Assembly: GCA_023701435.1 (NCBI GenBank)
Contig: JAMPXB010000006.1
Span: 1 to 64,000, forward strand
Reading direction: 5' to 3'
Source: Bacteriovoracaceae bacterium
Lineage (GTDB): Bacteria > Bdellovibrionota > Bacteriovoracia > Bacteriovoracales > Bacteriovoracaceae
Length of the DNA stretch: 64,000 nt
Position 1 is the first letter of the stretch. Each line of letters starts with the position of its first letter. This document shows, one piece after another, positions 1-64,000 of this stretch. The notes under the pieces are model-generated. The model was not told the DNA's origin. It was given only the letters and a program-made list of their open reading frames with translations, and did not search any database. Both the position numbers and the translations under genes were made by a program.

Positions 1-77
1 GCCCCAAAGAAGAAAATGGGAGTTGAAAGTCAGAACTGATTAAGCTACACAGTGTCGAACGATTTTTGCAGTTATCT

Positions 78-122
78 TTGGCCGGTTTTCGTTATCATTC
101 CCCTGGCTGGTTTTGGCCATCA
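78..122. repeat. IS21-like terminal repeat remnant
   Basis: Two related 20-bp units sit 25 bp apart at 78-97 and 103-122. Both contain TGGCYGGTTTT followed by a TCA end. Tandem TGGCCGGTTTTC-type units are characteristic of IS21-family ends, where IstA binds. No istA or istB reading frame is visible to the right, so this is either a decayed solo end or the right end of an element lying left of the window. The family assignment rests on motif memory only. Confidence 0.4.
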
Positions 123-124
123 TT

Positions 125-523
125 TTACACAATTTCTTGCTGAATCGCTAGTTGCTCCAATTTGCAGCCTTGTGGAATGGCGATCTCAAATGAATCAGGG
201 ATGTCTCTGAATTGAGCATTTTCAACAAAGATAATTCGATCAGAGATAGTGCTAAGCACCTTAGTATATTGTTCAAAGAGCCTCTTATCTAAGATTTTAA
301 GCTTTGCAACTCTCTGTCTAGCTAGCTCCATGAACTCAATATTTTTGACATTCGGGATGATCGTGAATTTCTTCATCAGTCTAGCTTCAGCGAAATCCAA
401 TATCTCTATGCTATCTTTACAGACAACTGCATCGCCCCCATTGCCAACACCATTTCCGTTAGAAAGCTTGTCTTGAGCGTAGAGCATTGTAGTAAGACTT
501 AAAAAAATCAATATCAGCTTCAT
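125..523 (-). CDS. Small secreted protein with GNGGDAVVC motif
   Basis: A 132-aa protein with an N-terminal signal peptide (residues 1-16, Lys then a hydrophobic run ending AYA-like before Gln/Asp), so it is probably exported. Right after the signal lies a Gly/Asn-rich GNGVGNGGDAVVC segment. Short secreted proteins with this motif are common in Bdellovibrionota. The rest is charged and helical and no enzyme motif is visible. The start overlaps the stop of the upstream 89-aa gene by ATGA, so it is the last gene of the 1775-to-125 minus-strand operon. Function unknown. Confidence 0.7.
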   Translation of the reverse strand: MKLILIFLSLTTMLYAQDKLSNGNGVGNGGDAVVCKDSIEILDFAEARLMKKFTIIPNVKNIEFMELARQRVAKLKILDKRLFEQYTKVLSTISDRIIFVENAQFRDIPDSFEIAIPQGCKLEQLAIQQEIV

Positions 524-789
524 AGGCTATTTCCTTCGACAAAAAGCTTATACACAACTTCAGTCGAATCCACATACACCAGCCGCAGTACCATTTCTCG
601 TATTTTGGATTTTCCAGGGGTTTGGATTAACACCCATCTTTCTGACTGAAGCTTCCCCGGGAGACTTAAGAGTGAAAGTAGAAAATTCTCTTTGGTCAGT
701 TTTGAAAGCTCAGCCTTTATATCTTTTTTAGGTGGTTCGGTCTTATCTCGTTTTGCCTTCTCTACTTTTAGCTCATAATCAAGCCTCAT
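520..789 (-). CDS. Hypothetical protein, 89 aa
   Basis: A short protein with a Lys/Glu-rich first third (residues 1-30) and a beta-strand-like second half with no signal peptide. The sequence suggests a cytoplasmic protein. It lies 35 nt downstream of a lipoprotein gene and overlaps the next gene by 4 nt, the spacing of a translationally coupled operon. I recognise no family. Its operon starts with a TIGR02147 regulator, so it is probably controlled by the tandem operators at 1804-1858. Confidence 0.55.
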   Translation of the reverse strand: MRLDYELKVEKAKRDKTEPPKKDIKAELSKLTKENFLLSLLSLPGKLQSERWVLIQTPGKSKIREMVLRLVYVDSTEVVYKLFVEGNSL

Positions 790-824
790 AGACTGCTTCC
801 ATGTCTTGAAGTCACCACCACTAA

Positions 825-1040
825 TTATATGAAAATCCTCTGCCAGTGATCAGCCATGTTCAGGAAATAGATACGGATCAAGTGATACCCTTCTTGAGAT
901 AACTCTGAATCATAGATGGCGGATATCTTGACGTCCGTTTTAGCAGGCCCATTCATAAGCTGAGCTTCTTGACCTCTCATGCTTTTGACGGAAGCACACC
1001 CTGCCAGGATTAAAAATAGGCCAATTTTAAATACGTTCAC
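825..1040 (-). CDS. Small lipoprotein, GTG start
   Basis: A 71-aa protein with a clear type II signal: a hydrophobic stretch followed by the lipobox LAGC at about residues 12-15, so the mature protein would be a lipid-anchored peptide of some 57 residues. The start is GTG, immediately after the stop of the regulator gene. AAGGAG sits 6 nt upstream inside the end of that gene, which supports translational coupling. No domain is recognisable. As the second gene of a TIGR02147 operon it is probably an envelope component produced under that regulator. Confidence 0.65.
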   Translation of the reverse strand: MNVFKIGLFLILAGCASVKSMRGQEAQLMNGPAKTDVKISAIYDSELSQEGYHLIRIYFLNMADHWQRIFI

Positions 1041-1775
1041 TTATGTCTCCTTCACGGACAGAGGAAATAACTGAATGGAAAGTTGGTAAACTTCATCCAA
1101 AGTTCCTTGCTCAAGTAACTGGAGCATTTCCTCTTTGTATTCGTCTGTTAGTTTCTTTGCTTTTTGCAAGTTCTTAGTATTTATCGCCATCGTAAGAGCA
1201 GAATATTCACGCTCTTTTACATCAACCGCTTCAATCTTATTCTGTGCTAAACCCAGTATTGATTTATGGTAGGCACGAATTGTGCTTGAAGGTATATCAC
1301 TGGTTGTTTTAAGTGGTGGAGTTACCTGCTTAAACCGACCGTCCTTTACTTGAATAATACCCATGCGCTCAAGTCTTTGAAGAGCTTCATTGGCCGTCCC
1401 GACGGGAATGTTTAATCGCTTCGCAATCCATCGAGGATCACTCTTGCAATTTTTCAACTCCCCAAGACTCAATATTCCGAAGTGATACCATTCAGAGATG
1501 AGTTTAAAATTGTCTTCTTTTAGAGTCGTCGTATTCCTCTCCCCCTTCGTTCTGATAAGGCTCTTCAATTCACTAGGCGGCAGACTTAGCTTCTCAATAA
1601 TTTTTGAAAGCCTCTTCACACTTATTCCGCGCTTGCCAGACATTAACTGGGAGAGAGCTGCAGGTGAAATTTCCAAATACTTCGCAAAAGATCTCAGTGA
1701 ATAGGCGGGGTTATTCTTTTGCCTATTCTCAAGCTCTTTTCTAAGTATTTGGTCGATTTGCCTCATGGCAATCAT
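1041..1775 (-). CDS. TIGR02147 family transcriptional regulator
   Basis: A 244-aa protein. Residues about 24-60 form an XRE-like helix-turn-helix (SLRSFAKYLEISPAALSQLM), followed by a winged-helix/DUF4423-like C-terminal part with the typical WYHFGILSL and the later ALTMAIN segment. This architecture defines the TIGR02147 family, expanded in Bdellovibrio relatives and Fibrobacter. It heads an operon with a lipoprotein and two small proteins and is transcribed divergently from the lipoprotein gene at 1929. The shared 150-bp intergenic region holds a 22-bp direct repeat, a good candidate for its own operator. A second in-frame ATG three codons in is an alternative start. Confidence 0.85.
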   Translation of the reverse strand: MIAMRQIDQILRKELENRQKNNPAYSLRSFAKYLEISPAALSQLMSGKRGISVKRLSKIIEKLSLPPSELKSLIRTKGERNTTTLKEDNFKLISEWYHFGILSLGELKNCKSDPRWIAKRLNIPVGTANEALQRLERMGIIQVKDGRFKQVTPPLKTTSDIPSSTIRAYHKSILGLAQNKIEAVDVKEREYSALTMAINTKNLQKAKKLTDEYKEEMLQLLEQGTLDEVYQLSIQLFPLSVKET

Positions 1776-1803
1776 AATAGATCAACTTAGGCTCGAAATC
1801 AAC

Positions 1804-1858
1804 AAAAGCAAACAGTGTTTCATTTAACGAAACAATAAAAGTAAACAGTGTTTCATTT
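1804..1858. promoter_or_regulatory. Tandem operator between divergent genes
   Basis: Two copies of a 22-bp sequence containing AAACAGTGTTTCATTT lie at 1804-1825 and 1837-1858. They differ at one position and are 33 bp apart centre to centre, about three helical turns. Each is followed by an inverted GAAAC or ATGAAA arm, so each unit is also partly palindromic. The position between a regulator gene and a divergent lipoprotein gene points to an autoregulatory binding region for the TIGR02147 protein. The binding assignment is inference. Confidence 0.6.
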
Positions 1859-1928
1859 TTAATGAAATGAATGTCTAGGAAGGCTAATCTCAGCTCAAGA
1901 AGGCAAAAAACACCAAAAGGAGCCACAA

Positions 1929-2630
1929 ATGAAGCTATCCCTACTTTTAATACTTTTTATGACAGTAAGCTGCTCGAGCATGAAACCAGGCAAGGCCTAT
2001 GTTGAGACCAAGGAATATAAAGAAAGGCCAAAAATTACTCAGAGCTACTACAAAGACGGAAATAAAAGTCTAAGCGATGGCCAAATCAAAAATCTTCTCT
2101 CCCAAAAAGTAGAGTTGCCCAAAAACTTAAAGATTGCAGTAGTTAAACTGGGCCACGAGTCAAATCTTACTACAATGGGATACTCTCACTATCAACGCCA
2201 GCAAGGATTGGTCATTAAAGACTCCATGGTTGAATTTTTTGAAAAGATTAAAGGTCCTACTAAGAGGATTAAGGAGATCGCTATGGTGCCTGAAATCATC
2301 ATGCCTAACAACCCGAACCTAGAGAACCTTCGTGATGTAGCGGCAATTATGCAGGCTGATATTGTTTTGGTATTACAGACAAAATCAAGAACCGATTCTA
2401 AGTTTCATATCCATAAAAAGAATGAAGCCAAAGCAGTAGCTACCGTAGAAGCGATTGCTCTTGATATCAAAACAGGAGTCATCCCGTTCACATCCATAGC
2501 GACCAATTCTGCTCACATAAAAGAAGATAAAGACTTCAATAATGATGAGCTTTATCTTCGTGCAACGATTGAAGCCGAAAATAGAGCAATCAACGAAATC
2601 GCAGAAAACCTAGGAAACCACTTTAACTAG
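1929..2630 (+). CDS. Lipoprotein, 233 aa, unknown function
   Basis: The N-terminus is a lipoprotein signal with Cys at residue 15 (VSCSS), so the mature protein is membrane-anchored. The body has a mixed alpha/beta pattern: LKIAVVKLGH near residue 65, ADIVLVLQTKS near 145, and a following AIALDIKTGVIPFTS strand. This resembles envelope proteins that assemble like CsgG/LpoB-type domains, but I do not claim that family. It is preceded by AAGGAG, divergent from the TIGR02147 operon, and followed by a strong hairpin at 2647. Probably regulated by the 1804-1858 repeats. Confidence 0.7.
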   Translation: MKLSLLLILFMTVSCSSMKPGKAYVETKEYKERPKITQSYYKDGNKSLSDGQIKNLLSQKVELPKNLKIAVVKLGHESNLTTMGYSHYQRQQGLVIKDSMVEFFEKIKGPTKRIKEIAMVPEIIMPNNPNLENLRDVAAIMQADIVLVLQTKSRTDSKFHIHKKNEAKAVATVEAIALDIKTGVIPFTSIATNSAHIKEDKDFNNDELYLRATIEAENRAINEIAENLGNHFN

Positions 2631-2646
2631 AACTAAATGTAAACAT

Positions 2647-2680
2647 CAGCACTCAGAACGCAACTCTGAGTGCTGTTGTT
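2647..2680 (+). terminator. Rho-independent terminator
   Basis: An 11-bp perfect stem (CAGCACTCAGA with TCTGAGTGCTG, 7-nt loop) is followed by TTGTTT. It sits 17 nt after the stop of the 1929 lipoprotein gene and between convergent genes, so it may stop transcription from both sides. Confidence 0.75.
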
Positions 2681-2693
2681 TACCAGCAATAAG

Positions 2694-3236
2694 TTACTTC
2701 TTTTTAAGCGCAGTCAAAAAATCCTCAAAAGCCCACTCGGCCCTCTCATTCTTGCACCACTTCTTGATGCTACTCAAATTCACATCCTGATTCTTTGCAA
2801 CAAGGACCGCCTGATCTAGACCTTCAGGTGCTTTGAAGTGGATGTAAGAAGCTAGGCGGTCTTTCACACAATCGGTGGGAGAAAGAATTTTAATCACAGT
2901 CCCTTTGACCTTAACCTCATCGGGGACGATGGTGTTATCCTCGCCAATCCCTAGCGGTGGTCCGCCAGGAAACTCAACGAAGAGATGCTTGCATTCAGGG
3001 TGAACGTAATGACGTCCGTGCTTTTTAAAACCGATTTCATTCATCGTCTCTTCAAGCTTTGTGACAAACATACTTGCCTTCACAAAATCTAAATCGCCTG
3101 AATGATAAGCACCCTTTGAATAAATGGAAACGACCGATCCACCAACAAGAATGGTATCTATGCCTCTTTTTTTGAGATGAACAGCAACGTATTCCCAAAG
3201 TTCTTTCTCGCTACAAGCGCTTAGATTAATCGCCAA
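2694..3236 (-). CDS. Nucleotidyltransferase-fold protein (DUF6036/AbiEii-like)
   Basis: A 180-aa protein with the minimal nucleotidyltransferase signature: LVGGSVVSIYSKG followed by SGDLDFV (G-G/S, then D-x-D). This is the fold of AbiEii and MNT-type toxins and related DUF6036 proteins, which transfer nucleotides to target molecules. A longer frame reaches 3317 but needs TTG and a 92-nt overlap with the upstream gene. I prefer the TTG at 3236, which has AAAGGGA 6-7 nt upstream and overlaps the wHTH gene by 11 nt. Pairing with a wHTH gene suggests a toxin-antitoxin or self-regulated unit. The exact substrate is unknown. Confidence 0.65.
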   Translation of the reverse strand: MAINLSACSEKELWEYVAVHLKKRGIDTILVGGSVVSIYSKGAYHSGDLDFVKASMFVTKLEETMNEIGFKKHGRHYVHPECKHLFVEFPGGPPLGIGEDNTIVPDEVKVKGTVIKILSPTDCVKDRLASYIHFKAPEGLDQAVLVAKNQDVNLSSIKKWCKNERAEWAFEDFLTALKKK

Positions 3237-3582
3237 GAGTTTGTCCCTTTCTAAGAACCGGTTTTCCAGGTCTTCTCGGTCTTCTTCGAGTTCCAAAAAG
3301 TTGCTCTTTATCTTCAAGTGAAAGGCTGTCGTAATAAACTTTAATTAAATCCATGAATGGTTTTACAGCAGGCGATTTTTTATTGAATAAATAGACTCGA
3401 GACTTCCCTACTAACTTCGAAACTAATATTCCCGCTTCTTCGAAACGCTGAAATTGTTTTTGAACTCCACTCAAAGAAAGTTGATAGTCTTTGGCAACGG
3501 CAGAAGGATGGATCTCTCCGTAGTGAACTAAATGTAACATGATTTTCATGGCAGTATCGCTGCCGAGAATTTTATCCAGCAT
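3226..3582 (-). CDS. Winged helix-turn-helix protein
   Basis: A 118-aa protein. Residues about 5-70 form an ArsR/MarR-like winged helix (AVAKDYQLSLSGVQKQFQRFEEAGILVSKLVGKSRVYLF), and the C-terminus is a basic RRRPRRPGKP tail. It overlaps the nucleotidyltransferase gene downstream, so the two are co-translated. Known two-gene modules of this type use the HTH partner as regulator or antitoxin. Two tandem hairpins lie 35-72 nt upstream of its ATG and may be its operator. Reading it as an antitoxin is inference. Confidence 0.65.
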   Translation of the reverse strand: MLDKILGSDTAMKIMLHLVHYGEIHPSAVAKDYQLSLSGVQKQFQRFEEAGILVSKLVGKSRVYLFNKKSPAVKPFMDLIKVYYDSLSLEDKEQLFGTRRRPRRPGKPVLRKGQTLGD

Positions 3583-3616
3583 AGCTAGATTCTAATCGAT
3601 AACCTATTTCGGGGTC

Positions 3617-3654
3617 AACCTCTTTTAGAGGTTATATCACCGCTTTTAGCGGTG
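3617..3654. promoter_or_regulatory. Tandem twin hairpins with TTTTA loops
   Basis: Two perfect 6-bp hairpins lie 4 bp apart: AACCTC-TTTTA-GAGGTT (3617-3633) and CACCGC-TTTTA-GCGGTG (3638-3654). Both use the same 5-nt loop. They sit upstream of the wHTH gene at 3582 and abut the dispersed repeat at 3651. They could be operator half-sites, an attenuator, or recombination arm sites. Confidence 0.5.
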
Positions 3655-3771
3655 GTGGAGGTGGCGTCACCGATTAAATTCAAAAACTTATCACTGAAAT
3701 GTAGCCAGAATAGCCACGGCCAATGGATTTCAAAACATCTTGCGACCGCTTACCTTCACAAGACCTACTCT
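3651..3771. repeat. Dispersed ~120-bp repeat, copy A
   Basis: This stretch aligns with 14955-15083. Shared blocks in the same order are TGGTGGAGGTGG, CAAAAACTTATCA, TGTAGCCA.AATAGCCACGGCC, GGATTTCAA..CATCTTG and TTCACAAGACCTACTCT. The spacers differ in sequence and length. A CTTGYGA/TCACAAG pairing is kept in both copies on the minus strand through a U-G wobble, which hints at a folded RNA. Copy B lies directly upstream of a recombinase gene, so an attachment or arm-binding region is the other reading. Confidence 0.6.
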
Positions 3772-3844
3772 TTATCAAAGAGCACGATTTAAAAGTATTC
3801 TACGACTATCCATCAATGTAGTCCATAGCAGAAAATTAGGAAAT

Positions 3845-4491
3845 CTAGCCGAGATTGTTAAAACTGAATCTGTCTCTGGTTGAATAAGGGAACTCACCTG
3901 ATTGATGTTTTCTGACTGCATACCCAGGATACTTGCCTTGCTTGATGGCTGAAATAAAATCCTCTTTTGTCATGAGAGATTTCTTGCGGACGTCCAAAAA
4001 TTCGATGTTCGCCCCGGACTTCGTTTCTTTAATTTTTATGACGAAGGACTTTGGAATCCTCTTGATACTCTTTCCGCCCTTATATTTTCTTTTATCCTTC
4101 AAATCAATAATCAATTCTCCTGCCTTTAGCGCCTTGATCAAGAAGTCGAAAAGCTCCTTTCCGGTTTTGGCCTTTTTGCCGTAATGGCGTCCAACCGCAT
4201 TATTCCATAGATCCATGTTCTCACTTGGAATTTCTTTATTTCCAAAATTGAAGTTCTTAAATTCATTAAGTCTGCCCAGAATATCAGCAGTGTCTTCGCC
4301 GAACTCCATGGTATACTACCACTAACATAAGAATGCCTTAAAGCATCAATGTCATTATTGCCCAGTCCCTTTGCATATTCGTCAATAGTTCCATCTAGCC
4401 TTTTAGGCATCGGCCTGTAATGAGCATCGATAAATTGATAGACTTCTAGCCTGGCCTCAAACATAAGAGTGAGAATCCGTGGACCTTCCAT
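3845..4491 (-). pseudogene. Frameshifted DUF6973-like gene
   Basis: Two overlapping frames make one protein family. The 5' part (start 4491) reads to DIDALRHSYVSG. The 3' part continues from MEFGEDTADILGRLNE through SENMDLWNNAVGRHYGKKAK to LKAGELIIDLKDKRKY. In homologs as I remember them these run as one chain (DAxRHAY ... MDLxNNAVGR), so a single-base deletion near 4305-4312 has split it. The first frame then runs on with a meaningless tail to 4138. An ATG happens to lie at the break (4309), so the 3' half could still be expressed. It lies 3 nt after the membrane protein gene at 4495. Confidence 0.65.
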
Positions 4492-4494
4492 AAA

Positions 4495-4872
4495 TCAGAT
4501 TTTCCCTTCGACTGCTAGGTGAAAAAAGGTTCCAGCAATACCAATGAAAAATGTCACTGACGAAAATACAAAAGACACCAAAAGTCCGAAAAGATGTTTA
4601 ATCTTATAAAGTGGAAACTTATTAAAACAGAATAAGGCAATACAAATAATCAATATCGCAGGAGTCGCAGGAAATGCAATCTTACCTAAGGAAATGACTA
4701 GTCCGGCATTGAAAAGTCCAAAGACACATCCCAGTCGAATTACATTTTTCCATTGAGGAAGAAAGGCTGGACGAACTATCAAAAGATATCCAATTCCTAT
4801 AAAAAGAAGGATGGCCCCCACGGACTTTAATAGGACCATACTTAAATTAACTGCATTATAGACTTGTTCCAT
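4495..4872 (-). CDS. Four-helix membrane protein
   Basis: A 125-aa, very hydrophobic protein with about four membrane helices (residues 15-32, 44-60, 67-83 and 94-116) and short positively charged loops. There is no signal peptide and no recognised family. It is the first gene of a two-gene unit with the broken DUF6973-like gene 3 nt downstream. A small multi-helix membrane protein next to a possible toxin-like enzyme is what an immunity or export partner would look like, but nothing in the sequence proves it. Confidence 0.6.
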   Translation of the reverse strand: MEQVYNAVNLSMVLLKSVGAILLFIGIGYLLIVRPAFLPQWKNVIRLGCVFGLFNAGLVISLGKIAFPATPAILIICIALFCFNKFPLYKIKHLFGLLVSFVFSSVTFFIGIAGTFFHLAVEGKI

Positions 4873-4982
4873 TTATTTACCTTTGGTCTATTATCTCTTC
4901 CAGAAGGTACTCAGGCAAATGAATCGGGATCTTCTGAGTAGGTGTTTCAAAATTAAAAATTCTTTTGCTGCCTCAAAGCCTT

Positions 4983-5624
4983 TTATGCTCTCGGAGTAAG
5001 CGTTGTCATCCAGGAGGATAGAGTATCATAAACTGTAATTGAGCCCTGAGCTTGATTAGGCCTGATTAGCTGCTGAGATTGATTAGTGACGCCGATAAGG
5101 TTTACTTGATTATAAATAGCGTAGTTCATACCACTTGTCGGTGGCATCGCTGAAGGATGACGGACACTTGGATATTCCACGATGTCAGGCAAAGGGTCTA
5201 GAGTTTTTAACCACGAATGAGCCGCTGAATAATTAGTAGTGGTACCAAGTATTGCTGCTGAATTTTGATCATTAATTGGATTGAAAATATTCCCAGCTAG
5301 GTCACAGTTTAATTCAAAACAAGTAATCTTCAACTCCTCCCCGTCAAATGCTTTAGAAGCAAGCAAGTGAAAACCATATTCATAAAACGTGGTATCTATA
5401 TCACTCGCAACATAAAGAGGATTTTTAATGAATTGAGGTGGACCAAATCTTGTTTGATATTGAGGCGGTATTGGACCTCTTTTAAAAACTTCCAAAATAG
5501 GATTTGGGAAACTCAAAAACGTTGAAACAGCTGCTCTCTCGACAACATTATCCAAAAATTTAAAAGATTCCCTCGTCGGTGTATTAAAATGATGTCCACC
5601 CGAACATCTAAATAACTGGGTCAT
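4983..5624 (-). CDS. RES-domain toxin (NAD+-degrading family)
   Basis: A 213-aa protein with the RES-domain layout. An N-terminal FRCS segment is followed by RFGPP near residues 59-63, LYVASDIDTTFYE near 70-82 (with the conserved Glu at about 82), and a later Ser in the NYSAAHSW stretch. RES toxins bind and break down NAD+. It overlaps the upstream Xre-type antitoxin gene by 4 nt, the standard antitoxin-first order of the type II RES/Xre systems. Length is typical to slightly long. The RFGPP in place of the usual GRFN/GRWN is a deviation worth noting. Confidence 0.8.
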   Translation of the reverse strand: MTQLFRCSGGHHFNTPTRESFKFLDNVVERAAVSTFLSFPNPILEVFKRGPIPPQYQTRFGPPQFIKNPLYVASDIDTTFYEYGFHLLASKAFDGEELKITCFELNCDLAGNIFNPINDQNSAAILGTTTNYSAAHSWLKTLDPLPDIVEYPSVRHPSAMPPTSGMNYAIYNQVNLIGVTNQSQQLIRPNQAQGSITVYDTLSSWMTTLTPRA

Positions 5625-6043
5625 GGATTTATTAATCTCTGGAGATAGTGCCTAAACTCAAAAAGATCTTCAGCGCTATTCCTCATAATATCCAGTGGAG
5701 ATCTTCCACCTAAAGCAGGATTCTGTTTTCTGATCCATTCCTTTCTTTGCTCTTCCCTATAGATGAGGGAACTTACAAGATCAAAGATATCAATAAACGC
5801 AAAAATAATTTGATCATTTGCAGAAGGACGATCGGTAGATATTGAGACTGATTTAGCAGCTCCCCAAGTCCCATAGGTAGATGGAGTTCTTTGTAAAATA
5901 TCGGCCATTTCAGAATCTATAAGCCCCCACTCTCCTTGAATCCCCTTAAGTATTTTATAAATTGAAGTTCCAATTGGTTTCGTTCCAACACTAAATCGAC
6001 TTGGGTCAACTGTTTGGGCTGAATAAAAACGTATAGCAGTCAT
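5621..6043 (-). CDS. MbcA/ParS/Xre-type antitoxin
   Basis: A 140-aa protein ending in the toxin-binding signature of the MbcA/ParS/Xre antitoxin domain: NPALGGRSPLDIM at about residues 107-120, followed by a short C-terminal helix that plugs the RES active site in characterised pairs. The N-terminal half is weakly similar to an Xre HTH. It is preceded by GGAGA and overlaps the RES gene by ATGA, so the antitoxin is made first. The upstream region holds a 12-bp direct repeat that may be its autoregulatory operator. Confidence 0.8.
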   Translation of the reverse strand: MTAIRFYSAQTVDPSRFSVGTKPIGTSIYKILKGIQGEWGLIDSEMADILQRTPSTYGTWGAAKSVSISTDRPSANDQIIFAFIDIFDLVSSLIYREEQRKEWIRKQNPALGGRSPLDIMRNSAEDLFEFRHYLQRLINP

Positions 6044-6113
6044 ATTTTTATCTCCATCTTGCTATTCGGTATAGTAACACAAAGCTTGAAAACAATCAAA
6101 TTCGAAGATATGG

Positions 6114-6182
6114 TACTGTAATTACACAACTACTATTCCGTAAACAACCAGGCAAACAAAAATCGGAAACTACTGTAATTAC
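6114..6182. promoter_or_regulatory. Direct-repeat operator upstream of RES/Xre pair
   Basis: TACTGTAATTAC occurs at 6114-6125 and again at 6171-6182. Its core GTAATTAC is a perfect palindrome, so each copy can bind a dimer. Both lie 70-140 nt upstream of the antitoxin start at 6043. Autorepression by Xre-type antitoxins through palindromic boxes is known. Assignment of this box to this antitoxin is inference. The rest of 6183-6401 shows only an AT-rich GTAACA/TGTTAC hairpin at 6364-6381. Confidence 0.5.
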
Positions 6183-6401
6183 GTTCACACCCCACTTTGC
6201 ACCCCGGTAGCCAGTAGATCACAAGTGTATAGAAACCTTGATTTGAACCCCAAGGGGAGTTCGGTTTATCTTAGGCGTAAATTGAGTAATAGCATTGCTG
6301 GTTTTTATCTTTTAATAAACCAGATTCAGTTTAGAAACAATCAATTAAACCTGAAACGTCATCGTAACATTTTTTTGTTACTAGGACGTTTTCCTTGTTA
6401 C

Positions 6402-7104
6402 TTATCTCACCATCTTACAAATGAAACTTTTTCTTCTCTTGTAACTCCGCCACATCCTATCGAGTGTACTGTGCCCCATCCAGATTGAAATATTCTCAAT
6501 CGTGTTTCCTTTTTCGAGCATCAGATCGGTGAATCCTTTTCTGCCCCCATAAAGATCAATGTCATTTGAAAAATATTGCCTCATAGTTTTGATCAAAGGC
6601 CTTTTAAAATTTCCTGACAAAATGATCTTGAGAGCAAATTCTTGTTCCTCATACAAAATAGGAATAGGTTTCCATCTATCTTCCGGTGGAAGAGCAATAA
6701 TCTTCGTCTGAAAGATCCAAAAGACTTTCCGGCCAACGATAGGAGTTTCAATTTTCCACAAATCGGGATTTTGAAGATTATCAATTTCCTGAGGCCTAAG
6801 ACCCAACCACACAGAGATAAAAATCCAGTTAAAGTTTGCTTGATTGATTTTTCCACGGGCCTCATAGAGTACGTCGGGAAGAAGTGGATCTGAAGCCTTT
6901 CGACTGTTCCTGTTCTTCTCATAATGAGCATCTAAAAGTCTTTGCCTTTCATAACCTCGGGGACGAGTAACAGGAAGAAAAGGTTTTGCTAGCTTTCGAC
7001 AAATAAAATATCCCCATGCATTTACCAAACTTAAAATAGAGGTCATGTAGCTCATGCTGAGCTTTTGCTCAAAGAAATAGTCGTAAATTTCTTTATTGTA
7101 ATAG
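6402..7104 (-). pseudogene. Truncated tyrosine recombinase (3' two-thirds)
   Basis: This minus-strand frame matches the full recombinase at 13700-14845 nearly residue by residue from YYNKEIYDYF onward, including MSYMTSILSLVNAWGYFICR, the catalytic Arg in LGLRPQEIDNL and the C-terminal GHSTLDR.WRSY with the nucleophile Tyr. Identity is high but not complete, so the two are paralogs rather than a fresh duplication. The frame is cut at 7104 by an IS3-like element, and the N-terminal half (about 175 residues) is not present on the other side of that element. The protein is therefore unlikely to be active. Confidence 0.8.
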
Positions 7105-7128
7105 CGGATTTTTTTTGGATTGTTGACC
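7105..7128. repeat. IS left terminal inverted repeat
   Basis: A 24-bp end of the IS3-like element. It begins CGGA, has a T run and ends GGATTGTTGACC. The reverse complement of 8742-8765 matches at 23 of 24 positions. The outer base is at the junction with the truncated recombinase. Confidence 0.85.
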
Positions 7129-7142
7129 AGTGGACCTGATCA

Positions 7143-8172
7143 CTAAGATGCTTTTACGATAGCATCCTTTTTTTCTTCCTGTAAATAATTTAAAAAAACT
7201 TCTTCAATCTTGCTCCAGTTTCTAATACCGCGTGACCATCTGTTTGGATTTTTTATTTTAGCCTGCTCGTAAATTTCTTTTCTCTTCTCCAAGATCGCTT
7301 TATCTCTGCCTGCATGTCGGCTCGCCGGAGTTACAAACTTTATCCCACTGTGCAGATGTTCGTTGTTGTACCAGTTAACAAATTCTTCAACCCACTTGCT
7401 TGCTTCTTCGATTGAAGCAAATGGTTTTGACGGATACTCAGGACAGTACTTCAGGGTTTTAAACAATGATTCGGAATATGGATTATCATCCGACACACGT
7501 GGGCGACTGAATGACGGCACTACTCCGAGGCGTTGAAGAGTCGCAAGCATTGTAGCTCCCTTCATGGCACCTCCATTGTCAGAGTGAAGAATCAGTTGAT
7601 CCTTAAGAATTCTTTTACTCACACAGATATCTTCAACCAATACAGACGCGTGCTCCATAGACTCACAATCATGAACTCTAAAACCGGTGATCTTTCGACT
7701 GTAAATATCCATGAACATATACAAATAATAAAAACTGCCAGCTATCGGACCTTTCAGATAGGTGATGTCCCAGGAGTAAATCTGGTTGGTTGGGGCCAGT
7801 TGCCACCAATGGTGCCGGTCGGTGATGAGTTGCCGGCTTCGCCTTACCTCTGTGGGCCATCAAATTATGCGCGTTCAAAATCTTATAAAAAGTTGACTCA
7901 CTCGCAAGATAAGTTCCCTTATCCGCCAGCAATGGAACGATCTGACACGGGGGAAGATCCATATATTCTTTACTCGTAGAGACTCTCACCACCTCAGCGA
8001 CCTCATCGTCACTCAGCTTATTGCCCGGAACACTCAGAGGGCCCTTCCTTTTATCGGTGGTATCGTTCTTCCAACATTTAAATGTCTTCACATCAATCTC
8101 CATATCGTCGCAGGCAATAGCATGCCTTGAACCACTGGCCGTAGCCTCATCAATCAACTGCAATGTTATCAC
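7143..8172 (-). pseudogene. IS transposase orfB, split by a 4-bp duplication
   Basis: The DDE integrase core is in two frames. The 5' part (start 8172) runs to GPNQ. The 3' part contains the remaining catalytic residues: Asp in LHSDNGG, and Glu in NPYSESLFKTLK, followed by WYNNEHLHSG. Reading the DNA at 7783-7792 shows a tandem GGTTGGTT. Removing one 4-bp unit restores GPNQIYSWDITYLKG, which holds the first catalytic Asp and continues to YMFMDIYSRK. So a 4-bp duplication inactivated the gene just before that Asp. The enzyme would have cut and joined DNA ends in transposition. Confidence 0.85.
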
Positions 8173-8186
8173 TTTGTTTTCTACTC

Positions 8187-8669
8187 TTACTCGTCGTCCT
8201 CGCCGTCCCCCCAGATCAAGCGGCTTTTTTTTAGCAGCACAATACGGGCGGACATTTCAGCGAGGGCACGATCTTTACGCTTCAGATCTTTTGATAGTTC
8301 TTTTTCTTTATTTCTGAGTTCAACGATTTCAGGGTCAAGCTTCGGGCGACCAGCAGATTTTTGAGAGCTGTAAAATTCTTGCTTCCATTGTTCCAAGTCA
8401 GAAGAATGAAGACCATTGGCCCGGAGGTATTCTCCGAGCTCATTTTCGCCCATGATGAGAGTTTCAGCTATGGCCTTAAGCTTGGCTTCCGGAGTCCATT
8501 CTTTTGATTTTTTCATGACAGGAGTCTTAGCATAGGCCTCTATCCATTTGCGAATAGAAGTATGGTGAACACCGGTTTTTACAGACATCTCCATAATGGA
8601 AGGGCCACCTGGCATTGAGATTATCTGGACGATTGATTGCTTAAAGTCAGGTGAATAATGGGTACTCAT
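8187..8669 (-). CDS. IS transposase orfA (HTH protein)
   Basis: A 160-aa protein. It has an N-terminal transposase HTH (SPDFKQSIVQII, then EMSVKTGVHHTSIRKWI at about residues 27-43), a second HTH-like segment (ENELGEYLRANGLHSSDLEQW), and a Lys/Glu-rich coiled coil at residues 115-150 of the leucine-zipper type used for OrfA-OrfB contacts. It ends 15 nt before orfB. It binds the inverted repeats during IS3-type transposition. The frame is intact although its partner orfB is broken. Confidence 0.8.
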   Translation of the reverse strand: MSTHYSPDFKQSIVQIISMPGGPSIMEMSVKTGVHHTSIRKWIEAYAKTPVMKKSKEWTPEAKLKAIAETLIMGENELGEYLRANGLHSSDLEQWKQEFYSSQKSAGRPKLDPEIVELRNKEKELSKDLKRKDRALAEMSARIVLLKKSRLIWGDGEDDE

Positions 8670-8741
8670 GGAAAGCTTCCTTTACGCCCCCAAGACTCTA
8701 AGTTACTAGAATCCTATTAATTAATTCTTTTTATTTCCACG

Positions 8742-8765
8742 GGTCAACAATCCAAAAAAATTCCG
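8742..8765. repeat. IS right terminal inverted repeat
   Basis: A 24-bp outer end of the IS3-like element upstream of orfA, inverted relative to 7105-7128 with one mismatch. Sequence beyond 8765 is not recombinase-like, which supports rearrangement next to this end. Confidence 0.85.
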
Positions 8766-8845
8766 TTTTTGAGGTGGATTGTAAGAGTCCAAAACAGATG
8801 AAACTGGCGAATGCTTATGCGAGGTTTAGGGAAATGAAGAAATAA
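8766..8845 (+). pseudogene. Possible 3' gene remnant beside the IS
   Basis: Directly after the IS end a plus-strand frame reads EVDCKSPKQMKLANAYARF and ends REMKK-stop. Its charged helical composition looks coding, and it has no start of its own, so it may be the tail of a gene whose 5' part was lost with the missing half of the recombinase. From 8846 to about 9090 I see no gene, only AT-rich DNA leading into the promoter of the next small gene. Confidence 0.25.
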
Positions 8846-9110
8846 AAGGTTAAAAATCTGCTCCGATGAATAGACATATCTTATTTGCCACCAAACGCCG
8901 AATCTAACGCCAAAAAAGATGGTCACTTGGTATTGATACAGCCAAGGCCAAATATAACTCAATTCTTTATAAGAGATTGTTAACAAACTGATATTATATG
9001 CTCTTACAGTAGCAAAAAAATACGAGTTTGTGTTTTTAATAAAACTTTCATCATCTGTATTATAAAATACACAAGATCCGACTTTGCACTTTTATATTTA
9101 AGGAGACAAC

Positions 9111-9296
9111 ATGAAATTGAAAAAGCCAATGAATGAACAGCTTGCAGTTAAAAAAGCCGAAAAACATCGAAAAGAAATGATTAAACTAGCAAAGGAATTA
9201 TCTGCGCCGCCTAAAGAAGCAGCAAGTATAGATAGGCTTAATAAAGAAGCAAAACGGCTAGAAAAATCAACTACAAAAATGATGAAGAGGAGTTGA
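9111..9296 (+). CDS. Small basic helical protein, 61 aa
   Basis: A Lys/Glu-rich protein with no signal peptide or membrane segment, predicted as one or two long helices. It has an excellent ribosome site (AAGGAGACAAC before ATG) and a TATAAAAT-like -10 some 40-50 nt upstream, so it is very likely expressed. It is the only plus-strand gene between 2.6 and 19.1 kb. No family recognised. Its size and charge would fit a nucleic-acid-associated or accessory protein. Confidence 0.6.
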   Translation: MKLKKPMNEQLAVKKAEKHRKEMIKLAKELSAPPKEAASIDRLNKEAKRLEKSTTKMMKRS

Positions 9297-9378
9297 AAAT
9301 TATTAAAAAATCAGGAAACTTGAATAAAAAGAAGAGAGCTGGAGTTGATTAAATCTTTTAGCTCCAAAATATAAATCA

Positions 9379-10740
9379 TTAGTACCTGCTTTTGTATTGA
9401 GACCAGAATCCATGCTTTCTCTTATGATCATTCTTGAGGTTTTCAAAATAACAGTTATGAGTTGGGCCACCCTTCCAGTCCTGAATGAGATCAGCTTGTT
9501 CATTCAATTTTACCAGATAGTCAACACCATGGTGATAGGCCTTCGAATAGGCCCTCTCCAGGATTGAATCGAGTAATGCTCGATAAGTAAAAGTTGAAAC
9601 CAACACTTTCTTTTTTAAATCAAACAACTCAGCCCAATCAGCTAAAATTTCATAGTGATTTCCATTCAGGTTCTTCCTTCGGGAAATGATATATGCTTCA
9701 GCTTCATCAAAGAGCTCCATTTCAAAAAGGAAATCAACATTCTGATTTTTCAATTCTTTATCTTGAAAAATGATGTCAATCTCATGCTTTAATAATTCCT
9801 GATACTTTGAATGACCTTCAATCTCCAAGACAGCTTCAAAGTATTCTTTTGTACGATGACTTCGAAATATATCCCAAGCCATTTTTTTTTGCTTAACGAC
9901 ATCGCCGACTTCGGCATATGCCTTTAACAAAAGATCATCGACCTTCCAGTAATGGCTGGAAGACTTTTCTACCTTCTCTAAAAAATGAATCGCTTTTTTA
10001 AAATCGCCACATAAAAAATACATCTCTCCAAGACACCCATTGTTATAATTGGGATTATTTTCACCCTCTTCTCTGATTACCTTTTCTAATAGCAAAGGAT
10101 CTTTAAGTCCTTTTGCCATTGCCTCTAAAAGTATTAGTTCTCGAGATACTATTCTTTCACCGTCTTTATTTTCTTGATGAAGGGCCCATAGTCTCTCAAC
10201 TATTTCCCTCATATTTCTTTCTGGGAGAAGTTGGCCAATTTTGTCTATTAGCTCATCTCGAAGGCCATAGTCATTATGAGTAATGAGATCCCAAAGAATG
10301 TTTGCAAGCCAATCTTTATCATCACATTCTGTAGCGCTTTTCACGAAAAGTTCTGTGGCCCTGTATCTAAATACATTACTAATAAAACCACTGGAATCAT
10401 CACAACGATGTACAATTTCATGGTCAGACTCAAAAAAACTCTTAAGCAGCTTGATCGCTTCTCTAGGGCAACTGGCCCCTTCCTCTAAATCGGACAACAG
10501 CTCCTCAAGCTCTTCTGCAAATTCCGAAGCCTCACTCCATCCCCGAAAGTTACTGTCGGACTTATAAGCTGAAAGGCCTGAAATAAAACGGCGAACATTC
10601 GCAGTTTTATCAGAAATCATTCTATCAATTGCACTGGCAACATCGGAATGCTTTCCTGATAAAGTGATCAGGGTCTTAGCCAGGACCTTTTTTTCCAGCT
10701 GCATAAGTTTTAAGATCTTGTCCTCATCATCCATGTTCAT
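9379..10740 (-). CDS. DUF6880 family protein
   Basis: A 453-aa protein built of helical repeats. The segment DLITHNDYGLRDELIDKIGQLLPE near residues 150-175 is the signature I associate with DUF6880, and the second half has TPR-like helix pairs (GEMYFLCGDFKKAIHFLEKV, LLLKAYAEVGDVVKQKKMAWDIF). It has no catalytic motif, signal or membrane helix. It is the last gene of the AbiEi-AbiEii-109 aa-SEC-C-DUF6880 operon, 26 nt after the SEC-C gene. A scaffold or target-sensing role in that operon is inference. Confidence 0.7.
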   Translation of the reverse strand: MNMDDEDKILKLMQLEKKVLAKTLITLSGKHSDVASAIDRMISDKTANVRRFISGLSAYKSDSNFRGWSEASEFAEELEELLSDLEEGASCPREAIKLLKSFFESDHEIVHRCDDSSGFISNVFRYRATELFVKSATECDDKDWLANILWDLITHNDYGLRDELIDKIGQLLPERNMREIVERLWALHQENKDGERIVSRELILLEAMAKGLKDPLLLEKVIREEGENNPNYNNGCLGEMYFLCGDFKKAIHFLEKVEKSSSHYWKVDDLLLKAYAEVGDVVKQKKMAWDIFRSHRTKEYFEAVLEIEGHSKYQELLKHEIDIIFQDKELKNQNVDFLFEMELFDEAEAYIISRRKNLNGNHYEILADWAELFDLKKKVLVSTFTYRALLDSILERAYSKAYHHGVDYLVKLNEQADLIQDWKGGPTHNCYFENLKNDHKRKHGFWSQYKSRY

Positions 10741-10766
10741 TAAATATTCCCATATTTAGAGAAGCT

Positions 10767-11801
10767 CTACTTGAATTTAAAATTCTTCTGGAAAAAGAAA
10801 GTTGGACTATAATATTCCAGATATTCAAAATATTTCCCGTTATGAATCTTTTCTTCTTTTAGATTAACAATTCCTAAGGGGAGACAAAATCTGTTCAAGA
10901 ATCTCACTTCGAAACTGTTAATTATTTGTCTTTCAGGAGTAGAGTAACTCGAATCAGGAACTTCTCTAGTTATAGCTGGAAAGGCCTTTAGAAAAAATTC
11001 ACCTAAATCTTTGCCGAGTGTCCAACCATTGCATCTTTTGCTAAGCAATAAAAAATTGAAGGCCACACTTTGCTGAATTAAATACAGCTCAGGATAACCA
11101 TCCATGAACGCCCAGTTCCATTTATTGGCAAAATTTATGAAAATCAATTCAAACAACTCAAACCTTTTATTTTCTTCTAAAATTGACGAGCCTTTCTTTG
11201 TCAAAGAAAATTTATTATTTCTCTTTTTAATTAAACCCGAGATATCGAGAAGATGCTTCAACCTTGTAAGTTGAAACAAATCCTCTTCCTTGTTAGGTTT
11301 TCTTGCATACTTATCTTTTGAATAAAACTGTTCGTACATATCTGTCACAAAAAGCTTTGGTAAATTTCCCTTCTGGGTTGCCTTAAGCTCCCCTACTTCT
11401 TGTAATTTGAGTAGAAAATAAATCGCTTCATTAAGAATTGGAACTTGAGTTAATTCTTCCTCTGATGCCAGATCAACCTTGAATATTTCATTATCAAGAA
11501 TTAGTAGCGAGTACAAAAGCTTGTGCATTTGTGTTGAAGAAAGGCCAAGAAAATCATCTTTACCAAGTGAATTGAATTTCCTTGAAATGACTCCCAACTC
11601 CGCATTCACCTCTTCAAAAGAATTATACATATTCTCTTGAAAGTGTTGCTTAACAAAATCCATAAAATCATTTGGTGAATTAGACTGCTCAACTTCAAGG
11701 GGGTCATAAGTTGAAGATGTTAAAACTTTACCAATACAACAATTATTGAATTTTTTTCCCGATCCGCATAAACAGGGATCATTTCTGGACACTTTACCCA
11801 T
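10767..11801 (-). CDS. SEC-C motif protein
   Basis: A 344-aa protein opening with a SEC-C zinc motif (NDPCLCGSGKKFNNCC, residues 6-21; C-x-C-x8-C-C), the module that binds zinc and, in SecA, the ribosome and SecB. The remaining 320 residues are helical with no motif I recognise; residues 200-230 look like a winged-helix segment (DISGLIKKRNNKFSLTKKG). It overlaps the upstream 109-aa gene by 8 nt. The N-terminal rather than C-terminal position of SEC-C is typical of accessory proteins in defence-rich regions. Confidence 0.75.
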   Translation of the reverse strand: MGKVSRNDPCLCGSGKKFNNCCIGKVLTSSTYDPLEVEQSNSPNDFMDFVKQHFQENMYNSFEEVNAELGVISRKFNSLGKDDFLGLSSTQMHKLLYSLLILDNEIFKVDLASEEELTQVPILNEAIYFLLKLQEVGELKATQKGNLPKLFVTDMYEQFYSKDKYARKPNKEEDLFQLTRLKHLLDISGLIKKRNNKFSLTKKGSSILEENKRFELFELIFINFANKWNWAFMDGYPELYLIQQSVAFNFLLLSKRCNGWTLGKDLGEFFLKAFPAITREVPDSSYSTPERQIINSFEVRFLNRFCLPLGIVNLKEEKIHNGKYFEYLEYYSPTFFFQKNFKFK

Positions 11802-12123
11802 TAGTTCTCTCTAATTCAAAACTAACCCCTTCTTCATAAGAACAAACTTCAGGGTAAATTACTTCCTTCACTAGAAACACTCCTACTTCTCGACCGCTTT
11901 CCTTAATTTTCAAGAGCCCACATGAATTCTGTAGTATAGTGCCACTCCTGTAAAGTTCAACCGCTAGAAGAGATGGAACTTTTATAAAGCTTTTACCTTC
12001 TTCAAAACTGTATTGAATACGATGTTTAGAATACCTCATTGTAACCTTAGTGCCAGGAGCATGGGGCTTCTGATGTAGTCCGACTTCGTGAAGTTTATTT
12101 CCATTAATCTCTACACCCTTCAT
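11794..12123 (-). CDS. Hypothetical protein, 109 aa, in AbiE operon
   Basis: A compact, beta-rich 109-aa protein with no signal or membrane helix. It begins one base after the AbiEii stop and overlaps the SEC-C gene by 8 nt, so it is embedded in a tight operon with both. I do not recognise the fold. Alternating hydrophobic residues suggest a small barrel (VTMRYSKHRIQYSF, FIKVPSLLAVELY, EVGVFLVKEVIY). It may be an adaptor between the toxin pair and the following two proteins. Confidence 0.6.
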   Translation of the reverse strand: MKGVEINGNKLHEVGLHQKPHAPGTKVTMRYSKHRIQYSFEEGKSFIKVPSLLAVELYRSGTILQNSCGLLKIKESGREVGVFLVKEVIYPEVCSYEEGVSFELERTNG

Positions 12124-12124
12124 T

Positions 12125-13003
12125 TTATATTCCTCCTCTAGTCACATCTCTTTCAAGTTCATCCCAGAACGTTGAAACGAATTTAAAACATTCATCCATC
12201 TCAATACCAAGTTCAAAGTTATTAAATGGTTTCAACCAGCGCTCTGGTGGCGTTTGAAGCGTGAAAGGTATAGAATGAGTATCTCTTCGCTTGAAGGTAT
12301 CCTGCAAACATTGCTTCAATAATTCAGAATCCAGTTTCTCATTTTTAGCTATTAGATAAAGATCAACCAAATCTTTAACTCTGGAATTTTCACTATCTCT
12401 GGGAACTGTGTAAGCATGAATCTTTTCCGCAAAATGCTGCTCAACATTTATGACTTGGATCTTGGAAGCTTCAAATCCGGCAAAATCCAGATGATTTTTC
12501 AGCACAAGCTCATTATGAGGCTCAATCCATACGTCCCCTATACCAATATCCAGATCAAAAATTGTGAATCGCTTACCATCGATGAGTGCCTCAACCTGAA
12601 ACCTCGCCCCACCATAAGGAGCGGCATCAAGTTCCATTTTAGGTCCTGTGACTAGAAATTCGAAAAAATCTCCAAGATCAATTCGACCCTTTTCAATGAG
12701 AGTTTCTTTTATGGCCTCAATTCGTTCTTTCTCATTTCTGTCCAGAAACTTAGTTTCTTTAAGAGCAAGATCTATGTCCTTGGTGGCTCTTGATTCCTGG
12801 AGTCTCAACTCTAGGGCGTGTCCACCTTTCAAAACCCAAGGGACATTTCTATCTTTAAACAATCTTGCGAGGAAATGGGTGTAACCAACTTGGCGATATA
12901 GCCTCATGATGTCTATGCCCTCTTTCCTTGAGATCAGTTTAAGTTTCTCCTGGACGGCACTCCTAAAGTTTTGAGCGGACTTGTACTTATCAACAGGTCT
13001 CAT
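12125..13003 (-). CDS. abiEii: AbiEii-type nucleotidyltransferase toxin
   Basis: A 292-aa protein with the AbiEii/AbiGii nucleotidyltransferase core: VLKGGHALELR, then TKDIDLAL (G-G/H then D-x-D, residues about 48-75), a downstream VEQHFAEKIHAY and SRVKDLVDLYLI (K/D motifs). AbiEii proteins are type IV toxins; characterised relatives bind GTP or modify tRNA and stop growth after phage infection. It overlaps AbiEi by 4 nt. Length is near the family norm. It differs from textbook AbiE in being followed by three further co-transcribed genes. Confidence 0.85.
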   Translation of the reverse strand: MRPVDKYKSAQNFRSAVQEKLKLISRKEGIDIMRLYRQVGYTHFLARLFKDRNVPWVLKGGHALELRLQESRATKDIDLALKETKFLDRNEKERIEAIKETLIEKGRIDLGDFFEFLVTGPKMELDAAPYGGARFQVEALIDGKRFTIFDLDIGIGDVWIEPHNELVLKNHLDFAGFEASKIQVINVEQHFAEKIHAYTVPRDSENSRVKDLVDLYLIAKNEKLDSELLKQCLQDTFKRRDTHSIPFTLQTPPERWLKPFNNFELGIEMDECFKFVSTFWDELERDVTRGGI

Positions 13004-13566
13004 ATCGCATACCTTGCCAGCTTTTCGTTCTTCTTAATATCGGCGTTGGAAATATGACCTCGCTCTAATGCCTGCTTAGTGGCCTGCTCGATAAATTCAT
13101 CTGAGATTCTATGTTCCTCAACCAGATCCAAGAGGGTCCTTAGGACCGTCGTGACTTTAAGGCCATTTATGGTTTTTGTATCAGCTTCAGGAATGTCCTG
13201 TTTATGGAGTGCGAGAATTTTGGGGATTTCACTACCCTTCCTGAATTTCTTTGGAACGGTCATATGAATCTTAAAGGGATTTACATCCGACAGTTCGTAA
13301 AGCATAAGGGCGGTCTCATGAGAAAAAACGGCTTGCGGTTTTTTGTTTCTTCCTTCAGACCATAGAAACCAAAGCCAATATTCGCTAAGGTCTGATTCTA
13401 TTGGTTTGAATCTATAAATGCCTCTTAGAACCTTTTCCCATTGGCCAGTCCTTACGTAGTAATGGTGGTTCTTCTGGTTATAACCACATTTGAGGGCCTG
13501 GTCCGCAGTAAAAAGACCGCCTTGTTCAAGGGCGATTCTCATTAGTGATTCCCGGTTTGGCTGCAT
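13000..13566 (-). CDS. abiEi: AbiEi-type antitoxin
   Basis: An antitoxin with the N-terminal winged helix of AbiEi (LEQGGLFTADQALKCGYNQKNHHYYVRTGQWEKVLRGIYRF) and a C-terminal half that ends in a helical tail. The frame is open back to 13623 but I choose the ATG at 13566: AAGAG lies 8 nt upstream, and this start leaves both copies of the CATAAATACCGTA repeat in the promoter. AbiEi represses its own promoter and neutralises AbiEii. It overlaps AbiEii by 4 nt and is the first gene of a five-gene operon. Confidence 0.8.
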   Translation of the reverse strand: MQPNRESLMRIALEQGGLFTADQALKCGYNQKNHHYYVRTGQWEKVLRGIYRFKPIESDLSEYWLWFLWSEGRNKKPQAVFSHETALMLYELSDVNPFKIHMTVPKKFRKGSEIPKILALHKQDIPEADTKTINGLKVTTVLRTLLDLVEEHRISDEFIEQATKQALERGHISNADIKKNEKLARYAI

Positions 13567-13578
13567 ATTAAGCTCTTG

Positions 13579-13643
13579 CATAAATACCGTATAAATTATG
13601 AGTTTATTGTCTAAGACCAACAAATAATAACATAAATACCGTA
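13579..13643. promoter_or_regulatory. Direct-repeat operator of the AbiE operon
   Basis: CATAAATACCGTA occurs at 13579-13591 and 13631-13643, 52 bp apart, immediately upstream of the chosen AbiEi start. AbiEi-type antitoxins autoregulate through paired repeats in their promoter, so these are good binding-site candidates. A third related sequence (GGTAAATATGCAA) follows at 13652. Confidence 0.6.
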
Positions 13644-13699
13644 AATATTAAGGTAAATATGCAACAATCTTTAATCCGAATTTTCAAGTAGTTAGGCTA

Positions 13700-14845
13700 T
13701 CAAAGATGGAATTTCTTCTTCTGTTTGTAACTTCGCCAGGTCCTGTCAAGTGTGCTGTGTCCCATCCAGATCGAAATGTTCTCAATGGTGTTGCCCTTTG
13801 AAAGCATGAGATCAGTAAAGCCCTTCCTTCCGCCATACAGGTCAATGTCTTTTGAAAAGTAATGCCTCATCGTTTTGATTAAAGGTCTTTTGAAATTTCC
13901 CGACTGGATGATTCTCAAAGCGAACTCTTGTTCCCGGTACAAAACTGGAATGGGCTTCCAGCGATCCTCAGGTGGAAGAGCAATAATCTTAGTTTGATAA
14001 ACCCAAAAGATTTTTCTACCGACAGTCGGCGCTTCTATTCTCCGAAGTTCAGAGTCATGAAGATTATCGATTTCCTGAGGCCTGAGTCCCAACCAAACAG
14101 AAATAAAAAGCCAGTTGAAATTTGCTTGATTGATTCTTCCACGAGCTTCATATAGGTCTTCGGGTAGAAGTGGGTCTGAAGCCTTACGACTGTTTCTATT
14201 CTTCTCATAGTGAGCATCCAACAATCTTTGTCTTTCATACCCACGTGGACGAGTCACAGGAAGAAAAGGTTTTGCCAGTTTGCGGCAAATAAAATAACCC
14301 CAGGCATTTACCAAACTTAATATTGAGGTCATGTAGCTCATGCTGATCTTTTGCTCATAGAAATAATCATAAATTTCTTTATTGTAATAGTACCATTCGG
14401 ATGGATCTATTTTTAGTGACACAATCATTCGTTGAGCTGCTTTCCACTTTGAACGAGCATGAGAACTCCTTCGTCTTCCTTTCTTAGTTTCTGCATCTCT
14501 TGATTTTAGAAACCTAATTTCAAATTCTTCAACGAATTCAATCGGCAAAACTGAATCATATTTCTTCTTATTATTGTCTTCCTCTATTGCAATTCTTCGA
14601 ACTCTCTCTTCTTGTCGTTTCAAAAAGTCTTGAGCATTTAATTGCCTTGCTCTCACCCGTGCTTCACCAAGAGTCATCATTTTATGAAATCCCAGTGTGC
14701 GCCAGCGATCAGGATCAACATCCCATTCTTTCTTGGCCTTAATAGCGTTGGATTGTTTTGTGTCTTGTAATTTGTATGAAACGAATTGAAGCTTCCACCT
14801 TGGATCAGATTTCTTCCAAGGTAAGGCGCGCACATAGTACCCCAT
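13700..14845 (-). CDS. Tyrosine recombinase (island integrase)
   Basis: A 381-aa recombinase. An N-terminal arm-binding part (residues 1-110) is followed by a core-binding domain and a catalytic domain with Arg in WLGLRPQEIDNL, YGGRKGFTDLML (the H-x-x-R position, with Tyr where His is usual), and GHSTLDRTWRSY carrying the final His and nucleophile Tyr. GGGAG precedes the ATG. It is a paralog of the truncated copy at 6402-7104. The upstream 110 bp holds a strong hairpin and dispersed repeat copy B, candidates for its attachment or regulatory region. It probably moves the surrounding defence cluster. Confidence 0.8.
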   Translation of the reverse strand: MGYYVRALPWKKSDPRWKLQFVSYKLQDTKQSNAIKAKKEWDVDPDRWRTLGFHKMMTLGEARVRARQLNAQDFLKRQEERVRRIAIEEDNNKKKYDSVLPIEFVEEFEIRFLKSRDAETKKGRRRSSHARSKWKAAQRMIVSLKIDPSEWYYYNKEIYDYFYEQKISMSYMTSILSLVNAWGYFICRKLAKPFLPVTRPRGYERQRLLDAHYEKNRNSRKASDPLLPEDLYEARGRINQANFNWLFISVWLGLRPQEIDNLHDSELRRIEAPTVGRKIFWVYQTKIIALPPEDRWKPIPVLYREQEFALRIIQSGNFKRPLIKTMRHYFSKDIDLYGGRKGFTDLMLSKGNTIENISIWMGHSTLDRTWRSYKQKKKFHL

Positions 14846-14899
14846 GAGGAACTCCCTTTAAGAAAAGTCATGAATGTGTGTGGAAACTAAAAATCGTCC

Positions 14900-14926
14900 A
14901 CCACGTCCATATCGGACGTGGTTTTT
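14900..14926 (+). terminator. Hairpin with T-tract upstream of recombinase
   Basis: ACCACGTCC and GGACGTGGT form a perfect 9-bp stem with a 5-nt loop followed by TTTTTC on the plus strand. No plus-strand gene runs into it, so it may insulate the recombinase (minus strand) or act as a structured part of its 5' leader. Confidence 0.55.
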
Positions 14927-14954
14927 CTTTCTAAACACCTGAAATTAAAGGCGA

Positions 14955-15083
14955 TGATGGTGGAGGTGGTTGATTAATTACAAAAACTTATCAGTCGTTT
15001 GTAGCCAAAATAGCCACGGCCCATAGGATTTCAATTCATCTTGTGAGTTCCGCAATCATTTTTACTTTCACAAGACCTACTCT
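14955..15083. repeat. Dispersed ~120-bp repeat, copy B
   Basis: The diverged partner of 3651-3771 in the same orientation, with five conserved blocks separated by variable spacers. It lies 110 nt upstream of the full-length recombinase start. CATCTTGTGA and TTTCACAAGA can pair across about 25 nt. The remaining 15084-15177 is AT-rich with no gene. Confidence 0.6.
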
Positions 15084-15177
15084 GAATTTCTTCAGAGCCT
15101 ATTATTCATCTTACTTAATAACTACATGTTTGAGTAGTGCTTTTTAGTTCTAGAAGGTTTTCTAAATGAATATAGAA

Positions 15178-15693
15178 TTATTCAGCAAGAATTGCTTTCA
15201 AAGAAGAAGATTGAGTTGGATTTAATACTCCGAGAGCAACCAAATCATCAATAAATATGTCTACTGATTTGCCTACTGCCCCAAGACCAGAGTATTGCTC
15301 ATTGAGCTCTGCGACTGCCCCTTCGTCACCTGAAACGAAATCAGCTTTTAACTCAATTGCCAAAGGAATAGCTTCAATCTCTCCATCATCCAAATCGCTG
15401 TCATCTTGTAAATTGATTAGAGCACCTAAAGCATCAACATCAACTATGTCTACGTTGACGTCTTTTACCAAAATTCTCATCCCCTGATATCCACCATTAC
15501 CATGGCAAGCACCATTAATAATAGGAACGAGATTAGGATATTCTCTTGGAACTCTTTTTCCTGCTGTTGTTAACTCTTTTAGAATTTCTTGGGGTATGTT
15601 TATCTCAACTAGCTGAGAAGTCAGCAAGACGGACAACAAATCACATCTAAAAAACACAACAAAAACATTTGTATCTGTAACAACAATTTTCAT
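15178..15693 (-). CDS. PIN-domain protein
   Basis: A 171-aa protein with the PIN nuclease layout: VVTDTNVFV (first Asp, residue 7), an IPQEILKELT helix with Glu, DDGEIEAIPLAIEL (Glu and Asp), and ADFVSGDEGA with the last Asp. PIN proteins are metal-dependent ribonucleases, often toxins. The start codon overlaps the stop of the XRE-ImmA gene, so the two are co-translated. In this arrangement the XRE-ImmA partner would repress and perhaps release the PIN protein by proteolysis, which is inference from the pairing. Confidence 0.75.
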   Translation of the reverse strand: MKIVVTDTNVFVVFFRCDLLSVLLTSQLVEINIPQEILKELTTAGKRVPREYPNLVPIINGACHGNGGYQGMRILVKDVNVDIVDVDALGALINLQDDSDLDDGEIEAIPLAIELKADFVSGDEGAVAELNEQYSGLGAVGKSVDIFIDDLVALGVLNPTQSSSLKAILAE

Positions 15694-16856
15694 TATGCTT
15701 TCAGCAACAGTTCATCAGTGGTTATATCTAATAAGCTTGTCGCATCAAGCTTTGATATGATCTTTTTCCTGTATGCAATTAATGCGACCTCTTCAAGCCT
15801 TTCCCTAAGACTAGGAACGATCCCCAGATATTCACTCCCCAAATATCCTAATCTCTCCAAGCTTCCATCATCTGATCTTATTCCAAATGCTTTTAAATCT
15901 TCATACTTGGCCGGTGTAAATTTTCCTGCCTGTAAAAGACAATACAGCATCATCTGGAATGAGACTTTGAAGTAGTTACATAATTGAACTACATGTTTTG
16001 CCTGAAGATCATCTATAAGAGAAAAGCCAAACTCATCATACTTCTCTCTTAAAAAATTCATAGGAACGAGCAGCTCTTGAGCGAATTTATTCGCCACAAC
16101 TTCGTAAATATCATTCGTCTTACTATTAGAATCTGAATCAAGCTCAAGATTTTCTTTAAAGAAAAAGTGATGCCCAAGTTCATGAGCAATAGTAAAAACA
16201 TTTCTTTGCTGATATTTTGTATTTAAAGAGTAAATAATTAATGGATTATCGAAACGATCACGAGAATACATACCCCAGACATTGTCACCCAACTCAAGAC
16301 CACAGACTGGTATATTTAAATATTTCCAACAAATATCAGTAATATCGACAATAGAGTTTGTCCCCAGATTAAGATATGAGCGCAACTTTGCTGCGAACGA
16401 AGAGGCATACCTAATTGCCACATCTCTATTATTGAATATTTGGTCATTGAAATCTGGGTCAACATCTCTGACAGATATAGCCGTTCTACTAATCTTCGAC
16501 TGAATACTTCCTAACTTTCTAAGAATCGGTTGCATTTCTTTGATTCTATCAACTACTTGTACATCAAGATTAGAATCTGCCCTGAACATGATCCTCTCAA
16601 GGTAAGATTTTCTCTGAATAGAAACAACTGGTGCTGCTAGGTCTTTACTTGAATTGAAGAGTTCAAGAGGATTAACTTGATACAAATCACAAAGCTTCTG
16701 TACAACCTCAAAATTGAGTCGAGTTTGCCCAGATTCAATTCTACTAATTGATGAATTAGAACTACGGCCAAGATGATTTGCAACTTGCTCTTCCGTTAGT
16801 CCCTTATTTCTTCTTAAGTCTTTTAGTTTTTGCCTAATGATTACTTCCGAGAACAT
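15693..16856 (-). CDS. XRE-ImmA/IrrE regulator-protease (PIN partner)
   Basis: An N-terminal XRE HTH (LRRNKGLTEEQVANHLGRSSNSSISRIESGQ, residues about 13-45) is joined to a zinc metallopeptidase of the ImmA/IrrE family with the HELGHHFFF motif near residue 210 and the third ligand Glu in YEVVANKFAQELLVP. The frame is open to 16934, but AGGGAGG lies 5 nt before the ATG at 16856, which I choose. ImmA-type proteases cut repressors in response to damage or a signal. The gene is translationally coupled to the PIN gene. Two ATCGCAT boxes upstream are probable operators. Confidence 0.8.
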   Translation of the reverse strand: MFSEVIIRQKLKDLRRNKGLTEEQVANHLGRSSNSSISRIESGQTRLNFEVVQKLCDLYQVNPLELFNSSKDLAAPVVSIQRKSYLERIMFRADSNLDVQVVDRIKEMQPILRKLGSIQSKISRTAISVRDVDPDFNDQIFNNRDVAIRYASSFAAKLRSYLNLGTNSIVDITDICWKYLNIPVCGLELGDNVWGMYSRDRFDNPLIIYSLNTKYQQRNVFTIAHELGHHFFFKENLELDSDSNSKTNDIYEVVANKFAQELLVPMNFLREKYDEFGFSLIDDLQAKHVVQLCNYFKVSFQMMLYCLLQAGKFTPAKYEDLKAFGIRSDDGSLERLGYLGSEYLGIVPSLRERLEEVALIAYRKKIISKLDATSLLDITTDELLLKA

Positions 16857-16876
16857 AGCACCCTCCCTTCCCATGC

Positions 16877-16930
16877 TATTATCGCATAAAAAGCCGAAAA
16901 ACTGAAGGAAATATGCCTTAATCGCATTAA
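16877..16930. promoter_or_regulatory. Paired ATCGCAT boxes, XRE operator
   Basis: ATTATCGCATAAA and TTAATCGCATTAA are centred on ATCGCAT at 16881-16887 and 16921-16927, exactly 40 bp apart, directly upstream of the XRE-ImmA start. Spacing and near-palindromic TTA..TAA arms suit an XRE dimer pair and probable autoregulation. Confidence 0.5.
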
Positions 16931-17171
16931 TCAATTATAACACAAAGAACAATCAATAACTTAGCTATCTTTAGATCTAAAATATGCAACCGAAAAGAAC
17001 CATTATGGAAAACCTCAAGATGATCTCTGGACTCTACATCGTTACTCTTAATAACTCAGAACCTCTTTCAGTTAATGCCAATGATCCACGTAGGGCCCTC
17101 TGATCCATTAGGGTTAATAAATATAACTGCAAATTTGATAAGGCAAAATGCCTTTACCGTAGGATGAAGAA

Positions 17172-17354
17172 CTATAAAAAAGTCTTCGGCGAACAAAATG
17201 TTAACTTCGAGGAAACGTCGTACTCAAAATTTTTATTTTTTATTAAGCTTTCGATCGCTTTCTTAGCTTCGCCTTCTATTGAGCAGAAAAATCCTTCCAG
17301 CATGAAGGGATCGTGGCCTTCCCATCTTGTAAAAATCTCTTTGATAAGCTTCAT
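17172..17354 (-). CDS. Possible small protein, 60 aa
   Basis: A 60-aa frame downstream of the second XRE-ImmA gene. Its amino-acid pattern (IFTRWEGHDPFMLEGFFCSIEGEAKKAIESLI) looks coding, with weak AAAGA before the ATG. A second minus-strand frame at 17263-17475 overlaps it, so the region could also be one decayed gene with a frameshift. I recognise no family. The remaining parts of 16931-17494 hold only a small AAGGCA/TGCCTT hairpin at 17141-17155. Confidence 0.3.
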   Translation of the reverse strand: MKLIKEIFTRWEGHDPFMLEGFFCSIEGEAKKAIESLIKNKNFEYDVSSKLTFCSPKTFL

Positions 17355-17494
17355 TCTTTGGTCTTGATAACCTTGAAGAAAGACTTACTTTGTCGAAAAC
17401 ATGAAGACGGCCTGTTGTGCTTTTTGAGTGAGTAAAAAAGCTAAATATGATTGAGGACAGTAATGATGTTTGCATGGATCTTGATGCATCAAAA

Positions 17495-18907
17495 CTATTC
17501 TACTTCTGAGTTCTTCTTATCTGGAATTCGCAGCCACCAAGCTTCTTGATAATTGGTTGCCTTTCCACCCTTTTTAGCAAGAGTGAAATGAATATTCATT
17601 CTTTTCATTCTTTCTATGACCGGCTCAGCTTCTTCAGAAAACACGACCCACAAACATCCGTTGCTCGGAGTTTTGTCTACATACTTAATGTCATTTGCAT
17701 CAAGTATTTTTTTTGCAACTTCAGCAACGTTTTTATTCAAACTATTTTTTTTGGCTTCAGATAACCATTTTACAGTTTCTTCATAAACTTTTTTCACTTC
17801 GGATTTGCGTTTATTGAATGGAACTTCTGCCTGGTACTTTTCATATGCCATCTCTTGCAAAAGTCTGATGGAATCTATGTTTAAATCTTCAAAGGAAAAA
17901 TTATTTTTCTCCATTAAATCAGTAAGTATTTCTGGCTTAAATTCCTCTTCATCTTTTTTAGATCCGCTTATACCCTTTTTGATATCACTTACCTTCATTG
18001 AGGAATAAGTTTCCTTTTGAGATTGAGAGATATAACCAAGAGTTTGCAACTTGATGAGCATTGCTTGGAAACTAACAATGAAATTCTCAGAAAGGACATA
18101 TACATCTTGAGCGCTGAGCTTGTTAACACCCAATTTATTAAACTCTTCATGAATATATTTTGTTGGCATAAGTAGTTCAGAAGCAAAGTCATCTGCATCT
18201 TTTTCAATTTGCGAAAAGCGTCTTCCCAACTCTGAAACACCAATTGTTTCTTCTTTGTAGTGCCCCAAGTAAAAGTGAGCGACCTCATGTGCTAAACTGA
18301 ATCGAATTCTACTCTCTGGCTGATTTGAATTTAATAAAATGCCAGGACCGTTTTTAAACTTACCATCAACTTTTTTTGAATGAATGAGGGCCCCAGACAA
18401 ATTGTTCAAAACGGAACATTTAACAAAGATATGAAGTTTTGATGCTATTGAGTAAACATCAACAGGAGCTGTCCTACTGTTAATCAACTTCAACAAATCT
18501 TCCACTGCTTGCGTTCTTATCTTTTCAGTTGGCTCAACAACTTTGTTTTCCGTATAAGGAAATTTTGTATTGAATGCTATAAGCTGATGATGAAACAAAT
18601 TCATTTCAGCCTTATCAGTCTGATCCAAATCTTTATCCAAATTCGTGAGACGCGTATTATAAGAAAGCTCTTTCGCTAGTTTTTTAGAATAAAATCCTTT
18701 GAATCCAAGAAGCTCATCTGTTGAGCACATGAACAAACTTGAAAGTTTGATGATCTCATTGATTTCGATTCTTCGATTAGGATCGGACTCAATAGCAGAC
18801 ATTACACTTTTAGAAACTCCGAGATGATCTGCGACGGTTTTTTGTCCAAGTCTCAACAATTTCCGATATTCGGTAATCGTAGATTTGATATCCGTAAGTT
18901 CAGACAC
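17495..18907 (-). CDS. XRE-ImmA/IrrE regulator-protease, long form
   Basis: A 470-aa protein with an XRE HTH at residues 13-60 (LRLGQKTVADHLGVSKSVMSAIES), a spacer, and an ImmA/IrrE zinc peptidase with HEVAHFYLGHY near residue 205 and the ligand Glu in DADDFASELLMP. A further 130 residues follow (KAEVPFNKRKSEVKKVYEETVKWL to the end) ending in a small domain that may sense a ligand. A paralog lies at 15693. GGAGTG precedes the ATG. A 21-bp palindrome lies 20 nt upstream. Two such genes close together imply independent damage-responsive modules. Confidence 0.8.
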   Translation of the reverse strand: MSELTDIKSTITEYRKLLRLGQKTVADHLGVSKSVMSAIESDPNRRIEINEIIKLSSLFMCSTDELLGFKGFYSKKLAKELSYNTRLTNLDKDLDQTDKAEMNLFHHQLIAFNTKFPYTENKVVEPTEKIRTQAVEDLLKLINSRTAPVDVYSIASKLHIFVKCSVLNNLSGALIHSKKVDGKFKNGPGILLNSNQPESRIRFSLAHEVAHFYLGHYKEETIGVSELGRRFSQIEKDADDFASELLMPTKYIHEEFNKLGVNKLSAQDVYVLSENFIVSFQAMLIKLQTLGYISQSQKETYSSMKVSDIKKGISGSKKDEEEFKPEILTDLMEKNNFSFEDLNIDSIRLLQEMAYEKYQAEVPFNKRKSEVKKVYEETVKWLSEAKKNSLNKNVAEVAKKILDANDIKYVDKTPSNGCLWVVFSEEAEPVIERMKRMNIHFTLAKKGGKATNYQEAWWLRIPDKKNSEVE

Positions 18908-18927
18908 TCCACACTCCCTTGTCTTTC

Positions 18928-18948
18928 GGCCGACATCGCGTGTCGGCC
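18928..18948. promoter_or_regulatory. GGCCGACA palindrome upstream of XRE-ImmA
   Basis: GGCCGACA-TCGCG-TGTCGGCC is a perfect 8-bp stem with a 5-nt loop, 20 nt upstream of the 18907 start. TTTTAT follows on the plus strand, as in a terminator, but no plus-strand gene feeds into it. It is more GC-rich than its surroundings and is likely an operator or a structured 5' leader of the XRE-ImmA gene. Confidence 0.5.
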
Positions 18949-19119
18949 TTTTATATGATATTAACGAGTTCCTGATTTTAGGTCAACATGTAAGGCTATG
19001 TCAGTATGCAAAAAATCCTAAAAACAGCGACTTTGTTGACTTTACTCCAACTAACCATTACGGTTAAATATAGGAAAAGGTCTTATCAAGTATAGATAAG
19101 TCTTTGGATACAAGTGCTA

Positions 19120-19318
19120 ATTATGGAGGATATATGCAGGCAAGAATAAACCCTGATTTGATGTGGACCTAAGGCTGTTAGGCAACTCCGCAATAAAACC
19201 AGGGCTCATGCTATTTGGAAGTTTCATGTTCTCAGGGTTTTTTGTGGTCGTCAATATCAGGTTGAAATGCAGCCGTATTTCCTCCCAATAAATCCTAATT
19301 CTCCAAAGGAGAATCGAA
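19120..19318 (+). promoter_or_regulatory. Structured leader of hydrolase operon with micro-ORF
   Basis: The 200-nt leader contains a 12-codon ORF at 19134-19172 (MQARINPDLMWT) with a strong ribosome site (GGAGG, 4 nt before ATG). The last codons of this ORF lie in a small hairpin CCTAA-GGCTG-TTAGG (19168-19182). Further on, CCAGGG at about 19200 can pair back with CCCTG in the micro-ORF, and a T6 run sits at 19230. This resembles a translation-coupled attenuator, but no known riboswitch is recognised. Confidence 0.35.
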
Positions 19319-21010
19319 ATGAATAAGTTACTTACTACTACTTTCGTTACTGCTATCAGACCTTCAACTTCTTTCTGTTCTTCCAAGAACACAAGCGCCG
19401 ACAAATTTGGAACCTTCCACCTGAATCTTCCGGATGGCAAATTCTATCCAGTAGAAGAACTCCACTATGAAATTGAAAACGGCAAGCGTGGCTTCAAAAT
19501 TATTCCTGTAGTGGATCGCGAATCGGATTTTGGTTCACCAGGTTATGAGAACGATCCGAAGACGCACACAATCGGGCTCAGCACGATTGTAAAAGGCTGT
19601 GAAACCCTTGATGAGGAAATCAGAAAAGCCTACGGAATTCAAGAAGGCGCGGAGTTCGTCGCTGTCATGTCTTATCAACATCACGAGAACGATACCGGAT
19701 CACTTCAAGAATTAGCAGATCATAATTTCTTGAAGCTGGAAAATTCACAGACTCACTCGGCCCTGTACATCGGTAATGGTAGAACCAGAAACTCACCCTA
19801 CAACTATCATGGGAAGAGATTGCAGGTATCAGGGTACCCTGCGAACATTTACGTGATTAAGCCAGACGGTATTCCTACAGAAGTATTCCTGTTGAACTGG
19901 TTTGTTGCTTCAAAACTGATTAACGAAGCCGGTGGGCACGTCAAATTTCCTCAGGACTACAAACTCGATAACTATCACCTGATTTCAATGAAGGAAGTAA
20001 TGAACCACTTCAGAGGATGGATGGACCCTAATTGGGTTAATCCTGAATATCCTGGTGCAAGTTTCCATGAACTCCTTACTGCTCAAAACGTTTTCGCACT
20101 ATACTGTTGTGAGTTCACTACGTTCACGCTGAATCTGGCCCTTAATCTACCATTCAACTTAAAAGGGTTTCAGAGTGTTTTTGGTCAAGCCGAAGGACGT
20201 GAACTCTGGAAAATTACAGAGAGAACATGGAAAGAACTAACCGGCGAAAATATTCCCGTAGTGAGTGACTTTACCCCTCTGTGGAAACAACAATCGCTTC
20301 CTGCTAACACAAATGAGACTGGAAAAGGTCTCGCGTTTAAACCTCAGAACACAGCTGATATTATTTCATGCTTCATGAGAATGTACTGCCCATGGTATGC
20401 ATTAGGTGTCGGTCTGAGTTCTACGATCCTTCTATCATTCATTCCTGAAGTGATGAAAAGAACAGGCCTTGAAGATAAGGATCTGCTTCCTCTTTTCATT
20501 GAAGCTGTGAATGAGATGGCTTTCCATGCATCACTCGTAGATGGTTTCACGGTTGAAGCTATCCAGAAAGAAATTGAAACTCACGTTTCAGCGACACTGC
20601 CTCAGATCGCCAGCCTGGTCACTTCTTCTGTGAAGTCACAGATGAATCGCCCTGACACTGTGAAGAGAAGAAGAATGCTCACTGAAAACGGTCTTCCATC
20701 TCAGGAAAGAGCATTCATTATGTACTCAGAGAGCGTCCAGTTGATTCTAAACCAAGCTGACAACATCGAACCGAAACAATCGATTCATGACCAATTGGAG
20801 AATGATCTCGAAGGAAGAAGCTTCGAAACGAATGCGAAGTTCTACTCACCTCCTGCGATCTATCACAGAATTGCTACCGGCATATACCCCGCGAACTCGC
20901 TCATCAAAGTTAAAGCGGTAGGAACTGTAATGGACGTGAGAGACGTCGAAGTTCATGGCGAAACTGTTCAACCGTCAGTTACTAACAATCAAGTCACAGG
21001 GAGAAAGTAA
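19319..21010 (+). CDS. Permuted NlpC/P60-like hydrolase (YiiX-type), 563 aa
   Basis: AAGGAG precedes the ATG. Residues 112-275 resemble the permuted papain-like (YiiX/YaeF) fold: an EFVAVMSY strand, the His motif THSALYIGNG near 146, and about 117 residues later ALYCCEFTTFTLNLAL with Cys 263/264 as nucleophile. Such enzymes cut amide bonds in cell-wall peptides or transfer/hydrolyse acyl groups. The C-terminal 300 residues are helical and unassigned, with one hydrophobic segment (WYALGVGLSSTILLSFI). There is no classical signal peptide. It is the first gene of an operon with a lipase and a nuclease, one base from the lipase start. The call rests on motif order only. Confidence 0.5.
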   Translation: MNKLLTTTFVTAIRPSTSFCSSKNTSADKFGTFHLNLPDGKFYPVEELHYEIENGKRGFKIIPVVDRESDFGSPGYENDPKTHTIGLSTIVKGCETLDEEIRKAYGIQEGAEFVAVMSYQHHENDTGSLQELADHNFLKLENSQTHSALYIGNGRTRNSPYNYHGKRLQVSGYPANIYVIKPDGIPTEVFLLNWFVASKLINEAGGHVKFPQDYKLDNYHLISMKEVMNHFRGWMDPNWVNPEYPGASFHELLTAQNVFALYCCEFTTFTLNLALNLPFNLKGFQSVFGQAEGRELWKITERTWKELTGENIPVVSDFTPLWKQQSLPANTNETGKGLAFKPQNTADIISCFMRMYCPWYALGVGLSSTILLSFIPEVMKRTGLEDKDLLPLFIEAVNEMAFHASLVDGFTVEAIQKEIETHVSATLPQIASLVTSSVKSQMNRPDTVKRRRMLTENGLPSQERAFIMYSESVQLILNQADNIEPKQSIHDQLENDLEGRSFETNAKFYSPPAIYHRIATGIYPANSLIKVKAVGTVMDVRDVEVHGETVQPSVTNNQVTGRK

Positions 21011-21889
21011 ATGTTACTACTTCAAAAAGAAACAATTACAACTGTAGACTTCGACCTATCACTTTCTCTTCTCTTCGCCAGGCTTTCAAGCCTGGCGTAT
21101 GAAAGATTTGAAAATGATCAAGCGGCATCATTAATGACCAAGCTCAGTGAATTAGGTTTCAGATACCATTCACATTTTTCTGTTCAAAACACCCAGGGCT
21201 TTGTGGCCAAGAACGAGAAGTTCGCAGTAATTGTTTTCAGGGGAACCGAGCAGGACCTTTACGATATCCTTACCGATATCAAAGCTCGCTTAAAGGACGG
21301 TGGACACGAAGGATTCTTCGGAGCCTTTGAAAGTGTGAAGTCTCACATTGAAACTGCCGCTCAAGAGCTTTACGGAACTCCCATTTACGTCACTGGACAC
21401 TCGCTGGGAGGAGCTATCGCGAAGGTTGCCATCAGACAGATGGCTGAATCATTCCAAGCCTGCTATACCTATGGTTCTCCAGCGATCTGTACCAAAGAGA
21501 AAATCGAAGGCTTTAAGGTTCCGGTTTTCCGGGTGGTTAACTGTGGAGACGTAGTACCAAGAATTCTTTCGTTGAGTCCATTATTCATTGTTATGCTTCA
21601 GCTAGGTCTCTGGCTATGGAAGCAGGTTCTGAAGCTCTTTAAACGCGATTACACAAGGGTCGATTCATGGTTGATGGGTCTAAACATTCTGTCCACAGAT
21701 GTCGTCAAATACGTTCATTTTGGAACTCTGTTTTGCTTTGACGAGACTGGAACGTTTATTCCTGATGCCTCTAAGGAACAAAGCGTTTTCAATCAGGCCC
21801 TATCTAAGAACATGAAATCGGCATTTGAGGATCACATGATCGATAAGTACATCTCTAAGCTCGATGCGCTTTTCGCAAGGGGGCGCTAG
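21011..21889 (+). CDS. Class-3 lipase
   Basis: A 292-aa alpha/beta hydrolase of the fungal-type lipase 3 family: FRGTEQDLYDILTDIKA at residues 77-95, then VTGHSLGGAIAKVA with nucleophile Ser near 130, a YTYGSPAI strand, and VNCGDVVPRI with the acid Asp. A hydrophobic stretch at 195-213 (LFIVMLQLGLWLWKQVL) may insert in membranes. It would hydrolyse acylglycerols or phospholipids. The start directly follows the upstream stop, and the stop overlaps the start of the nuclease gene, so translation of the three is coupled. Confidence 0.85.
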   Translation: MLLLQKETITTVDFDLSLSLLFARLSSLAYERFENDQAASLMTKLSELGFRYHSHFSVQNTQGFVAKNEKFAVIVFRGTEQDLYDILTDIKARLKDGGHEGFFGAFESVKSHIETAAQELYGTPIYVTGHSLGGAIAKVAIRQMAESFQACYTYGSPAICTKEKIEGFKVPVFRVVNCGDVVPRILSLSPLFIVMLQLGLWLWKQVLKLFKRDYTRVDSWLMGLNILSTDVVKYVHFGTLFCFDETGTFIPDASKEQSVFNQALSKNMKSAFEDHMIDKYISKLDALFARGR

Positions 21890-22668
21890 TGAAGCCATTT
21901 TATCTTCTAGTTATCCTCCTTTTCGTTTCGTGTAGTACGACTCAAACGTCTCAACCGGTTAAAACGAAGCAGCTAACAAGCTGCTTCGTCACCAGTGATG
22001 ACCTAGATGCTCTCTTGACTGGCGAGGACCTAATGCACCTGAAGAATAAGTATTACGATGTCGTATATAACAACAAAAGATCTCAACCAGATCTTGTTGA
22101 GTATAAGATGAAGTATTCAAAGGAAACTCACACACTGAATCGTGGAGTTGATTTTACGAATCGATTCAAAGTCGATCCCAGAGTTACCCGATCAGCAGAT
22201 GACAAGTCTTACCTAAGAAGTGGATGGCAAAAAGGGCATCTGGCACCTGCTGAAGACTTTAGCTTTGAAGTAGAGGCAGCAACGGACACATTTCTTTATT
22301 CAAACGTTTCACCTCAGTATCCGAGCTTTAACATGCATGGATCATGGGTAAAACTTGAAAAGAAAGTGAGATCTATCAGCGAATCAGGTTTAGTCCAGGT
22401 ACTAACTGGGCCACTTATGTTTGATGGCAGAAGAACAAATGAAAACGACAACTCTCCTGAGGTCCCTACGGTGTTCTTTAAAGCAATTGTCTCAGATTCA
22501 GACAATCGATGTGAAGTCAGCATCTTTGTTCTTAAAAACGATAAGTCATCAAAGGATTATTGCGAAGACAATGTTTATGACTCCTTTAAAGACAATTTGA
22601 CCCTTAAGAGAGTCACTGGAAATCGTCAGTTAACGAATGCCAAATTTTGCGAAATCACTTCACATTGA
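21889..22668 (+). CDS. DNA/RNA non-specific endonuclease, lipoprotein
   Basis: A 259-aa protein with a lipobox (LLFVSCSS, Cys at 15), so lipid-anchored in the envelope. The nuclease core has GWQKGHLAPAEDFSF near residue 105, where KGH replaces the usual DRGH that activates water, and YSNVSPQYPSFNMHGSW with the metal-binding Asn. These enzymes of the NUC1/EndA family degrade DNA and RNA outside the cytoplasm. It ends the three-gene hydrolase operon, followed by a hairpin. GTG is the likely start given the overlap with the lipase stop. Confidence 0.85.
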   Translation: MKPFYLLVILLFVSCSTTQTSQPVKTKQLTSCFVTSDDLDALLTGEDLMHLKNKYYDVVYNNKRSQPDLVEYKMKYSKETHTLNRGVDFTNRFKVDPRVTRSADDKSYLRSGWQKGHLAPAEDFSFEVEAATDTFLYSNVSPQYPSFNMHGSWVKLEKKVRSISESGLVQVLTGPLMFDGRRTNENDNSPEVPTVFFKAIVSDSDNRCEVSIFVLKNDKSSKDYCEDNVYDSFKDNLTLKRVTGNRQLTNAKFCEITSH

Positions 22669-22676
22669 GTTTACCT

Positions 22677-22712
22677 TATATCAGGGAGGTTAAGCCTTCC
22701 TGGTATATTTCT
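22677..22712 (+). terminator. Terminator of hydrolase operon
   Basis: TATATCAGGGAGG and CCTTCCTGGTATA form a long stem with G-U pairs around TTAAG, followed by TTTCTT. It sits 9 nt after the nuclease stop. The remaining 90 bp up to the convergent integrase gene is AT-rich, shows no tRNA, and may hold the attachment site. Confidence 0.6.
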
Positions 22713-22801
22713 TACCTATTCCTAATTAAACGGAATATAAAGAATATAATTCGTAACAAATTCATCTTCTGCGTAATGACCTAGGATTTAAAAAACTTCG
22801 A

Positions 22802-23971
22802 TCAAATTGATATTAAAGAAATCTGATTAGTAATCCCACGCTCATCAATCCCAGCCAGCCTCACATATCTAGCCATCGTTTTGAGGTCCATCCACCCACA
22901 GACCTTCATTACTTTAATAGGTTGAACCCCTTCTGAAATAAGCTGAGTAGCAAAACAAGCTCTCAGAGTATGAAACCGTATTGGCTTAAGACCAATTAGA
23001 TTGCAAAAATCCTTCAACACGCGAGCCTGCTGTCCTTGCTTCCATGCTTCCAACCTTGTTAGTACAAAACCCTCTCCAATTGAGCTACGCCCTTTGTGGC
23101 AAGTAAAACAACCACCATCACCGCCGCCGCGGTTGTGAGCTGCGTGGTCATTATTAATGATACAATTAAGAATTGACCTTAACTCTTCGGAAATCGGCAC
23201 CGTCCTCCAGTAACCCGCCTTGGTACTTTTAAACTCCTTCGTCCGTTTATTATAAGACCGCTGAACCGTAATGAGACCCTTCTCCAAATCAACATCACTC
23301 CACTTGAGCGCAAACAACTCCCCATTTCTCATCCCTGTAAGGAGAGCGACAGCCCATATTGGATACCAAGGATGATTCCTCTCCCTCGCCTCCCTTAGCA
23401 GCAGCCGCAGCTCCTCCAGCTTCAAAATCTCTGGCTTCTTATCCTCCTTCAGAACAATCTTCAAACCAAAAACCGGGGAGTGAGTTACTCCCCTAATGAT
23501 CTTTGATTCAATTCCCCAGTTAAAAATCATGTTGATGGTGTTCTTGAGACGTTTCTGAAAAGCCTTGGTCCGTCCCTGGACCAACACCCTATCAAGCACC
23601 TCTCGCCCATCACCACGGCTGATCTCGGCTGCTGGCTTATCTAGCCAGTCCTTGGTCCAGGTATGCATCATCGAGATATAATCTGAGACAGTCGCAGGGT
23701 TGTACTTCCTATCCATGAAATATGGTGAATCAACGAAAGTGGCCCACTTATCAACTACCATACGCCATGTGAAGCCATGTCCTTCGCCGTGGGCCACTTT
23801 CATTGTCAGCTCCTTAACCAGAGCTTTCTCTGTCCTATGAGCTTCGGCCATTGTTTTAAGACCTGTTACACGTTTCTGAAATCGTAGATGAGGCATCGGA
23901 CGACTACGAAGGTTCACGTAAACAGAAAATCCCTTTTCGCCCTTGGGCCCTGTCCATTCACTTATTGCCAT
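22802..23971 (-). CDS. int: ICE tyrosine integrase
   Basis: A 389-aa integrase with an N-terminal arm-binding beta domain (residues 1-60), a SAM-like core-binding domain (70-160), and a catalytic domain with Arg in LLTGMRNGELFALKW, FHTLRACFATQL (H-x-x-R) and CGWMDLKTMARYV (Trp replacing the second His, then nucleophile Tyr). An unusual insertion GGGDGGCFTCHKG near residue 285 adds a CxxC pair, which may bind zinc. GGAGG lies before the ATG. It recombines attP with a chromosomal site. It lies at the left edge of the ICE, next to an excisionase-like gene. Confidence 0.9.
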   Translation of the reverse strand: MAISEWTGPKGEKGFSVYVNLRSRPMPHLRFQKRVTGLKTMAEAHRTEKALVKELTMKVAHGEGHGFTWRMVVDKWATFVDSPYFMDRKYNPATVSDYISMMHTWTKDWLDKPAAEISRGDGREVLDRVLVQGRTKAFQKRLKNTINMIFNWGIESKIIRGVTHSPVFGLKIVLKEDKKPEILKLEELRLLLREARERNHPWYPIWAVALLTGMRNGELFALKWSDVDLEKGLITVQRSYNKRTKEFKSTKAGYWRTVPISEELRSILNCIINNDHAAHNRGGGDGGCFTCHKGRSSIGEGFVLTRLEAWKQGQQARVLKDFCNLIGLKPIRFHTLRACFATQLISEGVQPIKVMKVCGWMDLKTMARYVRLAGIDERGITNQISLISI

Positions 23972-23979
23972 ATTTCCTC

Positions 23980-24147
23980 CTAACCAATTCCCGAATCAAT
24001 CAACCGATCTATCTCTGATTTTTTAAAATAAAGACGGCCGTGCAATTTGCGCTTCACCAAAAGTCCTCTTGAGACCAAAAGCCAAATGGCATTTTTCGAA
24101 CGACCTAAATATATGGCTACCTCATCAGAGGTCATCCATTGCTTCAC
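23980..24147 (-). CDS. Excisionase-like HTH protein, 55 aa, GTG start
   Basis: A very short gene. From GTG at 24147, with AAGGAG 5 nt upstream, the frame reads VKQWMTSDEVAIYLGRSKN, then AIWLLVSRGLLVKRKLHGRLYF and KKSEIDRLIDSGIG. This is a MerR/excisionase-type winged HTH (target helix, then a wing with KLHGRLYF). Proteins of this kind bind attachment sites and steer the integrase toward excision or regulate int. It begins 10 nt after the SSB stop, and ends 9 nt before the integrase start, so it is co-transcribed with both. Confidence 0.75.
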   Translation of the reverse strand: MKQWMTSDEVAIYLGRSKNAIWLLVSRGLLVKRKLHGRLYFKKSEIDRLIDSGIG

Positions 24148-24156
24148 TCTTTCTCC

Positions 24157-24447
24157 TTAAGAATTTGTAAAACCTATAGCATCTGCATTAACTTCAACAT
24201 AGGGACGATCTTTAAAAACTCGCTCAACAACATGGCCCCTTACAATGACTGGGTTACCTTTTCTGAGAATTTTCGCCCAATGTTCACATTCTTTCTCCCA
24301 CATTACGATATTGTGCCAGCGAGGGTTTTCCTCACCTTCTACCTGCTCGGCTAAAGTGAAAGTACAAAAAGACTTTTCTCTTTTTGTACGACGAAGTTCT
24401 GGATTCTTTCCCAGACGTCCATATATCGTTACTTCTTGTCCTTTCAT
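24157..24447 (-). CDS. ssb: Single-stranded DNA-binding protein (plasmid type)
   Basis: A 96-aa OB-fold protein starting VTIYGRLGKNPELRRTK, with TFTLAEQVEG and RWHNIVMWEKECEHWAKILRKGNPVIVRG, the pattern of bacterial SSB. It lacks the long acidic C-terminal tail of chromosomal SSB, which is usual for short element-encoded copies. In an ICE it would coat the transferred single strand and aid its replication in the recipient. It follows the AT-hook-like gene by 17 nt and precedes the excisionase gene. Confidence 0.85.
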   Translation of the reverse strand: MKGQEVTIYGRLGKNPELRRTKREKSFCTFTLAEQVEGEENPRWHNIVMWEKECEHWAKILRKGNPVIVRGHVVERVFKDRPYVEVNADAIGFTNS

Positions 24448-24464
24448 AAAATGACTCCTTCTTA

Positions 24465-24833
24465 TTAGTTAATCCCAAGCTTCTTAATTAGAAATTCACC
24501 GAGGGAGAGATTCTGACCAGTCTTCTTATTATGTTCATCAAGAAGACGTTGCACTTTTTCCATCTCGCCAAGGCTCATTTCTTGAATCTTCTCGAGGTCT
24601 TTGTCTGTGAGCTTGCTAACGGCATAAAGACAGACATCCTTAAAAAGGATTACGCGCCCGTAATCCTTTTCATTGCATTTCCTTAGAAGACCAAAAATCA
24701 AATCCAATGATTCTTTTTCATTACTTAGATCCACGAAAAATTTGGTCTGCTCTTGATTAAGACTTACTTCCTTTTTTTGATTTTTGGGCTTCCTTCCTCT
24801 TTTTTTTATTGTTTCCATTTGTATTTCATTCAT
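24465..24833 (-). CDS. AT-hook-like relaxosome accessory candidate
   Basis: A 122-aa protein. Residues 9-20 (KKRGRKPKNQKK) match the AT-hook core RGRP/RGRKP that binds the minor groove of AT-rich DNA. The rest is helical and acidic with no known domain. Its gene starts 19 bp from the palindromic region at 24852 and is the next gene after the relaxase on the same strand. The position fits a small protein that helps the relaxase recognise oriT, as in many transfer systems, but that role is inferred. Confidence 0.55.
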   Translation of the reverse strand: MNEIQMETIKKRGRKPKNQKKEVSLNQEQTKFFVDLSNEKESLDLIFGLLRKCNEKDYGRVILFKDVCLYAVSKLTDKDLEKIQEMSLGEMEKVQRLLDEHNKKTGQNLSLGEFLIKKLGIN

Positions 24834-24851
24834 TATCTTCTCCCTTTTTAA

Positions 24852-24987
24852 TTTCCTGCCTGCTTAGTTGTTCTCATTCCCCCGCACGTAGAATATGACT
24901 CCATCTATCTACACTACGTGAGAGAGAGGGAGTCACATTCGGAGTGCGCGATTCCTTATTGGTTTCAACGATATAGCAGGCAGGAAA
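24852..24987. other. Candidate oriT (nested inverted repeats)
   Basis: The 195-bp gap between the AT-hook gene and the relaxase gene is full of inverted repeats. The outer arms are a perfect 13-bp pair TTTCCTGCCTGCT / AGCAGGCAGGAAA (24852-24864 and 24975-24987). Inside, 24883-24902 and 24929-24948 form a 20-bp pair with 4 mismatches, including GAATATGACTCC / GGAGTCACATTC (11/12). A third pair CACGTAG / CTACGTG lies at 24885 and 24914. Nested repeats beside a relaxase gene are typical of oriT. A role in expression is also possible. Confidence 0.6.
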
Positions 24988-25028
24988 AAAGTGTACTGAT
25001 CGCTAGTTAATAACTGTTTGCTATTCAT

Positions 25029-25763
25029 TTAGACCCTTTTTAAAACTTCCGCGAGAGTGACATTCTTCCCTTGAATGACTCCCATGATGTCTTCTGGTTG
25101 ATGATCACCAGAAGACATCAGAGGATGATAAAAGAACATAAACTTACTTAAGTTTTCTTTACCAAGTTTCTCTTCGGCCTGAGCGATGTATTTCTCCATT
25201 AAGTTTTGGGATGGAAAAAAGTACATCACATAGTGGTAGAAGGTGCTGTCTTCATACTGCTTCATTTTCTCCGTGAGACGCTGGTTGCTTTTTCTTGTCA
25301 GCTCAAGTTCAAAGGCGATCTTGAACTTGTGTCCCTTTTTTTCTAGGTAGAGAATGGCATCAGGGATAATTTTGTAAGTTAGCCTAAAATTTCTTTTGTC
25401 ATGAATCTCATGCTCAAGCTCAACGTCATCCAGCATCCCACGCTCATAAAGAGATCGAGTGATTTCTGAAACTTTGAGATCATGGATTAGAGTTTCATTA
25501 GAAAGCGAAGATGGGTTCTCCTTGAGCGATAGCTGGCCCTCTCCGATAGGGCTGAGATAGACAAATTTCTTGCGACTATAAGGGTCTCGGTATCCCTCCA
25601 GTATTTTCTTTTTCTGTAGTTCTCTGATGATGCGGTAAAAATTGTGATACTTCGGTGCACGTAAACACTCCTTCCTTAATGAATTAACATCCATAACCCT
25701 CCACTTAAGAAGTGGTGTGAGGTAATTTAAATGAAGGCTATTAAGGTTCATTTTTAGATCCAT
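25029..25763 (-). CDS. MOBC-type relaxase candidate (replication-relaxation family)
   Basis: A 244-aa protein with an N-terminal winged helix (residues 10-75) and a PD-(D/E)xK-like core: IPDAILYLE with PD at 134-135, and IAFELELTRK with E152, E154 and K158. The replication-relaxation family (PF13814 as I recall) includes CloDF13 MobC, a relaxase related to restriction endonucleases that nicks without a classical three-His Tyr enzyme. The gene lies directly upstream of VirD4, like the MobC/MobB pair of CloDF13, and next to the oriT candidate. AAGGAGG precedes the ATG. No other relaxase is seen in the element. Confidence 0.65.
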   Translation of the reverse strand: MDLKMNLNSLHLNYLTPLLKWRVMDVNSLRKECLRAPKYHNFYRIIRELQKKKILEGYRDPYSRKKFVYLSPIGEGQLSLKENPSSLSNETLIHDLKVSEITRSLYERGMLDDVELEHEIHDKRNFRLTYKIIPDAILYLEKKGHKFKIAFELELTRKSNQRLTEKMKQYEDSTFYHYVMYFFPSQNLMEKYIAQAEEKLGKENLSKFMFFYHPLMSSGDHQPEDIMGVIQGKNVTLAEVLKRV

Positions 25764-25778
25764 GCTTCCTCCTTGGGT

Positions 25779-27167
25779 TTAGTCCACAATTGATGGTTGT
25801 TTGGCCTTAGGAGCCTTGCTTTTTCTCATGACATCCCACTTTCTATTTCTGATGTTAATGAGATTAACTTTTGTTGGGCCTTGCCTTAAGAGAATACACT
25901 GGCCAATATCAAGGCCCTTAATGATATCTGGGTGAACAACAAGCTCGAACACTTCACGTTCACTTCCTGACTTTTGTTGCTCTCCGTTTTCAATTCTATA
26001 GGTTTGCTTCTTCGCTAGAATTGTCCCTACAGCATCTGCAAAAAGCGAGGCAGAGCTATCAAGTCGCTGCTTCAGAATAAAAAGATTTCCGGCGTTCTCA
26101 ATTACTTGTTTGGTGAGGTCGGGATTTACTCGGTCAATATCTGATGCTGTTTGAACTGCAACGGTTAGCTCCATACCAGCACCACGACACTTATTTTGAA
26201 GTTCGATGAACTCAGGAGTTACCAGTGAGCCAAACTCATCAAAGTAAACGCTAATAGGATTTTCTAGTCCTTTATTCTCTCCAACAGCGAGAGTCTTATA
26301 GGAATTATAGAGAAGCTCACCCAAGAAGAGTTTTCCTACTGCTGAAGCCGTTTCACCGTAACCTTGTGTCGATAGGCCAATATATAGACAGGCCTTTTCT
26401 TCACGAATCTTTGACAGAGTTAAAGCACCAGGCCCCTCAGCATTGAGGATCTTTCCAAAGTCTGAAACTAATATGGCCTCAAGTTTAGCAATAAGACCTA
26501 TGTTCTCTTTGCTTTCAAGGCGTACTAATTCATCAAAGACCTTCTTAAGAGTGAAGGTTTCACCATCCTTTTCCAGTTTTTGAAGGGCCTTGGTTAAACT
26601 TCTTCGTGAAGCATCTCGATAATATGGCTCTGACCAGTCAAAAGAGCGCATGATACGATCAACGACTTGGTTTACTGTTCCTTCCCTAAGTGGATTAAGA
26701 GAGATTGAGTCTTTAAAGTGTTCAGAGAAAATATAGCAAGGCTTATTGTACTGCTCACAAATCTTCTGAAACGTAGTTAAGGCCTCCATATCTCCTTTGG
26801 GGTCAAAGAAGATAATGGGTTTATCTTTACGCAAAGAGTGTTCCTGGAGGATGCTGATAAGATTTGTCTTACCAAAGCCAGATGCTCCGACAATGAAGCT
26901 ATGGCGGCGAAAATCCACTTCCTTAAGTAAAAACTCTTTTCTATTTTTAGTATCAATCCCAAGTGCGTCTTGAATTTGGGTTGTTGTTCTCACGTTTAAT
27001 GCCTTTCTGTTAATTTGTTCGAGTGGTGGGTTCTTCTTTAAAATCTTCATCCAGCCCCACTTGAAGACTTCCTTTCCAAGGTCAAAGAGCAGGACGCATA
27101 ACTCATGGAAGATTTCATAGATAGGTGTGAATAAATCTAGCTGTGGCTGTTGATTTTTATTTCTCAT
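25779..27167 (-). CDS. virD4: VirD4/TraG-like type IV coupling protein
   Basis: A 462-aa protein with a Walker A loop GASGFGKTN (about residue 100), DPKGDMEALT, a Walker B in ISVYFDEFGSLVTPEF, and AVQTASDIDR. These are hallmarks of the VirD4/TraD family, which hands the relaxase-DNA complex to the T4SS channel. The N-terminal 50 residues form a weak membrane-proximal region (ELCVLLFDLGKEVFKWGW) rather than two clear helices. I choose the ATG at 27167 (GGAG upstream), which overlaps the lipoprotein stop by 11 nt; a longer frame from 27218 lacks a ribosome site. Confidence 0.9.
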   Translation of the reverse strand: MRNKNQQPQLDLFTPIYEIFHELCVLLFDLGKEVFKWGWMKILKKNPPLEQINRKALNVRTTTQIQDALGIDTKNRKEFLLKEVDFRRHSFIVGASGFGKTNLISILQEHSLRKDKPIIFFDPKGDMEALTTFQKICEQYNKPCYIFSEHFKDSISLNPLREGTVNQVVDRIMRSFDWSEPYYRDASRRSLTKALQKLEKDGETFTLKKVFDELVRLESKENIGLIAKLEAILVSDFGKILNAEGPGALTLSKIREEKACLYIGLSTQGYGETASAVGKLFLGELLYNSYKTLAVGENKGLENPISVYFDEFGSLVTPEFIELQNKCRGAGMELTVAVQTASDIDRVNPDLTKQVIENAGNLFILKQRLDSSASLFADAVGTILAKKQTYRIENGEQQKSGSEREVFELVVHPDIIKGLDIGQCILLRQGPTKVNLINIRNRKWDVMRKSKAPKAKQPSIVD

Positions 27168-27663
27168 AAATGTGCTCCCATGCTTTAAATGGACTGATCT
27201 GGATGGTCCTATTGTCAATTTCTAGTGTTCTGGCATCAGATTCGTACTCGATGATGAACTGTTTTTTTACTTTGCCTTCAAGTTCCGTTGGTAGCTTCTC
27301 AAGGGGGACTTCATACTTCTTAACAGGTTTAAAGTTCACTTCAGGCCTTATATGCTTAAGCTCTGGTGAAAAATCAAAAAGTGGTACTTTCTTGTGAAGT
27401 TGACCCGGTTCATCCAGAAGCATTGGGTCTGCTGTTTTCTTTTTAGGTTCATCATGAAAAAGATAAGCTAGACCTGCCCCCGCAATTGCTCCGATCACTC
27501 CCCCCATGTAAGCGTTCTTACCCTTGGAATACTCATTAGGTGAAAACACCACTCCGCCAGCTCCCCCGACAATTCCGCCAATGATGGCCCCGGCGCCGAC
27601 ACTTTTCTTAAGTGATGAGCAGGAGGTAAGAAAAATAAGAAAGACTAAAAGACTACATTTCAT
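27157..27663 (-). CDS. Glycine-zipper lipoprotein (VirB7-like position)
   Basis: A 168-aa lipoprotein: lipobox FLTSCSS (Cys at 15), then a Gly-zipper GAIIGGIVGGAGGVV with a second Gly-rich helix GGVIGAIAGAGLAYLF near residues 25-67, of the kind that spans or tightens in the outer membrane. The C-terminal half is soluble. In the T4SS gene order it sits between VirB10-like and VirD4, where VirB7/TraV-like lipoproteins anchor the outer core. That functional parallel is positional. Confidence 0.65.
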   Translation of the reverse strand: MKCSLLVFLIFLTSCSSLKKSVGAGAIIGGIVGGAGGVVFSPNEYSKGKNAYMGGVIGAIAGAGLAYLFHDEPKKKTADPMLLDEPGQLHKKVPLFDFSPELKHIRPEVNFKPVKKYEVPLEKLPTELEGKVKKQFIIEYESDARTLEIDNRTIQISPFKAWEHIYEK

Positions 27664-28405
27664 TGACTGCCTCCATGAAATAAATCAAGACTTCCTCTCC
27701 GGCCTCGATAGTGACAACAGGTTCAGCGGTTTTCATTTCATCTAACAAAATGTCAGAGGTGGTTCGTCCTGATTCAATGAGGCCTTGAAGGACTTGATTC
27801 TTAGTTGAGTCATCTCTTACGGAACCAAAAGCCGAACCGAGCCGAGATTGTGCGCCAGAGAGCATCCCTTGAGCGAAGTCACTTATGACGGCCCCTGTGA
27901 TAAGTTGGTCCTTGGCATCGTCATAGACTCCCTCAAGACCACTACTTCCATCCGTGTTAAGTAGCTGGGCCTGAATGGGAATTTCCTTATCAGTTGTCAC
28001 CATCTTGTTACAAAGTGTTAAAACACGCTTATTTTGAGTGGTTCCCTGACATGAAAATTTAGTCTTAAGCGGTAGGCCCTGATTGGGATGGGCAATGACA
28101 ATCACGGGACTCGATAAATTCGTTGAGACAATCGAATTTAGAAGAGTACCACGGAAGACTTTACCCGTGAGGATTTTAGCCCTTTGTTCCCATATAACAG
28201 GAACTCCACTCCGACTTTGAAGAAGTGAATTGAGCCGCTTGTTGTTTTCAAGAATTTTGTTGAGAATCTCGCCATGATTATCCCCCCTTTTTATGGTTTT
28301 CTGGTGAGGCGTTGTTACAATCTTGTTCATTCTACTTATCCTTGCTGTCTGGGCTTTGAGGTTAAAGCTCACGCAGGCGATCATTATTACCGCTATATTT
28401 TTCAT
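27653..28405 (-). CDS. virB10: VirB10/TraB-like T4SS protein
   Basis: A 250-aa protein with an exported N-terminus (signal ending at FNLKAQ). Its C-terminal part resembles the VirB10/TrbI beta-barrel: AKILTGKVFRGTLLNSIVS, PVIVIAHPNQGLP..TKFSCQGTTQNKRVLTLCNKMVT, a Gly-rich middle stretch, and VVTIEAGEEVLIYFMEAV at the end. Cys residues in the middle may form a disulfide. It lacks the N-terminal inner-membrane helix of classic VirB10, so it is either a shortened form or one with a cleaved signal. It overlaps the lipoprotein gene downstream by 11 nt. Confidence 0.65.
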   Translation of the reverse strand: MKNIAVIMIACVSFNLKAQTARISRMNKIVTTPHQKTIKRGDNHGEILNKILENNKRLNSLLQSRSGVPVIWEQRAKILTGKVFRGTLLNSIVSTNLSSPVIVIAHPNQGLPLKTKFSCQGTTQNKRVLTLCNKMVTTDKEIPIQAQLLNTDGSSGLEGVYDDAKDQLITGAVISDFAQGMLSGAQSRLGSAFGSVRDDSTKNQVLQGLIESGRTTSDILLDEMKTAEPVVTIEAGEEVLIYFMEAVNEM

Positions 28406-28425
28406 CTGATCTGTCCTTTAAGCTC

Positions 28426-28896
28426 TTAATTCAGGATTCGCAGTCCCTCATAGAGGATCGGAACCCCTTTAGATAAATACTCCCGATGCTTAATCCTCAT
28501 CCCGTTGACCGTGACTTCTGATGATCTGTTGTTAATAAAAAGGATAGAGTTATCTCCTTCCAAGATTTCATAGTCCTTGGTCTTGATCTTCTTGGTGAGA
28601 GCATGGTTCATGACACCATTTTTAACCTCAACGAACTGATGAGGATTCACTTTGGCCTCTTTTAGATCAAAGTAGTACTTGCTGTTTTTTGTAATCACCA
28701 AGAGATTAGAATAGGCCCCATCAATTTTGGGCTTAATCGCCAATGTCTTGTGATTATTGGTCACTTGAAAAAACAGCTCCTCCTGACTTCCGCCGTATAG
28801 ATAGCTTTGAATTTCCGAATCAAAACTAAGAGTCGTGAGAAGATTTAGACCCAAGAAGACGGTGGTCATCTGATTCATTAGGATATGAAAGATCAC
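28426..28896 (-). CDS. virB9: VirB9/TrbG-like T4SS protein
   Basis: A 156-aa protein with a signal-like N-terminus and the VirB9/TrbG pattern KTLAIKPKIDGAYSNLLVITKNSKYYFDLKEAK (residues 52-80), in which the invariant NLxV.T and Y.F.L strand is clear. This domain forms the outer-membrane core complex with VirB7 and VirB10. It is about half the length of a classic VirB9, so the C-terminal domain that binds VirB7 may be reduced. It overlaps the VirB8-like gene by ATGA. Confidence 0.65.
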   Translation of the reverse strand: MIFHILMNQMTTVFLGLNLLTTLSFDSEIQSYLYGGSQEELFFQVTNNHKTLAIKPKIDGAYSNLLVITKNSKYYFDLKEAKVNPHQFVEVKNGVMNHALTKKIKTKDYEILEGDNSILFINNRSSEVTVNGMRIKHREYLSKGVPILYEGLRILN

Positions 28897-29342
28897 ATTT
28901 CCTCCTTCGCTGGAATCTCATCCAGTTGTATAAGCTTGTAATAGAATGGATTACTATCACTTCCCTGAAGCTTGATCTTAAAGGCCGTGAGCACACCTTC
29001 AGATTTAAGAATAATTTTACAGGCACCCACTTCAAGAGACTTCACCTGAAAAATCTTATCAATCGTCATTGAAAAGTTGTCTTTCTCTGCGATTTTTATC
29101 ACTTCATTATGAACGACATGGGAATTAGGCGTTCCTCCTGCAAGTCCCACAAAAGCAAGGCGACAAATTTCTTCAGCAAGAGGTCTTTCTTCAAAAATAG
29201 AACCACCTTGATAAAGAAAGTAGCGTCTATCGAAAAATTGCAAGATAACCGCAGTCAAAGAAATCAAAATCGTAATAGCGAGAACTATTTTGAGCTTTTT
29301 ATTTTCTTTGGTAAAACTTGCTTCAAAATTATCGTAGTTCAT
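28893..29342 (-). CDS. virB8: VirB8/TraE-like T4SS protein
   Basis: A 149-aa protein with one N-terminal membrane helix (KIVLAITILISLTAVILQFF, residues 18-37) after a short cytoplasmic region, then a periplasmic domain. Bitopic topology, size and place between VirB6-like and VirB9-like genes match VirB8/TraE, which links the channel parts. It is shorter than VirB8 (about 230 aa) and closer to TraE-like forms (about 190 aa). The downstream gene overlaps by 4 nt and the upstream by 14 nt. Confidence 0.6.
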   Translation of the reverse strand: MNYDNFEASFTKENKKLKIVLAITILISLTAVILQFFDRRYFLYQGGSIFEERPLAEEICRLAFVGLAGGTPNSHVVHNEVIKIAEKDNFSMTIDKIFQVKSLEVGACKIILKSEGVLTAFKIKLQGSDSNPFYYKLIQLDEIPAKEEM

Positions 29343-30678
29343 TTGTTTTCTCCTTCTTTCTTGGGCGAATCACCGGATTCTGAACTCGTGGAGCAGGGGC
29401 AACTGTTTTTCTCTTCGCTGTCACAGGAGCTGATACATTTCCCTTTTCAGGATTCACCGGACGATGAACTTTATGTGGATTAACCGTATTTCCATCAATG
29501 CCGTATTTCTTCTTAATGGCCTCGCCCTTATGAGGGTTAATGCTGTCCCAATACTTTTGATTGAATTTGAAGTTCTGTTTCTTGAGTTTAACAAAATCTT
29601 GAGTTGGTTCGGCATTGGTGGCAGGTTTTAATTCTCCTAGATGTGCTTTCCCTTGTTGGGCCTGTGCTGAAGACTTAGAAGTCTTAGTATCCTTCGCTTC
29701 CTGACTATTCTTCCTTACTTGAGTTTGATTATTCTCCTTAACCGAATCCTTTCCTTGCTTCTCGCTCATCTTCATTGAGTTTGACCTCAAATTGGCTCCC
29801 GTGGATCTTGATTGAAGGGAGTTTCCTTTTCGGGCACTGAAACTGGACTTACCAGTAAAGCGATCTTTCATTTTCGTAAGGAATGGGAGAAGGGCCATCG
29901 TTTTCATCCCTGAACTCACTACCATTGTTCCCATCTTAGAACCGAAGAAATGGATACCATCTCCCTTAATCATGCCGTAGCTAATAAGCGGACTAATAAG
30001 GAGAAGCAAAGTGACTCCGAATAACCAGATGATAGTGTCAACCTTTGTAACGATAAGATCACTTCCAAGGGCCGTTTCATCAATGCTGTTTCCAACGAGA
30101 GCGAGAATCGCCACAATCACAAAGGGCATAATCATGCACCATAGACTTGCTTGCACAGTTCCCTTGAGAGCATCTTTCGTCCAACCGAGAAAATACAGAA
30201 TGGCAGTGACACCAGAAAAGACATAAGTCAGATGGTACACGCTGGAATAGATGAGCTTTAAAAGCCAAATAAAGACTTTAGCAAGTAGGAAGAAAGCCGT
30301 TGCAAGAAGATCATTCAGATTCGGAACTACAAGCGACTGGATAAAATTCCATTCTTTCTTTTCATTAGTTTTAACCTTAGTGTGATACCACTTCTTAACG
30401 AACAGATTTCGAGGACTCACTTTTTTAAGCGTATAGGTCGCACTATCAAGAGCTAACGCCGAGGCTGTGGTATGAAATTGATAAAATGCCCCCATAAAGA
30501 CCGTGATAAGAAGAAGCTTCTTAATTACTCCCCCAAAATCCATATCGCCAAAGTATTCCAAGATGAGAGCAATAGTGAACACGGGGGCAATAAAGTAAGT
30601 CGCGATACTTGTCATCTCTTTGTAGAGCCGAAAAACACTTGGTTCCTCAATAAGTAACATCTCTTGCAGGATATTCAT
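29329..30678 (-). CDS. virB6: VirB6/TrbL-like membrane protein
   Basis: A 449-aa protein with five to seven membrane helices in residues 20-250 (YFIAPVFTIALILEYF, LLATAFFLLAKVFIWLLKLIY, ASLWCMIMPFVIVAILALVG, TIIWLFGVTLLLLISPLISYG) and a long soluble tail (280-449) rich in Ser, Lys and Gln. This is the layout of VirB6/TrbL, the inner-membrane pore. The tail, with repeated Lys/Thr/Asn/Gln segments (SLQSRSTGANLRSNSMKMSE), is low-complexity and may be disordered. It overlaps neighbours on both sides by 4 to 14 nt. Confidence 0.75.
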   Translation of the reverse strand: MNILQEMLLIEEPSVFRLYKEMTSIATYFIAPVFTIALILEYFGDMDFGGVIKKLLLITVFMGAFYQFHTTASALALDSATYTLKKVSPRNLFVKKWYHTKVKTNEKKEWNFIQSLVVPNLNDLLATAFFLLAKVFIWLLKLIYSSVYHLTYVFSGVTAILYFLGWTKDALKGTVQASLWCMIMPFVIVAILALVGNSIDETALGSDLIVTKVDTIIWLFGVTLLLLISPLISYGMIKGDGIHFFGSKMGTMVVSSGMKTMALLPFLTKMKDRFTGKSSFSARKGNSLQSRSTGANLRSNSMKMSEKQGKDSVKENNQTQVRKNSQEAKDTKTSKSSAQAQQGKAHLGELKPATNAEPTQDFVKLKKQNFKFNQKYWDSINPHKGEAIKKKYGIDGNTVNPHKVHRPVNPEKGNVSAPVTAKRKTVAPAPRVQNPVIRPRKKEKTNELR

Positions 30679-31334
30679 TTCTTATCCTTTGAAATGCCGT
30701 AAGCTTTTTCTTTCTCGATCTGCTCTAAACGCTTTTCTTCCAGTTGTTCCGCCATGAGGCGATTACTAGTGGAGAGCTTTTCTAAAATTTCAAGCTGGGT
30801 GTTGTGCATATCCACATTTTGTTCATAAATCATGGCCGTATTCTGGGCAGTAAGCTGTGTGGCCCGACCTGTCGTTTTCGCTTTGACGGATTTATCCACC
30901 TGAGACTTAGCAATCTGACCCTTACGAACATTTACTTTTTTTTGAATTTTGACCTGCGCTTTAGTCTTTGATTCATCCGATTTTATGATGGCGTACTCAC
31001 GCATGAGTTCCTTCATCTCTGCCATAGAGTATTTAAGCTCACGAATGGCCCAGTTTAAGTCGCCAATATTTGCCACTTCTTTTTTAGCGGCAAGTGATTC
31101 TGCGATATAAAGCACACGCTCAGCCCTAAAGTATTCATCCTGAAATAACTCGTTATACTGCTGCATCTTCGCCGTGTACTTTTCCGCATTACTGACAACC
31201 TTCTCTAATTCATTAAGCTGACTGGCCGTTGTCGTGACCAGCTCTACCAAGAGTGCCGTATCAGAACTGATAATCTGAGCATAACTTGGAAGTGTGAGAA
31301 GCATAATTCCTGCACTTAAAAGTATCTTTTTCAT
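30675..31334 (-). CDS. virB5: VirB5/TrbJ-like periplasmic protein
   Basis: A 219-aa exported protein (signal ending LPSYAQ near residue 20). The rest is almost all amphipathic helix with a coiled-coil pattern (LNELEKVVSNAEKYTAKMQQYNELF, then RLMAEQLEEKRLEQIEKEKAYG). VirB5 and TrbJ proteins are helical bundles of this sort, made at the pilus tip or next to the ATPase. It overlaps the VirB4 gene and VirB6 gene by 4 nt each, so it is part of the T4SS operon. Sequence identity to TrbJ is low by eye. Confidence 0.6.
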   Translation of the reverse strand: MKKILLSAGIMLLTLPSYAQIISSDTALLVELVTTTASQLNELEKVVSNAEKYTAKMQQYNELFQDEYFRAERVLYIAESLAAKKEVANIGDLNWAIRELKYSMAEMKELMREYAIIKSDESKTKAQVKIQKKVNVRKGQIAKSQVDKSVKAKTTGRATQLTAQNTAMIYEQNVDMHNTQLEILEKLSTSNRLMAEQLEEKRLEQIEKEKAYGISKDKK

Positions 31335-33199
31335 GAACAGCTCCAGTACGGATTTTTAATGATCGTGAAATTCTTCATTGCGTCTTGAAACGGAAGAAAC
31401 TTGCCACCACTCGCAAGATATTCTTCAAACTGCTGATTATCATCACGGGCACTTGTCATCACCTGATACTCAAGTGGTGTTGGGTAGTAACGAATAGGCT
31501 TTTTAATCGATTCAGTTAAAAGCAGGAACTCGCTGTAAGCCCCTTTTATAGATTGCACTGAATCTAAGAGTGACTTGGTGTGAGCATCAATGAATTCGGA
31601 TGTCGATAGACTCTGCCGAAACAAAAACTTAAAGTAAGTGTTTTGAATAATCACACGCCCAAGCTGAGATTCTGAAAAGTCATCTAGGTTTTGCGAGATC
31701 GCAACCGCACTTGCCTTATGTTTCCTGAAGGTTCTAAAGCACTCTGCGATGTAATCCGCATTTTTAAGGAGTAAGTGCCAGCACTCATCAAAGATAAAAA
31801 TCTTCTCTCCCTCAAGATGCTTAAAATACTCAATAAGATAAATAATCAGTGGAGCCTTCATTGCCTCTGGATAGAGAGAGAAGTCACAGTAAGTAAAATC
31901 ATTTAGAGACAAACTTTCGTCCGTGAAAAATTCTTCAATCTCATTGAAGTAATAGCGGATTCCTGAGAATGATTTTTCAAGCTCTGTTAAAAACGCTTTA
32001 AAGCTTGTGATCTTTCCATCCTCAGAGATCGTTTTAATCACTTCATAGAGTCTCCCCTCCTCGCGGCGAGCTAGCTTTTCATCCATCGTCGCCATTACAA
32101 ACTCTTTAAGGTAGCGAGGGTTCTTAAACTGATAAGGATTAAACTTTTGAGAGAGAATCGCTCCATCATGAAACTTGGCGTTTTTAGCAAATGAGTTTCC
32201 AAGATCGAGAACAATCGCCTTTGTTCCACGCCCAAGTTCCTGCCAGAGGAGCTTATTTGCCATCATGGATTTTCCTTGCCCCGATGAACCAGTGATAAGG
32301 ACGTTGTAGTTCAAGGCCTCGGCGCAAAACAGATCAAAAACGACAGGCTTTCCACTGCGAGAAGTAAGCTCAAATCCTTCATCCATCACAAAATCTCGAT
32401 GATATGGAATAAGGTGGCACAGATAGTCCGAAGGCACGTATAAGGCCCGTTTAAAGCTGGCAGGCACTCCAGGAACAAGACTCTGATAGAAATGGGACAG
32501 TCCACTAGCTTCTACATGGAGCTTGGCCCCCTTCCCTCTAAAATCATAGAGCAGTTTATCCGTGAGTTTATCCAATTCGCTTTTAGTTGAGGCCTTTAAT
32601 AGGAAAAACATCTCTACACTGAATAGACCCTTCTCATCACTAGTGACGGCATCAAAGAGTTCTTCCGCCTGGTGGTAAGCATTCTCTGAATCCAAATCCC
32701 GCATCCCTTTAAACAGGGCTGAGAAATGGAGTTTCCGCTTCATATTGATGGAGCTTTTGGCCTTCAATTTATCTATCTTTTTAAAGTTGATAACAAAATC
32801 GGCCCATGAACAAGGATCAAGCTTCTCTAAATTCAGTGGAAAATCTACAACCGAGAGCAGTCGGACAAAGTCATTGCCACAGGTAAGATAATTCTCATAG
32901 AAATGAGCATCGACTTCATCACGACCTGTGAAGGTTGAAATTGGGGTTTCTTGTGGAAGAACTTTTCCATGAGTAAATCCAATCTCTCCAAAAGTATTGA
33001 TATAAAGATTCCCATCTAGCCAGTATATTTTAAAAGCTGAATCCGTATTAACCAGATCACTTCCAAGTTCTCTGAATACCCTTTCTTGGTTGTCAGCATC
33101 TAGTCCATCCATATCAGGAGGAAGAATTTGGAAGAAGGAACTAACTTCTCCCGTAAGAGAAGTTAGTTCATGTCCATTTACAGAAAATATCGGTGTCAT
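31331..33199 (-). CDS. virB4: VirB4/TraC-like ATPase
   Basis: A 622-aa ATPase with a Walker A (GSSGQGKSMMANKLLW, about residue 305), Walker B (KIFIFDECWHLL, about 465), and the VirB4-specific KHKASAVAISQNLDDF stretch. It lacks the CagE-like start of some VirB4 proteins. VirB4 powers pilus assembly and substrate transfer on the inner membrane. It is the most conserved T4SS gene and confirms the operon. It lies between VirB3-like and VirB5-like genes with 4-nt overlaps. Confidence 0.9.
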   Translation of the reverse strand: MTPIFSVNGHELTSLTGEVSSFFQILPPDMDGLDADNQERVFRELGSDLVNTDSAFKIYWLDGNLYINTFGEIGFTHGKVLPQETPISTFTGRDEVDAHFYENYLTCGNDFVRLLSVVDFPLNLEKLDPCSWADFVINFKKIDKLKAKSSINMKRKLHFSALFKGMRDLDSENAYHQAEELFDAVTSDEKGLFSVEMFFLLKASTKSELDKLTDKLLYDFRGKGAKLHVEASGLSHFYQSLVPGVPASFKRALYVPSDYLCHLIPYHRDFVMDEGFELTSRSGKPVVFDLFCAEALNYNVLITGSSGQGKSMMANKLLWQELGRGTKAIVLDLGNSFAKNAKFHDGAILSQKFNPYQFKNPRYLKEFVMATMDEKLARREEGRLYEVIKTISEDGKITSFKAFLTELEKSFSGIRYYFNEIEEFFTDESLSLNDFTYCDFSLYPEAMKAPLIIYLIEYFKHLEGEKIFIFDECWHLLLKNADYIAECFRTFRKHKASAVAISQNLDDFSESQLGRVIIQNTYFKFLFRQSLSTSEFIDAHTKSLLDSVQSIKGAYSEFLLLTESIKKPIRYYPTPLEYQVMTSARDDNQQFEEYLASGGKFLPFQDAMKNFTIIKNPYWSCS

Positions 33200-33447
33200 T
33201 TTTTACCTCGACAAATGTCTGAGAGATGGAGTTCTTTTTTACGAGGAACCAATAGGCCTATGAAATCGAAATTCTTTTTCATTATTTTCATCAGTCCGAT
33301 CATCATGACACTTAAGGCAATCGTAATAAGAGGATTCAGTCCTAGAATCATGGCCATATAAAGAATAACCATGAGACCCGCGATATCAGAGAATTGAAGT
33401 CCATGAAAGGAGGGATTGGTTTTGAGAAACTGAGGAAACTTTTTCAT
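33196..33447 (-). CDS. virB3: VirB3/TraL-like membrane protein
   Basis: An 83-aa protein with two adjacent membrane helices (residues 20-60: SDIAGLMVILYMAMILGLNPLITIALSVMMIGLMKIM) in a hairpin, and charged ends. Size, topology and place before VirB4 match VirB3/TraL, which associates with VirB4 and the pilin. It overlaps both neighbours by 4 nt. Confidence 0.65.
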   Translation of the reverse strand: MKKFPQFLKTNPSFHGLQFSDIAGLMVILYMAMILGLNPLITIALSVMMIGLMKIMKKNFDFIGLLVPRKKELHLSDICRGKK

Positions 33448-33710
33448 TGCGCAATTCCTTTGACGAATGAAATAATTGTTGGAGAAAGCATCAGAACTAA
33501 GACCCCCATTAAAGCTTGGGTCATCTTTGCACTAGCATCCTGACGGCCTAGCATGAAATAAATAGCGGCAAGCGTAAGGCCAAAGAGAGCGATTCCAAGC
33601 CCAATACGATTTGTCTCTTGGGCAAGCTTATCTGCTGTAGCTTTAAGGCTTCGTGCCCAAAGTGTGTCCGAGTAAAGAAGTGGAATTAACGATATTAAAA
33701 AATTCATCAT
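33444..33710 (-). CDS. virB2: VirB2/TrbC-like pilin
   Basis: An 88-aa protein with a signal-like N-terminus followed by two hydrophobic helices (GLGIALFGLTLAAIYFML and ALMGVLVLMLSPTIISFV) separated by a short polar turn, the standard VirB2/TrbC pilin form. The ATG one codon downstream of the first Met is an alternative start. It is the pilus-subunit candidate, at the start of the core T4SS cluster and after the large lipoprotein gene. Confidence 0.6.
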   Translation of the reverse strand: MMNFLISLIPLLYSDTLWARSLKATADKLAQETNRIGLGIALFGLTLAAIYFMLGRQDASAKMTQALMGVLVLMLSPTIISFVKGIAQ

Positions 33711-33716
33711 CTCTCC

Positions 33717-35615
33717 TTAGTTGTGATAGTTGTTTACACTGCTGCTAACATCAATGGTGAAAGGTTGTTTATAGGTTCTGTCTTTCCCAATTCCTAAAAC
33801 ATCCCATCTAAAAAGGTGTCTCCATTTGTTAAAATCAATAGAGCCTTCATAGACAGGGATTTTTTGGTGGTAAGAAGCATTTCCTACTAGTTGAAAACAA
33901 CCATAACTTTGTCGACCTGAATAACTAATCAGGTTCACCCCATCAAAAGTTGTCGCAGTTAAAGTTGTCAGCTTAAGAGAAACGACGTTCTCATCTGCTT
34001 CGAAGATTTCTTTAATCTTGGAGATGTCATTAATACGGAAGTGTGCATTTTTATCGGCCCAGTAGATTTCGACCTTTTTCTCTTCAACTAAAGTCTTAAG
34101 ATTAAACTCTTCCTCATTGATAATGATCGAAAGCTGACTCAGTTCTTCTGAAAGGTCTTTTTTGAACTCAAATCCAGAATCTCTTTTTTGAAACTTATTG
34201 AACTTTAAATGACACGTATAATGCCAGGTGGAGCAGTTTTTTCCACAAGACCCACCACTACTAAATGGACGGTCTTCGTTTTGAATAACTTCTTCACCCA
34301 TGCGCTTACCAGATGCTAACTGAAAATCCACAACGGAGTTAGGAGAGACATTTCCCAATGGATAAATTTCATATTCGTCATTTCCAGAAATACTAAAGCG
34401 AGTTGCGTTGATCTTCTCCGAGGTTTGCTCAGAAAGCTCTCTCCCAGTCATATATGAAAGAATGATCGCCTCTCCTGCCTTATACTCATGGTCTAAATAA
34501 GTACGAGTCAGTCGGTCTGTGAAAACAAACCATTTGCCCTTTTTGTCTTCTCCTCGAACTTCTTTTAGATGGGTGTAGTCAGAAAGATTGTTTTCAAACT
34601 GGCCAACTTTCTTAAGCACATCTTCTTCAATCTTAAATTGCTTGGGATAGATACTTTCTAAGAGATCAGCAAAACGATTTTTATTTTCAAACGGAGCGAC
34701 AAACAAGGCCCTTGTCTCAAGCGGAGTATTCACGACCATTTGAATAGTCTTGTTTTTCACTGACTGCATAAGCTCAGAGTACTTGCTTCCTATTTCTGGA
34801 ATTTCAAAGTCTTTCACTTCAGAAATGATGAACTCACCACGTTTTAGATAATTCTGTGACACCAGATCGGCGGGGACATTTTCCAGCGTAACCGAGAATG
34901 TTTCGTTCACGTCACGGTTAAAATGGCGATCTACCACTTTTGTGGCCAGAAGTTCGTATGATTCCGACTCGTAGTTATAGTAGTAAAAATTCAATTCCAA
35001 ATTTTTGACAGAACTGTAAACTGACGAAGAAAGGAGTCTTACTGAGTTTTCGAGTTCCACAGTGACAGTATCAATGACTACTCCATCATTATCAAAATAC
35101 TTACTTATCAGAAGATTATTCTTACCAGTGAAGCGAGTATCAATATCTGGATATGTCACCCGAGTAAGATCACTTTCTTTAATTTCTCCCCAGCTATGAG
35201 AAGAAAATTTTCCAATTCGAGCAGCCTCACTAAAGGCCTTATTTCGGACAAGAATTTCTCCCACTCGATACTTAAAATCTGGATCATTACGTCCAACTCG
35301 TGTATCAATTTTAAAATCCCATGCGGATTCTGGATGATCTACTCCATCAGGAGTGCGAACGTGCCAATTCACCTTAATTGAATAGTTTTGTAGGAAGCGA
35401 ACCTTAAGTTCTGGGATATCGGCCAAAAATGGATTAAGACCCCATTCTTTTTCATCAAGATCGTTAATCTTATCTCCATCGGTATCCATCCTCGCCAAAT
35501 CCTCTGACCTAATCTCTTCGTACTGAGAGACTGCTTTCCCCTTTTTCTTTTCATCAGGAGCCTTGAATGAGCAGGCCGAAGAAATGGCCAAAATAACTAA
35601 CATTAAATAATTCAT
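33717..35615 (-). CDS. Large lipoprotein with calcium-binding-like repeat
   Basis: A 632-aa lipoprotein (lipobox ISSACS, Cys near 15). Near residue 45 it has MDTDGDKINDLDEKEWGLNPF, a thrombospondin type-3-like Asp-rich loop likely to bind calcium. The rest is beta-rich with a Cys pair (GGSCGKNCSTWHYTCHL) around residue 430. I choose the ATG at 35615, which has GGAG upstream, over a longer TTG frame. It starts the T4SS cluster and may form a surface adhesin or pore-related component for mating. It overlaps the small zinc-ribbon gene by 62 nt. Confidence 0.65.
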   Translation of the reverse strand: MNYLMLVILAISSACSFKAPDEKKKGKAVSQYEEIRSEDLARMDTDGDKINDLDEKEWGLNPFLADIPELKVRFLQNYSIKVNWHVRTPDGVDHPESAWDFKIDTRVGRNDPDFKYRVGEILVRNKAFSEAARIGKFSSHSWGEIKESDLTRVTYPDIDTRFTGKNNLLISKYFDNDGVVIDTVTVELENSVRLLSSSVYSSVKNLELNFYYYNYESESYELLATKVVDRHFNRDVNETFSVTLENVPADLVSQNYLKRGEFIISEVKDFEIPEIGSKYSELMQSVKNKTIQMVVNTPLETRALFVAPFENKNRFADLLESIYPKQFKIEEDVLKKVGQFENNLSDYTHLKEVRGEDKKGKWFVFTDRLTRTYLDHEYKAGEAIILSYMTGRELSEQTSEKINATRFSISGNDEYEIYPLGNVSPNSVVDFQLASGKRMGEEVIQNEDRPFSSGGSCGKNCSTWHYTCHLKFNKFQKRDSGFEFKKDLSEELSQLSIIINEEEFNLKTLVEEKKVEIYWADKNAHFRINDISKIKEIFEADENVVSLKLTTLTATTFDGVNLISYSGRQSYGCFQLVGNASYHQKIPVYEGSIDFNKWRHLFRWDVLGIGKDRTYKQPFTIDVSSSVNNYHN

Positions 35616-35790
35616 TAAAAACTCCAAAATATTTTTTACAAGGATATGAACGACTAATAACTTGAGCCTCCCCTAGAGTTTCATCATGAACAAAAAAACA
35701 ATTCACACAGTGTGAATATGTTTCTAGATGCTCATAGCTTCGATGATTGCATCGTGGACAGTGGTAAAAACGTAAATTTCTTTTTCTCAT
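35554..35790 (-). CDS. Zinc-ribbon protein, 78 aa
   Basis: The ATG at 35790 (GGAGGAG upstream) gives a 78-aa protein with CPRCNHRSYEHLETYSHCVNC in residues 11-31: a C-x2-C and another C-x2-C pair 14 residues later, a zinc ribbon. The C-terminal 35 residues are read out of frame over the start of the lipoprotein gene. It is the first gene of the element's transfer operon and could regulate it, but no evidence exists beyond the position. Confidence 0.55.
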   Translation of the reverse strand: MRKRNLRFYHCPRCNHRSYEHLETYSHCVNCFFVHDETLGEAQVISRSYPCKKYFGVFNELFNVSYFGHFFGLLIQGS

Positions 35791-35962
35791 TACTCCTCCT
35801 TTACTGGGTTTTGATAACCTCTCTAGGAGCAACACCAATGCCAATATCGGCCAACGTTTCAGAAATGAATTATTACGATAAGATAAGAGAAATCAGTATT
35901 AGAGATAGGTGGAGCAAAAATAGTAGTGCTACGTTATAAATAGTAGCGAACTGAAAATTTAA

Positions 35963-36052
35963 ATGTTACCAGGATGGTTCAAAGATTATAACGAAGAAGC
36001 ACCTCATTCTGAGCTTGGAATGATGAGCACAGTAGAGTATAAAAAATATTAA
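35963..36052 (+). pseudogene. Transposase 3' fragment
   Basis: A 29-codon frame: PGWFKDYNEEAPHSELGMMS then TVEYKKY-stop. W..DYN...PHS.LG is the C-terminal signature of IS3/IS2-type integrase transposases. The fragment has no upstream core and is a decayed IS relic. It lies 170 bp right of the last ICE gene. Upstream, AAATAGTAGCGA at 35938 also occurs at 54933. The rest of 35791-36155 shows no gene. Confidence 0.6.
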
Positions 36053-36155
36053 CAAAAGTACTAGCCAATTGGTGGCAAAAGCAATCTTCTACACATTAAG
36101 CCACTCTTTCCTTTTATGATCATAAAATATTCAATGAAACCACACCAAGCTTCTA

Positions 36156-37979
36156 TTATTTCTTCTTAGCGGCAAGAGCCTTTTTCAAAGTATCTAAATT
36201 CTTTTTGCTCTCAAAAATATCATTTTCTATTTTAGACTTTGGCTTTATGGACTCTAGTTTATGGAGTGTGAGCTTATAAAATCTATCGTCAGTAAAGAAA
36301 GCGAGTGTCTCACAATAGTAATATGAATAGATTGAGTTTTTACTGCACTCTTTCCAATAGTACTCATTGAATTTATCTATGTATTCAGGAAAAAGAACAG
36401 AGCAAGATGAAACATAGTTTTCTTTACAATACCTTCTGAAAGACTCTTCTTTCCTCTTCCACGCACTTGCATTCTTCTGGTCCGACATGATCTCCGAGAG
36501 TAAGACCATAAATACCTTCAAGTCACAGGCTTCATCTTGATATGGCCGTCCAGCAATACAAAAATCCTTAATGTCCTTTGAGGTCTTAGATACTTCCTTA
36601 GCCAAATGTACTTTAGATACGAAACACCCATAAGACTCAGGAAGAACGCTACATAAAAGATCTGCATTACTGCTTTGAAGCTTCTCATCGTTTGCATTTG
36701 ATCTAATAATTAATAATTGGCACGTATCCCAGATACCTAAATTGCAATATTCTTCATATCGCTTTTTGTTTTTTCCTAGGGTTTTGAAAATTGTTTCAAA
36801 CTGGCCTTTTGCTTGAAGGATATCATGTGCGATTTCAGAGTATGGAGACCCATCAAATTTAATTACTTCTATATGATTTTTTAATTTTTCATAGAATCTT
36901 TGCTCATTAGTTCGTAAAAACTGAATCACGCAACTGTAGAACATACCATCGCAGGCTTTTTCATCATTTGCATTTGCTGAATCAGTTTGCCCTATCATGT
37001 CATATACTCTCGCCTTCCAAAAGTTAGTCGCACCAGAGGAGTCTTCCCTTGCAAGTTCATTTAGTTTTTTTGAGTATGTACTTAAATTTGGCAGTCTCTC
37101 TAACAATGCAATCATTGCACCTTCAGCACACGATATGGCTGACCCTGATTCGCATAAGGCGCTATGTATCACTTCTCTCTTTTTAAGATCATTTTCTAAT
37201 TGTGCATAAAAGTAGCCAGGTAGATGCTTGTCCTTGGCCTTTGTTACAATTTTTTGGAGTAATTTATCTTTTTTAACTTTATCAATAAAGCTATTGAAGT
37301 TATTTTTTTGCATTTTCGATTTCACAGCAATCACACAAAAAGAGACATCACTGCTCAGGCAGCGCTGACTCGTGCCTTCAAATGCTTGCTCATACTCGCC
37401 ATTCTTAAATAGCTGATTGTAATAAAAATAACAACTAGCCTGATTTGATTTGTCACAAAGAGACTTGTAAATTTTAATTGCGAGCAAATTATTCTCGCTT
37501 ACTATGCTATTAGCATAATTCAATTTTTCCTTGTCGCCCAAGCCACTTATTTCTTTTAAATTCTTTAATTGTAGATAATCTTCTAGTTGATCCTGAAGCT
37601 GCTTGTTTATTTTGGACTCTTTCCTTTGTGCAAGTTTGCATTCGGAATCTCTTACTGAAACACGGACAAAGCTTTCTACTGTATCTCCATTTTTCTGATC
37701 GCACCTTTCATGAAATTTCGCATCAATAGGGATCCCCTGACACTCTTGAACTAATCTTTGCAGGGCTAAGTTTTCAGCATAGCCATATGACTCTTCTACT
37801 GTCGTCCCCGTTCCTTTGCCAGGAAACCAGATCCATCCACCGCCTTGGGTCCTCGAATCCTCTACGGCCCATTCCAACTTTTCACATTTATTATCAGAGA
37901 AAAAAAATGAGTGTGAGCTTTTGCTAAAAAGCAAGAATGGGATGATAAAAAATATCTTTAACAACATATTGTTTTCCAT
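36156..37979 (-). CDS. Secreted Sel1/TPR-like Cys-rich protein, 607 aa
   Basis: A 607-aa protein with a signal peptide (residues 4-25). Its body contains helix pairs with regularly spaced Cys (SNQASCYFYYNQLFKNGEYEQAFEG, DVSFCVIAV, GMFYSCVIQFL), as in Sel1-like or Hcp-type Cys-rich repeat proteins where each repeat is held by a disulfide. Such proteins act as periplasmic or surface scaffolds. It follows the 231-aa membrane/Sel1 protein by 22 nt on the same strand, so they are probably made together. No catalytic motif. Confidence 0.6.
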   Translation of the reverse strand: MENNMLLKIFFIIPFLLFSKSSHSFFFSDNKCEKLEWAVEDSRTQGGGWIWFPGKGTGTTVEESYGYAENLALQRLVQECQGIPIDAKFHERCDQKNGDTVESFVRVSVRDSECKLAQRKESKINKQLQDQLEDYLQLKNLKEISGLGDKEKLNYANSIVSENNLLAIKIYKSLCDKSNQASCYFYYNQLFKNGEYEQAFEGTSQRCLSSDVSFCVIAVKSKMQKNNFNSFIDKVKKDKLLQKIVTKAKDKHLPGYFYAQLENDLKKREVIHSALCESGSAISCAEGAMIALLERLPNLSTYSKKLNELAREDSSGATNFWKARVYDMIGQTDSANANDEKACDGMFYSCVIQFLRTNEQRFYEKLKNHIEVIKFDGSPYSEIAHDILQAKGQFETIFKTLGKNKKRYEEYCNLGIWDTCQLLIIRSNANDEKLQSSNADLLCSVLPESYGCFVSKVHLAKEVSKTSKDIKDFCIAGRPYQDEACDLKVFMVLLSEIMSDQKNASAWKRKEESFRRYCKENYVSSCSVLFPEYIDKFNEYYWKECSKNSIYSYYYCETLAFFTDDRFYKLTLHKLESIKPKSKIENDIFESKKNLDTLKKALAAKKK

Positions 37980-38001
37980 TGTTCAAATTAACTTTCTTTA
38001 C

Positions 38002-38697
38002 TCAATTACAAGCTTCTATTTTTCCGAGACTGCAAGATTTTTTAAGATATTTTTCTGAAGCATCTATATTGCCTTCTTCTTTAAGCCAAAATCCAGCTGC
38101 GAGACATGCGTCCGCTGAATCTAATTTACATCCTTTGGCCCAATACTTTATCGCCTTATCATACATCTCCGCATCAGCTAGGTTAATTCCTGCGGACAAA
38201 CATGCTTCACCTACATTCTTTCTACAAAGATCAAGATAAACTCCCATTGCTTCCGAACTTTCCCCGCTTTTTTCGATTTTTTTTGCTTCTTCTAGCTTGC
38301 TTTCATAGAAGACATTTTCAACTAACATAATTCCAATTATTGATGCCAGAATAAATAAAATTACAATAAACAGATTTACCAATTTTGATATCTTGTTAGG
38401 ACAAGCTTTCGAATTCCATCGGACAAGATAGTCATCCCATTTAAATGCAGCTATTAAATAGAATAATGCATTGATAGCTTGAATAAGACCAATTCCTACA
38501 TTCTCGCTCGAAGGCTGAATTACAAAATCAACAATGAGTGCCGATACTATTGTAGTGGACAAACCAAATACCAACCCTTCTTTTAAAAACCCTTTGTACC
38601 CCATATAAAATGGGCCAAAAAAAAACATTGCCCACAAGCTGTACTCTTTACTCTTTGTCAACCCAGATTCATTAATAGTTTGTTTTTCCATATTCAT
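38002..38697 (-). CDS. Membrane protein with Sel1-like tail
   Basis: A 231-aa protein with about four membrane helices (residues 22-130) and a soluble tail with three Cys-bearing repeats (GEACLSAGINLADAEMYDKAIKYW, DSADACLAAGFWL, KIEACN) of Sel1/Hcp type. The tail matches the repeat type of the 607-aa protein next to it. The N-terminal part (LWAMFFFGPFYMGYKGFLKEGLVFG) resembles small DUF2628-like membrane proteins. The pair may form a membrane-tethered envelope complex. Confidence 0.6.
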   Translation of the reverse strand: MNMEKQTINESGLTKSKEYSLWAMFFFGPFYMGYKGFLKEGLVFGLSTTIVSALIVDFVIQPSSENVGIGLIQAINALFYLIAAFKWDDYLVRWNSKACPNKISKLVNLFIVILFILASIIGIMLVENVFYESKLEEAKKIEKSGESSEAMGVYLDLCRKNVGEACLSAGINLADAEMYDKAIKYWAKGCKLDSADACLAAGFWLKEEGNIDASEKYLKKSCSLGKIEACN

Positions 38698-38902
38698 CGT
38701 TGGACCTTCTATGTAAGAAAACTTATCGGATTTTCTTAAAAAGAAGATTAACAGTTCCCCCTTTAGGCTATCTTAAGAAGCGAAGGAACAATTACTGTTT
38801 ATCGAAACGCAGTTAATCCATAATATTGCTTTGAATCATCAATATTTATCTACCAAGCACCGACATGAGTAGTAACCAAATAAGTAACAAGGGGCTATCA
38901 AG

Positions 38903-39136
38903 ATGAATAAGTTCATTTCAGTTTTCACCGTACTCGTATTTCTTTCAGTGACAGCATCAGCTTTCGCAAGCGATTTTTGCGAAGGATTTAAGGAAGGGTA
39001 CAAAGAAGGCGTTTGTGATGGGAAATTTTCATGCCTCCCACCATTGCCTCCACTTTGTCCACTCCCTGCAATTGGAGAAAAGACATATCAAGACGGCTAT
39101 AACAGGGGCTTTAAAGAGGGTTTGAAAAAAAAGTAG
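38903..39136 (+). CDS. Small secreted GFKEG-repeat protein, 77 aa
   Basis: A 77-aa protein with a classical signal peptide (cleavage near AFAS, residue 22). The mature 54 residues hold CEGFKEGYKEGVCDGKFSC, a Pro-rich PPLPPLCPLP segment, and DGYNRGFKEGLKKK, so Gly-x-x-x-Gly Phe/Tyr-Lys-Glu-Gly repeats flank a disulfide-prone Pro linker. Four Cys residues suggest an oxidised periplasmic or exported peptide. GGGG precedes the start weakly, and a strong terminator follows. No family known to me. Confidence 0.6.
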   Translation: MNKFISVFTVLVFLSVTASAFASDFCEGFKEGYKEGVCDGKFSCLPPLPPLCPLPAIGEKTYQDGYNRGFKEGLKKK

Positions 39137-39151
39137 AGAACTGTATTGACC

Positions 39152-39188
39152 TGTGACCATCATTTAAGGTGGTCACATTTTCTTTTTT
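39152..39188 (+). terminator. Rho-independent terminator
   Basis: TGTGACCA and TGGTCACA form an 8-bp perfect stem (39152-39177) followed by TTTTCTTTTTT, 16 nt after the small secreted gene's stop. The U-tract is on the plus strand. Confidence 0.8.
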
Positions 39189-39209
39189 GAACTAAGCTTA
39201 TTGAGAACC

Positions 39210-39356
39210 CTATTTCGAATTACCATCATCCTCTTTTTTCTTACGCCCGAACAATACAATCTTTAAAGGATCATATTTCGTACCCCTGAGCATGAGCCCA
39301 ATTACTATCCCAAGTGGGATTGCTATTTTTTTAATCATAGGTAGATAATCTTCCAT
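39210..39356 (-). CDS. Small membrane protein, 48 aa
   Basis: A short ORF from ATG at 39356, with AAGGGG-AAAAGG directly upstream. It reads MEDYLPMIKKIAIPLGIVIG, then LMLRGTKYDPLKIVLFGRKK and KEDDGNSK, with one membrane helix near residues 8-24 and a basic tail. It lies on the minus strand in the gap between two plus-strand genes. The ribosome site and helix-plus-basic-tail pattern make it a credible small protein of unknown role. Confidence 0.5.
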   Translation of the reverse strand: MEDYLPMIKKIAIPLGIVIGLMLRGTKYDPLKIVLFGRKKKEDDGNSK

Positions 39357-39426
39357 CCTTTTCCCCTTTACATTTTTCTATCCTAACTATCGGATTATCT
39401 AAATGATACCTGAGAGATTCCCAAGA

Positions 39427-39441
39427 TGACAATTTTTGTCA
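39427..39441. promoter_or_regulatory. TGACA-N5-TGTCA box 1
   Basis: TGACA-ATTTT-TGTCA, a perfect 5-bp inverted repeat, lies 130 nt upstream of the wHTH/FHA-kinase operon. The same layout occurs at 44301 and 47646. The next 130 nt up to 39571 are AT-rich with no gene. Confidence 0.5.
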
Positions 39442-39570
39442 GGTGAATCACTTAGTCTCAAACGCAAGAAGAAACTCTGAAAGTCTTCGTCAGACTGTAT
39501 GGTTTGTTCTGACTATTAAGAAATCAGAATAATGTTAAAATATTTATAATTACTGTATGAAGGTTCATTT

Positions 39571-40458
39571 ATGACAGAAAAAAGAAAATTCCCTAAGTCT
39601 CATAGAATCCAAGTTCTTATGGATGTTTTGAGTCGATGGGGCCGTTTAGATAAAAACCAAATAGCCGAGCATGTTGGTTCGGTTTTGGACGAGAATTTTG
39701 AAAGTGAGTCTTTCCAGAGAGCAATCTATCGTGACTTAGAAGACCTGGTTAAAAACAATAGAATTCAAGTAGAATATTTTTCTCGTGATGGTGGAGTGAT
39801 TGAGGACTATGACCCTGAAGTTCACAGGAATGTTTTTTGTCAGTGGTATATCCCTGGAACTGAGAGCCAGATCACCGGCAGTGGACATCTGAAAAATCAC
39901 AACGGTCTATTTCAGGCACCAAAATTATTGAAAAATGATTTCTCCATTTTGAGTGGAAACTCACAAGCGGACCCAAGACACAGACACCTCTACTTTCAAA
40001 TTGGATCAGCATTCCTTTGTATAAAGGCAAGCTTTCAGGCACTTCCATTTAGTCTTATTGTGAGCAGAATACATGGGGCCATTGAACAAAAAGAGATGGA
40101 TGAGATAAAGAAACTATTTGGTGCACGGGCCTCCATATTAAAAGTTCCATTTCCTCGGTTATCTTCATTTAAAAATGGAATTAGACCAGGGCATTTCCTT
40201 ATTGAGTTTCTTGATGAATCATCACTAACCATCACAGATTTCCATTCATCAAATGGGACATCAGTTTACAAGCTTAAAATTTCAGAAGCAGATAAGATCA
40301 GAAGTAGTGGTGCTATTATGAACGATTATACTCTCACAAGCACTTGGGAAGACGTCGATCTTAGTTTTGTAAAACCTATTAAAATAATTGAAAAAACTAC
40401 AATTGAGTTACCTCTTCTGTTAGATGCTGGGGATGAATTTAAAATTTTGGTCGTTTGA
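39571..40458 (+). CDS. wHTH/FHA-like protein, kinase partner
   Basis: A 295-aa protein. Residues 10-60 form a winged-helix-like region (LMDVLSRWGRLDKNQIAEHVG). The middle contains FPRLSSFKNGIRPGHFLIEFLDESSLTITDFHSSNGTSVYKLKI, which matches the end of a forkhead-associated fold (the final SxNGTxVN-like strand) and so may bind phosphothreonine. The gene precedes a transmembrane Hanks kinase by 6 nt, so the protein is a likely kinase substrate or effector. GAAGG precedes the ATG. Which residues it would bind is not known. Confidence 0.55.
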   Translation: MTEKRKFPKSHRIQVLMDVLSRWGRLDKNQIAEHVGSVLDENFESESFQRAIYRDLEDLVKNNRIQVEYFSRDGGVIEDYDPEVHRNVFCQWYIPGTESQITGSGHLKNHNGLFQAPKLLKNDFSILSGNSQADPRHRHLYFQIGSAFLCIKASFQALPFSLIVSRIHGAIEQKEMDEIKKLFGARASILKVPFPRLSSFKNGIRPGHFLIEFLDESSLTITDFHSSNGTSVYKLKISEADKIRSSGAIMNDYTLTSTWEDVDLSFVKPIKIIEKTTIELPLLLDAGDEFKILVV

Positions 40459-40464
40459 AGGAGC

Positions 40465-42243
40465 ATGATGCAAGAAGGTCTAGTCTTATCGGGTAAGTAC
40501 AAATTAATCAGACAAATACAAGTTGGCGGCCAAGCTACCGTTTATTTGGCCCTCATCGAAAATAATGAGCTATCATTCTCAAAAGAAGTCATTGTTAAGA
40601 TCTTCACACCTTCTGAAACTAGCTATGACAGTTTTTTTTCTGAAATAAAAATACTTACTGAATTAAATCATCCTTATATTGCAAAGATTTATGATGTTGG
40701 CGTTCATGAATCAAGTCCATATATTGTTCTAGAGTATATTGACGGGTTAAACCTTAGAGAATTAAAAGAAAGACTTTTATCCAAGAATACTCCATTTCAG
40801 GATGGTGACATTTTACAAATACTTGAAAACATTCTTGAGGCTTTGATTTTTATTCATAACTTTAAAGGACAAAGACTCGTTCATAGAGATATATCACCAA
40901 GTAATATCGTAATATCTAGGGATGGATTTGTTAAATTAATCGATTTTGGAATATCTAAGATCCCCACAAATAAACTAGCAGGCAAACCGGCCTACTTACC
41001 TGAAAAGGTTTTAAATGGCCGAGAAGCATATTCAAAATCAACGGACAACTACTCTCTAGGAATATTAATATACGAGCTACTAAGCAAAAGAAAGGTACAG
41101 CAAGAAACCGATGTTGATCTTGCACTTATCGCGGACAAAGATATTCGAACATTTGTTAAAGAATTAATACGCCCTGAAGCTGATTCCGAAAAAGTCCTTA
41201 AACAAGTTAAGAAAAAAATGATTCAATTAGGCAGCGACTTGCCGGGGTTAGTGCATAAAGCTCTCGATGAACAATATGTATCAGATAGCACAGTTCAGAA
41301 TATTCAAGTTCAATCACTCAACTCCTCTTCGAAAAAGAATTACCGGTGGCTACTTGGAAGCTTAAGTTTTGCTCTTCTAATCTCCCTCTTCTGTTTATAT
41401 TCCTTTTCTTCAAAGAGTGACCTCAATCTTGTTTTTGAAGAGGCAAATTCTCGAACAATAAAAGATATTACCCCACCCTTTCTTGATCTAACGTTACCTA
41501 TAATTCATTCAGATCAGTTTACTAAAAAATCATGTGACAATTACTGCTTTAACTTTGCGGCCGTACTTAGCGCCAATGAAAAGAACTTTTATGAAAAATC
41601 GATTATTTCACCTGATTTTAATTCTCTCCTTAAGCCCACTTTTACAGAACAAATACAAAGTTTCCGAGCGATTTACCGTAATCTCGCAGTTCATTTCAAC
41701 GAATATGGTCACAAATGTTCTTTGATTTCTAATATTTGTGGTCAAATTAAACCAGTTGCCATCCATATTGCCGCAAATGCCCCATTATCTACCAGTAATG
41801 AAGAGCTTGATAGAAACTTGATGAGGCTATTCGATGGAAAAGATAAAAAATTTAAAAGGATGCTCGATAATATTAATGAAGGGACAATCATCGCCCCACA
41901 GAATTCATACAAATACAGACTGCTTGAAAAGCTAGAGGGATCAAGTCAAAGATTCATTCTTGTTGATGGTGATCTTGATCTAAAAACTTGTCAGAATATT
42001 GGTGATGATGCTTATTTATTAAGCACTCGCTGGCAATCCTCTAAAGAGGATCCTCCTTCTTATGATTTTGAAGTTATTCTTTTAAATAATGTCATGAATA
42101 TTCTTCCTAAAGGATTACACGCAAATATTCCTTATTATTGGATAGGCTTAGCTGACGAACATGAAAGAGTTGTGGATATTTGTCACTATAAACGCTCCAG
42201 AGGAAAGCTTTCAATCATACAAAACTGGAGTTTAACGTTCTGA
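40465..42243 (+). CDS. Transmembrane Hanks-type Ser/Thr kinase
   Basis: A 592-aa protein. The kinase domain (residues 8-270) has a glycine-rich loop (QIQVGGQATVYLAL), catalytic Lys in EVIVKIF, HRDISPSNIVI, DFGIS and an APE-like LPEKV. A membrane helix (YRWLLGSLSFALLISLFCLY, residues 292-311) is followed by a 280-residue extracytoplasmic part with a C-x3-C (KSCDNYCFNF) start, likely a ligand sensor. HRDISPSN has Ile-Ser where Leu-Lys is typical, so the catalytic loop lacks the usual Lys. It phosphorylates target proteins, perhaps the wHTH/FHA-like partner. GGAG precedes the start. Confidence 0.8.
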   Translation: MMQEGLVLSGKYKLIRQIQVGGQATVYLALIENNELSFSKEVIVKIFTPSETSYDSFFSEIKILTELNHPYIAKIYDVGVHESSPYIVLEYIDGLNLRELKERLLSKNTPFQDGDILQILENILEALIFIHNFKGQRLVHRDISPSNIVISRDGFVKLIDFGISKIPTNKLAGKPAYLPEKVLNGREAYSKSTDNYSLGILIYELLSKRKVQQETDVDLALIADKDIRTFVKELIRPEADSEKVLKQVKKKMIQLGSDLPGLVHKALDEQYVSDSTVQNIQVQSLNSSSKKNYRWLLGSLSFALLISLFCLYSFSSKSDLNLVFEEANSRTIKDITPPFLDLTLPIIHSDQFTKKSCDNYCFNFAAVLSANEKNFYEKSIISPDFNSLLKPTFTEQIQSFRAIYRNLAVHFNEYGHKCSLISNICGQIKPVAIHIAANAPLSTSNEELDRNLMRLFDGKDKKFKRMLDNINEGTIIAPQNSYKYRLLEKLEGSSQRFILVDGDLDLKTCQNIGDDAYLLSTRWQSSKEDPPSYDFEVILLNNVMNILPKGLHANIPYYWIGLADEHERVVDICHYKRSRGKLSIIQNWSLTF

Positions 42244-42362
42244 CTACACTCGGTTCTCGTAATTGCACATGACAAACCGGCCTAACACCTCGGCAATTCT
42301 TTTATAAAAAATTAACATGAATGAAGTGAAATCTCATGGGGAAAAGGTTTAGTGTGAGTAAT

Positions 42363-43067
42363 TTACCTTAAGATCAAGATGATCATGATAATAAATATCC
42401 ACAAAGGCCAAAGTGAAATTACAAATAAAAACAAGTCGAATATTAATGAAATAAAATCGATGATTAATGGGATGGAACCAGAGTCATTAACAGGAGATTT
42501 ATCATCGACAGATAAGTTACATTTGTTTAAATCTTGCAAATTAATAGATTTAACGATCGAGGAGTTCATGAAATTTTCAATATCTTGAAAAGCTGAAATT
42601 GGAATGCTTAATTTTCTCATCTCGAGACTTTCCACTTCCAAGTATTGTATCTCAAGTTCTGCACTATTCAATACTATCGCCTTTATTCGTTCGATAGGCA
42701 CCTTAGACCTATCCAGAGGATATAGAAAATAACCGTTCGATAATACCTTGTAATGAAAAAGTGGTTTCCTTATCTTGATATAAGATAACAATTCTATAAT
42801 TAATAGGTATGCAGATGCGATGAGAATTATAAGATAGAAAATCGTAATAACGAAATCTTTGACACTGAAACTAATTTTCTTACTGCTTATTGCTGAGAAG
42901 CAAACAGCTGAACAAATTATAACCATCAAAAACAAAGAAGCGGACGTTTTAAGTTTCTCTTTTTTTAAACTTTCAATCAGTTCATTAATACGACTTGCAG
43001 AATAGAAGTGATCGGATTGGTGAATAATTTTGTTCATCAAATAAATCCTCCATCTATTTCTTATCAA
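42363..43067 (-). CDS. Membrane protein, 234 aa
   Basis: A 234-aa protein with two central membrane helices (FLMVIICSAVCFSAI near 47, and FVITIFYLIILIASAYLLI near 72) and a C-terminal hydrophobic stretch (LFLFVISLWPLWIFIIMII) of one or two helices. A soluble segment lies between them (residues 95-200). No enzyme motif is visible. The start overlaps the stop of the 370-aa gene (14 nt), so they are co-transcribed. They converge on the kinase operon. An alternative start lies 10 codons later (MNKIIHQ). Confidence 0.5.
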   Translation of the reverse strand: MIRNRWRIYLMNKIIHQSDHFYSASRINELIESLKKEKLKTSASLFLMVIICSAVCFSAISSKKISFSVKDFVITIFYLIILIASAYLLIIELLSYIKIRKPLFHYKVLSNGYFLYPLDRSKVPIERIKAIVLNSAELEIQYLEVESLEMRKLSIPISAFQDIENFMNSSIVKSINLQDLNKCNLSVDDKSPVNDSGSIPLIIDFISLIFDLFLFVISLWPLWIFIIMIILILR

Positions 43068-44145
43068 ACAAGGCTACTTCAAGCTCAATTTTACTAAAAC
43101 AGATTAGATTCTCTAAAGCATCAAACAACCTATCTAGGTAATATTCATTGTCACGAGGGGTGTAAAAATAATTTACGAAGCCAGGGTTATCTGGTTCCAA
43201 GATGGAAAATTCGGCATACTCATTGGTAAAGTACGGTAAGTTATCAACCATCGTGATTTCAAATTTTCTTGATTTCATGGCCTTAACTAATTCTTCATCT
43301 TTAACTACTAAAAAAATAGAAGTCAGGTCTGAACCATCATATTGCTTTATAGTTACTAAAAATTCTTTCGATTCACCTTTAATCTCGAAGATTGCCCTTA
43401 AGAATAAAACTTCAAAGTCAAAGTACTCAGTTTTGATAAAGGATAGTTTTTTTGATGCAAGATATGAAACCACTCTTTCGTAATTTTTAATGACTTTATT
43501 TTCTGTTGCTAAGTATTTTACCCATGGGTAAACATCATCCCCCTTAAATGCAACTGCTTGGGACTCCATTAAAATAGATGAAAAAACATCTGGATTCGGA
43601 TTTTTCTTGTACAAGACCAAGGACTTAATAATTCTAAACGCTTTGGATTGTTGAGCTAAGATTATTTGATAAATGGTATTTGAGTTACATGTATCAATAA
43701 AAACATAGGTACTAAGGGTAAGTGAAACTTCAGATTGAGAGTTCACACTCATTCGGAGGGAGATGAGTCTTTCACCAAAAGAAAAATTTGAAAAAACAAA
43801 TTCCAATAAATGAGTACTATTCAAAAAGGATGAAGGGAAATTTACCTGAGTCAATATTTCAATAGACTCTTTACTATGAGGTAGAATAAAAGCAGATTGT
43901 ACTTCGCATCCAGAGGTTTTAAAAAAACTTTCATTTATCTCTTGTGCTTCCTCTTTAGAAAACAAAGACTCAGGTGTGCAACAATATGGAGATAATAATA
44001 GATACTCCTCGCCCTCATGCACCTGAAATCCACTCTCTCTTAAATCATCTAACGAAGAGGCTATCTTGTTTTTCAGATCTCCTAGAAGACTGGAATTCAT
44101 CTTACGGAAATGTTTTAATTTTCCTAAATGTGATAATACATCCAT
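43054..44145 (-). CDS. Hypothetical protein, 363 aa
   Basis: A cytoplasmic-looking protein with alternating helix and strand and no recognised domain. The longest frame (44166) starts with TTG; the ATG at 44145 is the more likely start. It has several Cys (SPYCCTPE, TSGCEV) without a zinc pattern. It overlaps the 234-aa membrane protein downstream and is divergent from the XRE-protease operon. The TGACA-N5-TGTCA box at 44301 lies between them and may serve both. Confidence 0.45.
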   Translation of the reverse strand: MDVLSHLGKLKHFRKMNSSLLGDLKNKIASSLDDLRESGFQVHEGEEYLLLSPYCCTPESLFSKEEAQEINESFFKTSGCEVQSAFILPHSKESIEILTQVNFPSSFLNSTHLLEFVFSNFSFGERLISLRMSVNSQSEVSLTLSTYVFIDTCNSNTIYQIILAQQSKAFRIIKSLVLYKKNPNPDVFSSILMESQAVAFKGDDVYPWVKYLATENKVIKNYERVVSYLASKKLSFIKTEYFDFEVLFLRAIFEIKGESKEFLVTIKQYDGSDLTSIFLVVKDEELVKAMKSRKFEITMVDNLPYFTNEYAEFSILEPDNPGFVNYFYTPRDNEYYLDRLFDALENLICFSKIELEVALFDKK

Positions 44146-44300
44146 ATTATATCTTTTTTTCTTCAATTATCGTTATTCTGACTCCAGCTAATCAACTGAA
44201 GATATTGTCCCGCTGAACTTCCATATAATTCCACTTAAATAATAACACATTTCTTTCAATTCTAATCGATTACCCATAACCGAACTATACAGACACAGCA

Positions 44301-44315
44301 TGACACTAAATGTCA
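44301..44315. promoter_or_regulatory. TGACA-N5-TGTCA box 2
   Basis: TGACA-CTAAA-TGTCA in the divergent gap between the 43054 gene and the XRE/protease genes. It lies 190 nt upstream of the XRE start. Same layout as boxes at 39427 and 47646. Confidence 0.5.
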
Positions 44316-44365
44316 CACCAAGCTTATACCATCTACTTATATTAACTAATAAGTGAGGCCATTAG

Positions 44366-44473
44366 ATGAAAACTCTATCCCCTATAAAACCGACCACCCC
44401 ATACATCACAAGTTGTGAATGCATAACCATGCCCATGATTTCGTCAGCACGAATATTTAATTCGCTGGAATGA
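44366..44473 (+). CDS. Possible 35-aa peptide
   Basis: A 35-codon ORF with GTGAGG 8 nt upstream of its ATG, upstream of the XRE gene. It reads MKTLSPIKPTTPYITSCECI and onward, ending at TGA at 44471. It has a C-x-C pair, no signal and no known family. It may simply be chance coding. The rest of the 340-nt gap 44167-44505 shows only the regulatory box. Confidence 0.25.
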   Translation: MKTLSPIKPTTPYITSCECITMPMISSARIFNSLE

Positions 44474-44505
44474 ATCATTATTAATCAAACTTAATTGAGG
44501 TCGAT

Positions 44506-44808
44506 ATGGAGGAAACGCTTATAAACAAGGTTAATGAGATGGAAAAAAATTTAAAAAAAATCTTAACTAAACACAAGATAACTCTGAAATCACTCTCTGT
44601 CGAAGTTGGAATTCCTGCCTCAACGATACATGGGTGGATGAATGGTGTTCCCCCAAAAAATATTCATGAAGTTAAAAAAATTGCTGATTTTCTCGGGGTA
44701 ACCATTGATGTCCTTTGTTTTGGAACTGTCGATGAAGTGAAAAGACGCAGAGAAAAAAGTGTCGGAGATCTTGGTGGAGTGGAGTTGATTTTAAGGTTTA
44801 AGGAGTAA
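44506..44808 (+). CDS. XRE-family regulator, 100 aa
   Basis: A 100-aa protein with an XRE HTH at residues 20-70 (KHKITLKSLSVEVGIPASTIHGWMNGVPPKNIHEVKKIADFLGVTIDVLCFG). It directly precedes the subtilase gene (4 nt after its stop), so it heads that operon and is a probable repressor of it. GGAGG-like AGGTCGATATGG is weak before the ATG. Its likely operator is the TGACA box at 44301 or related sites, by position only. Confidence 0.75.
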   Translation: MEETLINKVNEMEKNLKKILTKHKITLKSLSVEVGIPASTIHGWMNGVPPKNIHEVKKIADFLGVTIDVLCFGTVDEVKRRREKSVGDLGGVELILRFKE

Positions 44809-44811
44809 TTT

Positions 44812-46818
44812 ATGAAACTCGTAACATTCGTTGCTGCTACAATTCTATTATCAGGCTGTAAAGGAGGTGGCGGTGGTGGCAGTGCCGGTGGAGACACTGA
44901 TAAGAATGGGGATATGATCTCCGAAAGATATAACGATACGACTGCTGACCCGCTTGCTCCTTATCTATGGCATTTGAAGAATACAGGTCAGGCTAATTTC
45001 TCTTCAACCAGTGGCCTATCCGGAACAGATATCAATTTGTCGTCAACCCATAATTTTTATCGAGGTTCTGGTCAGACGGTCGTCGTATCAGATGGTCGAA
45101 TAGATATTCACCATGAAGATTTAGTAGATAATACAATTGAGGAAAAATCAAAAAACTATGCTATCAGCAATTTATCAGGAGAGAGTCCAACATCTGATGA
45201 CGACTCTGACTTTCATGGGACTGCAGTGATGGGAATCATTGGAGCTTCACGTGGGAATGGGAAAGGTATTTACGGGATTGCCCCATTGGCAAAGTACATT
45301 GGGCTCAATTTTCTGGATAGCGATCAAAGTCTGTCAAAGCTTCAAGATCAAGCAATTGTTACCTATAATGCTACCTATAATTTCAGTTATGGGTTTAGTA
45401 CCTGCCAACTACAACCGGTGTCTAAAAGTTACATTGATTATCTCAGATTCAGTGGCAACAGATATGTTACCTCCGCAGGAAATGACTATTCTGGAAACCG
45501 AACCTCATGCGGAGGAACTGCTGGGGTGTATCTCGGCAATGGGAATCTAGACCAAGTAAAAAGTTATCCACACTTTATAGTCGTTGCAGCCGTAGATGCT
45601 AATGGAGAAATTGCCGAATATTCAACTCCTAGCTCAAATATCTGGATAAGTGCACCAGGAGGAATGAATTATTCAGCACCGGGACTTCCCCTATTAAGTA
45701 CTGACTTGGAAGGATGTAATGCAGGAGCAGCAAACAATTCTTCCAAAGTTGATTTTGATAAAAATATTACAGGAACGAATCCAAACTGTGCGTATGCCAC
45801 AGAAGGAGTAGCAGGAACCTCTTTTGCGTCCCCAATGATCGCCGGGGTTGTTACTCTAATTAAAGAGGCCTGTGGTTTTAATTGCGATAGAAGAAAGATA
45901 AAGCATATTCTAGCCGTAACGGCAAAAAAGATTAAGCAATCCAGCGGGAACACTTCGCATCCTTTAGGGGCAGACTTGGCCGGTCACGTCTATCAAAATG
46001 GATGGATTACAAATGCAGCAGGTTTTAACTTTCACAACTGGTTTGGATTTGGACTCGTTGATACTGAGGCTGCAATCAATCTCGCCAAAAATAACTCAAT
46101 AGATCTGTATAATGAAAAGTATACAGATACGCCGACAGATCCGTTCTACAAATCTGGAAACATAAATCTCTCTATTCCAGACAATAGTGCCACAGGTAGG
46201 TCATCTACAATTTCCGTCGAAAAGCATAATTTAGTGATAGAGCATGTTCAAATTAAAATCAATATTAACCACACCTATAGTTCCGACCTTGGGATTGAGC
46301 TAACATCTCCCTCTGGAACAACAAGTAAACTTATGAGCATTAATAGTGGTTTAATTGGTGGGAACCTAACTGACTTAACTTTGGGTTCAAACGCATTTTA
46401 CGGTGAAAAAACATCAGGGACATGGACTCTAAAAGTCATTGATGGCTTTGCAGGGGATACAGGAACGATTGTTAATTGGGGATTAAGCATCGTGGGTAAC
46501 AAAGGTCAAACGACTGCCTCTACCCCAGGCGCAGTTACCAACATTGGCAACGCAGGAAATACAATTTATTGGACACCAAGTAGTGACCCAAATTTAAAAC
46601 GTTATGAAGTGTGCATTAAAACAGAGGACAGCTTTGGATCGTGTCCTGCATATAGTTGGTTTCCTATCGCCCCTGCAACGGCATTCGCCGTCACGAAATT
46701 TAATGTCATTAGTTGGTATAATATCTCCCCTGGCACTAAATATAAATTTAGTATTCGAGCTGTAGATCACAACGAGAATGAATCAGAAACTGTTGAACAT
46801 ACTTGGACGGCAATATGA
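44812..46818 (+). CDS. Lipoprotein subtilase with P and Fn3 domains
   Basis: A 668-aa S8 peptidase. The lipobox is LLSGCKGG (Cys near 16), followed by a Gly-rich linker, then the catalytic domain: Asp in VVVSDGRIDIHHEDL, His in DFHGTAVMGIIG, oxyanion Asn in TSAGNDYSG, and Ser in GTSFASPMIAG. A P/proprotein-convertase beta domain follows (VQIKININHTYSSDLGIELTSPSGTTS ... GTWTLKVIDGFAGDTG) and a C-terminal fibronectin type III-like domain. It is a surface or secreted protease, plausibly for prey or host protein digestion. No separate inhibitor-like prodomain precedes the catalytic part. Confidence 0.85.
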   Translation: MKLVTFVAATILLSGCKGGGGGGSAGGDTDKNGDMISERYNDTTADPLAPYLWHLKNTGQANFSSTSGLSGTDINLSSTHNFYRGSGQTVVVSDGRIDIHHEDLVDNTIEEKSKNYAISNLSGESPTSDDDSDFHGTAVMGIIGASRGNGKGIYGIAPLAKYIGLNFLDSDQSLSKLQDQAIVTYNATYNFSYGFSTCQLQPVSKSYIDYLRFSGNRYVTSAGNDYSGNRTSCGGTAGVYLGNGNLDQVKSYPHFIVVAAVDANGEIAEYSTPSSNIWISAPGGMNYSAPGLPLLSTDLEGCNAGAANNSSKVDFDKNITGTNPNCAYATEGVAGTSFASPMIAGVVTLIKEACGFNCDRRKIKHILAVTAKKIKQSSGNTSHPLGADLAGHVYQNGWITNAAGFNFHNWFGFGLVDTEAAINLAKNNSIDLYNEKYTDTPTDPFYKSGNINLSIPDNSATGRSSTISVEKHNLVIEHVQIKININHTYSSDLGIELTSPSGTTSKLMSINSGLIGGNLTDLTLGSNAFYGEKTSGTWTLKVIDGFAGDTGTIVNWGLSIVGNKGQTTASTPGAVTNIGNAGNTIYWTPSSDPNLKRYEVCIKTEDSFGSCPAYSWFPIAPATAFAVTKFNVISWYNISPGTKYKFSIRAVDHNENESETVEHTWTAI

Positions 46819-47489
46819 CAAATAATTATAAAATATTAGGCTGTTTATCAATTTTGGGAATATTGGCGTGGATTTTTTATCCAACTTCCACGCCTCCTAA
46901 GCATCAGAAGATATCTTTTAAAAAAGAAGTATCTAATCAACCGATGATATCGACAAATGTTAATTCAAAAGACTCAGACATTGGGAATATACGATTAGCT
47001 ATTCAAAAACCGGCCGAAAAGGCAACAGACAGTAAACGGACTCCAGCAAACATCGAAAATAAGTTTTTTAAATACCCCCTGACTGATTCATTCGATGTTT
47101 ATCCCAAAACGCAAATATCGAGTAAATATGCTGTTGTTAATGGCCTCGTCGCAAGCTTTAAAAAAACGTCATCGGCTATTCGTTCAATTGGCGGTCTTTA
47201 TTACTATGAGGAAGACCAATTCCAAGGCGGAAACGTAGTCGTATTTGATAATTATCAAGAAAAGTACGCTATGTGGTCAGGGGAAGTTATAATAGAAGCT
47301 TCAGAAAAAAATATTGAGAAACTACTTGGAAAGTTTGACGTGGAGATAGTGAGTAAAACACCAGGAAGAATGATATTTAAGGCAGGCCCAAATTTTAATC
47401 TTAGCACTGATATAAATTCTATAGAAAAAACTAATGGAGTTGTCTCCCTCTCGCTCGATCTAAAATATTCGAAATTAATGAGGCAATAA
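46815..47489 (+). CDS. Subtilase partner, exported 224 aa
   Basis: A protein with one N-terminal membrane/signal helix (YKILGCLSILGILAWIFYP). The soluble part is alpha/beta (YAVVNGLVASFKKTSSAIRSIGG, FDVEIVSKTPGRMIFKAGPN), similar to small prodomain/inhibitor I9-type or chaperone folds, but I am not sure. The ATG at 46815 overlaps the protease stop (ATGA), so it is translationally coupled. Secretion together with the protease makes an inhibitor or chaperone the natural guess. Confidence 0.5.
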   Translation: MTNNYKILGCLSILGILAWIFYPTSTPPKHQKISFKKEVSNQPMISTNVNSKDSDIGNIRLAIQKPAEKATDSKRTPANIENKFFKYPLTDSFDVYPKTQISSKYAVVNGLVASFKKTSSAIRSIGGLYYYEEDQFQGGNVVVFDNYQEKYAMWSGEVIIEASEKNIEKLLGKFDVEIVSKTPGRMIFKAGPNFNLSTDINSIEKTNGVVSLSLDLKYSKLMRQ

Positions 47490-47645
47490 TGATCATTTCA
47501 GGGGAACTTGAATTCCTTCATATTTAAGGGATATGGAGCTTTATTCTTTAACAGGGATAAATGCCAATACCTAAGTCAAAAATCTAAAGTTACTATCGCT
47601 ATTTTATTTTAAACATAACTATCTGATTTTACTTAGAAAGTCCCG

Positions 47646-47660
47646 TGACATTTTTTGTCA
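47646..47660. promoter_or_regulatory. TGACA-N5-TGTCA box 3
   Basis: TGACA-TTTTT-TGTCA, 57 nt upstream of the secreted protein at 47717. Third copy of the same palindrome. The following base pair GG is shared with the box at 39427. From 47490 to 47645 I see no gene. Confidence 0.5.
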
Positions 47661-47716
47661 GGCAATGAAAGTACAATTTAAAAAGATCGGGAATAGGCCA
47701 ACCTAAGGAGAGCCTC

Positions 47717-48235
47717 ATGAAAACATTCATTTTAATAGCACTTATTACATTATCGCTGCCAACAAAGGCCACATCACTCTTGGGTGAGTGGGCTTCATGT
47801 GTCCCGGGAAAGGACGGTATGGACATGGAGCATATCCTAAAATTCAGGGAAGACAATGTTCAGTTTGAAGTCCATGGTTTTAGTAACGCAAATAAAGAAA
47901 AACCATGTACCGAAGAATACGAATTACTAGTTGGGACGTATTGGTTTTACCAAGAGGATAACATCCAGTTAACAAGCACGGCTTTTTCACACTACATCAT
48001 AATTGGAAAAGAAAGTGCTATTCCCACTTTTAACAAAGAGAAGATATGCGGTATCTCAAATTGGAAGGTTAAGGAACGTGTAGAATGTACTGATGATGAA
48101 TCGCTCAGCAGTGATTTACCCCGCAGAGGAACAAAAACTAAGTTTGATTTTTTACTTAAAAGAGATGAATTACACATAATTAAAGATGGTCAAACTCACA
48201 TCTATATAAAAAGGAACAAAACGCCGAATAGATAA
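47717..48235 (+). CDS. Secreted protein, 172 aa
   Basis: A 172-aa protein with a signal peptide (cleavage near TKAT-S, residue 19). The mature part has WASCVPG...KPCTEEYELLVGTYWFYQED and strands typical of small lipocalin-like or beta-barrel folds. Four Cys (two likely disulfides). GGAGAG lies 6 nt before the ATG. The TGACA-N5-TGTCA box lies just upstream, so it may be co-regulated with the kinase and protease units. Function unknown. Confidence 0.55.
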   Translation: MKTFILIALITLSLPTKATSLLGEWASCVPGKDGMDMEHILKFREDNVQFEVHGFSNANKEKPCTEEYELLVGTYWFYQEDNIQLTSTAFSHYIIIGKESAIPTFNKEKICGISNWKVKERVECTDDESLSSDLPRRGTKTKFDFLLKRDELHIIKDGQTHIYIKRNKTPNR

Positions 48236-48300
48236 GCAACCAGTTGGTTTCAATAAATATTATGCACTTTTATTAATCCTCATAAAACAAGGCTGGAAAT

Positions 48301-48762
48301 ATGTTAAAGATTGAAACAGCTGATAGATTTCTACAAAGACATTATACTCAAATTGATGAATACATTCAGCAATTTGTAGCGATCTTAAAGGCCCATCCAC
48401 GTCTTTCAAAACTAGAAAATCTTTCCGTTGACTCTCTCCTGAGTCTTGACCTTTTTAAAACTCTTTCTTCCCAACATATGTTCTTACTATCTGCGTCTCA
48501 AGATGAAATTTATATCTTCATTGAAAAACTTGGAGAACATAATATGCATATCATGTATGATATCAATAAAGTCTTAATGCCACATGGAGATTACTCCTCG
48601 CCCTCAATAGAGGATTTAGAAGAATCGCTTACAAATGCTCCTTTCACGAAAAACATCATTGTCGCAATTACGTTCTATAATAATATTGCAGATGAAACGA
48701 TTATCTTTGGGGTTCCTTTAACAACAATTCTCAATTCATCAAAGATTTCACTAGCAAGCTAG
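48301..48762 (+). CDS. Hypothetical protein, 153 aa
   Basis: A 153-aa protein with no signal peptide or membrane helix. It contains helices and a possible strand region (TKNIIVAITFYNNIADETIIFGVPL) but no motif I recognise. GGCTGGAAAT precedes the ATG weakly. It ends inside the end of the minus-strand methyltransferase gene (4-nt overlap, tail to tail). Function unknown. Confidence 0.5.
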   Translation: MLKIETADRFLQRHYTQIDEYIQQFVAILKAHPRLSKLENLSVDSLLSLDLFKTLSSQHMFLLSASQDEIYIFIEKLGEHNMHIMYDINKVLMPHGDYSSPSIEDLEESLTNAPFTKNIIVAITFYNNIADETIIFGVPLTTILNSSKISLAS

Positions 48763-49328
48763 GCCCCAATGTCACGATAGATGTCGGCTTCAAGAATTAA
48801 CCTCTCACGCCAAGAACGATAGTAATAAAGTGCTGAGGAGATCAAGAATAATACCAGATTGAGAGGATTAACTAGTGTCATCCCAAACTCAGAAAGCACA
48901 TAACCTGAATACATGGGATGCCTAACCCATTTATAGATCCCTGAAGTGACTAGTTCTCTTTTGGCAGGAGATATCCCTATAGATGTGCCTAATTCAACTG
49001 TCGCAAGTGCCACTAAGAGAAATCCAATAATGGCCAATAGATTAGAAATCAGCAGCAAGACTCTAGATTCTTCTGTGGATGAAAAATAAAACAGAGGCAT
49101 GGCCGCAGAAATATAGCTAATAATACTCGTTGTTGTATTTGACTTCGTTTCTGCCGGAGTTCTCTTTAAAAAGAAATACCCCGCAGCAAAATCTCTAAGA
49201 ACCAGCAGGAGAAAGAAGAGAAGCTGGGTTTGGTACCAACGGTAGAAGGCAAAAACACCAAACCCAAACATCATTAATGAGCCAAAATACTTACTTCGAT
49301 CAGACTGCATATTAGATTCCAGGTCCAT
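48759..49328 (-). CDS. ICMT/PEMT-like membrane methyltransferase
   Basis: A 189-aa protein with four or five membrane helices and the SAM-binding signature of the isoprenylcysteine carboxyl methyltransferase family: VTSGIYKWVRHPMYSGYVLSEFGMTLVNP (residues 130-160), with the GxYxxVRHPxY core, and a C-terminal YYRSWRERLILEADI. Bacterial members methylate membrane lipids or small lipophilic substrates. It is the last gene of the sigma54-linked operon, overlapping the secreted 117-aa gene by 17 nt (start may be MQSDRSK, later). Confidence 0.8.
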   Translation of the reverse strand: MDLESNMQSDRSKYFGSLMMFGFGVFAFYRWYQTQLLFFLLLVLRDFAAGYFFLKRTPAETKSNTTTSIISYISAAMPLFYFSSTEESRVLLLISNLLAIIGFLLVALATVELGTSIGISPAKRELVTSGIYKWVRHPMYSGYVLSEFGMTLVNPLNLVLFLISSALYYYRSWRERLILEADIYRDIGA

Positions 49329-49665
49329 CTCTAGATATTCTCTTTAGTTCTTTTTTATTCACCATCTCGTAAAGAACTTTCTCCATACCAATGGCATTTG
49401 AATAACGAATAACAAGCTCACTAAAGGAATTTTTGAAATCATCATCGGTTTTGATTTCGGGAAAATCATTTGCAAGCTCAATTAATGCTTCTTCAACGGA
49501 ATCTCCACGGGCCGCTACTCTTTGTCTAAATTCGATGAGCTTAATTATGGCCTCCCCATCTTTTTCCAGTGAATACTTTACCTCTTCAAGAGCATAAACA
49601 CCCACTGTTTGAACCATTGCCCCGGTGGCCAAAATAATGGCGAGGCATTTCATAAAATTTTTCAT
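49312..49665 (-). CDS. Secreted protein, 117 aa
   Basis: A 117-aa protein with a signal peptide (residues 1-26, ILATGAMVQTVGVYA). The mature part is helical and acidic (DSVEEALIELANDFPEIKTDDDFKNSFSELV). It overlaps the hydrolase by ATGA. No domain known. As a product of the sigma54-linked operon it may be an exported factor released on sensing a peptide. Confidence 0.5.
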   Translation of the reverse strand: MKNFMKCLAIILATGAMVQTVGVYALEEVKYSLEKDGEAIIKLIEFRQRVAARGDSVEEALIELANDFPEIKTDDDFKNSFSELVIRYSNAIGMEKVLYEMVNKKELKRISRDGPGI

Positions 49666-50462
49666 GCTATTTCTCCTTCGTTGAGGATAAAATCTTCAAC
49701 TATCTTTGCTGTCTTCTCTGGTTCTTCAAAATGAACAAAGTGACCAGCGTTATCAATCGTTTTAAAAACAAAGCTTCCTGAATCTGAATCACTTTTTAAA
49801 ATATGTGGTGGCAGAAGGTGATCTTCATTACCGGCAATAAAAAGTTTCTTCACTCGAGAGGTTTGAATTTCATTAAGTAAATGGGCTTTACGAGAAGCTT
49901 CATTAGTCGCTCCTAAATAATTTTTTACATTAACTCTGCCCTCCAAAAGAAGCTTTCTCCCAGCTTCTATTTTAGATTTTGAAAAATAAATATTTGAATA
50001 AGTAGCAAACCATTTTTGATAATTCTCATTGGTAGGATTCTTCTCAAAAATCTCACTCATCATGACTTGTTCAGAAGTCTTTTCCCTATTGAAATTAATG
50101 CTAAGTTCCTTGAAAGCATTCTCAGAAAATGGACTTGCTAGGCAAATAACTCCTTTAATCAGAGCAGGTAGCCTAAGCGCGATATCAACTGCCTGTATCC
50201 CACCAAAGGAGTGGCCACAAAGATAAACGGTTCCTAATTTCTTAATTTCTTTTGATAATTCTAGAAGCTGATCATTGTATGAGGAAATCTCAGTAGAATC
50301 TTCACAAGTGGTTCCTGTAGGGTGGAAGAAATAGACATTTATATTTTTAAAGCATGATGAAAATGCCTCAAAAGAATCTGAACCAAGACCGGGGCCTCCG
50401 GGAATCAGAAGTATATTTGGAGCAAGATGATTTAACTTATTTTTTAATTCAATTTTTGCCAT
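49662..50462 (-). CDS. Alpha/beta hydrolase
   Basis: A 266-aa alpha/beta-hydrolase-fold enzyme. The strand ILLIPGGPGLGSDSF precedes the oxyanion region, and the nucleophile elbow is LCGHSFGGIQAVDIAL (Ser near 95). The acid and base lie in AGNEDHLLPP (Asp) and DNAGHFVHFEEPE (His near 250). This is the family of prolyl iminopeptidases and small esterases, so a peptide or lipid substrate is plausible. It overlaps the next gene by 4 nt and is 7 nt from the response-regulator stop. Confidence 0.85.
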   Translation of the reverse strand: MAKIELKNKLNHLAPNILLIPGGPGLGSDSFEAFSSCFKNINVYFFHPTGTTCEDSTEISSYNDQLLELSKEIKKLGTVYLCGHSFGGIQAVDIALRLPALIKGVICLASPFSENAFKELSINFNREKTSEQVMMSEIFEKNPTNENYQKWFATYSNIYFSKSKIEAGRKLLLEGRVNVKNYLGATNEASRKAHLLNEIQTSRVKKLFIAGNEDHLLPPHILKSDSDSGSFVFKTIDNAGHFVHFEEPEKTAKIVEDFILNEGEIA

Positions 50463-50469
50463 AAAATTC

Positions 50470-51813
50470 CTAACTTAGTTGCAATGATGGTCTTCCTACC
50501 CCATTGCTTTCAACAATATCGTTTAAGTTAAATTTCTTGATCCAACGATGAAGAGTCGTTTTATGAACTTCAAGAAGGGCCGCCGCCTTTGTCCTGTTTC
50601 CGTTCGCCTGCTTTAGGGCTTGAATTATTTCTTCACAGGAATAAACTTTAGACTCCGAAGTATAAGTCACCTCTGCTGGTGTCTTATTAAGGGCACTTAT
50701 TACAGAATCACTATCAAGGCTTCTTCTATGTGAATAAACAACCACTCTTTCAATAACGTTCCTTAGTTCCCTCACATTTCCGGGCCAATTATGCTTTTTA
50801 AGCATTTCTAACCCACTGACATCAATTCTAAAAAATTCTCCCTGAGTGAGTTCTTCAATAAATTGTCGAGCGTAATACTCAATGTCTTCAGGACGTTCTC
50901 TTAGAGGGGGTATTTCAAAAGTGAATGTATTAATCCTTTGCAAGAGATCAAGACGAAAGGATTCATTCGAGACCATATAATCAAGGTCTCGATGGGTTGC
51001 GGCCACAAAACGAATATCAATTTTCTTGGGAGTAACCCCTCCTACCGGAAGAATTTCCTTTTCTTGAATAACTCGAAGTAGTTTGGCCTGAATGGCCTCA
51101 CTACAATCACCTATCTCATCAAGGAAGAAGACTCCATTGTTGGCATGATCCAGCAAACCTATTTTATCTGAATTCGCTCCTGTAAATGATCCCCTTTTAT
51201 GGCCAAAGAGTTCACTCTCTGCCGTTTCTTTCGGAATGCTTGCCATATTAGCAGCAACAAGTCTTTTCCCAAGTTTTGAAGCAATGAACTTCGCTAAATA
51301 CTCTTTACCAGTCCCTGATTCACCTAAAATGAGAATTGGGGCCGAACTATTTGATGCTAGGACTTGATTGACCATGAAGAGCTTCTTTTTCATCAAGGGT
51401 GATTTTGTTTTAAATTCAAACTCATCTTTTTTAAGGGTATTTTTTTTCTTAGTTAGAGCCTGAGTAATGGCCGATCGAATCGAGGTTTCAGACTCCTCAT
51501 CTTTGGTAATGAAATCTATCAGGGGTCTTCTCATCGCCTCAACAACTCGCCTTGTATCATGGTCACTACTCAAAACGATAAGAGAGGTCGAAGGCATCTC
51601 CTCTTGGATATAGTCAATAAGGCTCAAACCATCCTGATCTTGCCCTTCAAAGTTCAAATCAACTACGGCTACATCTATTACTTTTTTAATAAGTATCGCT
51701 TTGGCATCCTTAACGCTGGCTGCAATTTCGACTTCATAAGTATCACTTAATAAATACTTATTAGTTTCTAAAATATCTCTATCATCATCTACTAATAAGA
51801 TTTTACTATTCAT
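50470..51813 (-). CDS. Sigma54-dependent response regulator
   Basis: A 447-aa protein. The receiver domain has an acceptor Asp in DVAVVDLNFEGQD near residue 54. The AAA+ activator domain has GESGTGKEYLAKFIA (Walker A), ELFGHKRGSFTGANSDK (the GAFTGA loop that contacts sigma54, here GSFTGA), DEIGDCSEAIQAKLLR and RLDLLQRINTFTFEIPPLRERPED. A Fis-type HTH ends it (GNRTKAAALLEVHKTTLHRWI). It turns on sigma54 promoters after phosphorylation by the kinase. The start overlaps the kinase stop by 4 nt. Confidence 0.9.
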   Translation of the reverse strand: MNSKILLVDDDRDILETNKYLLSDTYEVEIAASVKDAKAILIKKVIDVAVVDLNFEGQDQDGLSLIDYIQEEMPSTSLIVLSSDHDTRRVVEAMRRPLIDFITKDEESETSIRSAITQALTKKKNTLKKDEFEFKTKSPLMKKKLFMVNQVLASNSSAPILILGESGTGKEYLAKFIASKLGKRLVAANMASIPKETAESELFGHKRGSFTGANSDKIGLLDHANNGVFFLDEIGDCSEAIQAKLLRVIQEKEILPVGGVTPKKIDIRFVAATHRDLDYMVSNESFRLDLLQRINTFTFEIPPLRERPEDIEYYARQFIEELTQGEFFRIDVSGLEMLKKHNWPGNVRELRNVIERVVVYSHRRSLDSDSVISALNKTPAEVTYTSESKVYSCEEIIQALKQANGNRTKAAALLEVHKTTLHRWIKKFNLNDIVESNGVGRPSLQLS

Positions 51814-53195
51814 ACAGAATCCCCTTGTAGCCTAACTTCAAAGCATGCACCTCCTAAGGGTGAGCTTTGATAAATAATTTTTCCTCCATGAGATCTGATT
51901 ATATGATTCGCGCTAGCTAATCCGATGCCCATGCGTTCGTTTTTTGTAGATTTTCCACGCCCCTGTAGATGGAGCGAAACTTCCTCTTGACCAAGACCTT
52001 TCCCGTCATCATTTACTTTAATGCTTACACCGTTTTGAGTTTTTGAGAGTTCAACCTGAACTCGTTTTGATGCAGCTTCTATCGCATTGGTAATGAGATT
52101 ACTCAGTGCTCTTCCTAAAAGAATCGAGTCATGAGAGGTCATTAACTTTTCATCAGGAAGGACTGCATTTATTTCAATATTTGGTTTATCAAACGAAGCA
52201 ATCTGCGCATTGTTCGTGGCCTTCCTCACTGACTCAACAATATCTTCATCCTTAAGTGACACCTCAAGACCCAAGTGAGTCCTGGCAGATTTAACTTGTT
52301 TAAGAACCTGTTCAGCTAAATCAACAATACGTTTTAAGGCATTTTCTCGATCTTCTTGAGTGGCACGTTCTAACCCCATAATCTTGAGGTGATTTCTAAG
52401 AGCAGTGACTGGTACATGTAAATCATGAATGAGGTTCTTATAGGCATAGCTCGCCATTTCTCGAGCTTTGCTTTTTGCTAATTTTTCGTTTGTCTCAACT
52501 AACTTTGACTGAGAAAGCATAAATGCACTTCTAATGCTTTCCAGTTCAGAGATAGGAAAAGAAGGGATTTCTGTCGCCTCAAACTTATTCTGAAGTTTAT
52601 TTATCCCCTCTTCAAGAAGGCTTAGATGTTTAAGACTTAGTTGTGTTTCACGAATGATCTTACTCATCGGCCACTTAATGACGAAAAAAGTAAAAATAAA
52701 TACGATGAGGGAAATACCAAGGGCTAAATAGATTACTGGCATCCAGTTCAGATAAATTCCAATCAACGCCTTATCTCCTCCCCAAGTATTTTCTCTATGA
52801 GCAGTTGCAAAACTCATTAGTTTTCCAGCATTGGATTTCAGATCAAGAAATGGCAATGACTTAATATCGTTTTCAATTTCTGTTCCAATACGCTCCAAAG
52901 AAAGACTAGAAGCAATGATTTCATTGTTAAAAATAACTTCTATCTCTGCTCCTTTCTTAATGGAGATAGCCCTGATAAATCTTTGAATCTCTGGTCTATC
53001 CTGGGTTTCAAGTAATGTGGCGATATGAGGAGCTACAGATTCAACGAAGGCCTTATCCGAATTAGCAAATGAGACGATTATAATAATCGAAGTTGCAACA
53101 GAAATTGCCAGTGCCAAGATAAGTGGAATACCTATCAAATACCCTTGCATCTTTTTAGTAATGAAATCCTTAAAGGGAATTACTTTTTGTTCCAA
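51810..53195 (-). CDS. Membrane histidine kinase
   Basis: A 461-aa sensor kinase. Two membrane helices flank a periplasmic domain of about 120 residues (IPLILALAISVATSIIIIVSFA near the start, and VIYLALGISLIVFIFTFFVI). The kinase core has the His in LIHDLHVPVTALRNHLKI, N-box LSNLITNAIEAA, G1 VNDDGKGLG and G2 GIGLASANHIIRSHGG. The TTG at 53195 is preferred as start because GAGGGGGGAC lies upstream inside the SBP gene; the longer GTG frame at 53216 needs more overlap. It probably senses the bound state of the partner binding protein. Confidence 0.85.
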   Translation of the reverse strand: MEQKVIPFKDFITKKMQGYLIGIPLILALAISVATSIIIIVSFANSDKAFVESVAPHIATLLETQDRPEIQRFIRAISIKKGAEIEVIFNNEIIASSLSLERIGTEIENDIKSLPFLDLKSNAGKLMSFATAHRENTWGGDKALIGIYLNWMPVIYLALGISLIVFIFTFFVIKWPMSKIIRETQLSLKHLSLLEEGINKLQNKFEATEIPSFPISELESIRSAFMLSQSKLVETNEKLAKSKAREMASYAYKNLIHDLHVPVTALRNHLKIMGLERATQEDRENALKRIVDLAEQVLKQVKSARTHLGLEVSLKDEDIVESVRKATNNAQIASFDKPNIEINAVLPDEKLMTSHDSILLGRALSNLITNAIEAASKRVQVELSKTQNGVSIKVNDDGKGLGQEEVSLHLQGRGKSTKNERMGIGLASANHIIRSHGGKIIYQSSPLGGACFEVRLQGDSV

Positions 53196-54739
53196 AGTCC
53201 CCCCCTCTTTAAACACTTCTCATCAAAAGATACTTTTCGATAATCGGTATAAGCAACTGCCAGTAAATTGGGTTTAAAACCTTCGACACATTCATGAATC
53301 CAGTAATGTGCTCTTGAGTGAAATAGATTTACAGAAAGAGATAAATCATTGACCCTTTTTGCCAGTGCAAGCTGGAAATTCTGGCGTTCAATTCTGTCTT
53401 GAGTCTTTCTCGAACTCAAAATGAGTTCATCAATTTTAGAATCTTTAATACCGCTAAAATTATCAGGGTTTATTGATTCAAAATTATTCAATAAAAACTC
53501 TGGGTCTGGATAATCGACGATCATCGAGACAAGGAAAGCACCGAGAGTCTTACCATTATAGCCCTTCATCATTTCTTCCCATTTTGTAGGAATAACTTTA
53601 ACGTTCCATCCCTTAGATTTAAGTTCCCCTTCAAAGAAATAGGCCATTTCCTGAGAACGTGATAGCTCCTCTGGGATGTAGAGTTCAACAACTTCTTTCG
53701 GAACTCTGGCCCCTGCCCCTAAGAAATTAACTTTTAAGCTCTCATGGCCCGGAAAAGAAGGCGGAATATAACCAAAAGCTGGTTTGGCATCAGGATAAAA
53801 AGTTGTTCTGAATTTCTCCGTATCAATACTTTGCTGGAAAAGTCGTCGGTTCTCTAATCGGTTAAAAGGAGGAAATCTAGTATTAAGGCCAATAATCCAT
53901 GTATCAGCAACAACTGAACTTATATCTTGCCCACTCTTAAAAACTTCTTCTTTTCCACTCATAGGCCAGCTTGAAAGATCATGAACAAGTCCACGAGAGG
54001 CCTTCGCCATCGCTTCTTCCTGACTTAAAAGTTCAAGAACCATCCTAGGGATAAGTGGTCCATTACCGTGATAACCAGAAAACATTTTAAGATGGATCTC
54101 TTTATCGTTAATCTCTTCAACCTTATATGGGCCAGATCCTATTGGTTTTTCAAAAAAATTCTTATCATTAAGAAGTTTTGTAGGAAGGATTTTGGCACTG
54201 CCGCCTGCGAGGACATACAGCAAAGGTGGAAATGGTTTCTCAAGATGAATCTCAATAGTTGAATCATCAATAACCTTTAGACCCCTAACCTCATCGCTTT
54301 TCCCGGCGAAATAATTTTTGGCTCCATCAATAACGTCATAGAACTTATAAACCACGCTCTCAGGGCCTACATTTCGGGATAAAGATCCCTTAACATCACT
54401 GGCCGTAATTGGCTCACCATTATGAAACTTTGCTCCAGGATCGATTTTGAAAGTTAAAACGCGTCCATCACTACTTGTTGACCAGGATTCAGCAATAGCA
54501 GGCATAACCCCATAATCTTCGGTGAACCTTAAGAGCCCCTCATAAACTAGCTCAGAAAAGATCAATGAAGCCCCGTCATTCATCTTGATGGGATCAAAAG
54601 AGATAGGCATTGAATAAATAGCCTTCACATAGGCAGGAGAAGAAATCTGCTCAATAACAATTCTAGACTGTGAATTCTTTACGCTGAATATTCCCAGACT
54701 CATTAATAGTATTGTAATAATTGTTACGATGAATTTCAT
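53180..54739 (-). CDS. Oligopeptide-type substrate-binding protein
   Basis: A 519-aa family-5 solute-binding protein (SBP_bac_5). It has an exported N-terminus, then PISFDPIKMNDGASLIFSELVYEGLLRF, PAIAESWSTSSDGRVLTFKIDPGAKFHNGEPITASDVKGSL (the classical early motif), and IGSGPYKVEEIN. Such proteins bind peptides, nickel or sugars in the periplasm. No ABC permease or ATPase gene is next to it. Its gene is first in an operon with the kinase and regulator, so it probably works as a receptor rather than for uptake. Confidence 0.9.
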   Translation of the reverse strand: MKFIVTIITILLMSLGIFSVKNSQSRIVIEQISSPAYVKAIYSMPISFDPIKMNDGASLIFSELVYEGLLRFTEDYGVMPAIAESWSTSSDGRVLTFKIDPGAKFHNGEPITASDVKGSLSRNVGPESVVYKFYDVIDGAKNYFAGKSDEVRGLKVIDDSTIEIHLEKPFPPLLYVLAGGSAKILPTKLLNDKNFFEKPIGSGPYKVEEINDKEIHLKMFSGYHGNGPLIPRMVLELLSQEEAMAKASRGLVHDLSSWPMSGKEEVFKSGQDISSVVADTWIIGLNTRFPPFNRLENRRLFQQSIDTEKFRTTFYPDAKPAFGYIPPSFPGHESLKVNFLGAGARVPKEVVELYIPEELSRSQEMAYFFEGELKSKGWNVKVIPTKWEEMMKGYNGKTLGAFLVSMIVDYPDPEFLLNNFESINPDNFSGIKDSKIDELILSSRKTQDRIERQNFQLALAKRVNDLSLSVNLFHSRAHYWIHECVEGFKPNLLAVAYTDYRKVSFDEKCLKRGGLWNKK

Positions 54740-54781
54740 TCATCCCCCATAAATTATCCTCAAATGGATAAGTCACCTTTC

Positions 54782-54796
54782 GCAAAAGGTGTGCCA
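54782..54796 (-). promoter_or_regulatory. Sigma54 -24/-12 promoter
   Basis: On the minus strand the sequence is TGGCACACCTTTTGC, a perfect match to TGGCAC-N5-TTGC, ending 42 nt before the ATG of the binding-protein gene. Spacing and orientation are right for a sigma54 promoter. Because the operon encodes a sigma54 activator, this gives a probable autoregulatory circuit. A hairpin CACCTTT/AAAGGTG overlaps it. Confidence 0.75.
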
Positions 54797-55252
54797 GCTT
54801 TCCTATTCATCAAAGAGGCTGCTCTTAAACCTCTAAATGGGATTAATTGGGAAGTAACCTTGTAACAATTACCCAAAATTACGAGTAAACCATGATTTCC
54901 ATGGAGACCAGCGGATAGGCCTTGGGTAGTAGAAATAGTAGCGAGATGCTACAGACATATTGGTTGCACTATTATTTCGGCTACCATTTTAGGCCATCAA
55001 AGATGCCAAGGCGCAGACGACTCTCTTATGAACGCACACAGGACGCATGGCGCAATCACTTTTTCAAATCTAATATAACTTTATGAGTCAGCTTAAGTTG
55101 TCATTTAGCGATAAAAATTTTCTAATTATAGGAAATCTCTAGAGATTTTCTCAAAATTCATACTCAAATTGAGAATTAATGAACTGTAGGCTTTAAATTT
55201 AATGCCGAGGGTAATTCATAAAGCAAACAAGAATTAGGATAGGAAAAGATAA
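54797..55252. other. Intergenic spacer, 54.8-55.25 kb
   Basis: The 456-bp gap between the sigma54 operon and hsdM contains no convincing gene. It holds AAATAGTAGCGA at 54933 (also found at 35938), a small GTAGC-GAGAT-GCTAC hairpin at 54938, a 27-codon ORF at 55003 (MPRRRRLSYERTQ, probably chance), and an AT-rich stretch with promoter-like hexamers before hsdM. It may be the left edge of the restriction island. Confidence 0.4.
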
Positions 55253-56917
55253 ATGGCAAAAGTAACAAAAAAAACAACGATAAAAGACAAAGTAGAAAAA
55301 AAGCCTGCCCCCAAAAAGCAGACGCTCGCTGATATTGAAAAAACTCTGTGGGCTGCGGCTGACAAACTCCGAGTCAACATGGATGCAGCCGAATATAAGC
55401 ACGTTGTCCTTGGTCTTATTTTTTTAAAATATGTGTCGGATAGCTTTGATGAGTTTAGGACGAAACTTAAAGAAGAATTAAAAAACCCAAAGCATCCCAA
55501 CTATTTCAAGGGAGCATCAGAAGAAGACCTTGAAGAAGAATTAGAAGTTCGTGACTACTTCAAGGCCAATAATGTCTTCTGGGTTCCAGAAGTTTCAAGA
55601 TGGTTTGGTAACGAAGTCACAGGAGCTAAAGGGATTCAAGACCAGGCCAAGTCAACAAAGATTGGAACAATCATTGATGATGCAATGGCCGAGATAGAAA
55701 AAGAAAACCCCAAATTAAAAAACATTCTTCCAAAAGACTTCGCTCGTCGTCAGCCCAATATTCGCCTGGGTGAGCTTGTAGATTTGATTTCTACAATCGG
55801 CTTTAATGATAAAGACATGCACTCTAAAGATGTGCTTGGTCATGTGTATGAATACTTCCTTGGTCAGTTCGCATCAGCCGAGGGAAAAAAAGGTGGCCAG
55901 TTTTATACGCCTAAGTCTGTTGTAAATCTCATCGTTGAATGCCTAGAACCTTATGAAGGCCGAGTTTATGACCCAGCCATGGGTTCTGGTGGGTTCTTTG
56001 TATCATCTGAAAAGTTTATCGAGATGCACTCGGATAAAGATCATGTGAATGATGCTAAAAAGAAAATCTCCTTATATGGACAAGAATCAAATCCGACCAC
56101 ATGGCGACTAGCGGCTATGAATATGGCCATCCGTGGAATGGATTTTAATTTCGGTAAAGAGCCTGCGGACACTTTTCATAAGAATCAACATCCTGATCTT
56201 AAAGCTGACTACATTATGGCAAACCCACCTTTTAACATTAAGGACTGGGGAGCTTCTACCTTAACTCAGGATCGCCGTTGGAAATATGGAATTCCCTCAG
56301 AAGGAAATGCAAACTTTGCCTGGGTTCAGCACATGATTCATCATCTAGGACCCAAGGGTTATGCAGGAATTGTTTTGGCCAATGGTTCTATGTCCTCAAA
56401 TACGAGCAACGAAGGCGAAATCAGAAAGAATCTTCTTGAAGCTGATCTAGTTGATTGCATGATCGCTCTTCCGGGCCAATTATTTTTCAACACTCAAATC
56501 CCTGCCTGCATTTGGATTCTTACAAAAGACAAATCAGGAAAAGATGGCAAACGTAATCGCTCAAAAGAAGTTCTCTTCATTGATGCAAGAAACATTGGCG
56601 ACATGATTGATCGAACTCAAAAAGCTTTTTCGGATGACGACCTGAAGAAAATTGCTGGCACTTATCATGAATGGAGAAAAACTAAAGGCAAATACTCTGA
56701 TGTAGCAGGATTTTGTAATTCAGCAAACCTTGATCAGATTAAGTCCTATGACTACGTTCTTACTCCTGGACGTTATGTTGGGTCACTTGTAGATGAAACT
56801 GAGTATGAAAATTTTGATATGGCATACCTTCGGCTAAAAAAACAATTAGTAGATCTATTTGAAATATCGAACTCATTAAAGAATGAGATCATGGAGAAGC
56901 TAAATGTCCTGGGATAG
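55253..56917 (+). CDS. hsdM: Type I restriction-modification methyltransferase HsdM
   Basis: A 554-aa adenine N6-methyltransferase. An N-terminal HsdM domain (TLADIEKTLWAAADKLRVNMDAAEYKHVVLGLIFLKYVSD, residues 23-62) is followed by a Rossmann MTase: PAMGSGGFFV (motif I, about 242) and NPPF in YIMANPPFNIKDWG (motif IV, about 323). Together with HsdS it methylates the recognition sequence. A Lys-rich tail precedes the start of the domain (VTKKTTIKDKVEKKPAPKKQ). GGAAAAG lies upstream. The stop overlaps hsdS by 14 nt. Confidence 0.95.
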   Translation: MAKVTKKTTIKDKVEKKPAPKKQTLADIEKTLWAAADKLRVNMDAAEYKHVVLGLIFLKYVSDSFDEFRTKLKEELKNPKHPNYFKGASEEDLEEELEVRDYFKANNVFWVPEVSRWFGNEVTGAKGIQDQAKSTKIGTIIDDAMAEIEKENPKLKNILPKDFARRQPNIRLGELVDLISTIGFNDKDMHSKDVLGHVYEYFLGQFASAEGKKGGQFYTPKSVVNLIVECLEPYEGRVYDPAMGSGGFFVSSEKFIEMHSDKDHVNDAKKKISLYGQESNPTTWRLAAMNMAIRGMDFNFGKEPADTFHKNQHPDLKADYIMANPPFNIKDWGASTLTQDRRWKYGIPSEGNANFAWVQHMIHHLGPKGYAGIVLANGSMSSNTSNEGEIRKNLLEADLVDCMIALPGQLFFNTQIPACIWILTKDKSGKDGKRNRSKEVLFIDARNIGDMIDRTQKAFSDDDLKKIAGTYHEWRKTKGKYSDVAGFCNSANLDQIKSYDYVLTPGRYVGSLVDETEYENFDMAYLRLKKQLVDLFEISNSLKNEIMEKLNVLG

Positions 56918-58349
56918 TGTCAAGTTCGGCGATGCTGTAAAACTATCATCTGGGAAGACTCCTTCTAAAGATAGAAAAGACTTTTGGGGGGGGAACATTC
57001 CTTGGATTACAGCAAGCTCTATGGATAAGCTCCATGTTTCTGACTCAGAGAATAAAATAACAGAAAAAGCACTTGCTGAAGCAGGAATGAAATATATCAA
57101 AAAAGGTACACCCTTATTGCTAGTTAGAGGAAGTACATTACATAACAGAATTCCAATTTCTCTCCCTCTAGTAGATGTAACAATAAACCAGGACGTTAAA
57201 GCACTGAGATTAATCAACAAAGAAATTGATGAGGACTATTTCTTTGCATGGCTGATTGGGATTGAAAAAGAACTTTTGAAAAAGGTTGATTACACTGGTA
57301 TTGGAGCAGGCAAACTTGATACAGAAGTCTTAAACAAGTTGGACATTCCTATCCCAAGCCCCTCCATACAAAAATGGATTGGCGGTTTTGTAAAATCGGT
57401 TAATGAGAAAATCGCAGTAAATGAGACTATTAATAATAAACTCGAATCTCTCACGCAATTAATTTTTAAATCATGGTTCGTTGACTTTGACCCTGTTCAT
57501 GCAAAGGTGAATGCACTTGAAGCCGGATTAACCAAAGCGCAAGCTGAACGTGCAGCGTTGGCCGTGATTGCAGGGCTTTGTTCTCCATCTGAATACGCGG
57601 AAAAAACAAAAGAAATCGAAAAGAAACTAGAAGAACGTTTTGCCTCTATAGGAAAAGAAAAAACCGAAGAACTTAAGGCCACAGCCTCACTCTTCCCAAG
57701 TGAATTTGAAAAATCTGAATTGGGAAGTATTCCAGCGGGATGGGAAATTTCTCCGATAAATGAATTTGGTCAAATTGTTTGTGGAAAAACGCCAATAACT
57801 AAGAATAAAGAATTCTATGGAGGAGATATTCCTTTTATTAAAATTCCAGACATGCATGGAAACGTATTTATAACTAAGACTTCGGACACACTTTCAGATG
57901 AAGGCTCTCGTGCTCAGCCTAAAAAATTGGTTCCTGCAAATTCAATCTGCGTTAGCTGTATTGCAACAGTCGGGAAAGTTGCGATAACATTCAAGCCTTC
58001 TCATACAAATCAGCAAATTAATACCATCATACCCTTCAGCACCGAATTTCGTTATTACTTATTTCAATACATGAAATTATTGGAAGGACACTTTCACGCT
58101 TTAGCGTCTGGAGGAAGTGCTACTTTAAATATGAACACTGGCTCATTTTCTAACGTAAAAATTATTAAGCCTAACACTAACCTTCTTTCTAGTTACCACA
58201 GGGCAACAGATTCACTTTTTCAAGTAATTTTGACAAACATGCTACAGACTACTCACCTAGAAGAGCTTCGCAACATACTACTCCCTAAACTTCTAGCCGG
58301 AGAAATCGACCTCGAGAATATGCAAACCGACGAGCAGGAAACATTATGA
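56904..58349 (+). CDS. hsdS: Type I specificity subunit HsdS
   Basis: A 481-aa subunit with two target-recognition domains. TRD1 begins SWDSVKFGDAVKLSSGKTP with FWGGNIPWITASSM, and TRD2 begins GSIPAGWEISPINEFGQIVCGKTPITK with FYGGDIPFIKIPDM. Each is followed by a helical spacer; the central one has LTQLIFKSWFVDFDPVHAKVNAL, and a shorter C-terminal one ends LLPKLLAGEIDL. HsdS sets the bipartite DNA target. Both domains appear intact with no frameshift. It overlaps hsdM (14 nt) and hsdR (4 nt). Confidence 0.9.
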   Translation: MSWDSVKFGDAVKLSSGKTPSKDRKDFWGGNIPWITASSMDKLHVSDSENKITEKALAEAGMKYIKKGTPLLLVRGSTLHNRIPISLPLVDVTINQDVKALRLINKEIDEDYFFAWLIGIEKELLKKVDYTGIGAGKLDTEVLNKLDIPIPSPSIQKWIGGFVKSVNEKIAVNETINNKLESLTQLIFKSWFVDFDPVHAKVNALEAGLTKAQAERAALAVIAGLCSPSEYAEKTKEIEKKLEERFASIGKEKTEELKATASLFPSEFEKSELGSIPAGWEISPINEFGQIVCGKTPITKNKEFYGGDIPFIKIPDMHGNVFITKTSDTLSDEGSRAQPKKLVPANSICVSCIATVGKVAITFKPSHTNQQINTIIPFSTEFRYYLFQYMKLLEGHFHALASGGSATLNMNTGSFSNVKIIKPNTNLLSSYHRATDSLFQVILTNMLQTTHLEELRNILLPKLLAGEIDLENMQTDEQETL

Positions 58350-61300
58350 TTACGGAAGATCAATTAGAACAATTAAGTATAGATTGGTTCAAAGAGCTTG
58401 GTTGGGATTATGAACTCGGATATGACATTGCCCCTGACTCCGACAAAGCTTTTAGGAAAAATTATCAGGAAGTTGTGCTTAAAGAGATCCTACTCAATTC
58501 GCTTAAAAAATTAAATCCTTCCATTCCAGCACCAGTTCTTGAAGAAGTCGCCACTCGTTTAACTCGCCCTGATTCACTTATCCTTGAAGTAAACAATCGT
58601 CAGATTCACCGATTCATTATTGAAGGTGTGCCTATTGAATATAATAAAAATGGTGATGCCAAAGGTGATTTCGTTAAAGTCATCGATTTTGAAAATGTTG
58701 AGAACAATCACTTTCTTGTCTGTAACCAATTCACCATTCTAGGCAAGAATGGAAACCGTCGTCCTGATGTGATAGCATTTTTAAATGGTCTGCCCCTTGC
58801 TGTACTTGAATTAAAGAATCCTGCTGATGAAGAGGCAGATATTTGGAAGGCCTTTGAACAGATTGGAACTTATAAGGAAGAAATCCCTGATCTCTTCGCC
58901 TATAACCTCGCTTGTATTATATCTGATGGATTCAATGCTCGTATAGCTTCAATTAGTGCAGGAAAAGAGCGATATGCCTTCTGGAGAACCGTTAAGACAG
59001 AGGAAGACCGTCCAAGCTTCGAATTTGAACTAGAAGTAATGGTTAAGGGCTTTTTCAATAGGGAGTTTCTTCTAGACTTCCTTCGCTATTTTGTAATCTA
59101 TGCAGATAACGGGAAGAAGATTACAAAAATGATTGCTGGATATCACCAGTTCCACGCTGTGAGGACTGCTGTAACCCATACTATTTCTGCGACTCAGGAA
59201 GTAAAGGACGGAAAATGTGGTGTTGTTTGGCACACACAGGGTTCTGGCAAATCAATGTCCATGACTTGTTATGCGGCTAAGCTTATGAGTCATCCAAAAA
59301 TGAATAATCCAACGTTAGTCATAGTGACTGATCGGAATGACCTTGATGGACAGCTTTATGAGACTTTTGGCAATGCTAAAGAGCTTCTTCGCGAAATACC
59401 TCAACAAGCTGAAACTCGTGAAGAATTGAGAACACTACTTAATCGACCATCGGGTGGAATCATTTTTACTACAATTCAGAAATTTTCATTAATGGATGGA
59501 GAAACAAGCTTCCCTGCTCTCACGAGTCGAAACAATGTCGTTGTCATATCTGATGAGGCCCATAGATCTCAATATGGCCTAAACGCTAAGGTAAAAGCTG
59601 ACGGTAAGATTAAATATGGATATGCCAAACACATGAGGGATGCACTACCAAATGCAGGTTTCATTGGTTTTACAGGGACTCCTGTCTCTCAAGAAGATCG
59701 AGATACTGTTGCGGTTTTCGGAGATTACATTTCTGTGTTTGATATTGAACAGGCAGTTAAAGATAAAGCTACAGTACCTATTTATTATGAGTCGCGCCTT
59801 GCTGAGCTTCACCTTGATAAAGAAGCCAATGAAATTGATGAAGCGATTGAAGGAATCGTTGATAGTGCTAAGGATTCATCAGACTCTTACGCCAATGAGC
59901 AAAAAGTTAAATGGGCTGCTCTTGAAAAATTAGTGACTGCCGATTCACGAGTTGAACAGATCGCAAAAGACCTCGTTCGCCATTGGGAAGCAAGACTTGA
60001 TATAATTGATGGCAAAGCCATGATCGTTTGTATCTCTCGTCAAGCATGCGTCCAAATGTACAATGCTCTAATCAAGCTCCGTCCTCAGTGGGCAGGAACA
60101 CTCGATAATAATGGCAGACCAAGTAAAGATGATGGTGTCGTTCGAGTAATAATGACAGGTAGTGCCTCTGACAAGAAAGAACTAAGAGATCACATTTACG
60201 ATAAGAAAGGCAAAAAGGATCTAGAGGCCCGATGTAAAGATGAAAATGACGAGCTAAAAATCGTTATTGTACGCGATATGTGGCTCACTGGCTTTGATGC
60301 TCCAATGATGAACACTATGTATATTGATAAGCCTATGAAGGGACATAACCTTATGCAGGCTATCGCTCGGGTTAATCGTGTCTTTAAAGATAAGGACGGT
60401 GGCCTTGTCGTTGATTATCTTGGAATCACCAATGAGCTAAAGCTTGCTCTTGAAACATATACTCAGAGTAAAGGCAAAGGTAAGCCAACAATTGATGTAT
60501 ATGAGGCTTTGTCCATTCTTCTAGGTAAAATGGATTATCTTAGAGATATGCTAAACAAGATCAATTATTCCGAATTTAGAAATCCGAAAAAGCTATTTCC
60601 GATTATGGCTGATTGTTGTGACCATATTTTAGGTTTTCAGGACGGGAAAAAGAACTTCTGTGACGTAGTTTTGGCAATGACTAAAGCAAACTCTCTTTGC
60701 GGAACCCTACCCGAAGCAGAGGCTTTGAAGGACGAGATTGCTTTCTTTCAAGCTATAAAAGTTGCTCTTACGAAAAAAGAATCGACGAAAAAACATTTAA
60801 GTGATGAGGATGTACAAAATGCGATGAGACAGGTCGTATCCAATGCACTTGTTTCTGACAAAGTTGTTGATATTTTCCAGGCGGCAGGACTTGATCGACC
60901 TGATATTTCAATTTTATCGGATAAGTTTCTTGATGAAATTAAGAACATGAAGCGGAAGAATCTCGCGGTGGAACTTCTTTCAAGGCTTCTTAAAGGCGAA
61001 GTTCATGCAAGAATTGCTACAAATTTAATTCAGGCAAAAAAATATTCTGATCTTCTGACGATGGCTTTAAATAAATACCGCAATCGCTCGATTGAAACAG
61101 CTCAAGTCATTGAAGAACTTATCCAGATGGCCAAAGACTTTAATGAAGATTTGCAAAAAGGTGTGAAGCTCGGTCTAAACCCTGACGAGATGGCTTTCTA
61201 CGATGCTCTTGCAAATGATGAGTCTGCAGTCAGAGAACTAGGTGATGATGTCCTTAAAATCATTGCCAATGAGCTTACTTCAGAACTTCGGGGAAGTGTT

Positions 61301-61459
61301 ACAGTCGATTGGGCCCAAAGAGAAAGTGTCAGGGCTACTATTAGGATCAAAATTAGAAGACTCCTAAGAAAATACAAATACCCTCCAGAGAAATCAGATG
61401 AAGCAATTGCTTTGATATTAAAACAGGCGGAAACATTATCTGAAAAATGGGTCAGCTAG
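58346..61459 (+). CDS. hsdR: Type I restriction endonuclease HsdR
   Basis: A 1037-aa protein. The N-terminal nuclease has RRPDVIAFLNGLPLAVLELKN (PD-ELK, residues 139-158), a PD-(D/E)xK core. The SF2 motor has Walker A in HTQGSGKSMSM (about 297), DEAHRSQYG (about 402) and GFTGTPVSQ. The later GFDAPMMNTMYIDKPMKGHNLMQAIARVNR is motifs V-VI. The C-terminal half binds HsdM/HsdS. It cleaves unmodified DNA after translocation. The length matches typical HsdR. No frameshift is visible. Confidence 0.95.
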   Translation: MITEDQLEQLSIDWFKELGWDYELGYDIAPDSDKAFRKNYQEVVLKEILLNSLKKLNPSIPAPVLEEVATRLTRPDSLILEVNNRQIHRFIIEGVPIEYNKNGDAKGDFVKVIDFENVENNHFLVCNQFTILGKNGNRRPDVIAFLNGLPLAVLELKNPADEEADIWKAFEQIGTYKEEIPDLFAYNLACIISDGFNARIASISAGKERYAFWRTVKTEEDRPSFEFELEVMVKGFFNREFLLDFLRYFVIYADNGKKITKMIAGYHQFHAVRTAVTHTISATQEVKDGKCGVVWHTQGSGKSMSMTCYAAKLMSHPKMNNPTLVIVTDRNDLDGQLYETFGNAKELLREIPQQAETREELRTLLNRPSGGIIFTTIQKFSLMDGETSFPALTSRNNVVVISDEAHRSQYGLNAKVKADGKIKYGYAKHMRDALPNAGFIGFTGTPVSQEDRDTVAVFGDYISVFDIEQAVKDKATVPIYYESRLAELHLDKEANEIDEAIEGIVDSAKDSSDSYANEQKVKWAALEKLVTADSRVEQIAKDLVRHWEARLDIIDGKAMIVCISRQACVQMYNALIKLRPQWAGTLDNNGRPSKDDGVVRVIMTGSASDKKELRDHIYDKKGKKDLEARCKDENDELKIVIVRDMWLTGFDAPMMNTMYIDKPMKGHNLMQAIARVNRVFKDKDGGLVVDYLGITNELKLALETYTQSKGKGKPTIDVYEALSILLGKMDYLRDMLNKINYSEFRNPKKLFPIMADCCDHILGFQDGKKNFCDVVLAMTKANSLCGTLPEAEALKDEIAFFQAIKVALTKKESTKKHLSDEDVQNAMRQVVSNALVSDKVVDIFQAAGLDRPDISILSDKFLDEIKNMKRKNLAVELLSRLLKGEVHARIATNLIQAKKYSDLLTMALNKYRNRSIETAQVIEELIQMAKDFNEDLQKGVKLGLNPDEMAFYDALANDESAVRELGDDVLKIIANELTSELRGSVTVDWAQRESVRATIRIKIRRLLRKYKYPPEKSDEAIALILKQAETLSEKWVS

Positions 61460-61467
61460 GACAAAAT

Positions 61468-62613
61468 ATGGCAGATGTAAAAATAACGATTCCAAAAGAA
61501 GTTACAGGCAAAACAATCCAATTTGGAAGTATATCTGAACTACAAAACTGGATTCAGCAAGAGCAACAGGCTTATCACTGGGTTTCCGAATTAAGGCGTA
61601 ACTTTTCTAGTCATATCTGGAATCATGTCACAGCTCAATTTCAAGCAGTACAGCAGCAAGTAAATGCGATCAATCAAAATATTTCAAGAACCCAGCCATT
61701 TGACGGCCACATTGATGCAATCCATTCTTGGTTTGAATCAATTTATCCTAAGAAAAAACTTTTCTTGAGTACAAGTGCTGAATTCAAGGCTGTTCTTGAC
61801 TTAAAAGTGTCAGATCCAATAAAAGCAGCAACCTTCTTAGGACATTTAATAAAACTTCCACATTTATACCAAAATGGGATTGAAACGATTGAAATGCTCG
61901 AGGCTTCAAATGAGTATTTTCAATATGCCAATGGTTTAAGCAAGAAGGATCTTTCTGCTGAACGACAAGCCCTTGAAGAACTAAAGAAAGAATGGGACAT
62001 CCATTTTACAACTTATAGAGATCAAGAAGACAATTTGAAAACTGAGTTTGAGACGACAAAGACAAACTTTGACAAATACTTTCAAGATACTCAAAAAAAT
62101 GTAGCTGATCATTTAAAAAAGCATACTGAAGACCTCGAAGAACTAAAAAAAACGTATGACCAATATATGGCATTGAAGGCTCCTGTAGAATATTGGAAAA
62201 ACAAGAGACAAAAACATAGAGATAATGCAAGTTTGTTAAAAAAATGGAGTATTGGAACTGGTGCAACAGGGGCAATTTTGTTCACGCTTTCTGCACTATA
62301 CTTTCTTTCCACTGAACCAGTCTCATATTTTAAGGTTGCGATATTTCTTTTCTTGGGAACTCTATTTTTTTGGGCGATGAGAGTACTAGTGAAACTTATG
62401 CTTAGTAATGTCCATCTCGAAGGAGATGCACATGAACGCGAAGTAATGTGCCAAACATACCTAGCGCTCTTAAGAGACAAAACAGGACTCGAAGAAAACG
62501 ATAAAAAATTGATCTTAACAACACTTTTCAGGCCAAGTTCTTCCGGGATCATGGGTGAAGATGGAATTCCACCTGGTTTTTATGATGTAATGACAAAAAT
62601 AGCTAGTAAGTAA
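61468..62613 (+). CDS. DUF6161 membrane protein in R-M operon
   Basis: A 381-aa protein: a long coiled-coil N-terminal region (residues 20-220), then two membrane helices (GTGATGAILFTLSALYFLST and VAIFLFLGTLFFWAMRVLV) and a C-terminal cytoplasmic segment (NVHLEGDAHEREVMCQTYLALLRDKTGLEENDKKLILTTLFRPSSSG), which I recognise as DUF6161. I start at the ATG at 61468, which has AGGAC upstream, rather than at 61447. It follows hsdR in the same operon. A role in defence at the membrane is possible. Confidence 0.65.
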   Translation: MADVKITIPKEVTGKTIQFGSISELQNWIQQEQQAYHWVSELRRNFSSHIWNHVTAQFQAVQQQVNAINQNISRTQPFDGHIDAIHSWFESIYPKKKLFLSTSAEFKAVLDLKVSDPIKAATFLGHLIKLPHLYQNGIETIEMLEASNEYFQYANGLSKKDLSAERQALEELKKEWDIHFTTYRDQEDNLKTEFETTKTNFDKYFQDTQKNVADHLKKHTEDLEELKKTYDQYMALKAPVEYWKNKRQKHRDNASLLKKWSIGTGATGAILFTLSALYFLSTEPVSYFKVAIFLFLGTLFFWAMRVLVKLMLSNVHLEGDAHEREVMCQTYLALLRDKTGLEENDKKLILTTLFRPSSSGIMGEDGIPPGFYDVMTKIASK

Positions 62614-62644
62614 TCCACGCTCAAAACTTCAAGGGAATGTCATA

Positions 62645-63094
62645 ATGGAAGAAAAGTTATCAAATATCCTAGCAGGAATATCTGGTGAATACTATGTAGC
62701 TGCTGAATTAAGTCGCAGAGGTTTCATAACGACTCTTACACTTAAGAACACAAAGGGTGTGGATATTTTAGCTTCTGACGAAGATGCTAAAAAGACGATC
62801 GCGATTCAAGTGAAGACGACTAAAGGCAAAAAGAATGAATGGCTATTGAGTGAGAAGTCTGAAAATTTTGTCTCATCAAATCATTTTTATATTTTTGTTA
62901 GACTTAATAATCTTGGTGAGGCACCCACGTTTTTCATTGTTCCGAGCAAAGATGTGTCCAAACATGTAATAAAGAGTCACAGAGATTGGTTAAACTCCTT
63001 TGCTAAAGATGGTTCCCCTCATAAAGATGGATCTATGAGAAAATTTAGAGATTTAAAAGCTGAATATAAAGATAGATGGGACTTATTGAAATAG
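62645..63094 (+). CDS. Nuclease-fold protein (DUF4365-like)
   Basis: A 149-aa protein with a restriction-nuclease-like core: GISGEYYVAAELSRRGF (Glu in the first helix), KGVDILASD (Asp) and IAIQVKTTKGK (the QVK strand). This is the layout of Holliday-junction-resolvase-like/DUF4365 nucleases. It is the last plus-strand gene of the R-M operon, 31 nt after the DUF6161 gene, and probably adds an accessory nuclease. The stop is near a hairpin with the convergent gene at 63112. Confidence 0.65.
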   Translation: MEEKLSNILAGISGEYYVAAELSRRGFITTLTLKNTKGVDILASDEDAKKTIAIQVKTTKGKKNEWLLSEKSENFVSSNHFYIFVRLNNLGEAPTFFIVPSKDVSKHVIKSHRDWLNSFAKDGSPHKDGSMRKFRDLKAEYKDRWDLLK

Positions 63095-63111
63095 TCACTC
63101 TGTCTGAAGGC

Positions 63112-63543
63112 TTAGAGGCCTTCAAGATCATAAGTCCAGTAATAAGTAGATCCATTATCAAAAGACATAATTTCTTCTTCAGATTCTAACTCGTCAATAT
63201 ATTCATCTTGAGCGACTCTCCAAGAGATTGGATCTTGGGATTTCATAAGGTCGCAAGTATCAAATATCATCCAGCCCACGACTGTCTCTTCTGAATAGCA
63301 AGAGCGAATCATCTCTTCAAATGCTTCTTCTGTGTCAACAGGTGTGAATTTTTCATGAAGAATATATTCAATAGCAAAATTCAGGCACCAGTCGAGACCT
63401 ACACCGTCCATCCAACGACCTAAATCATCGGAGTGGCAGCATGGACAAACTCCTTTTGGAGCCTTGATGTAGCAACTCATGCAGAATGGAATTGTGCGCT
63501 CTAGGGCAAGACTTTCTAACTTCTTTAAGATTTCAGATTTCAT
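63112..63543 (-). CDS. Zinc-binding mobile-element protein, 143 aa
   Basis: A 143-aa protein with FCMSCYIKAPKGVCPCCHSDDL in residues 19-40: two C-x2-C pairs (C20,C23 and C33,C36) for one zinc. The rest is acidic and includes GWMIFDTCDLMKSQDPISWRVAQDEYI. Related proteins with SCY...APxG.C..C.SDDL are common on Bdellovibrio and gamma-proteobacterial mobile elements, as far as I remember. I choose the ATG at 63543 (AAGGAG upstream) over a longer frame to 63708, which runs through a structured leader. Confidence 0.65.
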   Translation of the reverse strand: MKSEILKKLESLALERTIPFCMSCYIKAPKGVCPCCHSDDLGRWMDGVGLDWCLNFAIEYILHEKFTPVDTEEAFEEMIRSCYSEETVVGWMIFDTCDLMKSQDPISWRVAQDEYIDELESEEEIMSFDNGSTYYWTYDLEGL

Positions 63544-63605
63544 AATAGCTCCTTTAAAATTGATTCTCATTTTAATGAGTTTCTGAAGGAGCGAAGTTGA
63601 ACGGA

Positions 63606-63662
63606 TTTCAAGAAGAATCTCGGAGGGGTTCCCTTCAGGGAGACCGATGATTGTTCTTGAAA
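63606..63662 (-). ncRNA. Structured 5' leader candidate
   Basis: In the 63-119 nt upstream of the 63543 ATG, TTTCAAGAAGAATC (63606-63619) and GATTGTTCTTGAAA (63649-63662) form a 14-bp stem with one mismatch. An inner TCCCTTCAGGGA hairpin (63630-63641) fits in the loop. The two-level stem is far more ordered than the flanking AT-rich DNA and may be a cis-regulatory RNA. No known riboswitch is recognised. Confidence 0.4.
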
Positions 63663-63775
63663 TGCAAGTGAGCGGAGCGGATGATGACAAACTCATAATG
63701 AGACTCACAATTTTTAAATGGTACTTTAATGAAATTGACCTTAGAGATTAAAAACAATTCCTAAGGCCAGTTCAA

Positions 63776-63910
63776 TTAATGATATAGGGCTACAAATTTC
63801 ATGCTGATCCAGACGAGGTAGAGATAGAACACAGGTCGAATAAGAAACCAAATGGAACTTAGAATTTCGAGGATAATTCTGTATAAAAATTCAAGTATGA
63901 ACTCCCTCAT
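63776..63910 (-). CDS. Small hydrophobic protein, 44 aa
   Basis: A 44-codon ORF that overlaps the end of a recombinase gene (ATGA). GGAGG lies 4 nt upstream. It reads MREFILEFLYRIILEILSSI, then WFLIRPVFYLYLVWISMKFV and ALYH: almost wholly hydrophobic, a single membrane helix pair. Small membrane proteins downstream of recombinases are unusual. Coupling to the recombinase suggests co-regulation. Confidence 0.55.
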   Translation of the reverse strand: MREFILEFLYRIILEILSSIWFLIRPVFYLYLVWISMKFVALYH

Positions 63911-64000
63911 GGCGCCTCCAAGAAGTTTAGGCTTCCTGTAATCCCTTGGATATTAATCCCCGACTTCCGAATATAAATCTGCATTGTTTTAAGGTCTCTC
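63907..64000 (-). CDS. 3' end of tyrosine recombinase (partial)
   Basis: The frame enters from the right edge and reads RDLKTMQIYIRKSGINIQGI then TGSLNFLEAP-stop. DLKTMxxYxRxxGI is the end of the catalytic domain of tyrosine recombinases: the integrase at 22802 has DLKTMARYVRLAGID at the same place, with the nucleophile Tyr in IY/RY. Only the last 30 codons are in the window. It probably belongs to the mobile island that carries the restriction system. Confidence 0.7.
   Translation of the reverse strand, partial: RDLKTMQIYIRKSGINIQGITGSLNFLEAP

What the first reader, a model, noticed from the sequence alone, without database searches (positions are those of the whole stretch)
19120..22712. 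Three-hydrolase operon: papain-like, lipase and nuclease, one leader
The three genes abut or overlap and have one terminator. They encode a permuted NlpC/P60-like protein (His 146, Cys 263/264), a class-3 lipase (GHSLGG), and a lipoprotein DNA/RNA non-specific endonuclease (KGH). Together these could attack peptidoglycan or acyl bonds, membrane lipids and nucleic acids. I know no described cassette of exactly this set. A predatory or competitor-killing role is inference from organism type and gene content.
Basis: partly seen in the sequence, partly recalled or inferred. Interest (0 to 1): 0.65.

Follow-up and report, generated by a model that had tools for sequence, protein, structure and literature searches.

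The report
Mobile three-hydrolase operon with RNA leader
A predatory-type bacterium carries, in the cargo bay of a mobile DNA element, an operon of a new cysteine-enzyme family, a lipase and a surface nuclease, preceded by a conserved folded RNA; it looks more like a defence or survival cassette than a set of prey-digesting enzymes.

Summary
The operon is real: P1 (563 aa), lipase and nuclease abut or overlap at 19319-22668 and share one terminator. The lipase (Lipase_3) and nuclease (Endonuclease_NS, lipoprotein) match curated families; P1 matches none. Across 18 family members, all found in Bdellovibrionota-type genomes, P1 keeps His146, a polar residue at 158, Tyr214 and Cys263 in the order of permuted NlpC/P60 (YiiX/LRAT) enzymes. 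The Cys is 263, not 264. The fold itself was not confirmed: Foldseek gave no papain-like match.

One other genus has all three genes in order. Three more genomes pair P1 with a lipase, one of them with a nuclease beside it. The five lipase-paired P1s lack signal peptides; the 13 secreted-type relatives stand alone. The cassette lies beside the integrase of a conjugative element, in a slot where three same-genus relatives carry AbiE genes.

New: the leader (about 19127-19281) folds into a three-way-junction RNA conserved in the second three-gene locus (67% identity, against 33-37% at third codon positions) and absent from Rfam.

Predation or competitor killing is not supported: two of the three proteins have no export signal. 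I favour an ICE-borne defence or self-protection cassette; that function is inferred.

The parts
19127..19281 (+). Conserved structured leader RNA: outer stem AACCCUGAUUUGAUG/CGUCAAUAUCAGGUU, a hairpin CCUAA/UUAGG, a second arm CCGCAA/UUGUGG; begins with GGAGG and a short ORF that is not conserved as a peptide
   Evidence: 66.7% identity to the leader of the G141 cassette, against 38.7% for the 200 bp upstream and 33-37% at third codon positions of the genes; same fold in both, z -2.0 and -4.0; two double-sided pair changes; no Rfam match; found only in G000 and G141 among 369 genomes, apart from one weak hit judged chance
19319..21010 (+). P1: 563-aa protein of a new family with a permuted NlpC/P60-like active site (His146, Asn158, Tyr214, Cys263); no signal peptide; helical C-terminal half
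21011..21889 (+). Class 3 lipase (Lipase_3), Ser131-Asp180-His275, no signal peptide, hydrophobic segment around residues 185-203
21889..22668 (+). DNA/RNA non-specific endonuclease (NucA/EndoG family) with lipoprotein signal (FVSC, Cys15), His117 in KGH
22677..22707 (+). Rho-independent-type terminator of the operon
22802..23971 (-). Tyrosine integrase of the conjugative element, convergent with the operon
   Evidence: Phage_integrase E=8.4e-21; 77-83% identical integrase in same element of G004 and G015
24157..35627 (-). Core of the integrative conjugative element: SSB, Replic_Relax-type relaxase, TraG/TrwB-type coupling protein, TrbI/VirB10, VirB4-type ATPase and associated genes
   Evidence: syntenic with G004, mostly 64-81% identity
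17495..18907 (-). Divergent HTH + ImmA/IrrE (Peptidase_M78) gene, candidate regulator or antitoxin; shares the intergenic region with the operon
13700..14845 (-). Tyrosine-recombinase-like protein marking the outer end of the cargo bay; 92% identical copy at the equivalent place in G004
   Evidence: recombinase assignment from sequence motifs only

Best explanation
The operon is cargo of an integrative conjugative element (ICE) and most likely a defence or self-protection cassette acting in the cell that carries it. P1, a permuted papain-like enzyme, and the class 3 lipase stay in the cytoplasm and would attack acyl chains of the cell's own inner membrane (or acyl-lipid targets there) when triggered. 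The lipoprotein nuclease sits on the periplasmic side of the envelope and would degrade incoming phage or rival-element DNA. The structured leader RNA would hold the operon at low expression until a signal arrives. Shown: operon, catalytic residues, lack of export signals on P1 and lipase, lipoprotein signal on the nuclease, cargo position, recurrence, conserved leader. Inferred: enzyme activities, targets, trigger, defence role and what the leader does.
For: The cassette lies beside the integrase of an ICE. In the same slot of related elements G004, G010 and G015 carry AbiE genes, and the window's slot also holds AbiE and two HTH-ImmA genes. G088 has its lipase-P1-nuclease group next to a coupling protein and relaxase of a related element; G070 has P1-lipase next to an integrase and an ImmA gene with its partner that are 40% and 34% identical to those in the window. 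All five lipase-paired P1s lack signal peptides while 13 solo relatives have them. The catalytic quartet is kept in all 18. Permuted NlpC/P60 enzymes have lipid-binding pockets (PMC3142127), and one, Tox-Act1, is a proven phospholipase toxin (PMC12994826). In G000, G141 and G088 the genome's second NS endonuclease is the one in or beside the cassette.
Against: No PADLOC model matches the three proteins, and no phage-challenge data exist. G141 and G224 are not obviously in a mobile element. The nuclease is missing beside the pair in G070 and G224. AbiE in the slot shows what cargo sits there, not what this cargo does. The P1 fold was not matched by Foldseek. att sites were not found.
Confidence: 0.4

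Rival explanations
1. Envelope or lipid maintenance cargo: P1 and lipase remodel or salvage phospholipids or acylated proteins in the host cell (acyl transfer or turnover), giving the ICE host a growth or stress advantage, and the lipoprotein nuclease scavenges or clears DNA.
For: Permuted NlpC/P60 enzymes include acyltransferases as well as phospholipases (PMC3142127; PMC12994826). Secreted P1 relatives are single chromosomal genes in non-mobile-looking contexts, which suggests a housekeeping ancestry.
Against: Cassette-type P1 is rare (5 of 369 genomes) and mostly in mobile settings; all 25 genus mates searched lack P1.
Confidence: 0.25
2. Predation or competitor killing: the three enzymes are released onto prey or rivals and attack cell wall, membrane and nucleic acids.
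For: Relatives named in public records are mostly from the predatory phylum; the P1 family has secreted members; Tox-Act1-like enzymes are antibacterial effectors (PMC12994826).
Against: P1 and lipase have no signal peptide, and upstream in-frame extension is only 9 codons for P1. No effector-delivery domain was recognised by Pfam, NCBIfam or PADLOC. No immunity gene is evident. Absent from all genus mates searched, which presumably share the lifestyle.
Confidence: 0.12
3. ICE self-maintenance module: the set is an exclusion or addiction device of the element itself (blocks a second element, or kills cells that lose it), with the leader RNA or divergent HTH-ImmA gene as the control.
For: Position beside the integrase and the divergent HTH-ImmA gene; repeated association with conjugative or integrase genes.
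Against: The cargo slot varies between related elements, so the cassette is not needed by the element. G141 and G224 show no element core nearby.
Confidence: 0.18

Closest known systems
[quoted passage not shown] PMC3142127, PMC12994826)
   Same: His before Cys; polar third residue 12 positions after the His; conserved Tyr between them; Cys in YCxE at a helix start; predicted order strand, strand(His), strand, strand, helix, Tyr, helix(Cys)
   Different: No GD motif; no HMM, profile or Foldseek match; large insert between Tyr and Cys; extra N-terminal strands and a long helical C-terminal half with its own conserved motifs (Y-x-PP, GT)
Lipase_3 (class 3 lipases; nearest solved chains are fungal lipases such as 1dt3)
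   Same: GHSLGG nucleophile elbow, Ser-Asp-His conserved
   Different: No signal peptide; extra hydrophobic segment; operon with P1
Endonuclease_NS (NucA, EndoG, EXOG)
   Same: KGH/RGH-type catalytic motif; ordinary member; chromosomal copies also present in all five genomes
   Different: Lipoprotein, in an operon with P1 and lipase
AbiE and other defence or toxin-antitoxin cargo of ICEs
   Same: Occupies the same slot behind the integrase in sister elements
   Different: Unrelated proteins; no known defence model matches

Membership tests
Permuted NlpC/P60 papain-like enzymes (for P1) | Catalytic His precedes Cys (circular permutation) | tested here: met
   His146 and Cys263 invariant 18/18
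Permuted NlpC/P60 papain-like enzymes (for P1) | Polar third residue after the His and a conserved Tyr before the Cys | tested here: met
   Position 158 is N/H/Q/D in 18/18; Tyr214 18/18; features as described in PMC3142127
Permuted NlpC/P60 papain-like enzymes (for P1) | GD motif on the first core strand | tested here: not met
   No GD at the equivalent strand in P1 or most relatives
Permuted NlpC/P60 papain-like enzymes (for P1) | Papain-like fold | tested here: inconclusive
   Model pLDDT 74, pTM 0.80 with fitting order of elements but best Foldseek E 0.7-0.8, no papain-like hit; coordinates not available to measure the His-Cys distance
Peptidase_C92 (Pfam PF05708) | Profile match | tested here: not met
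   No Pfam hit for P1 and none to this family for 12 relatives; hhalign aligns only the YCxE motif
Lipase_3 (PF01764) | Profile match over cut-off and Ser-Asp-His triad | tested here: met
   56.9 bits vs 22; S131, D180, H275 invariant in four paired lipases
Endonuclease_NS (PF01223) | Profile match over cut-off and catalytic His motif | tested here: met
   112.7 bits vs 23; KGH aligned to RGH of EXOG
Integrative conjugative element | Integrase, relaxase, coupling protein and T4SS ATPase together | tested here: met
   syntenic element in G004
Integrative conjugative element | Identifiable att repeats | tested here: inconclusive
   No convincing flanking direct repeat in the window; ends not mapped in the full contig
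Known anti-phage defence system | Match to a described system | tested here: not met
   No PADLOC hit for the three proteins
Known anti-phage defence system | Protection against phage | not testable with these tools
   needs experiment
Secreted predation enzymes | Export signals on the enzymes | tested here: not met
   P1 and lipase lack signal peptides by a hydropathy and lipobox heuristic; only the nuclease has one
Known structured RNA family (leader) | Rfam match | tested here: not met

The most novel reading that the evidence does not exclude
A new element-borne immunity system in which a new permuted papain-like enzyme and a class 3 lipase form a cytosolic membrane-attacking pair, a lipoprotein nuclease guards the periplasm, and a dedicated structured RNA in the leader senses the invader or gates the system.
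Probability: 0.2. Interest if true: 0.8.

Novelty: new variant of a known kind. Interest (0 to 1): 0.5.

Why it matters
If true, it adds a new cysteine-enzyme family, repeatedly paired with a lipase, to the arsenal carried by conjugative elements in bacteria of a predatory phylum, where few element-borne defences have been described (own knowledge). It also provides an uncatalogued structured RNA that is better conserved than the genes it precedes. The His146, Tyr214 and Cys263 positions, the lipase Ser131 and the leader stems give direct mutational tests.

Tried and rejected
(1) Pfam, NCBIfam, PADLOC, PHROGs and PDB sequence searches for P1, and PDB/Pfam for its family: nothing relevant. (2) First collection scans with single P1 in genome, viral, plasmid and phage collections: nothing; the phylum search and profile scan worked. 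(3) Single-sequence structure: useless, pLDDT 35; with 10 relatives 74, but no Foldseek match. (4) hhalign against Peptidase_C92: no significant alignment. (5) Two independent origins of the signal-less form: AU p=0.0006 with all rows, but the result vanished without two long-branch rows, so not claimed. (6) Plasmid lipases nearest to the cassette lipase: stand alone, no P1. (7) Leader RNA motif in viral contigs: 109 and 48 hits, about the number I estimate for chance; the RNA model found nothing in 43 of those loci. (8) A third leader RNA in G224 (E 0.008) overlaps the end of a coding frame and is on another contig than its P1; treated as chance. (9) Weak phylum hits to P1 in G063 and in G305/G306: the G063 hit lies in a HemN-like gene by its sequence, and the G305/G306 hits cover only 40-60 residues; not used.

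Full report
Observation. The lipase and nuclease are clear members of Lipase_3 and Endonuclease_NS; P1 has no match in Pfam, NCBIfam, PADLOC, PHROGs or the PDB.

P1 family. A search of 369 genomes of the window's phylum found relatives of P1. A profile scan of one genome per species found nine loci, eight titled Bacteriovoracaceae, Bdellovibrionaceae or Bdellovibrionales and one titled only Proteobacteria. P1-family proteins come in two kinds. Thirteen are 590-894 aa with N-terminal signal-like segments and stand alone. Five (window, G141, G070, G224, G088) are 449-563 aa without a signal peptide and are always next to a class 3 lipase gene. Open frames leave room for at most about a dozen more codons in front of the starts of the window, G141, G070 and G224 proteins. 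Whether the signal-less form arose once or twice is unresolved.

Active site. Across all 18, His146, Tyr214 and Cys263 are invariant and position 158 is always polar (N, H, Q or D); Cys264 is not conserved. This is the quartet, in the order described for permuted NlpC/P60 enzymes (PMC3142127). The model made with ten sequences (pLDDT 74, pTM 0.80) places His146 in a strand and Cys263 at the start of a helix, in the expected order. Against this, the GD motif is absent, profile-profile alignment with Peptidase_C92 finds only YCxE, and Foldseek finds no papain-like structure. I therefore say that P1 works like a permuted papain-like enzyme with good support, but that membership of that superfamily is not proven. 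The permuted group tends towards lipid substrates; Tox-Act1 is a demonstrated phospholipase toxin (PMC12994826). Peptidoglycan is the less likely target.

Co-occurrence. G141, another genus of the same family, has P1-lipase-nuclease in the same order (48%, 39%, 31% identity). G070 and G224 have P1-lipase. G088 has lipase-P1 with a nuclease gene 0.8 kb away on the other strand. Every one of the five genomes also has an NS endonuclease elsewhere; only G000, G141 and G088 have a second one, and that is the one at the cassette. The P1-lipase pairing is thus the core and the nuclease a frequent third part.

Setting. The operon converges on a tyrosine integrase, and the next 11 kb encode SSB, a relaxase, a coupling protein, VirB10- and VirB4-like proteins. 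G004, G010 and G015 of the same genus have this integrase (72-83%); G004 has the whole core in the same order. The genes behind the integrase differ from genome to genome: AbiEi/AbiEii in G004 and G010, AbiEii in G015. In the window the slot holds the cassette, two HTH-ImmA genes (one with a partner protein) and AbiE. G088's cassette lies next to a coupling protein and relaxase of a distantly related element, and G070's next to an integrase and an ImmA gene plus partner like those in the window. None of 25 genus mates searched has P1. These facts point to mobile conflict-type cargo rather than a trait of the predatory lifestyle.

Leader RNA. The 155 bp in front of P1 (19127-19281) is 67% identical to the corresponding region in G141, whereas the 200 bp upstream are at background (39%), the genes are 45-55% identical and their third codon positions 33-37% (shuffled leader mean 43%, maximum 58%). 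Both sequences fold alone into the same overall architecture, a three-way junction (z -2.0 and -4.0). Two pairs changed on both sides while staying paired, and sliding the pairing destroys it; with only two sequences the shuffle control is not significant. No Rfam family matches. Among 369 genomes only these two have it, plus one weak hit judged chance. It is most likely a cis-acting control element of the operon; a trans-acting role is possible.

Mechanism. Two cytosolic acyl hydrolases or acyltransferases and one envelope nuclease, under a structured leader, carried by an ICE. The reading I favour is defence or self-protection of the carrying cell: inside-out membrane damage plus clearing of incoming DNA. 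The catalytic residues, localisation signals and setting are shown by sequence; substrates, trigger and defence function are inferred. Rivals are lipid maintenance, an exclusion or addiction device of the ICE, and, least likely, secreted predation enzymes.

Limits. Localisation rests on a hydropathy and lipobox heuristic. Genomes are mostly drafts without names. The phylum search does not exclude P1-lipase pairs in other phyla, since the whole-collection scans used the longer P1 forms.

Noticed in passing
window 55253-62613: Type I restriction-modification genes (HsdM, and HsdR of the HindI type) on the same contig, about 20 kb beyond the conjugative element core.
   Followed up: no
G000:C31:63907-65312 (just past the window end, partly in L096): A second tyrosine integrase and a small partner gene; the same pair (91% and 80%) sits in a multi-integrase region of G010:C7 and the small partner is 100% identical in G015, which suggests nested or tandem elements.
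   Followed up: partly
window 6439-6738 and 13725-14024: A 79% identical 300-bp repeat: a truncated second copy (6402-7055) of the recombinase-like gene at 13700-14845.
   Followed up: no
window 15178-16934: HTH-ImmA gene plus small partner, a pair that recurs (40% and 34%) right upstream of the P1-lipase pair in G070 (L038).
   Followed up: partly
window 4983-5624, 7143-8669, 12125-13623: RES-domain gene, IS3-type transposase pieces and an AbiEi/AbiEii pair in the outer part of the cargo region.
   Followed up: no
phylum genomes, e.g. L098-L117: YiiX-type Peptidase_C92 domains are very common in this phylum: 81 of 118 genomes, up to 8 per genome, many in 450-600 aa proteins.
   Followed up: no
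window 18928-18948: Palindrome GGCCGACATCGCGTGTCGGCC just upstream of the divergent HTH-ImmA gene: terminator or operator.
   Followed up: no
L038 2866-2996: The leader of the G070 P1-lipase pair also folds better than shuffles (z -2.3) but does not match the RNA model of the window's leader.
   Followed up: partly
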